Shown in pieces: positions 1 to 33,838 of a stretch of DNA of 33,838 bases. A program made the position numbers and the translations under genes. Positions within the stretch are counted from its first letter, which is position 1. Each line of letters opens with the position of its first letter. The notes under the pieces were generated by a model. It ran no database searches and was not told the DNA's origin. It saw only the letters and a program-made list of their open reading frames with translations. The stretch is from Candidatus Nomurabacteria bacterium GW2011_GWE2_34_25 (lineage in GTDB: Bacteria; Patescibacteriota; Minisyncoccia; Phycocordibacterales; UBA9973): contig LBPS01000006.1 of the NCBI GenBank assembly GCA_000990325.1, positions 1-33,838 on the forward strand. Reading direction: 5' to 3'.

Positions 1-60
1 GAGTCAATTCTTTATTATCTTTACGATAAAGGAGTGGCTCCTGGGCCTTTTGGCTTTTAG
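1..60 (+). CDS. 3' end of a gene cut by the window edge
   Basis: Frame 1 is open from the first base to a TAG at 58-60 and encodes 19 residues ending in GVAPGPFGF. It is too short to assign to a family. It would converge with the original tRNA-Lys transcription unit, whose terminator lies at 339-386. Whether it is a real coding end cannot be decided from 19 codons. Confidence 0.3.
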   Translation, partial: ESILYYLYDKGVAPGPFGF

Positions 61-338
61 GAACGAAAGAACATGTGAAGCACTATATAAAAACTGTGCC
101 CACTGTAATGTACAAATCAGTGATAAATTTTCAGTCTCTATCAAGAGAAAACAAATCAATCTTTTGACTCGTGTACATTATACACGAAAAACGGGGAAAA
201 CAAAATGTTTTAGGGTAGGACCGCGAGTACGCTTATCGAACCTTACAGGTTCAGTACACCTTTTCCATTCGCGAGTACCCTCATATGGAAAAGGTTTTCG
301 CTTCCTACACGCTTCGTCCTCAAGGACGAAACTCGAGA
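61..338. other. non-coding stretch with structured tRNA-downstream element, copy A
   Basis: I see no convincing gene here. The right part (252-338) is one copy of a structured element also found at 22035-22116. It has a hairpin with 10-bp arms (259-268 with 285-294), a conserved linker around 295-311 reading TTTTCGCTTCCTACACGC, and a second small hairpin (TTCGTCC/GGACGAA, 313-330). Next come the bases CTCGAGAGG, which complete the terminator palindrome. The octamer GCGAGTAC occurs twice (about 223 and 270). A TATAAT on the minus strand (177-182) sits in a small dyad near 169-185, but no ORF follows it. Confidence 0.6.
252..338 (-). repeat. tRNA-associated structured repeat, copy A
   Basis: Shares CAGTAYACCTTTTC and GAAAAGSTTTTCGCTTCCTR plus CACGC with copy B (22035-22116). 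The interiors of both hairpins differ in sequence but keep their base pairing. Both copies lie directly beyond the terminator hairpin of a tRNA gene (tRNA-Lys before the element inserted; tRNA-Arg for copy B), in the same orientation relative to the tRNA. Confidence 0.7.
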
Positions 339-386
339 GGACAATATTAAAAAACCTTAATTTCTTAAGGTTTTTTAATATTGTCC
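334..386 (-). terminator. displaced tRNA-Lys terminator hairpin
   Basis: A perfect 22-bp inverted repeat (339-360 with 365-386) with a 4-nt loop. The left arm continues outward as CGAGAG (334-339), which has no partner here because the element junction interrupts the right arm after ATTGTCC. The missing TCTCG lies at 11071-11075, inside tRNA-Lys. Before integration the arms would have been 27 bp and included the tRNA 3' strand. Confidence 0.85.
380..386 (+). repeat. left attachment-site core (ATTGTCC)
   Basis: A 7-bp direct repeat with 11064-11070. The bases on either side differ between the two copies (t/c before, c/t after), so the shared core is exactly 7 bp. A short shared core fits a large serine recombinase, which crosses over within a 2-bp overlap. 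Confidence 0.8.
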
Positions 387-494
387 CCAGAACAGGAGAT
401 TATTATAAATATTTTCTCCGATCGTTCTTATATGGAAAGTCTATACAATAAGCTACTTTTTATCAAGGCTTTGCAGAAAGAAGTTATAAAATAG
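387..494 (+). other. left end of element: open frame that would extend the recombinase in the circular form
   Basis: The recombinase reading frame reaches the attachment core in phase (codon TCC, 11068-11070). In an excised circle the next base is 387. The frame then stays open for 35 codons (starting PEQEII, ending KEVIK) to TAG at 492-494. In the integrated form this stretch has no start codon or partner gene of its own. That it is translated is an inference. Confidence 0.5.
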
Positions 495-510
495 TTATTT
501 TTATGATTAA

Positions 511-2436
511 TTAACTTTCTTTAACCTCGATTAAAAGTTTAGAATAAATTTTATTTTTGAAATATTTAAATATTTCAAATCTAAATTTATTTAAAAGAAT
601 ACAGACACCTGTTGTGAGACTACCTCCAAACAGAGCAGAAAATACAGAAAAAACAGCGATTGACAATCTAAAGTAGAGTTTGTAAAAAATTAAACTTTCT
701 ACAATAAAAAATATTAAAATTGAAAAAATAAATAAACTAATCGATATTACATATGCCCATTTTCTTGCCATATTATCTAAACCACCCTTTACTGCAATAA
801 TTTTTTCATTATATTTTTGAATTTCTTTATCTTTTTCTGATTCAACGGTAAATAGTCTTTCTTTTGTATTTAAAAAACTTTTTGCATTCTCTTTTTCTTT
901 TTCGGAAAGAGAGACATTTGCTTCTTCAATCGCATCTATTATTAAATTACTATTTATTTTGTCTAAATTACTACGATCATATCCTGTCAAAATTCCATCT
1001 ATATTTCTATGATAGAATAAATTTTCTATTTGCTCAGTATTAATAGTATTATTTTTTTTCAATCTATCAAGTTCATTGTAAAACTTTTCCCAAACTTTTC
1101 TATCTATAAGTAAATCTCTTGAATGTGTAGCAATTATATTACTTAATGGAATTTCTATGTTTGGATTTTTAAGCCACAATATATTTGCAAATACTCTATC
1201 TAATATAACTTCGGAAAGTGTTCCGTTGTCTTTATGACCAAAATAAAATATTACTTTCTTTTGCAAAGCAAAATCAGATGTTAAAAAGAAAGCTTCAGAA
1301 TCTTCAATTCTTCTAACTGTCTTTTTTCTTATTTCTCTAATCTTATCAATCGCCGCGATATCATGATTTGTGCTTAAACCATTAAAGTCGTTCGTTTTTA
1401 TTTGTGAAATTTCTTTTTGTAATTTTTCATTTTTTATAGATAAATAATTATTTAAATCAACATCTGTAAAAAATATTTCTATACCTAAACTCTCGACTTT
1501 TTCTTCTATTGTATAAATAAAATCTGTTATATCTGATGATTCAAAATTTTGTTTTTTTAATATACTATAGATATGATCTACGGGAATAGATTCAGGGTAT
1601 TGATTTTTTACTTTTATGTAACCATTCATTACCCTACATATTTCATTTAAAGTAAAATCAAAAACTCTTAACTTAAAACCCATGTTTTTTATTAAATCAA
1701 ATAGTTCTCTTGAGGCTATGTTTTTTTCGTTTGAGTGTAAATTAAGAAGTGAAAAAATAAAATTGGAATCAAAAAATATAAACCCCCTTTTAATTTTTTT
1801 TGATTCAAGATCAACAATATCACTAGAACTTTCGGAATATAACAATGAGGATAATATTGAGCCTAATACAATTTCTTTGAATTGATTATATTCTGATGGT
1901 TTAGATTGTTTTATGTCTTTAAGAAATAAAACGATTAATGCTCCATCTTTTCTATTAATGCGGTCGTTTAAATTTTCTGAAGTTTGTTTTGGATTAATAA
2001 AATCAATTACACCTTCTATATTATCTTGTATAAAGGATTCAATTAATTCCCTTGTTTCATCTTGGCTAATTTTTCTTTCATTGGTATTAAAATAATCTGA
2101 AACAGCCAAGAGAAAAGAATTATTCCTTCTTTCAACATCTTCTATTGATTCAAGCTCATTAATAAAATCTTTACCTTTTTGTATTATTTTTAAGAAATTA
2201 CTATCTTTTTGAGTTTCCACATATCCTTTATTTTTTATTCTAGAGAATATCGTTTTTAAAATATGTATAGGTATATCTATTTTATATTTAGTAGAAATTT
2301 TTAATTTAACAGACTCAACTCCTTCAAAAGATGAATCACTTAAGATACTTAATACTAGTGGAGATAGGGTATCAAAATAATCTTTATTTTGGTCAAACAG
2401 TGTTTTTATTAAAGCATAAGTATGAAGTTTGGTCAT
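511..2436 (-). CDS. PIN-like nuclease domain protein with C-terminal membrane anchor
   Basis: 641 residues. Residues 1-95 look like a winged-helix-type helical region. Residues 218-400 resemble a PIN fold: hydrophobic strand then D223 (FFDSN), E265 (LNEI), D359/D364 and D388 (LTSD). PIN domains are usually metal-dependent RNases. A charged helical region (about 500-555) precedes two predicted membrane helices (about 561-585 and 590-615), so the catalytic part would face the cytoplasm. It starts 21 nt after the stop of the BglII-like nuclease gene and has no good promoter of its own, so the two are probably one operon. I do not recognise this architecture as a named family. It could be an effector or backup of the R-M system, or an unrelated toxin-like protein. 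The PIN call rests on motif spacing only. Confidence 0.6.
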   Translation of the reverse strand: MTKLHTYALIKTLFDQNKDYFDTLSPLVLSILSDSSFEGVESVKLKISTKYKIDIPIHILKTIFSRIKNKGYVETQKDSNFLKIIQKGKDFINELESIEDVERRNNSFLLAVSDYFNTNERKISQDETRELIESFIQDNIEGVIDFINPKQTSENLNDRINRKDGALIVLFLKDIKQSKPSEYNQFKEIVLGSILSSLLYSESSSDIVDLESKKIKRGFIFFDSNFIFSLLNLHSNEKNIASRELFDLIKNMGFKLRVFDFTLNEICRVMNGYIKVKNQYPESIPVDHIYSILKKQNFESSDITDFIYTIEEKVESLGIEIFFTDVDLNNYLSIKNEKLQKEISQIKTNDFNGLSTNHDIAAIDKIREIRKKTVRRIEDSEAFFLTSDFALQKKVIFYFGHKDNGTLSEVILDRVFANILWLKNPNIEIPLSNIIATHSRDLLIDRKVWEKFYNELDRLKKNNTINTEQIENLFYHRNIDGILTGYDRSNLDKINSNLIIDAIEEANVSLSEKEKENAKSFLNTKERLFTVESEKDKEIQKYNEKIIAVKGGLDNMARKWAYVISISLFIFSILIFFIVESLIFYKLYFRLSIAVFSVFSALFGGSLTTGVCILLNKFRFEIFKYFKNKIYSKLLIEVKES

Positions 2437-2457
2437 GTTTATTCTGTTTGATTTTGC

Positions 2458-3066
2458 TTATAAACGAACTATTTCTCCTATATTTCTATTTCCTACTCTG
2501 TTTTTTACCATTTTAAAAGTTTCTGGTGCCTCTAATCCTATAATAACCATGGGCACTGTTAAAATTCTATCCAATGGTATTAAATATCTACAAATTTTTT
2601 CAAATTCACCAACAGCACTATCAAAAGCACCTGCCCTTTTTAGTTTACTTGTAGCACAAATAAGGACAGCTACTTCTGTTTGTATTGCTTTTTGGACATG
2701 ATTTAACTCACCTGCTAAAACAGGTTTAATTAAATTCCATGCTATTGCTTCTCCATGATTAAATGCAACTTCTATAGAAATTTTATCTTTAGCAAAATCT
2801 AATCTCCACTTACTTTCCTTAAAACCTTCATCTTGAAAAATTGGGGACTCTTTAGACCATCCAACTGCAGACAAACGATCTTTAATTAAATCATTAATGG
2901 CATAAGAAAGACTCATTTTTCCTGCATATTTTAAATTATGCTTATCTATAATGTCTTGGTCAGAAATATTAGTTATTGCAGTTTTAATTTCTTCAAAAAG
3001 ACCTGAATATCGGGCTTCTGCTAGTATAATGTCTCCTTGTTTGTGTGATTTGGTGGTGAAATTCAT
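2458..3066 (-). CDS. type II restriction endonuclease, BglII/BstYI-like
   Basis: 202 residues from the chosen ATG. The core WRLDFAKDKISIEVAF has D90 and E99 nine residues apart (numbered from this start), the same spacing as D84/E93 of BglII, followed by V-A where BglII has V-Q. This fits the PD-(D/E)XK nucleases that cut sequences centred on GATC. The gene diverges from a C5 cytosine methyltransferase 73 bp away, which supports a restriction role. I chose the start at 3066 because a TTGATC / 17-bp / TTTAAT promoter on this strand ends 7 nt upstream, giving a leaderless mRNA. An in-frame ATG at 3087 lies upstream of where that transcript would begin. The exact recognition sequence cannot be read from the protein. 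Confidence 0.8.
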   Translation of the reverse strand: MNFTTKSHKQGDIILAEARYSGLFEEIKTAITNISDQDIIDKHNLKYAGKMSLSYAINDLIKDRLSAVGWSKESPIFQDEGFKESKWRLDFAKDKISIEVAFNHGEAIAWNLIKPVLAGELNHVQKAIQTEVAVLICATSKLKRAGAFDSAVGEFEKICRYLIPLDRILTVPMVIIGLEAPETFKMVKNRVGNRNIGEIVRL

Positions 3067-3139
3067 AATTTTTATTAAACAATACATTTAATGGTAGATC
3101 AAGGTTGATCAATTGTCAATTAGGTGCTATTATTTAGGT
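3067..3139. promoter_or_regulatory. divergent R-M promoters sharing a GATC palindrome
   Basis: Plus strand: -35 TTGATC (3105-3110), 17-bp spacer, -10 TATTAT (3128-3133), start codon at 3140. Minus strand: -35 TTGATC (revcomp of 3097-3102), 17-bp spacer, -10 TTTAAT, start codon at 3066. The two -35 boxes form one palindrome, GATCAA-GG-TTGATC (3097-3110), so any protein or methyl mark on it would affect both genes. Both messages are predicted to be leaderless. Confidence 0.75.
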
Positions 3140-4405
3140 ATGGTAAAACCAAAGAAATCTATATTAAAAGTTGCTGAATTGTTTGCAGGTGTTGGAGGTT
3201 TTCGTATTGGACTTGATAGAGCAAGTAAGAAAGATTCGGGTTATATCACAGTATGGAATAACCAATGGGAACCAGCGACAAAAAAACAACATGCCTCAGA
3301 AACTTATATTGCTAGGTTTGGAGAAGAAGGACACTCTAATGTTGATATAGCTAAAGTTAAGACGAATGAAATTCCTAACCACGATTTATTAGTAGGGGGT
3401 TTTCCATGCCAAGACTATTCAGTTGCAAGAAATTTAGGAAGTTCTAATGGTATTATTGGTAAAAAAGGTGTTCTTTGGTGGGAAATTCATAGAATATTAA
3501 AAGAAAAAGGTAAAAATGCCCCTTCTTATTTAATGTTAGAAAACGTTGATAGATTATTAAAGTCTCCTGCTTTACAAAGAGGTAGAGATTTTGCAATGAT
3601 TATTTCTTCTTTAAATGATTTAGATTATATTGTTGAGTGGAGAGTCATAAACGCCGCAGATTATGGAATGCCACAAAGAAGGAGAAGAACTTTTATTATG
3701 GGATATAAAAAAGGAACTTCTATTTATAATAAAATATTTAAACTTAATAATCATTCTGATTGGATAAAGAAAGGAGGAGTAATTTCTTCTGCTTTTCCTG
3801 TTTTGCAAACAAAAGAAATACCATCCGAATTTACAATAGTTGGAGACTTACCAAAGATAAGTGAAACTTTTAATAAAGAGAATCCTACAAAAACTCTTTT
3901 TGCTAACTCAGGTATCTCAATTAAAAGAAAAATTTATACACTGGCAACTACCCCAAATTATGAAGGAGAAAGAACTACACTAAAAGATATAATAATAGAC
4001 GAAAAAGATGTTCCTCAAGAATTTTTTATTAAAAAAGAAGATTTACCAAAATGGGAATATTTAAAAGGAGCCAAAAGTGATAAAAGAACAACAGCTAGTG
4101 GATTTTCTTTTGTTTATACAGAAGGAGCAATGGTATTCCCTGATTCTCTTGATAAGCCTTCTCGAACTATTATAACAGCAGAAGGTGGTTCTACTCCATC
4201 TCGTTTTAAACATGTAATAAAAACACCTTCTGGAAAGTTAAGGAGACTTACTCCAGTAGAATTAGAAAAATTATGCATGTTTCCTCCCAATCATACAGTT
4301 GGTCAACCTGACGTAAAAAGAGCCTTTTTTATGGGCAACGCCTTAGTTGTAGGAGTTATAGAAAAACTTGGTAAATCATTAAAAAAACAGATTGATTTAA
4401 ATTAA
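3140..4405 (+). CDS. DNA (cytosine-5) methyltransferase of the R-M system
   Basis: 421 residues. Motif I VAELFAGVGGF (AdoMet binding) lies near the N-terminus, motif IV GGFPCQDYS holds the catalytic Cys (about C90), motif VI is ENV (about 134-136), motif VIII is QRRRR (about 179-183) and motif X is GNALVVGVIEKL at the end. All main C5 motifs are present in the usual order and the length is typical. The target-recognition region between VIII and X determines specificity and should match that of the neighbouring BglII-like nuclease. A TTG at 3113 would add nine residues, but the promoter places the transcript start at the ATG of 3140. The gene ends 1 nt from the convergent RNase H-fold gene. 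Confidence 0.93.
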   Translation: MVKPKKSILKVAELFAGVGGFRIGLDRASKKDSGYITVWNNQWEPATKKQHASETYIARFGEEGHSNVDIAKVKTNEIPNHDLLVGGFPCQDYSVARNLGSSNGIIGKKGVLWWEIHRILKEKGKNAPSYLMLENVDRLLKSPALQRGRDFAMIISSLNDLDYIVEWRVINAADYGMPQRRRRTFIMGYKKGTSIYNKIFKLNNHSDWIKKGGVISSAFPVLQTKEIPSEFTIVGDLPKISETFNKENPTKTLFANSGISIKRKIYTLATTPNYEGERTTLKDIIIDEKDVPQEFFIKKEDLPKWEYLKGAKSDKRTTASGFSFVYTEGAMVFPDSLDKPSRTIITAEGGSTPSRFKHVIKTPSGKLRRLTPVELEKLCMFPPNHTVGQPDVKRAFFMGNALVVGVIEKLGKSLKKQIDLN

Positions 4406-4406
4406 T

Positions 4407-5219
4407 TTATTTTTTTGCCACTTCTTTTACAAGTTTTATTTCAATATGATGTGAGTATATCTTAGTTATATTAATTTTATATGTATGGGAACGATGTAAT
4501 TCATTTTTTAAGGTAGGAGAAACATACGCTTTTACAATACCACCATGTAAATATTCTGAGCATATTTCAAAACAAACCTCTACTTGTTTTCCTACTGTTT
4601 CCCATGCATAAACACGAGCTTCGATCTCACCCAGTTTTAATTTAGGATAAAATACTTCCTTACCGTCATAAAATCTTTTTGTTACAGATCTTTGTTTTTT
4701 ATTTGCTAATGTTGAACCTTTTACCCCTATCTTTTTAGCTGTTTTTGACAATTTATCAGCAACCTTATTTTTCTTTTCTCTTTCATAACTTATTGAAATT
4801 TGACCGCCTATTATTTGTGATAGTTTTGTTCTTGTCTTATCTAATTTATCAAGTAAATCTTTATCTTTAATAGCCTTACCTTCATAATTAAGCCAATTAT
4901 TTTTTCTCCAATCTTTTATCCAATATGGATTAACAAGTTTTGTAACACTAATCCTATCTGTATATAATTCTACACCAGAAGACTGCCTTACTAATTTAGA
5001 ATTATCTTTTGCAAATAACAATAACGCATTCATAGCTTCAATAAGGCTAATTATTTCTAGTCTGTGTATTCCTTGTCCATCATTTCTAATCGAACGAGAT
5101 ATTGGTTCAATATTAAAAGAGTCTGGAAATTCTATAAAGAAACCATTTCCTCCAGTATTTCCCTTGTCATAATCCATTGCTCCATCACAATGAATTTGTA
5201 TTGCATGTGGGTTAGCCAT
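4407..5219 (-). CDS. RNase H-fold protein with C-terminal extension
   Basis: 270 residues. The N-terminal half fits RNase HI: IHCDGA (D12), HRLEIISLIEA (E55), ELYTDR (D88) and KVADKLSK (D155), the four acidic residues that bind two metals and cut the RNA strand of RNA-DNA hybrids. The stretch with WIKDWRKNNW matches the substrate-handling segment of RNase HI. Residues after about 170 form a basic, beta-rich extension I do not recognise. A TATAAC -10 box (5227-5232) ends 7 nt before the ATG, so transcription is probably leaderless. It may serve element replication or a defence role; the sequence does not decide between these. Confidence 0.7.
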   Translation of the reverse strand: MANPHAIQIHCDGAMDYDKGNTGGNGFFIEFPDSFNIEPISRSIRNDGQGIHRLEIISLIEAMNALLLFAKDNSKLVRQSSGVELYTDRISVTKLVNPYWIKDWRKNNWLNYEGKAIKDKDLLDKLDKTRTKLSQIIGGQISISYEREKKNKVADKLSKTAKKIGVKGSTLANKKQRSVTKRFYDGKEVFYPKLKLGEIEARVYAWETVGKQVEVCFEICSEYLHGGIVKAYVSPTLKNELHRSHTYKINITKIYSHHIEIKLVKEVAKK

Positions 5220-5268
5220 ATGTGTTGTTATATCACAAACAACAACTTTTAACGACTAAGTTTTATGT

Positions 5269-5307
5269 AAAACAGCGATTATCTGCGACTAAAATGCAAT
5301 TTACATA
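5269..5307 (-). repeat. 39-bp promoter-proximal repeat, copy 1
   Basis: 31 of 39 bases match 5905-5943. Both copies share GCGATTAT, AATGC and ATTTACA and lie 49 and 69 nt upstream of the start codons of the genes at 5219 and 5835, in the same orientation. Here the element is also framed by ATGTAAA and TTTACAT. It may be a shared operator. Confidence 0.5.
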
Positions 5308-5334
5308 ACAATATTAGGTTATTTTTCAAGATCC

Positions 5335-5835
5335 CTATAATAATTGCTCTAAATTCTTATAATATTTTTCCATTTTTGTTTCCCAATTTTGGGGATAATA
5401 CAATTTATCGCTACCTTTTAGTCTTATTGGTAAATATCTTACATTTGATACCCCATGTTTTTTATTATTTTTTCCTAGTGTATTTCTCCATTTATCATGA
5501 CCTTCTCTAAGAAGAGGGCAAACTATATTACTTGGAATAACCCAAAAATCTGGTTCTCTTTCAAATTCATTCAATTTTACAAAAATATAATAGAAGTCAT
5601 CTGATTGTCCTGTTTCGTCTTTAATAGATAAAATAAAACCATTTGTATTTTCAACCTCTTTCGTCTTTATAGATATCTTTGATAATTTTCCTTTTGGGCT
5701 AAGTGTTAGAATATCATATTTTTCAGCTCTACCAAGGGTTATTGTCGCTACAAAATTAAGAGCAGATAATCTCGAAGCTATGTAATACTCCCCAGCATTT
5801 CCTATATTTTGCTTTTGTGTTTTTTGTTTAGCCAT
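5335..5835 (-). CDS. PD-(D/E)XK nuclease-like protein
   Basis: 166 residues. GNAGEYYIASRLSAL (E16 in the first helix), then KYDIL (D41) and ISIKTK (K57/K59), give the E...D...xK layout of the restriction-endonuclease fold, like small resolvase-like and DUF4365-like proteins. The acidic residue usually found two before the catalytic Lys is replaced by S55, so activity is uncertain. A TATAAT -10 box lies 10 nt upstream of the ATG, predicting a 5' leader of only a few bases. A 39-bp repeat upstream is shared with the RNase H-fold gene, suggesting common control. Confidence 0.55.
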   Translation of the reverse strand: MAKQKTQKQNIGNAGEYYIASRLSALNFVATITLGRAEKYDILTLSPKGKLSKISIKTKEVENTNGFILSIKDETGQSDDFYYIFVKLNEFEREPDFWVIPSNIVCPLLREGHDKWRNTLGKNNKKHGVSNVRYLPIRLKGSDKLYYPQNWETKMEKYYKNLEQLL

Positions 5836-5904
5836 ATGTCTCTACATTATACCTTATATTGTAATTTAGCCTATAAACCCTAATAAGTTCCATTAAGTCC
5901 ACAC

Positions 5905-5943
5905 AAAAAAGCGATTATATGCTAAGACAATGCGATTTACACA
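5905..5943 (-). repeat. 39-bp promoter-proximal repeat, copy 2
   Basis: Partner of 5269-5307. The gap around it (5836-6080) otherwise holds only a weak 47-codon ORF (5930-6073, plus strand) with no homology that I recognise. Confidence 0.5.
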
Positions 5944-6080
5944 GCGAAAACAGCAGACCATACAGAAACCATCGATATTAAGAAATATGAGCAAGACAAG
6001 CGATGTTTTGCGAGAATCATATGAAATGACATATTTAGGACGGGTAACATTTTTGAAGATAATTTATAATTAAGATATTA

Positions 6081-6518
6081 ATGACAAAAGATACAGAAAA
6101 ATTTAATGATGAACAAAACACAATAACTGGGCAACCTCCAGTTAATACTGGTGTTTTAAGAGATGAGTTTGGAAAAATTCTTCCTGGTTCTAAATCTTTA
6201 AATCCTAACGGAGCACCAAAAGGAAAGAAGCACTTATCTACATTACTTAGACAAGCACTTGAAAAACAGAGTGATATAGAAATTGATGGCAAATATATTA
6301 CTTATGCCGAAGCTATCATTTCTAATTTATTAAAGATAGCGACTAAAGCTCCCGACAGAGAAGCTATTAAGGGTATTGCCGAAGTGTTTGATAGAGATGA
6401 GGGGAAAGCTAGGGGATCACTTAATATTGACCCAGACAATGAAGTTGAGGGCATAGATATAACAATAGTTCACACAGATACAGTCAGTTATAACAGAAAA
6501 CTAAATAATCAAAAATAG
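6081..6518 (+). CDS. DUF5681-like protein
   Basis: 145 residues. LNPNGAPKGKKHLSTLLRQAL matches the N-terminal signature of DUF5681 (NPNGxPKG... followed by a helix), found in phage and mobile-element proteins and often next to terminase genes; its function is not established. The rest is acidic and helical, and the tail (IDITIVHTDT) may be a strand. A TATAAT (6065-6070) lies 10 nt before the start. The gene converges with the LITAF-like gene 16 nt away. No terminase large subunit is present, so a packaging role is not supported here. Confidence 0.6.
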   Translation: MTKDTEKFNDEQNTITGQPPVNTGVLRDEFGKILPGSKSLNPNGAPKGKKHLSTLLRQALEKQSDIEIDGKYITYAEAIISNLLKIATKAPDREAIKGIAEVFDRDEGKARGSLNIDPDNEVEGIDITIVHTDTVSYNRKLNNQK

Positions 6519-6534
6519 ATACTTGAATTATCCA

Positions 6535-6912
6535 TCAGTAGGCAAGTTTAGAAAGAATAACAATTAACAATGCAAAGGCTAAAAAGATACCAAGACCAAT
6601 CATTACTCTTTTCCTTATTTTTATTTCTTCCTTTTTTCCTTCCTCTTGTTTTTTATTTATCTTATCTATTTCTTCTTGAGGTAATTCTTCCTTAACCATT
6701 TTTTGAGCTTTGGGCGAATCCAATGGAATCATATTTTGATTTTTACATTTTGGGCAAACTTGATATCTTGAAGAAGACCTCCATACTGAATAAATTAAAC
6801 CCGGAATAATAAAGAGTAACCATAAAACTATTTCTACTCCCATGTTTCCTTTTATCGCTGTTTCTGTTTTACCTATGTAACCACATTGTGTGCAAGCTAA
6901 TATTTTAGACAT
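6535..6912 (-). CDS. LITAF-like zinc-ribbon membrane protein
   Basis: 125 residues. CTQCG near the N-terminus and CPKC near residue 53 flank a hydrophobic segment (about 27-45, VLWLLFIIPGLIYSVW). This is the arrangement of LITAF-type domains, in which two CxxC halves form one zinc site and the hydrophobic part inserts into the membrane. A Lys/Glu-rich helix follows, then a second membrane segment at the C-terminus (about 103-122). This is the only complete gene in the window that I found to end in TGA. It lies just downstream of the structured RNA candidate at 6940-7115, on the same strand. Confidence 0.55.
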   Translation of the reverse strand: MSKILACTQCGYIGKTETAIKGNMGVEIVLWLLFIIPGLIYSVWRSSSRYQVCPKCKNQNMIPLDSPKAQKMVKEELPQEEIDKINKKQEEGKKEEIKIRKRVMIGLGIFLAFALLIVILSKLAY

Positions 6913-6939
6913 ATATTTAGATAGATTAAATATTAATTA

Positions 6940-7115
6940 TGTGGTGGAACATAAAAAGCCCACCACATAGGTAGAGACCGAAGCCTCTCATATCCGTTTC
7001 CAGATACGGCAGATCGTGCAACCCCATGATGATGGGTTCTTTATGCACGATCTGACTTACTTTCACCATGCCTTTATTCCTAAAGGTTTAGGCTACTTTC
7101 CACATATTAAATTAT
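6940..7115 (-). ncRNA. structured RNA candidate or long leader of the downstream gene
   Basis: A gap of about 300 bases rich in compensated pairing. On the minus strand a TATAAT (7122-7127) could start a transcript near 7115. From 5' to 3' it would hold: CCTAAA/TTTAGG or the alternative CCTTT/AAAGG; an 11-bp stem CAGATCGTGCA/TGCACGATCTG (7010-7020 with 7044-7054) capped by an AACCC/GGGTT hairpin; a six-base stem AGAGGC/GUCUCU with a UUCG tetraloop; and a 10-bp stem TATGTGGTGG/CCACCACATA (about 6939-6970). A UUCG loop closed by C-G forms only in minus-strand RNA. I do not recognise a known family. It may be a stand-alone RNA or a regulatory leader of the gene starting at 6912. Confidence 0.5.
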
Positions 7116-7219
7116 GCTGTAATTATACCAACTTTAGTGTAAAATAGGAACTATAAGCTAGTTTTTAGTTTTTTATCTACTATATAGGGTAAAAAGCTGA
7201 AAACTAAAATATTTATATT

Positions 7220-7927
7220 ATGACTAAAAATAACATAGAAAATATACTTTCTAGCTATACTGAAAGTGATATAGAAAAAATAAAAACTATTTTGGAAGTA
7301 ATTGATATTAGGTTATCTATCAATAACAAGCCATATATCATATATATTCCCTTTATAGATTTCCCTAATAGTCTTAACAGATTTGAAATAATTGATTTAT
7401 TGCATAAATTAGACAAAGAGTTAGGAGTAATAAAATTTACTCAAATTACAGATGGTCAAAAGATTGCAGAACAAGAGGTTTGCATTAGAATTACAGATGA
7501 TAAAGAAAAATTTAATACATTAATACAAATTATTAATAAAAAATATAAAAATAATAAAATTATAAAAAAGAAAGAGCAACCAGTTTCCTTACCAACATTA
7601 TGGTTGGCAAAAAAAGATGATGGAAATTATTACTATGATGGAAATCGTTTTTATATAAAAAATAAAAAAACAAAATACACTATTATTTTAGATGTAATTT
7701 ATTCATTAAAACCAGAAGGTGGAAAAGTTGAATATAAAAAAATAATAGAACTTTGTAAAAAAAGAGGAAAAAATATAAACAAAAAGTCTATTCTTAGAGC
7801 ATTAACTGGGAAAGATGCAACTTTATTTAGATATATAAAAGAAATAAAACAAAAATTACCATACGATATGGATTTGTTTGTTGCAATGCAAGATGGTAAA
7901 GAAATAGAATTTAATAATAAAAAATAA
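7220..7927 (+). CDS. unknown protein, lysine-rich
   Basis: 235 residues with no family I recognise. The N-terminal half (1-115) alternates strands and helices. A Lys/Asn-rich linker (about 108-122) leads to a C-terminal region (about 145-205) with DVIYSLKPEGGKVEYKKIIE and KKSILRALTG, which could be a winged-helix or other small DNA-binding module. It is followed by a good terminator (7946-7976). Position between the RNA candidate and the replication-type ATPase suggests an element maintenance function, but this is only context. Confidence 0.55.
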   Translation: MTKNNIENILSSYTESDIEKIKTILEVIDIRLSINNKPYIIYIPFIDFPNSLNRFEIIDLLHKLDKELGVIKFTQITDGQKIAEQEVCIRITDDKEKFNTLIQIINKKYKNNKIIKKKEQPVSLPTLWLAKKDDGNYYYDGNRFYIKNKKTKYTIILDVIYSLKPEGGKVEYKKIIELCKKRGKNINKKSILRALTGKDATLFRYIKEIKQKLPYDMDLFVAMQDGKEIEFNNKK

Positions 7928-7945
7928 TTTCTCGTGAATTCTCTT

Positions 7946-7976
7946 AAAACTAGTATAAAAATACTGGTTTTTTCTT
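7946..7976 (+). terminator. intrinsic terminator
   Basis: Stem AAAACTAGTAT (7946-7956) with ATACTGGTTTT (7961-7971), one G-U pair and an AAAA loop, followed by a T-run. It ends the gene at 7220-7927. Confidence 0.75.
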
Positions 7977-8029
7977 TTAGTAATAAGCCATATTTGGATA
8001 AGGGAGAAATAAAGAGAAATACTAGGATA

Positions 8030-8057
8030 CACACATAAATTTTATAATTTATGTGTG
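8030..8057. promoter_or_regulatory. palindrome containing a -10 box
   Basis: Perfect 12-bp inverted repeat (8030-8041 with 8046-8057, 4-nt loop) with TATAAT at 8043-8048 in its centre. A GTG start codon follows 6 nt after the -10 box. A repressor on this dyad would block the promoter of the small ORF and of the replication-type ATPase behind it. Confidence 0.55.
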
Positions 8058-8192
8058 GAAGAAAAAAATAAAAATGAAATAGGAGAAAAAACTATTGAGC
8101 AATTTGCTCTTATTTTAGTCGCACTTATTGATGAAATCCATACTCCTAAAGACAAAGACTCGAAATCTTATTTTGAGGAAATTAAAAATTAA
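8055..8192 (+). CDS. small ORF, 45 residues, GTG start
   Basis: Begins VEEKNKNEIGEKTIEQFALI and continues LVALIDEIHT, an acidic helical peptide. The GTG lies exactly 6 nt after TATAAT, the same geometry as many genes in this window, which supports a leaderless start. It ends 14 nt before the ATPase gene, so they could be co-transcribed. The frame is open upstream to 8010, so it could also be the remnant of a longer gene. Confidence 0.4.
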   Translation: MEEKNKNEIGEKTIEQFALILVALIDEIHTPKDKDSKSYFEEIKN

Positions 8193-8206
8193 ACACCAAA
8201 ATCAAT

Positions 8207-9469
8207 ATGAATATAGAAGAAATATTAGTAAAAAATAAAATAGTTTTTGAGGACATGGGTGATTATATAGCAACTTATTGTCCTTTCTGTGATAAATCGT
8301 ATGCAGGATATGATACAGCCACTCTTAATATAGATATGAGAACAGGTTATGTAAATTGTTCAGCTTGTAAGAAAGGTTTTAAAGTTGAAGATGTTTTAGA
8401 AAAATTAGGAATTAATATAATAGAAAAATCTTCTACAACAGAATTAATAAAAATAAATAAAGATGACTCTAAGGATATTGATTATAAAGGGTCTAGTCTT
8501 ATTAGTGTTAAAGACATATTAGCATTAAATTTTGATCCACAAGAGTGGCTTATCGAAAATTTAATACCACTTGAAGGGACTGCTGTAATTTCGGGGAGCC
8601 CAGGTAATTATAAAAGTTGGCTTACTCAAGATATTGCTAGGTGTGTTGCTCTTGGCACAGATTTTTTAGAAAACTTTAAGGTAAAACAAGGGTCTGTTTT
8701 AGTGGTTGATAGAGAAAATCATTTACGGTTAGTAAAAGAACGCATAAAGAAACTTAAAATTCCAGAAGATGCAACAATTCAATATTTTAAAAGTGATGAT
8801 TTTGGAATTGATAATAAAAAATGTTTTGACGATCTCATTTCAAAAATAACTCAATTTAATATAAAACTGGTGATATTTGATTCATTAGTTAGAATACATT
8901 CGGGTGATGAAAATGACGCAAAACAAATGTCTAAAGTATTACAACAATTTACAAAAATCAATAAACTGGGGGCTACTGTTATATTTGTTCATCATCATCG
9001 AAAAGAAAATGGTTATCAAAAAAGTTCAGGTCAAAGCTTAAGAGGTTCATCAGATATATTAGCTTTTGTTGATACTGCTTTTGTTGTTAAAAAAGGGAAA
9101 GAAAAAGGGTGTATTACCATGGAAACCTTAAAACTCCGACAAGCTACTGAATTAGAACCATTTAATATAGATATAATCGAGGATGAAGAATTTATAGGTT
9201 TTAAGTATTCTGGGGTATTTAATTCTTCTAAAGAACAAACAGAAGAAGCCAAAGAAGCCATATTAGAGATATTAGAAGGTAAAAAAACTGTCTTCAATCA
9301 AGATTTTGAGGATGCCTTAAAAGACACTTATAAAAAATCTATAATAAAGATAGCCTTAAAAGAGCTTGAGATATCAGAAATAATTATTAGGAAGAAAGAG
9401 GCACATAATAAACACTCTTTTTGTCTTAAAGAAGACGGAGTCATAACTCGGGTTGATGAAAATAACTAA
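8207..9469 (+). CDS. zinc-finger / RepA-type (AAA_25) ATPase
   Basis: 420 residues. The N-terminus has a CHC2/primase-like zinc ribbon: CPFC (25-28) and CSAC (51-54). The middle is a RecA/DnaB-like ATPase of the RepA type: Walker A GSPGNYKS (130-137), Walker B LVIFD (221-225), sensor-like VHHHRK (261-266) and a GSSD motif near 280. The C-terminus (about 335-415) looks like a winged helix. Such proteins unwind DNA or load helicase at plasmid and phage origins; a zinc ribbon in front recalls primase-helicase fusions, but no TOPRIM catalytic domain is visible. This is the likely replication protein of the element. Confidence 0.8.
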   Translation: MNIEEILVKNKIVFEDMGDYIATYCPFCDKSYAGYDTATLNIDMRTGYVNCSACKKGFKVEDVLEKLGINIIEKSSTTELIKINKDDSKDIDYKGSSLISVKDILALNFDPQEWLIENLIPLEGTAVISGSPGNYKSWLTQDIARCVALGTDFLENFKVKQGSVLVVDRENHLRLVKERIKKLKIPEDATIQYFKSDDFGIDNKKCFDDLISKITQFNIKLVIFDSLVRIHSGDENDAKQMSKVLQQFTKINKLGATVIFVHHHRKENGYQKSSGQSLRGSSDILAFVDTAFVVKKGKEKGCITMETLKLRQATELEPFNIDIIEDEEFIGFKYSGVFNSSKEQTEEAKEAILEILEGKKTVFNQDFEDALKDTYKKSIIKIALKELEISEIIIRKKEAHNKHSFCLKEDGVITRVDENN

Positions 9470-9472
9470 AGA

Positions 9473-9493
9473 TATGATAATTAAAATATCATA
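9473..9493. promoter_or_regulatory. recombinase promoter inside an inverted repeat
   Basis: TATGATA (9473-9479) and TATCATA (9487-9493) are inverted with a 7-nt spacer. TATCAT (9487-9492) is the likely -10 box and ends 6 nt before the recombinase ATG at 9499. The dyad could be an operator for a repressor of the recombinase. Confidence 0.45.
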
Positions 9494-9498
9494 ATTAT

Positions 9499-11079
9499 AT
9501 GAACAAAGAAAAAGAAGAAATAAAGAAAAAAATAGCAGTAATTTATTGTAGGGTTAGCACTCAAGACCAAGCAGATAAAGGTTTGTCTATTGAAGAACAA
9601 GAAAGATTATGTAAAGAAAAAGCCGAACAAGCAGGCTATTCTATCTTGGCAATAATTAAAGATGAAGGGAAAAGTGGTGGAAGTTTGAAAAGAGCAGGAA
9701 TGCAACAATTAATGAAGCTCTCAATTGAGAAGAAAATTGATGCCGTATTTACTGTTCATAGTGATAGAATCGCTCGTAATACAGAAAACTATCTTTATTT
9801 AAGAGCTTTGTTTCGCAACAATGATGTTGAATTGTTTTTTATTCAATTACCCAATTTAGATGATTCAGCGGGTTCAAAAATGATGGACTCAATGTTTGCT
9901 ATTGTAAATCAATATCAAAGAGATATAACTTCTGATAAGGTAACTATGACAATGGAGGGAAAAGCGAGGTTAGGATATTTTCCTGCACTTGCTCCACTTG
10001 GATATAAAAATATAACAAGACTAGACCCGACAGTTGAAAGAGCTGGTCAGAAAATTGTGGTTAAAGATCCAGAAGTAGCACCCCTTGTTAAAAAAGGATT
10101 TGAGCTTTATGCTACAGGAAATTTTAGTGTCTACGATATAACAGATATTCTATATGAAAAAGGATTAAGAACTAAATATGGAAAAAAGTTAACTTATAGC
10201 AGATTGTATGATGTTCTTAGAAATCCTTTTTATATCGGAGAAGTTCATTGGGGTAAGGTTCATTTAAAAGAAGGTAAGCATGAACACTTAATGGATAAAG
10301 AATTATTTTATTCAGTTCAAAGATTATTAACAATGAAAAACGGACATCTTTGTAGGAGAAGAAAGTATCAATGGTTATTAAGTGGTTTTCTTAGGTGTCA
10401 TACTCATCAATGCAGATATACAGCAGAATATCATTTAAACAAGAGAATAGGCTATTATCATTGCACCAATAGAAATGGTTGTGGAAAATATGTAGAAGTT
10501 AATAAATTGGAAAGTATGATTGAAGATAAATTTAAAGAGATTGAATTTAGTCAGAAATTTATTGACTTAGTCATTGAAAAGGTTAAAAGTGTATTTTATG
10601 AAAGAAGAAAGCTTTATGACGACAAAAGAAAATCACTTATAAATCAAAAGACAGTTTTTGAGTTAAAAAGAAAGTCAGCCGAGGATAAGCTTTTAGCTAA
10701 TGTGATTACAGATGATGATTTTAGAAGAATAAAAGAAGAAATAAACGAAGAATTAGAAAGTCTTAATAAAAGGACGATTGAACTTGAAAAAGAAAGAAGA
10801 ATAAATATGGATGTCGCCCAAGAAGTATTAAATCTTTCAAGAAATATTTATGATACATATTCAAAGGCACCACATAACCTAAAAAGACATCTTTTAGCAT
10901 TCTTTTGGGAGAAATTTGAGATAAAAGATGAAGTTATAATAAAATCCTATCCGTCCCTACTTTTTGCTGAACTTTTGAAGTTAGAACAAGCATTTTACAA
11001 AAAACCAAATAGAGAAAATCCTTATGAATCAAAAGGATTTTCTACTATTATAAATTCTACTGCATTGTCCTCTCGGTAG
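9499..11079 (+). CDS. large serine recombinase (integrase of the element)
   Basis: 526 residues. Resolvase catalytic domain (11-155): YCRVSTQDQ with R18 and nucleophile S20, and HSDRIARN with R90/R93. Recombinase domain about 160-275. Zinc ribbon with C300, C305, C322 and C328. Coiled coil about 365-440. These are the hallmarks of phage-type large serine integrases, which join attP to attB with a 2-bp overlap. The last codons TCC TCT CGG TAG lie within the tRNA-Lys gene on the other strand, so the attachment core is inside the coding region and the last two residues are host-encoded. In the excised circle the same frame would run 35 codons further (387-494). Confidence 0.95.
   Translation: MNKEKEEIKKKIAVIYCRVSTQDQADKGLSIEEQERLCKEKAEQAGYSILAIIKDEGKSGGSLKRAGMQQLMKLSIEKKIDAVFTVHSDRIARNTENYLYLRALFRNNDVELFFIQLPNLDDSAGSKMMDSMFAIVNQYQRDITSDKVTMTMEGKARLGYFPALAPLGYKNITRLDPTVERAGQKIVVKDPEVAPLVKKGFELYATGNFSVYDITDILYEKGLRTKYGKKLTYSRLYDVLRNPFYIGEVHWGKVHLKEGKHEHLMDKELFYSVQRLLTMKNGHLCRRRKYQWLLSGFLRCHTHQCRYTAEYHLNKRIGYYHCTNRNGCGKYVEVNKLESMIEDKFKEIEFSQKFIDLVIEKVKSVFYERRKLYDDKRKSLINQKTVFELKRKSAEDKLLANVITDDDFRRIKEEINEELESLNKRTIELEKERRINMDVAQEVLNLSRNIYDTYSKAPHNLKRHLLAFFWEKFEIKDEVIIKSYPSLLFAELLKLEQAFYKKPNRENPYESKGFSTIINSTALSSR
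11048..11070 (+). repeat. right attachment-site core and half dyad
   Basis: ATTGTCC at 11064-11070 matches 380-386. TTATAAATTCTACTG (11048-11062) is a near inverted copy of CAGGAGATTATTATAA (393-408), with one extra base and two changes. In the circle these would flank the core as an imperfect dyad, as expected for an attP bound by an integrase dimer. Confidence 0.7.
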
Positions 11080-11140
11080 GAATCGAACCTACGACCATCT
11101 CCTTAAAAGGGAGCTGCTCTACCAACTGAGCTACGAGAGG
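11068..11140 (-). tRNA. tRNA-Lys(UUU)
   Basis: 73 nt. Acceptor CCTCTCG/CGAGAGG, anticodon loop CTTTTAA with anticodon TTT, T-loop TTCGATT; the discriminator is A and CCA is not encoded. It is the integration target: the element joins at its 3' end, and its original terminator now lies about 10.7 kb away at 339-386. The whole mature tRNA is preserved. Confidence 0.95.
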
Positions 11141-11217
11141 ATACGTTGATATAACTATACACAAAAGTACCATATTTTAACTATAAAATCAACATAATTA
11201 TAAGAGACTAATGACTG

Positions 11218-11226
11218 TGATATAAT
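11218..11226 (+). promoter_or_regulatory. extended -10 promoter, leaderless
   Basis: TGATATAAT with the last T 6 nt before the ATG at 11233. The identical nonamer occurs at 13845-13853 and 32131-32139. Confidence 0.7.
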
Positions 11227-11232
11227 CTAATT

Positions 11233-11754
11233 ATGAAAATATATTTTGCACCACATTCAACAAGTTTTGATAATGAAGCTAAGTTAGCATCTGGCTGGAA
11301 AGATGTTGAATTGTCTCCACTTGGAATAGAGCAATCCAAAGAACTCGCCGAAAGATTTAAGGGTATAAATATTGACTTGATTTGTTGTTCTGACTTAAAG
11401 AGAGCTGTTGATACTGTCAGAATAGCTTTTGGCGATACTATACCAATAATAGTAGATAAGAGATTAAGGGAACTTAATTATGGAGATTTTGATGGTAAAT
11501 CAAAAGAATTAGTTTGGTCAATGAGGCCTAATGCTATTAAAATACCATTTCCAAATGGAGAAAGTTATGATCAAGCAATGATAAGGGTTCACGAGTTCTA
11601 TAATGAATTGAAAGAAAAATATTCTGATAAAACAGTCTTGGTTGTTGGACATCGTGCCACACACTACGGACTAGATACACTGACTGGAAAAACACTAGAA
11701 GAATGTTTATCCCTAGAGTTCAAATGGCAACCTTATTGGGAGTATGATTTGTAA
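11233..11754 (+). CDS. histidine phosphatase-family protein with altered RHG motif
   Basis: 173 residues, the usual size for single-domain phosphoglycerate-mutase-like phosphatases. The phosphate-binding motif, normally RHG, reads FAPHSTS, so His8 remains but the preceding Arg is Pro. CSDLKRAVDTV matches the second Arg region (SxLxRAxxTA), LRELNYGDFDGK the general acid region, and VVGHRATH near the C-terminus supplies the second catalytic His. Loss of the first Arg usually weakens activity, so it may have changed substrate. Family subtype (sugar phosphate, nucleotide, alpha-ribazole-like) cannot be assigned. Not part of an operon; transcribed away from tRNA-Lys. Confidence 0.8.
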   Translation: MKIYFAPHSTSFDNEAKLASGWKDVELSPLGIEQSKELAERFKGINIDLICCSDLKRAVDTVRIAFGDTIPIIVDKRLRELNYGDFDGKSKELVWSMRPNAIKIPFPNGESYDQAMIRVHEFYNELKEKYSDKTVLVVGHRATHYGLDTLTGKTLEECLSLEFKWQPYWEYDL

Positions 11755-11802
11755 GCAATAAAAACTAACAAGTATATTTATAATCATGTTATATGAAATA
11801 AA

Positions 11803-11838
11803 AAAGCCGCTACCATATAATTAATGGTTCGCGGCTTT
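11803..11838. terminator. bidirectional terminator-like hairpin
   Basis: AAAGCCGC (11803-11810) pairs with GCGGCTTT (11831-11838), with an inner ACCAT/ATGGT. It sits between the convergent genes ending at 11754 and 11857. Confidence 0.7.
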
Positions 11839-11856
11839 GTAAATTTACTTCTTGTA

Positions 11857-13710
11857 CTATTTATTTCTAAGTTTCTCCAAAACCTTTAAAGAGACAAGAT
11901 ACTTAAGTTTTTTGACAGATACCTGAGATAAGGATTGAAGCCCTTCTTCTTCAGTGGTTTCTTCTACAAAAATCTTAATATTTTTCTCTGTAAGGCAACC
12001 CCAAATGATGTCAGTCATGGAATCGTAATTGGAAACAAGGAATTCTCTCCTCTTGAGTTCTTTCATTTGTTGAAGCTTTTCAATTTGAGAATCAATGTCT
12101 TCCTCTTCCTCGTGAGCTAATTCCGCGAGAACAATGATTTCCTCATGGGCATTTTCAGTGCTACTAGTACCTTCTTGATGCAATACTTCCTCGTTTTTAT
12201 TGATGACATCATTCGCTTGGTTGTTTTGATTATCATCCTTTTCCGTTTTGAAAAAATCTTGTTGATAAGAGACAATAATTTTGAATTCTTTATCATCCTT
12301 TCTTACATTAACTAAATCTTTTTTTTCATGATCTGAATAGTAATTTACTACTATTTTAAATATCTGATTTAAAGTATCTAGTTGTTTGTTTGAAATAAAC
12401 AAGATCATCATAAGATGTTCCGCAATGTTCGAGGTCTTACTAACCCCAAAAACTCCCGGTTTTTTCTTTGCTCTGCCTCCTTTTTTATGAGAATAGTTAT
12501 TGTTTGCAAGTATGCGTAATACACTATCTCTCTCATTTCCACAAAGCTTTATTAAGACTTTTGATTCATCTTTGTCTGGTGACGGAGGAGAATACTTATC
12601 AGAATAAATAATAGAAAATTTTCCAGAACCCTTATGTTTGTAGGGTTCCTTGTTTTTTTCAAGAAAGTTTTTTACGAGCTCAGAAAATTGCGGTGGAACC
12701 GAGAAATCAAATCCTTCAGCTGTATAAGTAAACCTACCGGTTTCTAGCTTTATACTTGAATTGAAGGCCGTAAAAACTGTTTGAAGCCTTGCAATAAAAT
12801 GTCCCGCATAAGCCTTACGACTTTGCGTGATTGCTGTTAATCCTGCATCTTTAGTAACCATAGTGTCTGATTTAACTTGTTTTTTAGTTTTAAATTCTTT
12901 AATTTTAATAGGTTTTTTCATAAATGATGAACCTATATCAACATCAACTTTTTTTGGTAATTTAACTGTTTCGAAGTCTTCGTCTTCAAATAATTTTCCA
13001 AAATAAGAGATAGATGGGTTTATATATCTCAACTTTTTCTCACTTGGATTAATATCTAAAGAATCATCTTCAGTGAAAGTGTTTCGTGGATAGATAAAAA
13101 TAGGGTTAACTTTTCCATTTTTTAGAGAATCACTTTTTTCTAAAGTGAATTCTTTTATATCCAATAGATCTAGGCTGATCACCATTCTTTTAAGACCAAG
13201 GGTCTCATAATTCCAACCATTTGGAATCTTGGATATAAATTGGTCCACATAATCTGTTTTGAAGAAAATTAAAGTAATTCTGATAAATCCCTCATCATTT
13301 AATTCACCAGCTAAGATTGTCGTGGGTGGTTCAATAATGAAGCTTTCAGGTAATAATCCTTCTAATTTTGAGAAGAGTTTTTTCAAGAAAGTTATCTTTT
13401 CTGGTATATCAAATCTTTCAAGCTGATTTACCTTAATAGTATTCTCCTCTATGCCTAATCTTTTTGAATACAATTCGCTTTTTTCTAAGAGATTAATAAT
13501 TTCAAAAAGATTATTTCGGTCAGTGCAATAAATTACAATTGACCCTCCTTTGTTTCTTGAAAAGAAATACTTTATTCTAAAATTTAAACTTTGGATATCA
13601 AATTTAAAACTAACGTGAATCCTTATAAATTCAATTAAATTAGATTTAAAGCTATCAAATTCTGCCTCAAATGGGTCTATGTGCACAATGATTTTTGAAT
13701 CGTTTTCCAT
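11857..13710 (-). CDS. unknown large soluble protein
   Basis: 617 residues with no family I recognise and no signal peptide or membrane segment. Residues 1-110 and 115-205 look like two alpha/beta modules. A Lys-rich stretch around 255-285 (KKPIKIKEFKTKKQVK) is followed by a region (about 290-400) with GHFIARLQTVF. A basic segment KKGGRAKKKPGVFGV (about 418-432) could form a DNA- or RNA-contacting loop preceding SNIAEHLMMILF. An acidic, Gln/Glu-rich low-complexity linker (about 490-550) precedes a C-terminal helical bundle. The Lys-rich patches hint at nucleic acid binding but nothing more can be said. No leaderless -10 box is present at its start. Confidence 0.75.
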   Translation of the reverse strand: MENDSKIIVHIDPFEAEFDSFKSNLIEFIRIHVSFKFDIQSLNFRIKYFFSRNKGGSIVIYCTDRNNLFEIINLLEKSELYSKRLGIEENTIKVNQLERFDIPEKITFLKKLFSKLEGLLPESFIIEPPTTILAGELNDEGFIRITLIFFKTDYVDQFISKIPNGWNYETLGLKRMVISLDLLDIKEFTLEKSDSLKNGKVNPIFIYPRNTFTEDDSLDINPSEKKLRYINPSISYFGKLFEDEDFETVKLPKKVDVDIGSSFMKKPIKIKEFKTKKQVKSDTMVTKDAGLTAITQSRKAYAGHFIARLQTVFTAFNSSIKLETGRFTYTAEGFDFSVPPQFSELVKNFLEKNKEPYKHKGSGKFSIIYSDKYSPPSPDKDESKVLIKLCGNERDSVLRILANNNYSHKKGGRAKKKPGVFGVSKTSNIAEHLMMILFISNKQLDTLNQIFKIVVNYYSDHEKKDLVNVRKDDKEFKIIVSYQQDFFKTEKDDNQNNQANDVINKNEEVLHQEGTSSTENAHEEIIVLAELAHEEEEDIDSQIEKLQQMKELKRREFLVSNYDSMTDIIWGCLTEKNIKIFVEETTEEEGLQSLSQVSVKKLKYLVSLKVLEKLRNK

Positions 13711-13844
13711 ACTTGGGGTTTTTGGGTGGTTTAGAGTTTCAACGATCGGTTTTTATCATATAACCAGAAAAATCAATTAAAGTCAAATTTTGTAAAGTGA
13801 TTATTATGGCAATTTTAGTACATTTAAGAGGCATGAATTTTTTA

Positions 13845-13853
13845 TGATATAAT
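13845..13853 (+). promoter_or_regulatory. extended -10 promoter, leaderless
   Basis: TGATATAAT ending 6 nt before the ATG at 13860. It probably drives the run of genes from 13860 to 19336, all on the plus strand with short gaps or overlaps. Confidence 0.7.
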
Positions 13854-13859
13854 CTAAAC

Positions 13860-15605
13860 ATGAATTCAGAAACCAAGAATTGTCAGAATTGTAAGGAAGA
13901 CTTCATAATAGAGCAAGATGATTTTTCATTTTATGAGAAAATGAAAGTCCCGCCCCCTACTTTTTGTCCTGAATGTCGATTGATTCGCAGGATGGCGACT
14001 TTTAATGTTCGTAATATATATAACCGAAAGTGTGATAATTGTGGCGAAAACACTGTTTCCATATTTAATCCAAAAGCCCCATACAAAAATTGGTGTTTTA
14101 AGTGTTACTTCTCTGATAAATTTGATCCATCTTTATATGGAATTGATTACGACTTTTCCACTAACTTTTTTACTCAATATGAAAAATTAAGGAGAAATGT
14201 TCCGTTGCTTTGCTTAGAACAATCAGGTAACAATAGTGGTGGATGTGAATATGCTAATTATACCTATAGTAGTAAGAATATTTATCTTTCTCATAATGTT
14301 GCCAGTTCAGAAGATGTCTACTATTCAGTATTTGTAAATAAGAAAAATAGAATGTGTTTTGACTCTCTTAGTTTTAAAGAAGATGAACTTTGCTATGAAG
14401 TCGTAGACTCAAATCATAGTTATGACTGTTCATATCTAACACGATCGGATTCATGCATAAGCTCTTCCTTCCTTTTTAATTGTTCAAACTGCCAGAATTG
14501 CTTCATGTCTTCGAATCAACAGAAACAGAATTATATTTTTAGAAACAAGAAACTCTCAAAGAGTGAATATGAAGAAGCTATTACAAAAGAGAATTTACAC
14601 TCTTATGATTTATGGAAAAAGCTAGTTGAGGAATACGGTAAATTAATGAAAGATTCAATAGTTTGCTTTTCTAAACAGATAAACGCAATCGATTGCACTG
14701 GGGATATTATTGAAAATTCTAAAAATTGTTGGTCCTCTTTTTATATTTGGAAATCAGAAAATATTAAATATGTCACTTATTCAGTTAATTCTGTGACCGA
14801 TTCTTATGACATACTAGATTCTGGGAGGGGAGAAAGAATGTATGAATCAATATGTAGTGGGAGAGGGAATTATGAGATTACCTTCTCTTCTCGTGTTTTC
14901 GGGTCTACATACTCATACTATAGTGAGGGATGTATTGATTGTAAAAACATTTTTGGCTGTGTTGGATTAAAGAAGAAGCAGTATTGTATTCTAAATAAAC
15001 AATATACAAAGGAAGAATATGAAGAAATCTTGCCTAAAATAATTAAACATATGGAAGAGATGCCATATGTCGATAAAAATAACTGCAAATACGTTTTTGG
15101 TGAATTTTTCCCCATAGAGATTTCTCCTTTTGCATATAATGAAACAATGGCTTATGAACAATTCCCATTATCAAAAGAGAAAGCTCTTGCAAAGAATTAC
15201 AAATGGTTTGACGATTTAGATAGAGACCATAAATCTACATTAGAATATACAAATATTCCAGATGATATTTCTGATGTAGCAGATTCAATTTTGAAAGAGA
15301 CTATTAGCTGTGAACATGGAGGGTCCTGCAATCATCAATGCACAAAAGCATTTCGTATTGCTCCAGAAGAATTACAATTCTATAAACGCATGAATCTATC
15401 TCTTCCAAGAATTTGCCCAAACTGTCGTTATTTTATAAGATTAAAAAGGGCTCTGCCATGGAAGTTGTGGTCCAGGGTTTGTATGTGTAGTAAAGATAGC
15501 CATGACCACACAGGAAAATGTGATGTTCAATTTAAGACTCCCTATTCTCCTGATAGACCAGAGACAATTTACTGTAAAAAGTGCTTTCAAAAAGAGGTTT
15601 ATTAA
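13860..15605 (+). CDS. Cys-rich multi-zinc-ribbon protein, paralogue 1
   Basis: 581 residues. The N-terminus has CQNC...CPEC (about 9-40) then CDNC...CFKC (about 58-82), two treble-clef or ribbon type zinc sites. The middle (about 120-390) is a long series of short repeats rich in Asn, Ser, Tyr and Cys with patterns such as CSNCQNCF and CIDCKNIFGCVGLKKKQYC, suggestive of a stacked beta-strand solenoid carrying metal sites. The C-terminus repeats the first module (ISCEH...CTKAFRI...CPNCR) and ends in a final C...CxxC. I know this architecture as a frequent uncharacterised CPR protein. The first and last modules share FxIxPEELxFYKRMxLxLPxxCPxCR-like sequence. Function unknown; cytoplasmic, as no signal peptide is visible. 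Confidence 0.8.
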   Translation: MNSETKNCQNCKEDFIIEQDDFSFYEKMKVPPPTFCPECRLIRRMATFNVRNIYNRKCDNCGENTVSIFNPKAPYKNWCFKCYFSDKFDPSLYGIDYDFSTNFFTQYEKLRRNVPLLCLEQSGNNSGGCEYANYTYSSKNIYLSHNVASSEDVYYSVFVNKKNRMCFDSLSFKEDELCYEVVDSNHSYDCSYLTRSDSCISSSFLFNCSNCQNCFMSSNQQKQNYIFRNKKLSKSEYEEAITKENLHSYDLWKKLVEEYGKLMKDSIVCFSKQINAIDCTGDIIENSKNCWSSFYIWKSENIKYVTYSVNSVTDSYDILDSGRGERMYESICSGRGNYEITFSSRVFGSTYSYYSEGCIDCKNIFGCVGLKKKQYCILNKQYTKEEYEEILPKIIKHMEEMPYVDKNNCKYVFGEFFPIEISPFAYNETMAYEQFPLSKEKALAKNYKWFDDLDRDHKSTLEYTNIPDDISDVADSILKETISCEHGGSCNHQCTKAFRIAPEELQFYKRMNLSLPRICPNCRYFIRLKRALPWKLWSRVCMCSKDSHDHTGKCDVQFKTPYSPDRPETIYCKKCFQKEVY

Positions 15606-15622
15606 TAATATTAAAAGATAAT

Positions 15623-17371
15623 ATGAATCCAGAAACAAAAATATGTCAGAATTGTAAGAAAGATTTCACCATAGAACCAGATGATTTTTCATTTTATGAG
15701 AAAATCAGGGTTCCTGCCCCTACATGGTGTCCAGAGTGTAGGTCTATTCGCCGTATGGTACATAGAAATGAAAGAAATTTATACAGGAGAACTTGCGATG
15801 TAACTGGCAAGAAAATCATCTCTATTTATCGGGATGATTGCCCTTATACTATTTGTGATAAAGACTATTATTTCTCTAACGATTTTGACCCCTTTAAATA
15901 TGGAGTAACTTATAATTCTAATGCAAAGTTCTTTGAACAATTTTATGAATTTGCAAAGAAAGTACCTCTAGCCTCTCTTTTTGTCAGAAATTCAGAAAAT
16001 TGTGAGTACAATCAAGATATGGGTGGGGCTTCTAATTGCTATCTTTGCTCTCGAACTCATAATTCTAAAAATATGCTCTACACATATAGAGGTAATCACT
16101 CGAGTGATTGCACGGATTGTTTCCAAGCGATTGAGAATTCTGAATTTCTATATGAAAGTGTAAATGTTTCTGCTTGTAGTAATAGTCAATTTATTCATTT
16201 TTGCGAGAAATGTTCTGATTCATCTTTTCTATATAACTGTGTTGGTTGTGTGGATTGCTTTATGTGTACTGATATGAGGAACAAGCAATGCTACTATAAA
16301 AACGAGCAATATTCTCGTACCGATTATAAAAAAATAATTGATTCATACCAGCTTTCAACACAGGAGGGACAACAAAAAGCTCTTAAAGAATTTGAAGATT
16401 TATTAAAAAAATTTCCTAGGAGAAATTTGACGATAACGAGGTCAAACAATGTAACAGGGGACATGATATTTGACTCAAAAGATTCTCACGACGTATTTAG
16501 TGTGAAAGGCTTACAGAATTGTGCATATATTTGGGATTCTTCTAGATTTAGTGACTCTATGGATACATACTCAGGAATGTCCACAGAGCTTACCTATGAA
16601 GCTACTGCAACGACAGGGCATAGTAGTAATTGTCATTTTTGTGTTCGAGTATATGATGGGTCGCGAGATTGTGAATACAGTTGGTTTCTACAGAACTGCT
16701 CAAATTGTTTTGGGTGTGTGGGTCTTAAAGATACAGAATATTGTATTTTTAATATTAAGTATTCAAAAGAAGATTATGACAATCTTTTATCTAAAATAAA
16801 ATCTAAAATGAGAGAAGATAAAGAATATGGAGAATTCTTCCCACTTTATATTTCTCCATTTCCGTACAATGATACTGTTGCTCACGAATATTTTCCACAG
16901 AATGAGCAATATGCTAAAGAAAGGGGAATGAAGTGGGGTAATTTTGAAGAGAAAAATTATAAAGTGACGATGCCAGCTAATTCATTACCAAACGACATAA
17001 AGGATGTTCCCGATTCAATCACAGGGGAAGTCATCTCTTGTGAACATAATGGTGACTGTGAACATGGTTGCACTAAGGCATTTAAAATAATTCCAGACGA
17101 GCTTTCTTTTTATAGAAGAAGAAATCTTCCGTTGCCTAAACAATGCCCTAATTGTAGGCATTATCGTAGGCTTGCTTATAGAAACTCTACACAATTGCGA
17201 GATGTGAAATGTATGTGTGAGGGGAATAACTTAAGCAATGGTATTTATCAAAATACTGTAACACATGAACACGGGGATTCTTCTTGTGGAAAAAATATAA
17301 AGACGACAATAGATAAAGATTCTGATTATGTTATTTATTGTGAAGAATGTTATAAAAAAGAGGTTTATTAA
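15623..17371 (+). CDS. Cys-rich multi-zinc-ribbon protein, paralogue 2
   Basis: 582 residues, collinear with the preceding paralogue: CQNC, CPECRSIRRM, a CDxT/CDKD second ribbon with fewer cysteines, a Cys/Ser/Asn-rich repeat region (CVGCVDCFMC, CSNCFGCVGLKDTEYC), and a C-terminal ISCEHNGDCEHGCTKAF...CPNCR module. The start MNPETKICQNC parallels MNSETKNCQNC of paralogue 1 and lies 17 nt after its stop, so the two form one operon from a tandem duplication. An ATG at 15581 inside the first gene is less likely. The reduced second ribbon (one pair of Cys lost) shows divergence after duplication. Confidence 0.8.
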   Translation: MNPETKICQNCKKDFTIEPDDFSFYEKIRVPAPTWCPECRSIRRMVHRNERNLYRRTCDVTGKKIISIYRDDCPYTICDKDYYFSNDFDPFKYGVTYNSNAKFFEQFYEFAKKVPLASLFVRNSENCEYNQDMGGASNCYLCSRTHNSKNMLYTYRGNHSSDCTDCFQAIENSEFLYESVNVSACSNSQFIHFCEKCSDSSFLYNCVGCVDCFMCTDMRNKQCYYKNEQYSRTDYKKIIDSYQLSTQEGQQKALKEFEDLLKKFPRRNLTITRSNNVTGDMIFDSKDSHDVFSVKGLQNCAYIWDSSRFSDSMDTYSGMSTELTYEATATTGHSSNCHFCVRVYDGSRDCEYSWFLQNCSNCFGCVGLKDTEYCIFNIKYSKEDYDNLLSKIKSKMREDKEYGEFFPLYISPFPYNDTVAHEYFPQNEQYAKERGMKWGNFEEKNYKVTMPANSLPNDIKDVPDSITGEVISCEHNGDCEHGCTKAFKIIPDELSFYRRRNLPLPKQCPNCRHYRRLAYRNSTQLRDVKCMCEGNNLSNGIYQNTVTHEHGDSSCGKNIKTTIDKDSDYVIYCEECYKKEVY

Positions 17372-17375
17372 TAAA

Positions 17376-17837
17376 ATGGAAAATAATTACCAAAATTTAA
17401 TAGACCTAAATAAATATCAAGTATTTTTATTTAAATCAAGAGTTACCTTTCCTTTTATTTTTGCTATACACCCTTGGTTTGTATTAAATAAAAAAGGAGA
17501 ATTATCCAGATGGGAAGTTATTCATATTAAAGGATACAAAGCCGAGGAAAAGTGGGGACACTTATATAAAAATCTTTTTCCTTTATTCCAAGGATTAGGT
17601 TTTTTTATTTTTTCAAAAAAACCAACATTTAAAATTAAATTAATTGGTTCTGTCGAAGGGGATTTAGCTTCCAAGATGATTTCATTTATAGAGAACTCTC
17701 CAGAAAATTATAAACACAAATATATTTATCATTTTCGGGGACCAAACAGTAATACTTTTGCAACGTGGATTATAAATAATTTTCCTGATAGTGGCATGAA
17801 ACTTCCATGGAATGCTTTTGGTAAAAATTATGAATAA
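17376..17837 (+). CDS. DUF3750-like protein
   Basis: 153 residues. FPFIFAIHPWFVLNKKGELSRWEV followed near the end by GPNSNTFATWIINNFPDSG and LPWNAFGKNY matches the conserved ends of DUF3750, a small family of unknown function; the conserved H, N and S/T suggest a possible hydrolase or amidase-like site, but this is not established. The ATG at 17376 lies 4 nt after the stop of paralogue 2, and the gene overlaps the next by 8 nt, so it is translated from the same message. Confidence 0.65.
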   Translation: MENNYQNLIDLNKYQVFLFKSRVTFPFIFAIHPWFVLNKKGELSRWEVIHIKGYKAEEKWGHLYKNLFPLFQGLGFFIFSKKPTFKIKLIGSVEGDLASKMISFIENSPENYKHKYIYHFRGPNSNTFATWIINNFPDSGMKLPWNAFGKNYE

Positions 17838-18864
17838 ATATTATATACAACATGAAGGGAAAGTTATAGAAGCAAATGATCAATTCAAACATGTGATGGC
17901 TATTACTCTTAATCCTAAAAAAGATTACAAAGAAGGAATAGTAAGGTGCATAATAAGTCGTGAAGGGGATGTACAAGTTAAAGGATATACAGACAGAAGT
18001 GAATTGTTCAAAATAAGCTCTGATTCTCTTGAGCAATTTAAAATTGGTGAACGTTTAAATATAAAAAACAAAAAGGAAATTATAGATCAGCTCGTAGAAC
18101 CTGATTGGGAATTTATTGGGTTAGAAGACCCTGATATTTATATAGATGAAAAAAATGATTTGATGCATGTATACTTTACAATTCCTATTAAATACAAAGA
18201 TAAAAGTAAAAAAATCAAAATTCATTTGGGACATGCTGTAGGGAAAGATTTAGATTCACTAGAAATGACCATGCCTGTTCTGCTTGATATAGGCAATATG
18301 AGTGCAAAAGAAGTTTCTATTGTCCCAATAAATAAAAATGGATTTCGTTATAATCTTATTGAATCAAGAGATAAACAAGGAGAGGCAACTTATTCTGTTG
18401 TTCAAGTTGCTATAGTAAAAGATATGGACAAAGATTGGGAGTATGGAAATATTGTCTTTCATCCTAGGGAACATAACATACCTTGGATTGGTGGGCATGC
18501 TTCACCCGGACCGCTGTTTCCAAAAAGTTTTATAGATGTAGGAGAAGGGAAATTGTTAGGGGTCATAAATGGACGTGAAGCAAATCAAAAAATGAGTGAT
18601 GGAAGTACTAAATATGGAATGTTTAGTATTGGACTTTTTATTTATGATTATGAAATTGGTAAGATTGATTGGATTTCCCCAGAACCATTTATTCAAGACA
18701 GTGAAGCTATTACGATTACCTTTGCTAGCCAATTTGTAGAAACAAGTAAAGGTGGAGGTGTATTGTATGCTCATGTAGATGATTCGTTTGTTCGCGCATA
18801 TGATCTAAAAGTAGATGAAGTTAAACAATTTTTGAAATATAATAATTATGAAATTAAAAATTAA
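17830..18864 (+). CDS. GH130/GH43-like five-bladed beta-propeller protein
   Basis: 344 residues. EFIGLEDPDIYID resembles the GxEDPR signature of GH130 mannoside phosphorylases/hydrolases, with the Arg replaced by Asp. Later blades show GHAVGKDLDSLE, WIGGHASPGPL and MFSIGLFIYDYE, the repeated strand pattern of propeller glycosidases. GH130 enzymes act on beta-mannosides, often by phosphorolysis; the substrate here is unknown. No signal peptide is visible, so it is probably cytoplasmic. Start chosen at the ATG that overlaps the end of the DUF3750 gene by 8 nt; it overlaps the next gene by 17 nt. Catalytic Asp/Glu cannot be confirmed. Confidence 0.7.
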   Translation: MNKYYIQHEGKVIEANDQFKHVMAITLNPKKDYKEGIVRCIISREGDVQVKGYTDRSELFKISSDSLEQFKIGERLNIKNKKEIIDQLVEPDWEFIGLEDPDIYIDEKNDLMHVYFTIPIKYKDKSKKIKIHLGHAVGKDLDSLEMTMPVLLDIGNMSAKEVSIVPINKNGFRYNLIESRDKQGEATYSVVQVAIVKDMDKDWEYGNIVFHPREHNIPWIGGHASPGPLFPKSFIDVGEGKLLGVINGREANQKMSDGSTKYGMFSIGLFIYDYEIGKIDWISPEPFIQDSEAITITFASQFVETSKGGGVLYAHVDDSFVRAYDLKVDEVKQFLKYNNYEIKN

Positions 18865-19336
18865 TAAAAATTCAAATATTTTAATCCTTCCTGATATTCG
18901 TTCGGCGATAAATGTGGGGGCAATTTTCAGAACGGCAGATGCGGTAGGGATAGATATGATATATCTAGTAGGGTGTACTCCAAGGCCCACAGATCAGTAT
19001 GGTCGTATACAGAAGGATATAGGGAAGTCGGCGCTTGGAGCAGAGACGTGGATAAAATGGGAGTATAAAGAAAGTCTAATGCCTTTAATAAAAAAGCTGA
19101 AGAAAGAAGGATATGAAATAGTGGCACTAGAGCAAAGTGAAAAGTCTATAGATTATAGAAAATATAAAAAGCCACTAAAGATGGCCTTCATACTAGGTCC
19201 TGAAGTTACAGGCTTGGATAAAAAAGTGCTGAAAGTTTGCGACAAGATAGTAGAGATACCAATGTACGGAAAGAAAGAATCACTGAATGTGTCTGTTGCT
19301 TGCGGAGTGGCATTATTTAGGATACTACAAAAATAA
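18848..19336 (+). CDS. SpoU/TrmH-family RNA 2'-O-methyltransferase
   Basis: 162 residues. All three SPOUT motifs are present: motif 1 NVGAIFRTADAVG (about 23-35), motif 2 FILGPEVTGLD (about 113-123) and motif 3 IPMYGKKESLNVSVACGVALF at the C-terminus, where the trefoil knot binds AdoMet. It lacks the extra N-terminal domain of rRNA enzymes such as RlmB, so the substrate (rRNA or tRNA ribose) is open. It overlaps the preceding gene and closes the operon that began at 13860. Confidence 0.9.
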   Translation: MKLKINKNSNILILPDIRSAINVGAIFRTADAVGIDMIYLVGCTPRPTDQYGRIQKDIGKSALGAETWIKWEYKESLMPLIKKLKKEGYEIVALEQSEKSIDYRKYKKPLKMAFILGPEVTGLDKKVLKVCDKIVEIPMYGKKESLNVSVACGVALFRILQK

Positions 19337-19370
19337 AAAGTGAAGTAGCTCTTCTTTTATTTTTTCTAAT

Positions 19371-19502
19371 TTATTGAACGATTAGTGTACTTTGTCCTTT
19401 TATGAAAGGCTTGTCGACATTCTCTGATTTAGGTTTACCCATTAATACCCAAATTACAAAGATTGCTACCATAAACAAAATAATTTCCATTCCCAAACTC
19501 AT
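19371..19502 (-). CDS. small single-pass membrane protein, 43 residues
   Basis: MSLGMEIILFMVAIFVIWVL is one membrane helix, followed by a polar tail KPKSENVDKPFIKGQST. The ATG at 19502 is preceded by AGGGGTGAG (a rare Shine-Dalgarno-like stretch for this window) and by TATAAT just before that, so the leader would be very short. An upstream in-frame ATG at 19550 gives 59 residues. No family is recognised. The N-out/C-in or reverse topology is undetermined. Confidence 0.55.
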   Translation of the reverse strand: MSLGMEIILFMVAIFVIWVLMGKPKSENVDKPFIKGQSTLIVQ

Positions 19503-19599
19503 CTCACCCCTATTATAATAAATCTTCTTCACTTTTATTTTTTTTGCCATAATTTTTGATTTTGCAAAATTGCCAAGCTTCGAATTTGGTAATCCGCAT

Positions 19600-19626
19600 G
19601 TCGCGTACTGTCCATTGAAACGCGAC
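19600..19626. terminator. hairpin after mutM
   Basis: GTCGCGT (19600-19606) and ACGCGAC (19620-19626) form a perfect 7-bp stem just past the mutM stop codon. It lacks a clear T-run, so termination is uncertain. A second weaker dyad lies at about 19570-19593. Confidence 0.4.
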
Positions 19627-19627
19627 G

Positions 19628-20557
19628 CTAAACGAATAATTTCTGGTGTGTGTCACAAAAGTGTGCACTACGCCCATCTAACACTTTTCTCATTATAACA
19701 CCTCGGCACCCCCTTTTACCACAAAGCTCTTTATTCTTTCTATACACATTGTGATGATTCTGGAAATTACCTCTTTTGCCATCTATATCTCGATAGTCTG
19801 ACATAGAATCTCCCCCGAAATCTATTCCTTTATTCAAAACTTCTTGCATTGATTTATACAGAAGTACTAAATGCTTCTTTGGGATACTTTGTATTCTTGA
19901 TTCAGGATGAACACCTGAAATCCAGAGCATTTCGTCTGAGTAAATATTACCAATGCCAGCTATGATCGACTGATCCATAAGAACTGTTTTTATATTTTTA
20001 TTGGGTTTCAACAAAAGTCTTTCTTTGAATTTTTCAAAACTAAAATTCTTATCAAGAGGTTCATTGCCTATGTTACTCAAATGAATAGAACTATGAGCTG
20101 TATTTGTATCTAACATTGTTATCTTTCCAAATTTGCGAGAATCACAAAAGACCATGTGTTTGCTGTTTGAAAGATGGAAGACAGCATGGATAAATCGATT
20201 GTAAGGGTCATGAAGGGCTTTTCTTTCGTTTTCATCTGGTGACCACTTATTACTTTTCTTATCATAATTATACTGACCCACAATGATGTGACCTGTCATT
20301 TTAAGATGAATGAGGATTGTCTTCTTGTTTGATAAATTTATCAAGATATTCTTGGCTCTTCTTTCGACACTTACTATTCTTGCTCCCTTAATTTCTTTTC
20401 TAAATTTTAAAAAGAATTTTTTATCTTTAATTGTATTCCTGAATTGCTTGATTGGGTTATCCTTCGATAAATCAGTCCAAACATCTAAAAAGGCAAGACC
20501 CTTTAAGGCCTTCTTCAAACCATTTACTGTAGTTGTAACCTCGGGTAGTTCAGGCAT
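19628..20557 (-). CDS. mutM: formamidopyrimidine-DNA glycosylase (Fpg/MutM)
   Basis: 309 residues, slightly longer than the usual 270-290. PELPEV at the N-terminus provides the catalytic Pro2 and Glu3 for excision of oxidised purines with beta,delta-lyase action. Conserved RRAKNILI, HLKMTGH, FCDSRKFG and AGIGNIYSDEMLW (helix-two-turn-helix) follow. The C-terminal zinc finger is altered: C-x4-C then HFC-x2-H in place of the usual C-x2-C...C-x2-C. An insertion around residues 30-50 and 85-100 explains the extra length. It is a base-excision repair enzyme acting on 8-oxoguanine. Faces ruvA in the same direction with a 62-bp gap. Confidence 0.95.
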   Translation of the reverse strand: MPELPEVTTTVNGLKKALKGLAFLDVWTDLSKDNPIKQFRNTIKDKKFFLKFRKEIKGARIVSVERRAKNILINLSNKKTILIHLKMTGHIIVGQYNYDKKSNKWSPDENERKALHDPYNRFIHAVFHLSNSKHMVFCDSRKFGKITMLDTNTAHSSIHLSNIGNEPLDKNFSFEKFKERLLLKPNKNIKTVLMDQSIIAGIGNIYSDEMLWISGVHPESRIQSIPKKHLVLLYKSMQEVLNKGIDFGGDSMSDYRDIDGKRGNFQNHHNVYRKNKELCGKRGCRGVIMRKVLDGRSAHFCDTHQKLFV

Positions 20558-20619
20558 TTTTATAATTATTAATTAATAATTACTTATTACTAATTTAGAA
20601 TTTCTAACGGGACAAGTTT

Positions 20620-21198
20620 TTATCTGATGCTTAGGAGACGGAGGGCTTCTTTGATTCTAGCATTGGTGCCTTCGATAGATACACTGACACCTTTCATGGC
20701 ATCACGAGCTTCGTTCTGAGAGTAACCAAGTGACTTGAGGGCTTCTATAATATCGCCTTCTTCACGAAGTGTACTGGGGACGTCTCCACCTTCTTTGTAA
20801 TTTTGAAGTTTGTCCCGGAGTTCTATTATTATTTTCTCTGCTGTTTTCTTACCTATTCCTGAAACTTTGTTCAAGTATCCTACATCTCCTGTGGCGATGG
20901 CTCTCTTGATCGTTTCAATAGGAGCAATAGCAATGATACCCAATGCTGACCTAGGACCAATACCTGAAACATCTAAGAGAAGCTCAAAAAAGGATAATTC
21001 TTTTATGGTTTTAAATCCGAACAAGTCTATAGAATTTTCTCTAACTGCTGTATATATGAACAATGAAGCGTCGCTTCCTTCTAAGCAGTCTAAAATAGTG
21101 TCAGGAGTGAGAAATACTTTATACCCTACACTGCCTGTGTTTATTATTACAAACTTATCTGTCCCATGTATAATTTTACCCTCTAAATATGCGATCAT
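20620..21198 (-). CDS. ruvA: Holliday junction branch migration protein RuvA
   Basis: 192 residues, typical length. Domain I (1-63) is an OB fold (MIAYLEGKI... NTGSVGYKV). Domain II has the two helix-hairpin-helix motifs LLDVSGIGPRSALGII and LNKVSGIGKKTAEKIIIEL (about 75-125) that grip the junction. Domain III (about 145-192), EALKSLGYSQNEA, contacts the RuvB ATPase. Neither ruvB nor ruvC is in this window; ruvX (YqgF) is 5.4 kb away. TATTAT (21205-21210) ends 6 nt before the ATG, so the message is probably leaderless. Confidence 0.97.
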   Translation of the reverse strand: MIAYLEGKIIHGTDKFVIINTGSVGYKVFLTPDTILDCLEGSDASLFIYTAVRENSIDLFGFKTIKELSFFELLLDVSGIGPRSALGIIAIAPIETIKRAIATGDVGYLNKVSGIGKKTAEKIIIELRDKLQNYKEGGDVPSTLREEGDIIEALKSLGYSQNEARDAMKGVSVSIEGTNARIKEALRLLSIR

Positions 21199-21280
21199 AT
21201 ATAAATAATAGCAAATATTGCTCTTTTCGGCTATTTCTGGTATTGTTTAACTGTCTCAGTCAAAGAATTTATTAAACTAG

Positions 21281-21313
21281 TCATTAGTAATTATTAATTA
21301 GTAATTATATATT
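21281..21313 (+). promoter_or_regulatory. AT-rich repeat upstream of rpsT
   Basis: ATTAGTAATTATTAATTA followed by GTAATTATA just before the rpsT ATG closely matches the minus-strand sequence upstream of mutM (20560-20594). Both end a few bases before a start codon. They may be related promoter/operator units or chance similarity in AT-rich DNA. Confidence 0.35.
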
Positions 21314-21568
21314 ATGCCAATTACAAAATCAGCCAAGAAAGCATTAAGAGGATCTCTGGTTAAAAAAGCTGCCAATGATCGCAGTAAGAAAGCTATCAAG
21401 GAAGCAGTTAAAAACATAGAGAAACTTTTAAAAGAAAAGAAAAAGGATGAAGCAAAGAAGCTCCTACCAAGTGCTTATAGTGTTATAGACAAAGCTTCTA
21501 AAAAGGGAGTAATAAAGAAAAATACTGCATCTCGCAAGAAGTCTCAACTTTCAAGAATCACAAAATAA
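21314..21568 (+). CDS. rpsT: 30S ribosomal protein S20
   Basis: 84 residues. MPITKSAKKALR and a Lys-rich three-helix bundle ending NTASRKKSQLSR match bS20, which binds the 5' domain of 16S rRNA. Length is normal. Monocistronic, with a strong terminator right behind it. Confidence 0.95.
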   Translation: MPITKSAKKALRGSLVKKAANDRSKKAIKEAVKNIEKLLKEKKKDEAKKLLPSAYSVIDKASKKGVIKKNTASRKKSQLSRITK

Positions 21569-21628
21569 AAAATCAAAATAAAATCTCCAGAAGTCTTGCT
21601 TCTGGAGATTTTATTTTGATTTTTTATT
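21564..21628. terminator. long bidirectional terminator hairpin
   Basis: A perfect 30-bp inverted repeat (21564-21593 with 21599-21628), core ATCTCCAGAAG/CTTCTGGAGAT, A-tracts on one side and T-tracts on the other. It ends rpsT and the convergent gene, whose stop codon lies inside the right arm. Confidence 0.9.
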
Positions 21629-21944
21629 GTACTGGAGCAACAGGATTTTTATTTACATCAACAGTTACTTCACCAACTGCTTTCTCGGAATTTGCATTAT
21701 AAGTATTATCAATCTTATTTCTACCCCAATTCATCATATTTCCACGATCAAAACGATCTCCTCGCCATTCGCCCCTTTCTTGGCCCCATTGTGAACCCAG
21801 ACAGAAAGCAATAATTAAAGCGATAATAATCAATACCCATTTCATCATGTGGCATTTCTTCCAATTATGACAGCAATGAGACATGCCATGTTCACACTTT
21901 GCATCTCCTTCACAACAGGTAACCTTTTTTTCTTCGTTTTCCAT
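21624..21944 (-). CDS. Cys/His-rich N-terminus, single-pass membrane protein
   Basis: 106 residues. The N-terminus carries CC-x5-C-x6-CC-x5-C (CCEGDAKCEHGMSHCCHNWKKC) with added His, a likely metal-binding head on the cytoplasmic side. A membrane helix VLIIIALIIAFCLGSQWG (about 37-54) is followed by a polar Arg/Asp/Asn-rich tail with no Cys. It could be a metal sensor or a chaperone-like membrane anchor; no family is recognised. Confidence 0.65.
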   Translation of the reverse strand: MENEEKKVTCCEGDAKCEHGMSHCCHNWKKCHMMKWVLIIIALIIAFCLGSQWGQERGEWRGDRFDRGNMMNWGRNKIDNTYNANSEKAVGEVTVDVNKNPVAPVQ

Positions 21945-22034
21945 TTTTTAAAATTAAATTATTTATAATAAATACGACTGCAAGATTATTATAGCATGAA
22001 AAGGGGGATGGCATGATATCTTCCTCTACGAGGA

Positions 22035-22116
22035 CAGTATACCTTTTCGTTTCGGCTATCACCGAAAAACGAAAAGCTTTTCGCTTCCTGCACGCAAGCA
22101 AAGAAGTTTGCTTGCT
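22035..22116 (-). repeat. tRNA-associated structured repeat, copy B
   Basis: Partner of 252-338. Hairpin CTTTTCGTTT/AAACGAAAAG (22043-22052 with 22068-22077) with an inner CGG/CCG, conserved linker CTTTTCGCTTCCTGCACGC, then a second hairpin GCAAGCAAA/TTTGCTTGC. The stems differ from copy A by paired changes while the linker is nearly constant. The flank up to 22000 shows no gene. Confidence 0.7.
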
Positions 22117-22171
22117 CGGGACCACATTAGAAAAAACCCAAACGAGTTGGGCTTTTTCTAATGTGGTCCCG
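22117..22171 (-). terminator. tRNA-Arg terminator hairpin that includes the tRNA 3' end
   Basis: Arms 22117-22141 and 22147-22171 pair at 24 of 25 positions, the other being G-U. The proximal arm contains the tRNA's CGGGACC 3' strand, and the distal arm repeats GGTCCCG, the tRNA's 5' acceptor strand. The precursor can therefore fold either as acceptor stem or as terminator. Confidence 0.85.
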
Positions 22172-22235
22172 GCAGGAATCGAACCTGCATCATAACTTCC
22201 GCAAAGTTACGTCCTATCCATTGAACGACGGGACC
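22164..22235 (-). tRNA. tRNA-Arg(GCG)
   Basis: 72 nt. Acceptor GGTCCCG/CGGGACC, D-loop with GG, anticodon loop TTGCGGA (anticodon GCG, reads CGC), T-loop TTCGATT, discriminator A. CCA is not encoded. Confidence 0.95.
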
Positions 22236-22278
22236 ATGTACACGATTTAATCTACATTATTAGGAGAGTATTTGCAAG

Positions 22279-22749
22279 CTAAAATCCTAATTTCTCCATG
22301 AACTTCATTGATCTTGATTCTTCAAGTTCGATGTTTGGAATTATTTTTAGTAGCGATTCTTTGATTATGGGGATTTGGTCTATTGGTAAGGGGATTGTAT
22401 AAACAGGAAGAAGATATTTATTTAATTCTATTAAAAGCACAGCATAATCTTCTTCTTTTTTGATGTGGAAACCTTTAATTTCTTTCCAGGGATATTTATC
22501 TTTACCCAAGGATATACCGCTAGTTTCAATTGCGTACTGGATTTCTTGTGGATGACGAATAGAAAAAAGAATAAGCGAAGCTCCAGAGATAATAATAAAA
22601 ACAGCAAACAAATAATTTTGGAACCATATTGCCAATCCACAGACAACCAAGGCAACTAATCCAATGGCCCAGAGAAAATCTATACTTTTTTCTTCGTGTT
22701 TGTATTCAGGTGCGAACCACTCTATTTTGTCTATGATTATTTCTTCCAT
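22279..22749 (-). CDS. two-helix membrane protein with C-terminal soluble domain
   Basis: 156 residues. After a short polar N-terminus (WFAPEYKHEEKS) come two membrane helices (about 24-42 and 46-63). The rest (64-156) is a beta-rich domain (IQYAIETSGISLGKDKYPWKEIKGFHI) that resembles a bacterial PH-like fold. Such proteins occur widely in CPR genomes without known function. TATAAT (22756-22761) ends 6 nt before the ATG, a clear leaderless promoter. Confidence 0.65.
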   Translation of the reverse strand: MEEIIIDKIEWFAPEYKHEEKSIDFLWAIGLVALVVCGLAIWFQNYLFAVFIIISGASLILFSIRHPQEIQYAIETSGISLGKDKYPWKEIKGFHIKKEEDYAVLLIELNKYLLPVYTIPLPIDQIPIIKESLLKIIPNIELEESRSMKFMEKLGF

Positions 22750-22755
22750 AAATTT

Positions 22756-22761
22756 ATTATA
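22756..22761 (-). promoter_or_regulatory. -10 box, leaderless start
   Basis: TATAAT on the minus strand, 6 nt before the ATG at 22749. Confidence 0.7.
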
Positions 22762-22768
22762 CTACTTT

Positions 22769-23923
22769 CTACTTCTTAGACAAAGAAGCTACTGCCTTAT
22801 ACACAGCCTTTCCGGCATTCTTATCGAACATGCTGGGAATTATATTTTCTCTTGAGGGCTTCTTGACTACATTTGCTAGCGCAATAGCAATAGTTACAAA
22901 TATCTCATTCTTAAATTGAGGAATCTTTTTATCTAGCATGGCACGAAATGCATTGGGGAATACAAGGGAATTGTTGATTTGATTGGGGTAGTCAGATCGG
23001 CCCGTAGCGACAATGAAGGCTCCAGCTTTATGAGCATCTTCGGGCATTATTTCTGGCGTTGGATTAGCTAGGGTAAAAATTATAGGTTTACTCGCCATAC
23101 TTTTTATCATTTCCTTTGTAAGTGTTTTTGGTTTTGAAAGTCCTATAAATACATCTACGTCTATAAGGGCGTTGGCTAAAGTACCAGATCTTTCTTTGAT
23201 AGTGCTACCTTTCAATAATTCTTTTTTCTCTTTATTTAAATCATTTCTTTTTTTGTTTATAATTCCACGACTGTCACAAAAAATTGTATTGGTAATTCCA
23301 TAGGAGTGAAGTAGTCGCCCTGTCGCGACTCCTGCAGCTCCGACGCCAGCAATGACGACTTTTACTTTTTCTTTTTTAATTTTTGCTAATTTAAGAGCAT
23401 TGATAAGGGCAGAGAGAGTGACAGTGGCAGCTCCCCACTGGTCGTCGTGCATGACAGGGATGTCTAATTCTCGACGTAGTCTTTCTTCTATTTCAAAACA
23501 TCGTGGAGCAGAAATATCTTCAAGATTTATTCCTCCGAAAACTGGGGCAATCTGCTTCACCGCTTTTATAATTTCTTCTGTATCTTGTGTATCTAGACAA
23601 ATAGGGAAGGCATCTACTCCGCCAAAGTTTTTAAATATTGCCGCCTTTCCTTCCATGACAGGGATTGAAGCTAGGGCTCCCAAATTACCAAGTCCTAAAA
23701 TAGCTGAACCATCAGTGATGATTGCCACAGTATTTTTCTTGATAGTATACTCTCTTGCAAGCTTTGGATTTTGGGCAATAGCGATACAGACTCCAGCGAC
23801 GCCGGGTGTATAAGCTATCGATAAATCTTTTTTGTTTTTAAGGGGTACTTTGCTTACGACTTCGAGTTTGCCTCCATGTTTTCTGTGTAATTTTATTGAT
23901 TGCTCATAATTTTTATTTATCAT
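22769..23923 (-). CDS. malic enzyme (oxaloacetate-decarboxylating malate dehydrogenase)
   Basis: 384 residues, the short bacterial type without a C-terminal phosphotransacetylase-like domain. AYTPGVAGVC carries the catalytic Tyr, EGKAAIFKNF the catalytic Lys (about K93), LEDI and MHDDQ supply metal ligands, and VVIAGVGAAGVATGRLL (about 190-205) is the dinucleotide-binding loop, followed by CDSRG. The reaction is malate + NAD(P)+ to pyruvate + CO2. The usual HDDQHGT motif reads HDDQWGA. The gene overlaps the HIT gene upstream by 11 nt (ATG inside its end), so both come from one leaderless transcript. Confidence 0.93.
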   Translation of the reverse strand: MINKNYEQSIKLHRKHGGKLEVVSKVPLKNKKDLSIAYTPGVAGVCIAIAQNPKLAREYTIKKNTVAIITDGSAILGLGNLGALASIPVMEGKAAIFKNFGGVDAFPICLDTQDTEEIIKAVKQIAPVFGGINLEDISAPRCFEIEERLRRELDIPVMHDDQWGAATVTLSALINALKLAKIKKEKVKVVIAGVGAAGVATGRLLHSYGITNTIFCDSRGIINKKRNDLNKEKKELLKGSTIKERSGTLANALIDVDVFIGLSKPKTLTKEMIKSMASKPIIFTLANPTPEIMPEDAHKAGAFIVATGRSDYPNQINNSLVFPNAFRAMLDKKIPQFKNEIFVTIAIALANVVKKPSRENIIPSMFDKNAGKAVYKAVASLSKK

Positions 23924-24422
23924 TTTTTGTAGAATTTTTTATATTTTCTGCTAATTCTTTTAACTTATTAAAATCTGCCATAGGTCCACCAGCAGAGGAT
24001 AGGTAGCCTTCGTATTTGTCGAACCAAACATCTTTGGGAGATAAGGCTTGGGTCCAAGTCCCATCTTTTAATTTTTCAGTACCATGCATTGGTGAGAGTT
24101 TTACATGAGCATGATTTACTCCCATTCCTTCCATTATAATTCCAACTCGTCCTACATCTTTATAAAAATTTTCTAATATTTGCGCTACTTTTTTAGAAGC
24201 TAGAGTTAGTAGAGAAAGTTCTTCGTTTGGCATTTTTAATACGTCACCATCAAAATGTTTTTTAGGTATGACAACAGAGAATCCCTCTGTATTTGGGTCA
24301 ATAGAAAGAAAGGCCATAAAGTTATCATCTTCCCAAAAGATTCCAGGAGTTTGAAATCGCCCCTCTACTATTTCACAGAATACACATTTATTATCTTTTG
24401 TTTTTGCTTCATATTTTGTCAT
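23913..24422 (-). CDS. HIT-family protein with HxHxK motif
   Basis: 169 residues. CVFCEIVEG at the N-terminus (zinc Cys C13/C16) and GVNHAHVKLSPMHG at about 101-114. The histidine triad HxHxH reads H104-A-H106-V-K108: the nucleophilic middle His is kept and the third His is Lys. HIT proteins hydrolyse or transfer nucleotides from phosphoanhydrides or phosphoramidates. The C-terminal 55 residues extend past the usual HIT core. First gene of an operon with malic enzyme; TATAAT (24429-24434) ends 6 nt before the ATG. Confidence 0.85.
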   Translation of the reverse strand: MTKYEAKTKDNKCVFCEIVEGRFQTPGIFWEDDNFMAFLSIDPNTEGFSVVIPKKHFDGDVLKMPNEELSLLTLASKKVAQILENFYKDVGRVGIIMEGMGVNHAHVKLSPMHGTEKLKDGTWTQALSPKDVWFDKYEGYLSSAGGPMADFNKLKELAENIKNSTKNDK

Positions 24423-24428
24423 GTGTTT

Positions 24429-24434
24429 ATTATA
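24429..24434 (-). promoter_or_regulatory. -10 box of the HIT/malic enzyme operon
   Basis: TATAAT on the minus strand with a 6-nt gap to the ATG at 24422. Another TATAAT (24485-24490, plus strand) serves the divergent secreted protein. Confidence 0.7.
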
Positions 24435-24559
24435 TATAAGTATATGGGTTATTCCAAGATATTGACATTTAAACTCAGGTAGTGTATAATATAAAGAGGT
24501 AGTTATTAACAGATATCATTATGATATTTTTAAAATTAATAATAGTATTAACATATAGT

Positions 24560-25036
24560 ATGAATAATCATTTCACAAAAATTAAACAGATTCGATACAA
24601 GGCATTGGCTTTTGGAGTTTTGACTGTTTTTTTACTTGGATTTACTCCTGCTTATGCTTCAACTTTTAAAGTTTCGCAAGAGAATCTTGTTGTGAAGAAG
24701 GGGGATGTCATAAAACTAGTAGTTTCTGTAGACTCTCGAAATAATAAAAATTATACATTTAAATCTTCTATTAAATTTCCAGCAGACCTAGTCAGTGTTC
24801 ATAGTTGGCAGTGGAATGATAGCTGGATGCCAATTGTTGTCGCTGGTTATGATTCGATAGATAATGTAAATGGTTCCATTGTTCGTACTGGTGGTTATCC
24901 TGGAGGAATTATCAGTCAGAAAGAATTTGGAGTGATTACATTTATCGCAAAGAAAGATGGAAAGGGGGTCATAACATTGAATGGAGGCGACAGTTTCATA
25001 TTGAATGCTGATGGAGAGGATACATTAATTAAATAA
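24560..25036 (+). CDS. secreted cohesin-like domain protein
   Basis: 158 residues from the chosen ATG. A Lys/Arg-rich start (KIKQIRYK) and hydrophobic ALAFGVLTVFLLGF then AYA-S form a signal peptide cleaved near residue 35. The mature part (FKVSQENLVVKKGDVIKLVV...GVITFIAKKDGKGVITLNGG) matches the nine-stranded cohesin/jelly-roll pattern seen in cell-surface proteins. An ATG at 24521 would add 13 hydrophobic residues before the basic region and spoil the signal peptide. The promoter at 24485 gives a leader of about 60 nt, unusual for this window. It is probably exported and then held at the surface by partners; no sortase motif is seen. Confidence 0.7.
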   Translation: MNNHFTKIKQIRYKALAFGVLTVFLLGFTPAYASTFKVSQENLVVKKGDVIKLVVSVDSRNNKNYTFKSSIKFPADLVSVHSWQWNDSWMPIVVAGYDSIDNVNGSIVRTGGYPGGIISQKEFGVITFIAKKDGKGVITLNGGDSFILNADGEDTLIK

Positions 25037-25044
25037 AAATATAT

Positions 25045-25080
25045 ATTAAAAACAGCAAGACGTATCTTGCTGTTTTTAAT
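25045..25080. terminator. bidirectional terminator
   Basis: Perfect 16-bp stem (25045-25060 with 25065-25080), core ACAGCAAGA/TCTTGCTGT, with flanking A- and T-runs. It serves both convergent genes. Confidence 0.88.
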
Positions 25081-25786
25081 ATTGTTGAAAGAATTTTTTT
25101 ATTAGATGACCGTTTTTATGATTGGTCCTGTTTCGTATTAATGATCTTGTAATTGAAGTTTCTTTTACTTGAGCTATCACATATGTTTTATTTGTAATTT
25201 CTAAATTACCAATTTTATTCATAGATAAAGCTAGCCAATAATCTTCAGCTATTCTTCCAGACGGAAGATTTAATTCTTTTGAAGCCCCTACGCTTTTCTT
25301 AAAAGTATCTAAAACAAAATTTTTATCTTTACCAAAGAATGCAAAACTGGCACCCCATAGCCATGATACAGCTTTTTTATTTTTTGAAACACAAAAATAT
25401 TTATTCCAAATATTTGATAAATTATCAAATATTGTCCCCTCAAATTTTATATATGAGCCAACCAGTATATTATTATTGCTTTGTAATGTTTTACCCATTA
25501 CCTCTACCCAATTTTTTTCAGCGACAGAATCTCCATCTATACAAAGGATTATTTCTTTTGAAGCATTTTGAATACCTTCTATACGAGCATAAACCGGACC
25601 AGCTAGTCCATCTAGTTTTATTGTTGTGATAGGATAGGGTTGTGCCATCTCAAAAGTTTTGTCAGTTCCATTGTGAATTATGAGAATAATTTCATCTGGT
25701 TTCTGTGTTTGATTTAAAATAGATTCGATACACTTCGCGATGCATTTTTCTTCATTGTGAGCAATAATTACGACGGATGTTTGCAT
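25076..25786 (-). CDS. glycosyltransferase family 2
   Basis: 236 residues. SVVIIAHNEEKCIAKCIESIL is the nucleotide-sugar binding N-terminus of GT-A family 2 enzymes; IDGDS (about 85-89) is the DxD-type metal site; RIAEDYWLALSMNKIG contains the ED acceptor-side motif with catalytic Asp. No membrane helix, so it is cytoplasmic or peripheral. Substrate cannot be assigned. TAAAAT (25793-25798) ends 6 nt before the ATG, a leaderless start. Confidence 0.88.
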   Translation of the reverse strand: MQTSVVIIAHNEEKCIAKCIESILNQTQKPDEIILIIHNGTDKTFEMAQPYPITTIKLDGLAGPVYARIEGIQNASKEIILCIDGDSVAEKNWVEVMGKTLQSNNNILVGSYIKFEGTIFDNLSNIWNKYFCVSKNKKAVSWLWGASFAFFGKDKNFVLDTFKKSVGASKELNLPSGRIAEDYWLALSMNKIGNLEITNKTYVIAQVKETSITRSLIRNRTNHKNGHLIKKFFQQY

Positions 25787-25834
25787 AGAGATATTTTAAC
25801 ATAAATAGAAAATAGAAGTGATTCTCTATCCCAC

Positions 25835-25867
25835 AAAAAGAAAAACCCTTTCGGGTTTTCTTTTTTT
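25835..25867 (-). terminator. tRNA-Ser terminator
   Basis: AAAACCC/GGGTTTT stem with a GAAA loop on the minus strand and long A/T tracts, immediately downstream of tRNA-Ser. Unlike at tRNA-Arg(GCG), the tRNA acceptor strand is not part of the stem. Confidence 0.75.
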
Positions 25868-25868
25868 G

Positions 25869-25953
25869 CGGAGGCGGTGAGATTCGAACTCACGGTCCCT
25901 TTCAGGACTTCGGTTTTCAAGACCGATGCACTAAGCCTCTATGCGACGCCTCC
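25869..25953 (-). tRNA. tRNA-Ser(UGA)
   Basis: 85 nt with a long variable arm. Acceptor GGAGGCG/CGCCTCC, anticodon loop CTTGAAA (anticodon TGA), T-loop TTCGAAT, discriminator G as expected for serine. Confidence 0.95.
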
Positions 25954-25988
25954 GTATAATAAACAAAACTTTTTAAATAACATTTACT

Positions 25989-26471
25989 CTAATCAAACTT
26001 TTTATTTAACCAACTTTTTTCTAAAAGATGTTCTTCTGCATGACAATTTGGACAAATTAATAATAAATTATCCAAGTTATTATTTTTTCTATCCCTATCT
26101 TTATGGTGAACTTCTAAAATTTGATATTTTTCATAACTACACCTCTCACACTTTTCACCCCTTTCATCTAGTAAACGAACCTTCAGTGCTTTTTGCGATT
26201 TTACTTTACTTTTTGGGCTACCAATTTTATATTTAGTACCAGCTCTATTAATATTTGCACAACTTCTACCACATGTTTTTTTATGTAGACCTGCCAGAAT
26301 AAGTTTTCCGCAAACAATACATGGGTTTTCTTTCCTACAAGAGATTCCATAGCATTTCATGCTACAAAAAGTGTTACCATTTTTGCTATTTTTAATATTA
26401 ATAGGTCTCCTATAAATAGGGGTTTTACAAATTGTACATTTAGTATTGGGATTTCTTTTGTACTCTTCCAC
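25989..26471 (-). CDS. free-standing HNH endonuclease with zinc ribbons
   Basis: 160 residues, GTG start. Several Cys pairs (CTIC, CSMKC, CIVC, CGRSC) precede a C-terminal HNH domain: CERCSYEKYQILEVHHKDRDRKNNNLDNLLLICPNCH, with the HH pair, the N of NLDNL and the last His of PNCH. TATACT (26478-26483) ends 6 nt before the GTG, which supports this start. It lies directly upstream of tRNA-Ser on the same strand. It is probably a homing-type or mobile-element nuclease; no intron or recombinase accompanies it. Confidence 0.85.
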   Translation of the reverse strand: MEEYKRNPNTKCTICKTPIYRRPINIKNSKNGNTFCSMKCYGISCRKENPCIVCGKLILAGLHKKTCGRSCANINRAGTKYKIGSPKSKVKSQKALKVRLLDERGEKCERCSYEKYQILEVHHKDRDRKNNNLDNLLLICPNCHAEEHLLEKSWLNKKFD

Positions 26472-26593
26472 TAATCCAGTATACTACAAAATTTGTCAAA
26501 AAACATTAACTAGTATAAATATTTATATTTCATTTATACAAAATGCATAATAGCAGAAATACCATTTTATTACAATTATGGTAATCTATATAT

Positions 26594-27016
26594 ATGCGAC
26601 ATCTTGGTATAGATTATGGTTCAAAGAGGGTGGGGGTGGCAATTTCTGATGAAGAAGGGTCTTTTGCTTTCCCTTATAAAATAGTTCGCAATGACATGGA
26701 GCTCGTAGATACGATTCATAATATTTGTGGCACGGAAGAAGTCGGGGCTATCGTGCTAGGAGAGTCTCACGACTTATCAGGGAAGCCTAATAAAATAATG
26801 GGAAGCATAGAAGAATTTAAAAGGAATCTTGAAGCAGAACTTGATTTGCCAGTTTACTTTCAAAAAGAATTTATGACAACAGTAGAAGCAAGAGGGCGGG
26901 GAGGGAAGGAAATAAATAATGCAAAAAAAGTAGGTAAGGTGGTACAAGTAGGAGCCGATGCAAGTGCAGCCGCTTTAATTTTACAAAGATATTTAGATAA
27001 AAATAATAACAAATAA
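26594..27016 (+). CDS. ruvX: RuvX/YqgF-family nuclease
   Basis: 140 residues. LGIDYGSKRVGVAISD (D6 and the RNase H-like fold), IVLGESHDLSG and the C-terminal VGADASAAALILQRYL with the last acidic residue are the YqgF signature. This enzyme processes the 5' end of 16S rRNA precursors and was first proposed as a Holliday junction resolvase. Usual motif TSxxA is changed to TTVEAR near residue 97. First gene of a three-gene operon with the tRNA-binding protein and DedA (gaps 5 and 4 nt). Confidence 0.88.
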   Translation: MRHLGIDYGSKRVGVAISDEEGSFAFPYKIVRNDMELVDTIHNICGTEEVGAIVLGESHDLSGKPNKIMGSIEEFKRNLEAELDLPVYFQKEFMTTVEARGRGGKEINNAKKVGKVVQVGADASAAALILQRYLDKNNNK

Positions 27017-27021
27017 AATTT

Positions 27022-27375
27022 ATGGAATACGTATCATACGAAGAATTTAAGAAAATGGATATAAGGGTAGGAACAATACGCGAAGTTGAGCCGGTGCCAG
27101 AGACGGACAAGCTTTTGCGTTGCCAGATAGATTTTAATGAGGTGGATGTTGAGGGAAACAAAAAGTTGAGACAAATTATTTCAGGAATTCACGAATTTTA
27201 TCCTGATTATGAAAAATTAATAGGCAAACAGGTTCTGTATATAGTAAATTTGGAACCAAGAGTGATAAAAGGTCTTGAAAGTAATGGTATGTTGATGGCA
27301 GTCGACGGGCTCGATGGTCACCCTATTTTTCTTATTCCAGAAGTAGAAGTCGGTGCTGGGAGTAAAGTAAGATAA
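27022..27375 (+). CDS. tRNA-binding (EMAP/Trbp111-like) protein
   Basis: 117 residues. The whole protein is one OB-fold tRNA-binding domain: FKKMDIRVGTIREVEPVPETDKLLRCQIDFNE, then LRQIISGI and GMLMAVDG. It matches the C-terminal domain of methionyl-tRNA synthetase found as a stand-alone dimer (Trbp111/CsaA type). It probably binds the outer corner of tRNA and helps a synthetase or chaperones tRNA. Confidence 0.88.
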   Translation: MEYVSYEEFKKMDIRVGTIREVEPVPETDKLLRCQIDFNEVDVEGNKKLRQIISGIHEFYPDYEKLIGKQVLYIVNLEPRVIKGLESNGMLMAVDGLDGHPIFLIPEVEVGAGSKVR

Positions 27376-27379
27376 TCAT

Positions 27380-27976
27380 ATGCTTGATCCAATATTTTTA
27401 ATAGAGACAGTGGGTCTTATAGGAATCATCTTTATCATCTTTGCCGAGACGGGGCTTTTCTTTGGATTTTTCTTTCCAGGGGATTCACTTCTTTTTACTG
27501 CAGGGATTTTAGCATCTCAAGGGATTTTCAATATTTATCATTTGATTATATTTTGTATTATTGCTGCAATATTAGGGGATAGTATAGGGTACTGGTCGGG
27601 CAAGAAATATGGGAGAAAACTTTTTGAAAGTGATGCAGGTTTCTTTTTCAAGAAACAAAGGATCTACGATGCAGAAAAATTCTATGAAAAATACGGTAAA
27701 TATACAATTATAATTGCTCGCTTTGTTCCTATTATTCGAACTTTTGCACCAATAGTTGCAGGGATAGGGAAAATGCATTACAGAACCTTTCTTTTGTATA
27801 ATATTTTTGGAGGAGTTTTCTGGGTATTTGGAGTAACGATGATCGGGTATGTATTTGGAGGAATGATAACAAACCCAGATCAATACATAATTCCTATTGC
27901 TTTGTTAATTATTTTTATTTCATTCATCCCAATTATTATAAAAATTATGAAAGAGAAATATTTAAGAAGAGATTAA
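27380..27976 (+). CDS. DedA-family membrane protein
   Basis: 198 residues. FIIFAETGLFFGFFFPGDSLLFTAGILAS and the later RFVPIIRTFAPIVAGIGKMHYRTFLLYNIFGG with conserved Arg and Pro are the two re-entrant SNARE-associated motifs of DedA proteins. Four to six membrane segments; C-terminus KEKYLRRD cytoplasmic. DedA members flip or transport lipid carriers such as undecaprenyl phosphate. Third gene of the ruvX operon. Confidence 0.9.
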   Translation: MLDPIFLIETVGLIGIIFIIFAETGLFFGFFFPGDSLLFTAGILASQGIFNIYHLIIFCIIAAILGDSIGYWSGKKYGRKLFESDAGFFFKKQRIYDAEKFYEKYGKYTIIIARFVPIIRTFAPIVAGIGKMHYRTFLLYNIFGGVFWVFGVTMIGYVFGGMITNPDQYIIPIALLIIFISFIPIIIKIMKEKYLRRD

Positions 27977-28020
27977 CTTTTAATTCTATCTAATTTATCA
28001 CAAAACTGTGCAATAAAACT

Positions 28021-28048
28021 TTGTTAAAATTTTACTACGAGGTATAAT
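28021..28048 (+). promoter_or_regulatory. promoter of the pilus operon
   Basis: TTGTTA (28021-28026), 16-bp spacer, TATAAT (28043-28048); the ATG at 28058 is 9 nt further, so the leader is only about 3 nt. Confidence 0.75.
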
Positions 28049-28057
28049 ATTAGAATA

Positions 28058-29680
28058 ATGAAGCAATCATATAATCGTTATTTCCCCACTCCTTCATACT
28101 TAGCCATGAATTCTTTCGCGGTTGATATTTCTGATCAATCAATTAAATACGGAGAACTACTAACTACACCCCTCGGTCTTCGGCTGGGGCGTTTTGGGAA
28201 AGAAAAGATACCACAAGGAGTTGTTGCTTCGGGGAAAATAGAAGATGAAGAACAACTAGTTTCTATTTTAAAAGAATTAAAGAAAAAAGAAAACCTTAAT
28301 TTTGTTCGTGTATCACTCCCAGAAGAACAGATGTATTTATTTACACTATCTTTACCCAAGGCTAGAGAAGACAATTTGAGAGAAATGATCTTACTCCAGA
28401 TAGAAGAACATATTCCTCTTAAGGCTACAGATACTGTTTTTGAATATGAAATAATTTCAAGCTCTGATAAAAATATACTTTTAGAAGTCTCGGCTATTGC
28501 TGTAATTACAATTGAAAGCTATCTGTCTGTTTTTAAAAAAGCAGGGATTACACCTTTGTCTTTTGAGCTTGAAGCACAAGCAATAGCTCGTGCTGTGATA
28601 CCTACTCAAGACCAAGACCCAGTGATGATAGTAGACTTTGGTGATACGAGAACGGGAGTTTCTATTGTTCATGACGGAAAGGTTTTCTTTACGACAACGC
28701 TTGATTTGGGTGGTATTAATTTGACGAACATGATAGCCAAAAACTTCTCTCTCTCTTTTGAAAAAGCTGAGGAAATGAAACGCTCATACGGGCTAGATGG
28801 TATTTCAAATATTGAAGATATTTTCCCGATTATCTTAAATGGAATTTCAGTTTTAAGAGATGAACTCAATAAACAATATCAATACTGGAAGAGTCATGAA
28901 AATTGCGGAATAAAACATGATCAAATAAATCGTATTGTATTATGCGGAGGAGATGCAAACCTGACTGGCCTCTCAGATTATCTAGAAGCTAGTATGGGGA
29001 TAAAAGTTGATCATGCAAATGCATGGGTAAATATTTCAGATATGAATATTTCAGTACCGGACATGTCTTTTGAAGAATCTTTGGGGTATGCGACAGTTCT
29101 CGGTCTGGCTCTTGGGGGATTTTCTTATTCATCCAGTCCAATAATGAATGTTCTACCCCAGAAAGAAAAATTTGATATTAATAGAGAATACTGGAAACGT
29201 TTCATTATAATATTTATGTTGTCATTATCTTTAGTCATGTTTATTTCTACTTTTTTGTTATTACCGTCATATTTCTTCTCAGCTTCTAAACAGGATATAT
29301 TTGAGAATAAACTTGAAGAATTTAATAATAATAATAAAAATCTTGCAAGTTTGAATTTAGATTCTACTATTTCTGATATCAACACCAAATTAGATTTGCT
29401 GGCATCTGTCAAATCAGAATATTCTGTGTATGAAGACATATTAAAGGTGGTATTATCAAATCGTACGGATGGAGTTACTTTTTCACAGATAATACTCAGC
29501 CAGAAGAAAGACAAGAGTTTAGCCTTAGAGATTCATGGTACTGCCCGTGACAGGGTAGCATTGCGAAATTTTAAAGCAGCTCTTGATATCAATCCAAGTT
29601 TTTCTGTGGTTAATTTACCAATTTCTAGTTTTCTAGAGAAAACAGGACTCAACTTTGCTGTTTATCTTACTCTTAAATAA
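28058..29680 (+). CDS. pilM: PilM-PilN fusion, type IV pilus inner-membrane platform
   Basis: 540 residues. Residues 15-355 are PilM, an actin-like ATPase: FAVDISDQSIKYGEL (phosphate 1), VMIVDFGDTRTGVSIV (about 189-204, phosphate 2) and IVLCGGDANLTGL (adenosine). At 363-367 the sequence MNVLP corresponds to the INLLP motif that starts PilN and normally inserts into the PilM groove. One membrane helix follows (about 382-405), then a coiled coil and the ferredoxin-like domain of PilN. In most bacteria these are two proteins. The fusion would lock the PilM-PilN contact. Upstream gene of pilO-like with a 1-nt gap. Confidence 0.88.
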   Translation: MKQSYNRYFPTPSYLAMNSFAVDISDQSIKYGELLTTPLGLRLGRFGKEKIPQGVVASGKIEDEEQLVSILKELKKKENLNFVRVSLPEEQMYLFTLSLPKAREDNLREMILLQIEEHIPLKATDTVFEYEIISSSDKNILLEVSAIAVITIESYLSVFKKAGITPLSFELEAQAIARAVIPTQDQDPVMIVDFGDTRTGVSIVHDGKVFFTTTLDLGGINLTNMIAKNFSLSFEKAEEMKRSYGLDGISNIEDIFPIILNGISVLRDELNKQYQYWKSHENCGIKHDQINRIVLCGGDANLTGLSDYLEASMGIKVDHANAWVNISDMNISVPDMSFEESLGYATVLGLALGGFSYSSSPIMNVLPQKEKFDINREYWKRFIIIFMLSLSLVMFISTFLLLPSYFFSASKQDIFENKLEEFNNNNKNLASLNLDSTISDINTKLDLLASVKSEYSVYEDILKVVLSNRTDGVTFSQIILSQKKDKSLALEIHGTARDRVALRNFKAALDINPSFSVVNLPISSFLEKTGLNFAVYLTLK

Positions 29681-29681
29681 T

Positions 29682-30248
29682 ATGAAGAATAACAAAACAA
29701 ACTTTATACTTGCCTTCTCAATACTATTATTTATAATTTGTTCGGGTATTTTCATTTATTTATTAAATGTGATTAAAAATAAGAATAAACACATCTCTGC
29801 TGTGACCACTACTCTAGAAAAAAAGATAATAGAGAAAGATAACATAAAAATTCTTGAGACAAAAATGCAAGAACTTAATGATACACACGAAAGGATAGGG
29901 AACTATCTCGTCAGTACTTCCAATATTGATATTTTTGTTGAATATTTAGAAGACATGGGAATTAAGAATAGTGTTGATCTGATAGTTAAAGGTGTAGATT
30001 CTCCAAAAAATGAAAAGAATATAATATCGGTCTCATTAAATATAACTGGTAAATTTACCGATGTCATGAAAACCATAGCTCTTTTAGAGAATTCTCAATA
30101 TAATATAATGATAAATTCTTTTTATCTTACTAGAGAAGATTCACAAGTAACAGAAACAAACAATCCGACAAATACAGAAGAGGATCAAATTATTAAAATT
30201 AAATCTTACTGGCGAGCCAGTCTATCATTTAGAGTTTTGAGTCTATAA
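29682..30248 (+). CDS. PilO-like pilus assembly protein
   Basis: 188 residues. A short cytoplasmic start (KNNKTN), one membrane helix (about 7-27), a coiled coil (about 30-65) and an alpha/beta domain (about 75-188) with FTDVMKTIALLENSQYNIMINSFYLTR, which fits the ferredoxin-like fold of PilO; PilN and PilO pair through this fold. Start chosen at the ATG 1 nt after the pilMN stop (29682); an earlier TTG/ATG inside pilMN is unlikely. Confidence 0.75.
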   Translation: MKNNKTNFILAFSILLFIICSGIFIYLLNVIKNKNKHISAVTTTLEKKIIEKDNIKILETKMQELNDTHERIGNYLVSTSNIDIFVEYLEDMGIKNSVDLIVKGVDSPKNEKNIISVSLNITGKFTDVMKTIALLENSQYNIMINSFYLTREDSQVTETNNPTNTEEDQIIKIKSYWRASLSFRVLSL

Positions 30249-30251
30249 AAT

Positions 30252-30569
30252 ATGAATACATTTTTATTAAAAATTAAAAATCAAATAAAAAGAATAAAAA
30301 ATTTTTTTATAATTAACCCACACAAACATTGGATGTTTCTAGTTTATATTTTTTTTATTTCTATTTTAATCTTAATTTTATTTAGTTTTTATCTTTTATA
30401 TATGATAAAAAGTGAGAAAATATTCCAAGTTAAGACAGAACAATCTGAAAAGCACGTTTTACTCAATGAAGATCTTCTTAAAAAGACTACAGATTTGTAT
30501 GATAGTAAGGCAAAAAAAGAGGCAGAAATAAAAAATAGCCTACCTCCTTATAAAGACCCAAGCATATAA
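30252..30569 (+). CDS. small single-pass membrane protein of the pilus operon
   Basis: 105 residues. Basic N-terminus (KIKNQIKRIKNFF), one membrane helix (about 30-53), then a coiled coil and a short Pro-rich tail PPYKDPSI. In position it corresponds to PilP but lacks its domain. It begins 3 nt after the PilO-like gene and may form part of the alignment platform. Confidence 0.6.
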   Translation: MNTFLLKIKNQIKRIKNFFIINPHKHWMFLVYIFFISILILILFSFYLLYMIKSEKIFQVKTEQSEKHVLLNEDLLKKTTDLYDSKAKKEAEIKNSLPPYKDPSI

Positions 30570-30600
30570 AAAAAATTCCTTTGAAAAAGGAATTTTTTTT
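30568..30600. terminator. bidirectional terminator
   Basis: AATTCCTTT/AAAGGAATT stem with long A- and T-tracts, between the pilus operon and the minus-strand tRNA-Arg(UCU). Confidence 0.88.
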
Positions 30601-30606
30601 ATATTG

Positions 30607-30678
30607 TGCCCTCGGCAGGAATCGAACCTACAATAGCGGCTTAGAAGTCCGCAGTTATATCCATTTAACTACGAGGGC
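30607..30678 (-). tRNA. tRNA-Arg(UCU)
   Basis: 72 nt. Acceptor GCCCTCG/CGAGGGC, anticodon loop CTTCTAA (anticodon TCT), T-loop TTCGATT, discriminator A. The base pair next to the anticodon loop is A31-G39, a mismatch in place of the usual A-U. Confidence 0.93.
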
Positions 30679-30696
30679 AAAGGCTTATGAGCTTTG

Positions 30697-30769
30697 TGCG
30701 CGATGAGGGACTTGAACCCCCGACCTTCTCAGTGTAAATGAGTTGCTCTACCAACTGAGCTAATCGCGC
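30697..30769 (-). tRNA. tRNA-Val(UAC)
   Basis: 73 nt. Acceptor GCGCGAT/ATCGCGC, anticodon loop TTTACAC (anticodon TAC), T-loop TTCAAGT, discriminator A. It precedes tRNA-Arg(UCU) by 18 nt on the same strand, so both are probably one transcript. Confidence 0.95.
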
Positions 30770-30822
30770 AAATATTGGATACTTGAATAATAGCATATTT
30801 TTAATATATTTCAACTATATGC

Positions 30823-30828
30823 TAAGAT
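30823..30828 (+). promoter_or_regulatory. -10 box, leaderless start
   Basis: TAAGAT with a 6-nt gap to the ATG at 30835; this favours that ATG over the GTG at 30829. Confidence 0.55.
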
Positions 30829-30834
30829 GTGGTT

Positions 30835-31623
30835 ATGAAATTAAAAATCCTTTATGAAGATAAGAATATACTAGCTATAGACAAGCCAGCGGGTATTGCT
30901 GTGCATGCTGATGCTCGAACTACAGATAAAGATGTGATAGTTGCTGACCTTATATTAGATTATGATAAAAAGATTGAGAAAGTCGGAGAACCTATGACTA
31001 TTGAATACAAAGGGGAAGTTTTAAAAATAAAACGTCCTGGTATTGTGCATCGCTTAGACCGAGAAACTTCAGGGGTTCTTCTTGTGGCTCGTAACCAAAA
31101 AACCTTTTTAATGCTTAAGGAACAATTCCAAAATCATACAATACAAAAGAAATATTTAACTTTTGTTTACGGACATGTCTCTGATCCGAAGGCATCCCTT
31201 GCTACTGGCAAGAGGGGACTTATAAACATTCCAATAGGAAGATCCCCAATGGACATTCGTATGTGGACAGCTGGTAGGGGGGCAAGGCCTCCACTTCGAG
31301 AAGCTATTACAGAATACAAAGTTCTCAATAGATTTTCTGATATTTCTAGTAAAAGTTTAAATCAAGATAATAAATTTTCTTATTTAGAAGTATATCCAAA
31401 GACGGGTCGCACTCATCAGATAAGAGTACATATGAGATATATTAACCATCCGGTTGTTTCAGACCCTTTATATAGAGGGAATAAAGAAATGGCCCTAGGA
31501 ATGAAGCGTTTAGCTTTACATTCTCAGTCCATAACATTTCGTACCTCAAACGGAGAGGTAAAAACAGTTGAATCTCCATTACCAGCTGATTTTAAGAAGG
31601 TGATAAAAACATATCTTGTGTAA
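30835..31623 (+). CDS. RluA-family pseudouridine synthase
   Basis: 262 residues. ILAIDKPAGIAVHAD is motif I, GIVHRLDRETSGVLLVA (catalytic Asp about 75) motif II, and KTGRTHQIRVHMRYINHPVVSDPLY motif III. There is no N-terminal S4 domain, unlike RluC/RluD. It isomerises uridine in rRNA or tRNA. An insertion with RMWTAGRGARPP (about 140-155) is longer than in typical members. A GTG at 30829 would add two residues. Confidence 0.93.
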   Translation: MKLKILYEDKNILAIDKPAGIAVHADARTTDKDVIVADLILDYDKKIEKVGEPMTIEYKGEVLKIKRPGIVHRLDRETSGVLLVARNQKTFLMLKEQFQNHTIQKKYLTFVYGHVSDPKASLATGKRGLINIPIGRSPMDIRMWTAGRGARPPLREAITEYKVLNRFSDISSKSLNQDNKFSYLEVYPKTGRTHQIRVHMRYINHPVVSDPLYRGNKEMALGMKRLALHSQSITFRTSNGEVKTVESPLPADFKKVIKTYLV

Positions 31624-31661
31624 ATTTGCTTAAAATAGGCATATATGATAAAGTAGAACCC

Positions 31662-32069
31662 ATGGAAATAACGAAAGTACAATTTACACCAGTAGAACAA
31701 AAAGCTCGCAAAAGCCTTGATTTTAAGGCCGGAGATACTGTTCGTGTCTGGAATAAAATTTTAGAAAAAGGAAAAGTTCGCCTTCAGGCATTTGAAGGAC
31801 TTGTTCTCTCACGTAAGCATGGAACTGAAAGTGGAGCAACATTTACTATCCGCAAAGTAGCCTCAGGGGTAGGAGTAGAACGTATTTTCCCTTTATATTC
31901 TCCAAACATTGATAAGATTGAAATCCTAAGAAAATCAAAAACTCGCCGTAACAAGCTTTACTACATACGTACAAAAGCAGTTAAAGAAGTGAAGAAGAGA
32001 CTAAAGAGTATAACAATATCAAGAGAAGACAAAGCAGAAGATGTTGTAGAAGAAAATAAAGCAGAATAA
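31662..32069 (+). CDS. rplS: 50S ribosomal protein L19
   Basis: 135 residues. FKAGDTVRVWNKILEKGKVRLQAFEGLVLSRKHG and GVGVERIFPLYSPNIDKIEI are the bL19 signature; the protein lies at the interface with the small subunit. A charged C-terminal tail DKAEDVVEENKAE extends beyond the usual end. The start at MEITKVQF is chosen; an upstream TTG would add 12 residues without similarity. Usual partner genes (rpsP, rimM, trmD) are absent. Confidence 0.95.
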   Translation: MEITKVQFTPVEQKARKSLDFKAGDTVRVWNKILEKGKVRLQAFEGLVLSRKHGTESGATFTIRKVASGVGVERIFPLYSPNIDKIEILRKSKTRRNKLYYIRTKAVKEVKKRLKSITISREDKAEDVVEENKAE

Positions 32070-32093
32070 AAAACAGCCCTGAGGGGCTGTTTT
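32070..32093 (+). terminator. rplS terminator
   Basis: AAAACAGCCC/GGGCTGTTTT, perfect 10-bp stem with a TGAG loop, directly after the stop codon. Confidence 0.88.
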
Positions 32094-32130
32094 AGTTTGA
32101 TATTAATTGGTAGACGCTATTCCCTTGAGG

Positions 32131-32139
32131 TGATATAAT
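32131..32139 (+). promoter_or_regulatory. extended -10 promoter, leaderless
   Basis: TGATATAAT, ending 6 nt before the ATG at 32146. Third copy of the nonamer found at 11218 and 13845. Confidence 0.7.
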
Positions 32140-32145
32140 ATAAAT

Positions 32146-32820
32146 ATGGGGAAGAGAGGACAAACACCACAAGGAAAAGTGGACATAAGATGGTCGGCAA
32201 ATTTTGCTTATGCCATTGGTCTTTTGGTTACAGATGGAAATTTATCATCTGATGGTCGGCATATTATTTTTGTTTCTAAGGACATGGAACAAATCAATAA
32301 TTTTTTGAAATGTTTAAAAATAGACGTAAAAATAGGAAAAACAATTTCTGGATATGATGGTAATTTCTCTCATAGGGTGCAATTAGGTGATGTCATATTT
32401 TATAAGTTTTTAGAATCTATAGGTATTAAGGCAAAAAAATCTAGGACCATAGGGAATATTTTAGTTGATAAAAAATATTTTTTTGATTATCTAAGGGGTT
32501 GTTTTGATGGAGACGGATGTTTTTATTCCTATTGGGACCCAAGATGGCGTTCAAGTCATATGTTTTATTTAGAATTTACTTCAGCAAGTTTTGATCATAT
32601 TATTTGGCTTCAAGATGAAATAAAAAAATATGCCAAGGTTAATGGGCATATTTCTGGAAGGAAAAAGAAAGATTTCTTTCAGTTAAAATATGCAAAAAAA
32701 GAAGCCATGGAAATAATTAAAAAAATGTATTATAATAAGAAAGTTGTTTGTTTATCTAGAAAAAAGATTAAAATAGAAAAAGCTTTGAAAATAGAGGAAA
32801 AACAGCAAAAGCAGTATTAA
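32146..32820 (+). CDS. free-standing LAGLIDADG homing endonuclease
   Basis: 224 residues. Two LAGLIDADG motifs: FAYAIGLLVTDGNLS (about 20-34, D30) and YLRGCFDGDGCFY (about 115-127, D121), one at the start of each pseudo-symmetric half, so it can act as a monomer. Homing endonucleases of this class cut long asymmetric sites and are usually in introns or inteins. Here the gene stands alone with its own leaderless promoter, 12 nt upstream of an intact tRNA-Leu, with no intron around it. Confidence 0.9.
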   Translation: MGKRGQTPQGKVDIRWSANFAYAIGLLVTDGNLSSDGRHIIFVSKDMEQINNFLKCLKIDVKIGKTISGYDGNFSHRVQLGDVIFYKFLESIGIKAKKSRTIGNILVDKKYFFDYLRGCFDGDGCFYSYWDPRWRSSHMFYLEFTSASFDHIIWLQDEIKKYAKVNGHISGRKKKDFFQLKYAKKEAMEIIKKMYYNKKVVCLSRKKIKIEKALKIEEKQQKQY

Positions 32821-32832
32821 AATAATATATAT

Positions 32833-32913
32833 GCGCGGGTGCTGTAATAGTAGCCAGGCACGCTTGAGGTGCGTGTGTCGTAAGACGTGGAGGTGCGATT
32901 CCTCTCCCGCGCA
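32833..32913 (+). tRNA. tRNA-Leu(GAG), atypical elbow
   Basis: 81 nt. Acceptor GCGCGGG/CCCGCGC, anticodon loop TTGAGGT (anticodon GAG), long variable arm, discriminator A. The D-loop (TAATAGTAGC) lacks the G18-G19 pair and the T-loop reads TGCGATT with G at position 55 instead of U, so both halves of the standard D-loop/T-loop contact are changed. Confidence 0.85.
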
Positions 32914-32917
32914 CTGA

Positions 32918-33628
32918 ATGAGAAATAAAGAGTTTATACCTTTAAAATTAAAATTTTTACAAAGATTTATAAAAAGTTATTATACTACTTTGAATAACAA
33001 AATTATAAAAGCCATAATATTATTTATAATAGCTTTTGGTCTTACCTCATTAACAATGACCCAAGTTATTACCATGAATAGATATATTTTAAATATATTC
33101 TTTTTATCAATTACCTCACTTTTTTTTATTTTATATTTTAAAAAGACTCTAACAAATTTAATAAGTAAAACTTATAAAAGTGAGTTTATTTTTCTTGTTG
33201 GAATATCTTTGATTATTCACTTAATATCGTCATATTTTATACTGAATTATTTAAACCAACCAATTTGGCCATTTGATAGTAGGGGAACTTCATTCCTACT
33301 TATGAATAATTTCTATCTTTGGACTAAACCATTTGATGTATTACTTCAACAGTTACTTATTGTTTTATTAGTTATAAAATTACATCAATATAAATTAACC
33401 CTAAAACAAATAACATTGTTATTTGTTTTAGGGTTTGGTGCAATTCATATTTTTCAAATATTTAAAACTGATATTATTATAGGTTTGGCTTTTACATTAG
33501 GAGCCATAATTTCTTCGTTCGTTTATCCTTATATGATTTTAAAAGTAAGGAATGGTTATATTTATAATTTTATGATTCACATGGGAATTTATAATATCGC
33601 CGCTCTCTTATCTTATATACTTTATTAA
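32918..33628 (+). CDS. CPBP-like polytopic membrane protein with degenerate motif
   Basis: 236 residues, about six to seven membrane helices. The C-terminal half recalls CPBP (Abi/CAAX protease-like) proteins: LLQQLLIVLL in the place of EExxxR, FGAIHIFQIF for the FxxxH motif and HMGIYNIAALL for HxxxN. The Glu-Glu pair is replaced by Gln-Gln, so protease activity is unlikely. The ATG lies 5 nt after the tRNA-Leu end, and no promoter is seen between them, so the mRNA would start with the tRNA. Confidence 0.6.
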   Translation: MRNKEFIPLKLKFLQRFIKSYYTTLNNKIIKAIILFIIAFGLTSLTMTQVITMNRYILNIFFLSITSLFFILYFKKTLTNLISKTYKSEFIFLVGISLIIHLISSYFILNYLNQPIWPFDSRGTSFLLMNNFYLWTKPFDVLLQQLLIVLLVIKLHQYKLTLKQITLLFVLGFGAIHIFQIFKTDIIIGLAFTLGAIISSFVYPYMILKVRNGYIYNFMIHMGIYNIAALLSYILY

Positions 33629-33655
33629 TCGTGAGGCCTTGCCTCACGATTTTTA
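33627..33655 (+). terminator. intrinsic terminator
   Basis: AATCGTGAGGC (33627-33637) with GCCTCACGATT (33641-33651) and a following T-run; perfect 11-bp stem. Confidence 0.88.
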
Positions 33656-33672
33656 AATATCAGCTTTTAATA

Positions 33673-33678
33673 TATAAT
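33673..33678 (+). promoter_or_regulatory. -10 box, leaderless start
   Basis: TATAAT, 7 nt before the ATG at 33686. An ATG at 33681 is followed at once by TGA in frame. Confidence 0.65.
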
Positions 33679-33685
33679 AGATGAT

Positions 33686-33838
33686 ATGATAACATTTTTA
33701 TTTAGTTTATTTACATGGATTGCTTTCTTAGTTCTTTTAATAGTATTTTTTTTATTACTTTTATGGATGTGGAGCAGTATAAAAGCAAAAGTTCCATTTA
33801 TAGGAGTTCCTACTAAAACTTTAAAAGATATAGAGAAA
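33686..33838 (+). CDS. membrane-anchored protein, 5' part only
   Basis: 51 codons to the window end. One long membrane helix (FLFSLFTWIAFLVLLIVFFL and on to about residue 29) then IKAKVPFIGVPTKTLKDIEK. CPR genomes have SAM-dependent methyltransferase-like proteins with such an N-terminal helix and a VPxxPVP-like linker, but the catalytic part lies outside the window, so this is only a possibility. Confidence 0.55.
   Translation, partial: MITFLFSLFTWIAFLVLLIVFFLLLLWMWSSIKAKVPFIGVPTKTLKDIEK

Follow-up and report, generated by a model that had tools for sequence, protein, structure and literature searches.

How does a restriction-modification (R-M) pair control its own methyltransferase when no regulator adjoins it? 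Such a pair needs enough methyltransferase before its nuclease acts, yet too little to protect invading DNA. The question is raised here by two genes that diverge from a 73-bp intergenic gap (3067-3139) in the 33,838-nucleotide stretch of DNA that was analyzed (the window), a leftward ORF at 2458-3066 lying on one side and a rightward ORF at 3140-4405 on the other. The initial annotation of this gap had read it as a switch in which the promoters of both genes share one GATC-containing palindrome.

A divergent R-M pair and its predicted target

The leftward ORF (minus strand, 202 aa, ATG start at 3066) is predicted to encode a restriction endonuclease of the BglII/BstYI family. It matches PF09195 (Endonuc-BglII) in a profile search with E=3.6e-09 and 37 bits, above the curated cut-off of 26, and BstYI is its sole credible sequence match in the PDB (phmmer, E=0.001). 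Residues D90, E99, N103, and H104 are invariant across 31/31 homologues, D90 and E99 being the conserved active-site residues known from the family. The glutamine that follows E-V in BstYI is replaced by alanine in most of these 31 homologues, and the invariant E-V-(A)-F-N-H marks a distinct subfamily; the present enzyme also differs from the known BglII/BstYI endonucleases in having a C5 methyltransferase as its partner. The start at 3066 agrees with the homologues, as the alignment begins at residue 1 for most of them. Of its relatives, 25 lie in genome contigs and 4 on plasmids; a query with the nuclease gave no matches among viral contigs and none in phage records. Because the nuclease is absent from the 196 other Patescibacterial genomes searched, at least 20 of them of the same genus, the R-M pair was probably acquired horizontally.

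The rightward ORF (plus strand, 421 aa) encodes a cytosine-C5 DNA methyltransferase that falls in the Sau3AI-type (GATC) clade, with matches to PF00145 (E=9e-61), TIGR00675, and the PADLOC model MTase_II (E=4.5e-156). The catalytic motifs are intact, ELFAGVGGF, PCQ, ENV, and GNAL being invariant in the aligned clade. Motif I begins at residue 13, and the enzyme has no N-terminal extension or helix-turn-helix (HTH) domain; it is in this respect unlike the regulatory methyltransferases SsoII and Ecl18kI, in which an N-terminal HTH of ~70 residues precedes the catalytic domain (PMC3978073 describes a 71-residue N-terminal regulatory region for M.SsoII). The locus also differs from C-protein systems, with their small HTH gene next to R or M: a search for a control-protein gene among ORFs of at least 80 aa between or directly flanking the two genes found none, and none lies between them because the 73-bp gap is too short to hold one.

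That the methyltransferase recognizes GATC is a prediction well supported by its relatives, through the clade, the partner nucleases, and the literature. The clade is mostly encoded beside nucleases of the Sau3AI/MutH type (GATC), which adjoin the relatives in loci L032, L036, L038, L166, L169, L171, and L172 (plasmid relatives); the closest methyltransferase, that of L139/L174 (~71% identical), has a Sau3AI-type partner, as have six other Patescibacteria and many members of the wider set. For DCM2 of Mycoplasma hominis, a Sau3AI-associated enzyme compared here through the literature only, GAT-m5C was reported from nanopore data and restriction tests (PMC10305163), and PMC4636357 records a GATC-specific m5C enzyme in Mycoplasma hyorhinis. 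Given its Sau3AI-type neighbor, we take the M. hyorhinis gene in L032 to encode that enzyme; alignment and gene neighborhood place the M. hyorhinis gene (taken as Mhy3) in the methyltransferase clade of the window. The window departs from these Sau3AI-type systems in that its nuclease is of the BglII/BstYI type rather than the MutH/Sau3AI type, and the M. hyorhinis gene differs in its turn by lacking the GATC promoter described below. From its family and its partner methyltransferase, the nuclease is expected to cut a GATC-centered site. The locus is, in our reading, a type II R-M pair that joins a BglII-type nuclease to a Sau3AI-type cytosine-5 methyltransferase, both with GATC as their predicted target.

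Two lines of reasoning on specificity were given up. The longer sites of BglII (AGATCT) and BstYI (RGATCY) were ruled out as the site common to all promoters, as the flanks of GATC differ between the window, L024, and L002. GATC avoidance was dropped as proof of specificity, the depletion being too mild: GATC occurs in the genome at 0.74 of expectation (~2.2 per kb), and GCGC, taken for comparison, at 0.73. Sau3AI-type and BglII-type nucleases were seen together beside GATC-type methyltransferase genes in L014, L019, and L023.

A GATC site in the methyltransferase -35 box

Upstream of the methyltransferase gene we find a -35 box, TTGATC (3105-3110, plus strand), that contains GATC and stands 17 bp from an extended -10 element, TGC-TATTAT (3125-3133, with TATTAT at 3128-3133), which ends 6 nt short of the ATG at 3140. 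AT-rich DNA yields many promoter-like sites, and two GATC-containing hexamers might have come to lie in the gap by accident: as a class, such sites number 46 here against 46.4 predicted by chance. The evidence for the promoter consequently rests on conservation.

To assess this, methyltransferase sets were gathered through protein similarity, the promoter never being a criterion, and the 260 bp upstream of the conserved ELFAG motif, which served as anchor, were scanned in 68 dereplicated clade members and 58 other C5 methyltransferases. TTGATC-N17-TANNNT was found upstream of 28/68 clade members, or 31/68 when spacers of 16-18 bp were allowed, with TG at the extended -10 position in 17 of the 28. 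The runner-up among other hexamers in the same scan reached 4/68 and the consensus TTGACA 0/68. Among the controls there was a single positive (1/58), probably L027, a clade member split by its plasmid origin and so mis-sorted. When the -10 was picked blind to the -35, a GATC peak emerged at offset -21 in 25/68 members, far higher than that of any of the 15 remaining palindromic tetramers in the -35 region; the controls gave no GATC peak at this offset under the same procedure.

The 17-bp form is present in all Patescibacteria (14/14), which fall into at least three separate parts of the tree, in 9/23 of the Bacillota and Mycoplasma, in 3/15 Actinomycetota (5 with spacers of 16-18 bp), in 1/2 Burkholderiaceae, and in 1/7 viral or phage contigs; the Campylobacterota (0/6) and Halobacteria (0/1) gave none. 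In the tree, the GATC promoter occurs on all major branches, and the Campylobacterota lack it as a block. The 17-bp spacers have a mean identity of only 32%, indicating that the TTGATC box was held while its surroundings drifted. The whole genome, in ~1.53 million strand-bases, has 36 occurrences of TTGATC-N16..18-TANNNT. Across 22 related loci (360,000 strand-bases), 18 of the 20 TTGATC-17-TANNNT sites are methyltransferase promoters, which leaves a background of ~2 per 360,000 strand-bases outside them. With this background, and with the box kept by 28/68 clade members and by every one of the 14 Patescibacteria, an accidental origin is scarcely credible. L179 and L191 each carry one extra TTGATC-17-TANNNT on the opposite strand, the copy in L191 lying near the methyltransferase promoter.

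The box might also be nothing other than a good -35 element that spread with the gene, its GATC having no regulatory role. The core TTGA of the consensus -35 is indeed intact in TTGATC, and the gene family travels on plasmids and mobile elements. Against this, the consensus TTGACA itself is never used (0/68 vs 28/68 for TTGATC), GATC stayed while the spacers drifted, and the rest of the genome seldom uses TTGATC. A sample of 431 kb holds one case of TTGATC as a -35 box, probably the methyltransferase gene's own, and we accordingly rejected a genome-wide liking for this hexamer. Taken together, we regard a purely structural role of the box as quite improbable.

It should be noted that the GATC promoter is not obligatory in the clade, since there are members free of it: no upstream GATC was found within 260 bp of the anchor in six Campylobacterota, in the M. 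hyorhinis gene, and in several others. In L038, an HTH gene precedes M and upstream GATC is absent; in L034 and L035, GATC adjoins the -35 box instead of forming part of it, as in GATC-TGTTCA-17-TATAAT. In the Campylobacterota loci (L003-L007 and L017), M is followed by R in tandem and the 260 bp scanned ahead of the anchor hold no GATC; control of the methyltransferase must differ in them from the GATC-box type.

The short distance between the -10 element and the ATG had been viewed in the initial annotation as a special feature, a leaderless start closed to other leader control. A survey of 357 genes in 431 kb of the genome (L194-L213 and the window) does not bear this out: a TANNNT -10 (at least 5/6 matches) lies exactly 6 nt before the ATG in 57/357 genes, whereas internal ATGs predict 2.5; the extended -10 TG is present in 42 of these 57, and SD-like 4-mers precede only 12/357 sampled genes. 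The 6-nt spacing of the methyltransferase gene is that of the genome-wide leaderless peak. Other members, L030 and L033 among them, have a greater distance between the -10 and the start, which is preceded by an SD-like stretch, and the mechanism therefore does not include leaderlessness. Leaderless transcription was rejected as a component of the switch, the habit being genome-wide.

The occurrence of a predicted GATC target within the methyltransferase -35 is, as judged from this distribution, a conserved feature of the family. Our literature search found no paper in which Sau3AI-type methyltransferase genes are described as having GATC in their promoters.

The palindrome and the candidate nuclease-side promoters

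The methyltransferase -35 forms the right arm of a palindrome, GATCAA-GG-TTGATC (GATCAAGGTTGATC, 3097-3110), whose two GATC sites, 10 bp apart, are predicted recognition and methylation sites. It occurs as a single copy in the 767-kb genome. GATC pairs with the same 10-bp distance are found in L024, L120, and L140, the identical GATCAAGGTTGATC being present in L140/L176 and the variant GATCAAGATTGATC in L120/L175 and L024; in L002, L141, L142, and L037 the distance is 6 bp.

The left arm, read on the minus strand (3102-3097), offers the nuclease gene a candidate -35, TTGATC, placed 17 bp from a weak candidate -10, TTTAAT (3079-3074), which lies 7 nt before the ATG at 3066 and has no A at the important second position. 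One palindrome would then supply both -35 boxes, and methylation or binding of the methyltransferase would act as a bidirectional switch over both genes. The candidate boxes are 2 bp apart, and two polymerases should not bind simultaneously at this distance; the promoters would be expected to exclude each other. The arrangement recurs in L024, which agrees with the window in the palindrome, in both 17-bp spacers, and on the nuclease side in TTGATC-17-T[TC]TAAT (TTGATC-17-TCTAAT in L024), with TATTGT[TC]TAAT conserved in register. TTGATC is also found upstream of the nuclease in L002, where no good -10 follows at 17 bp.

Several observations argue against such a switch. TTGATC occupies the nuclease -35 position in only 3/31 homologues even when the -10 is relaxed, a count that led us to reject a GATC-containing -35 as a general trait of nuclease genes. 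T[TC]TAAT at 7 nt is not enriched in the genome sample (1 seen vs 0.32 expected). The best promoter-like site on the minus strand here is another one, TTGACA (3119-3114), 17 bp, TACCAT (3096-3091), which scores 10/12, fits better than the weak -10 boxes of the palindrome arm, and holds both GATC sites in its spacer. In L120 and L140, a Sau3AI-type nuclease gene lies upstream in tandem, with the left arm of the palindrome overlapping the end of its reading frame; the palindrome is kept with no nuclease diverging from it and does not, therefore, need a divergent promoter. In L139/L174, the Sau3AI-type nuclease gene is divergent, and a GATC on its side lies close to a TATAAT box without serving as the -35. 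With the assignment of the nuclease promoter depending on a weak -10 and facing the rival TTGACA site, the left arm as the nuclease -35 is weakly supported, and we consider the bidirectional switch a doubtful reading.

The initial annotation thus holds in part. The palindrome, both TTGATC boxes, the 17-bp spacers, and the -10 boxes 6-7 nt before the ATG all lie in the sequence as it described them, and its premise of a recognition sequence containing GATC agrees with the methyltransferase clade and its Sau3AI-type partners. Of its proposal that this site is built into both -35 elements, the methyltransferase half is borne out by the clade, whereas the nuclease half has conservation in L024 in its favor and a poorer -10 in L002, a rival promoter, and the tandem L120 and L140 to set against it.

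Proposed control of the methyltransferase by its own target

The explanation that we favor, and consider probable, is that the methyltransferase promoter carries the enzyme's own target in its -35 box, TTGATC, and that methylation weakens the promoter and caps the amount of enzyme. In an unmethylated cell the promoter would fire and methyltransferase would be made. Once GATC was methylated, the -35 box would gain m5C on both strands, at position 6 and opposite the G at position 3. An m5C opposite the G of TTG would lie in the groove that sigma region 4 contacts. The most likely consequence would be reduced sigma contact and with it a weaker promoter and a capped enzyme level. The predicted GATC methyltransferase would in this way probably sense and limit its own production, and no separate control protein would be needed. 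Against this explanation stand the clade members free of upstream GATC, the mild depletion of GATC in the genome, and the extended -10, with which the methyltransferase promoter may need its -35 less.

In the window and L024, the second GATC, 10 bp away, may also be the -35 of the divergent nuclease gene, and methylation would then tilt the balance between the two genes as well. A shared methylation-sensitive -35 would lower both, which by itself does not explain the delayed nuclease expression that systems of this kind should show; nuclease and methyltransferase would fall together unless competition between the promoters or the one-sided extended -10 separates them. A broader form of the proposal seems to us evenly poised between right and wrong: that a -35 holding the enzyme's own target is how GATC m5C methyltransferases as a family are normally controlled in several phyla, whatever nuclease is attached, and that some Patescibacteria have doubled it so that the resulting palindrome drives the nuclease too, as a regulator-free switch.

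The same anatomy is compatible with the methyltransferase protein sitting on the -35 GATC as a repressor, methylation as such not being the signal. In the eight loci named above (the window, L024, L120, and L140; L002, L141, L142, and L037), the second GATC, which precedes the -35 site by 6 or 10 bp, could then form a two-site operator. We judge this improbable: starting with motif I at residue 13, the enzyme has no extra DNA-binding domain at its N-terminus, unlike the regulatory methyltransferases treated in PMC12707154, its catalytic motifs are intact, and chromosomal GATC sites, at ~2.2 per kb, would offer many competitors.

Methylation of a methyltransferase promoter has precedents in our preferred explanation's sense, with CfrBI, LlaDII, and AhdI given in PMC12707154 as systems in which it regulates the methyltransferase. 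According to the same paper, CfrBI has divergent R and M genes, overlapping and competing promoters, an inverted repeat, and the recognition site inside the methyltransferase promoter (PMC12707154). The window resembles it in its divergent nuclease and methyltransferase genes, its inverted repeat, and the predicted recognition site in the methyltransferase promoter. It differs in the predicted m5C at GATC, in the combination of a Sau3AI-type enzyme with a BglII-type nuclease, all read from sequence alone, in that the site is here the -35 hexamer itself, and in an architecture conserved across phyla and in other gene orders. Regulation of the CfrBI type would also have methylation lower the methyltransferase transcript in favor of the nuclease. 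In LlaDII and AhdI, methylation of the methyltransferase's own promoter affects that gene alone, as stated there (PMC12707154), and this is also the expectation for the tandem relatives found here; the specificities of LlaDII and AhdI differ from that predicted for the window.

The AhdI system also has a control protein, and none adjoins the pair in the window. This type of control is known but rarely reported, and the form described here is apparently new and widespread. The distribution suggests that the whole methyltransferase family uses an own-target promoter, in Patescibacteria, Bacillota, Actinomycetota, one member of the Burkholderiaceae, and one viral contig. Such control can be read from sequence and tested directly on small promoter fragments, and the promoters may serve to predict recognition sites.

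Two features of the surroundings were noted. A 641-aa ORF (511-2436) lies on the same strand as the nuclease gene, 22 bp downstream of it; it gave no matches in Pfam, NCBIfam, or PADLOC and no homologues in the related loci fetched, and has hydrophobic stretches near its C terminus. The region at 5335-11079 beside the R-M pair is a possible integrative element, comprising a PD-(D/E)xK-like ORF and a DUF5681-like ORF (both sub-threshold), an AAA_25 ATPase (8207-9469), and a large serine recombinase (9499-11079).

Follow-up and report, generated by a model that had tools for sequence, protein, structure and literature searches.

Strand exchange is a well-known means of control in bacterial leaders: preQ1 and SAM-II riboswitches and ribosomal leaders mask the ribosome-binding site in this way. 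The LOOT RNA examined here resembles these systems in its predicted leader position, its putative pseudoknot and, in a subset of copies, potential mutually exclusive pairings beside the start codon. It differs from them in that it precedes unrelated genes, that the potential masking strand varies from copy to copy, and that no ligand is known. Phage "morons" and island cargo offer a second point of comparison, each being one accessory gene that has its own promoter and lies close to an integrase gene. LOOT cargo likewise consists of single accessory genes near a recombinase, one of which matches a superinfection immunity family. To our knowledge, a shared structured leader on unrelated cargo does not belong to the usual description of morons.

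LOOT was reportedly introduced in a 2017 discovery paper by Weinberg et al. Rfam assigns the family the type "Gene; sRNA", and a passage on Rfam 15 records that two covarying pairs were added to it (PMC11701678). The family has been listed in Rfam for years, and the literature passages that mention LOOT give no function for it.

The window, that is, the whole stretch of DNA analysed, comprises 33,838 nucleotides of contig LBPS01000006.1 from Candidatus Nomurabacteria bacterium GW2011_GWE2_34_25. A cmscan search identified one feature of immediate concern:

6973-7094, minus strand: LOOT RNA core, defined by Rfam RF03000 (cmscan) and by alignment

The match covers model positions 1-121 and scores 73.9 bits against a gathering cut-off of 46.4 (E 2.6e-12); LOOT is the sole non-tRNA Rfam family in the window at gathering scores. 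This minus-strand region is a real structured RNA and a full-length member of the LOOT family. A sequence-only reading of the same DNA had proposed an unrecognised structured RNA, with several stems, borne by a mobile element and read from the minus strand. The stems, the strand and the element were all borne out, and the RNA proved to be a recognised one. Two of the checks which that reading had named, an Rfam search and covariation among homologues, yielded respectively the full-length minus-strand match and covarying pairs in helices P1-P4 and in a long-range helix, including in independent sequences.

Folding the minus strand of 6930-7125 gave -66.9 kcal/mol (z -5.5), a value equalled by 0 of 200 shuffles. 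The plus strand is nearly equal (z -5.5), so that fold energy alone cannot pick the strand. The assignment to the minus strand follows from the Rfam match and from conserved G-U pairs, which would be A-C on the opposite strand; at one pair of the long-range helix, U-G occurs in 42 of the 48 copies of alignment A1.

Our survey of this genome and its relatives revealed 49 LOOT matches in 30 of 61 genomes. LOOT was also present in 64 of 286 sampled genomes of the phylum and in 0 of 14 control genomes, and a pattern scan of GTDB returned 71 loci, 70 of them LOOT by the model. Loci carrying a group label are nearly all from Patescibacteria, with one labelled Bacteroidetes. Alignment A1 holds 48 sequences, the lowest scoring of the 49 copies having been left out. 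Of the 71 model rows, five were dropped (four cut-off matches and a weak antisense one), and 118 copies less 12 duplicates gave 106 distinct copies. The phylum set of 38 was obtained from 42 rows by removing one weak antisense match and three duplicates; its source was 40 stretches from the best-scoring part of the match table of the 286-genome sample. Overall, 144 distinct copies were compared, many of them related, and counts of sequences are therefore not counts of independent events. The window's own genome carries a second LOOT copy (G000:C1:22008-22133, equal to L001 1501-1626), which is followed by a short gene for a membrane protein and lies about 2 kb from a serine recombinase. Another genome of the phylum carries two tandem LOOT RNAs about 200 nt apart (L258 199-377 and 575-735).

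Within the core, the four helices of the Rfam model were located as follows, all read from the minus strand:

7065-7093, minus strand: P1, with internal loop CCUAA(A)...CAUGG (7092-7088 / 7070-7066) and hairpin 7086-7071; CCTAA in 46 of 49 copies, [TC]ATGG in 44 of 49
7010-7054, minus strand: P2, a variable stem of 10-11 bp, arm A 7054-7045 with A' 7019-7010; apical hairpin 7036-7034 / 7024-7022
6989-7008, minus strand: P3, hairpin with GAAA tetraloop (7000-6997); GAAA in 49 of 49 copies, pairs 99.7%
6973-6988, minus strand: P4, hairpin with a UUCG loop in this copy; changes on both sides at 5 of 5 pairs

The 11-bp stem of the sequence-only reading is P2, and its UUCG hairpin is P4, a helix whose loop varies across the copies of A1. 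P2 shows changes on both sides at 9 of its 10 pairs in A1, where it is under-counted, probably through MAFFT misaligning the variable arm; its three-pair apical hairpin is paired in 90.3% of cells. The Rfam-like structure as a whole is paired in 89.2% of cells (0 of 500 shuffles). When the long-range helix is included, 92.3% of 2135 cells are paired in the 48 copies, a structure that not one of 500 shuffles equalled on any of the five measures.

The P1 internal loop, CCUAA...AUGG, resembles the 11-nt GAAA tetraloop receptor, for which a passage of PMC11381326 gives the consensus CCUAAG/UAUGG, and the GAAA tetraloop of P3 is invariant. The variant UACGG, listed in the same passage (PMC11381326), is matched by LOOT copies reading CACGG. 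One difference concerns the G.U pair of the classical receptor, in place of which LOOT has A.C or C.U. The receptor-like motif of P1 and the GAAA tetraloop of P3 are absent from the Rfam model. We infer from these motifs that the P3 loop may dock in the P1 receptor.

Beyond the Rfam model, the alignment revealed a long-range helix, whose strands we call B and B'':

7029-7043, minus strand: B, 5' strand of the long-range helix, UAAAGAACCCAUCAU, 14 bp with 6966-6952
6952-6966, minus strand: B'', 3' strand of the long-range helix, GUGGUGGGCUUUUUA, adjoining the Rfam model outside its 3' end

The helix pairs A1 columns 84-98 with 174-188, and its 14 pairs are formed in 99.3% of 671 cells. Both sides have changed at 9 pairs, in 97 cells, a result reached by 0 of 500 shuffles; sliding the strands by one to three columns leaves only 44-52% of cells paired. 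As the helix was discovered on A1, it was retested on 57 sequences outside A1, where 97.0% of 755 cells are paired and 9 of the 14 pairs have changed on both sides (0 of 500 shuffles). In the phylum set, 35 of 38 copies reach a helix score of at least 30, against 12.7% with partners swapped. B has two partners, namely B', in the apical hairpin of the Rfam model, and B''. The predicted helix B:B'' crosses P2 and would form a pseudoknot where both helices coexist.

A further strand competes with B downstream of the core:

6938-6947, minus strand: strand C, CCACCACAUA, 10 bp with UAUGUGGUGG (6969-6960); rivals B for B''

The pairing of 6969-6960 with 6947-6938 is the 10-bp end stem of the earlier reading and lies outside the Rfam model. 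That model ends at P4 and contains neither the 3' strand of the long-range helix nor strand C. Strand C pairs with the front of B'' in 33 of 105 leaders at a score of at least 20, against 6.0 expected, and the window ranks second among them. Two alternative folds had been foreseen for this region: B and C do compete for 6966-6952, but the proposed TATGTGG/CCACATA pairing is not the conserved one, being particular to this copy, with a 5' strand that is not conserved in A1.

Other leaders carry pairings that reach the start codon itself. A copy of the P2 5' arm, with an identity of at least 9 nt, occurs in 20 of 126 leaders (swapped loci 0.56%), and 19 of these 20 copies end within 7 nt of the ATG; the P2 3' arm could thus cover the start region. 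A pairing of the end UUUUUGCG with ACGCAAAA ahead of the ATG is possible in roughly a dozen leaders. When the 30 nt before the ATG were compared with LOOT, 24 of 72 leaders gave a helix score of at least 22 (swapped 8.2%, shuffled 4.4%), a number that comprises both the P2-arm copies and the UUUUUGCG/ACGCAAAA pairings; the remaining 48 of 72 have no such helix. B:B'' is therefore conserved throughout, whereas B'':C and the start-region helices exceed chance and are confined to a subset. The window copy has no P2-arm copy before its ATG, only the B:B'' and B'':C pairings are present, and the C hairpin ends 25 nt before the ATG, so that the window shows no direct masking of its start codon.

The gene behind the RNA, and the leader that would connect the two, are given by the following features:

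6912-7115, minus strand: predicted 5' leader of about 204 nt, running from a putative transcription start around 7115 as far as the start codon (6912)
6535-6912, minus strand: cargo gene for a 125-aa LITAF/Pmp3-like zinc-ribbon membrane protein; weak Pfam Pmp3 and zf-LITAF-like matches, both below cut-off

On the strength of its pairings and position, we consider it fairly likely that the LOOT leader of the LITAF/Pmp3-like gene is a cis-acting RNA switch for island cargo genes, in which the mutually exclusive pairings would constitute the switch. The P3 GAAA loop, docked in the P1 receptor, would hold the pseudoknot together. In the folded state, the strands that could mask the start region would be occupied and the gene translated; in the unfolded state, the freed strands would take the start region or C as their partner, leaving the gene silent. 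In the window copy, the switching strand would be B'' (6966-6952), common to B and to the C hairpin. Folding order would favour B:B'' first, because C is transcribed last. Nearest-neighbour energies for this copy are about -6 kcal/mol for the apical hairpin and -15.5 kcal/mol for the C hairpin, against -14.0 kcal/mol for B:B''. These energies favour the fold without the pseudoknot, so that the pseudoknot would depend on tertiary contacts or on a kinetic advantage. With cargo of such diversity, no one signal stands out as a candidate.

Control by the LOOT leader probably operates at the level of translation. We prefer this reading on two grounds: in a subset of leaders the exchange extends to the start codon, and the U tract is dispensable. 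The main rival is transcription attenuation, in which B'' and the U tract would end a terminator that involves either B or a small hairpin nearby, and polymerase would read through in the alternative fold. TTTTT stands behind the helix in 105 of 144 leaders. A weak terminator-like hairpin, TCTACC-TATGT-GGTGGG-CTTTTT, lies at 6975-6959 on the minus strand, and the two strands of the region hold three terminator-like sites against 0.1 expected. Against this, TTTTT is missing in 39 of the 144 leaders, and a G+C hairpin followed directly by a U tract, as in intrinsic terminators, was not found family-wide. The long-range helix is kept in 34 of these 39 leaders against 11.8% with partners swapped, which indicates that the pairing is conserved rather than the U tract. 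Furthermore, the U's themselves lie in a helix paired in 97-99% of cells, and the local hairpin offers just three conserved pairs at 82%. We regard attenuation as unlikely.

Both translational control and attenuation place LOOT in front of a gene, and its genomic position agrees. In 92 of 106 distinct copies, the pseudoknot strand is followed at a distance of 7-62 nt by a same-strand ORF (ATG, at least 45 codons), compared with an ORF within 62 nt in just 12 of 106 in the divergent direction. Within 260 nt downstream, an ATG ORF is found in 99 of 106, and for 3 of the remaining 7 the sequence ends within 76 nt. The phylum set likewise has a same-strand start codon within 62 nt in 33 of 38 copies. 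It is strongly supported by these positions that LOOT is a 5' leader and not a free RNA, and the sequence-only proposal of a leader ahead of the LITAF-like gene gains the same support. An upstream ORF beginning at the invariant AUG of the receptor loop was considered and rejected as unconvincing, since it is open for at least 30 codons in 43 of 126 copies against 18 and 31 in the other frames.

A candidate promoter element precedes the leader:

7122-7127, minus strand: -10-like TATAAT, from sequence and from its spacing in relatives

This is the promoter-like TATAAT of the earlier reading, present at 7127-7122; the window scan found no acceptable -35 for it. The conserved 5' motif of the leader, ACAACTTAATA, is matched at 9 or more of its 11 letters in 41 of 49 copies, and the best TATAAT-like match lies 12-14 nt before it in 31 of 49, a set that includes this genome's own. 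A -10 scan over a wide stretch succeeded in 92 of 100 copies compared with 63% of shuffles and is weak evidence in AT-rich DNA; the fixed spacing of 12-14 nt is better evidence. The window copy deviates from the conserved motif ACAACTnAATA, for which no pairing partner was found (for example at L034 5873-5886, minus strand).

The -10-like site also bears on a free-standing sRNA, which would be transcribed alone, end at the U tract and act in trans, its neighbouring gene being there by chance or as a target. The Rfam type "Gene; sRNA" and the U tract in 105 of 144 copies would fit such an RNA. The same-strand start codon within 62 nt in 92 of 106 and 33 of 38 copies speaks against it, as do the P2-arm copies in the start region, which match their own leader and not others. 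A stand-alone sRNA is disfavoured by this genomic position, and we judge it quite improbable. The structure itself agrees with RF03000 in P1-P4, whereas the position says leader where Rfam says sRNA; Rfam's description of the family lacks the leader role as well as the long-range helix and the competing strands.

Analysis of the genes around LOOT pointed to an island context. In the window, the cargo gene shares its surroundings with the following:

9499-11079, plus strand: large serine recombinase of the island; Pfam Resolvase and Recombinase, PHROG integrase 1.1e-85

A large serine recombinase occurs in the flanks of 34 of 49 LOOT copies, compared with 0 of 20 control stretches, which together are a quarter as long. 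The commonest families among 120 neighbour ORFs are recombinases (12) and DNA methyltransferases (8), and terminase and head-protease families also occur; these ORFs were taken from 381, by drawing 140 at random and removing 20, many of them long, by hand. Resolvase accounts for 12 of the 120; the 25 families listed for 120 control ORFs do not include it and are mainly housekeeping. These controls are 120 of 133 ORFs (at most 830 aa) from the starts of arbitrarily chosen contigs, several of them short, and are not strictly random. The 50,697 phage and 72,556 plasmid records searched contained no LOOT match, and an association with phages was rejected, as the model recognised only 3 of the 39 pattern loci in viral contigs as LOOT. 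Given so few viral loci and the lack of phage or plasmid matches, we speak of islands despite the terminase and head-protease neighbours. In the window, the 3' end of the serine recombinase gene overlaps an opposite-strand tRNA-Lys by about 12 bases (9499-11140), which suggests the island's integration site; a search of 1-11400 for a second attachment repeat or direct repeats produced none that was convincing.

It is very improbable that LOOT serves the mobile element's own cycle as a DNA or RNA component (a recombination site, or a replication or packaging RNA) rather than a gene-control element, for although a serine recombinase is nearby in 34 of 49 copies and most copies precede different cargo, the G-U pairs, the GAAA tetraloop in 49 of 49 copies and the receptor motif point to RNA, tight start-codon spacing is unexpected for such a role, and the 50,697 phage and 72,556 plasmid records gave 0 matches.

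The downstream proteins are short, with a median of 171.5 aa among 92, and 64 contain a membrane-like segment by a simple hydropathy rule. Their families are diverse, comprising DUF4352, T5orf172, bacterial PH, Pmp3, zinc ribbons and a superinfection immunity protein. In 197 genomes, the three closest LITAF-like homologues, the window's protein itself included, all lie behind LOOT, and four distant ones do not. An enrichment of defence genes in the cargo was considered and discarded: PADLOC matches exist, but the 120 control ORFs likewise match many PADLOC models.

We infer that the LOOT family may act as a portable control element for accessory genes carried by integrative islands of the ultra-small Patescibacteria. 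More tentatively, it is possible that a phylum-wide portable switch stands before unrelated genes and operates through exchange between several strands of the pseudoknotted leader, with the P2 stem as an "address" of which one arm is, in many copies, duplicated at the start codon, stem and target co-evolving. The duplicated P2 arm provides a built-in test by compensatory mutation. The leader role, the defined pseudoknot, the likely tertiary contact and the competing strands would together give LOOT a testable role. If right, a very large and hardly culturable bacterial phylum would possess a common means of controlling mobile cargo, and LOOT would flag island cargo genes that easily escape notice otherwise.

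The window also contains other gene arrangements of interest. At 2458-4405, a BglII-like restriction endonuclease is divergent from a C5 cytosine methyltransferase, forming an island-borne restriction-modification pair. At 13860-17371, slightly overlapping reading frames encode, in tandem, a pair of related cysteine-rich proteins, each of about 590 aa. Finally, at 32146-32914, a 224-aa ORF, which we take to resemble a homing endonuclease, lies directly before a tRNA-Leu gene.
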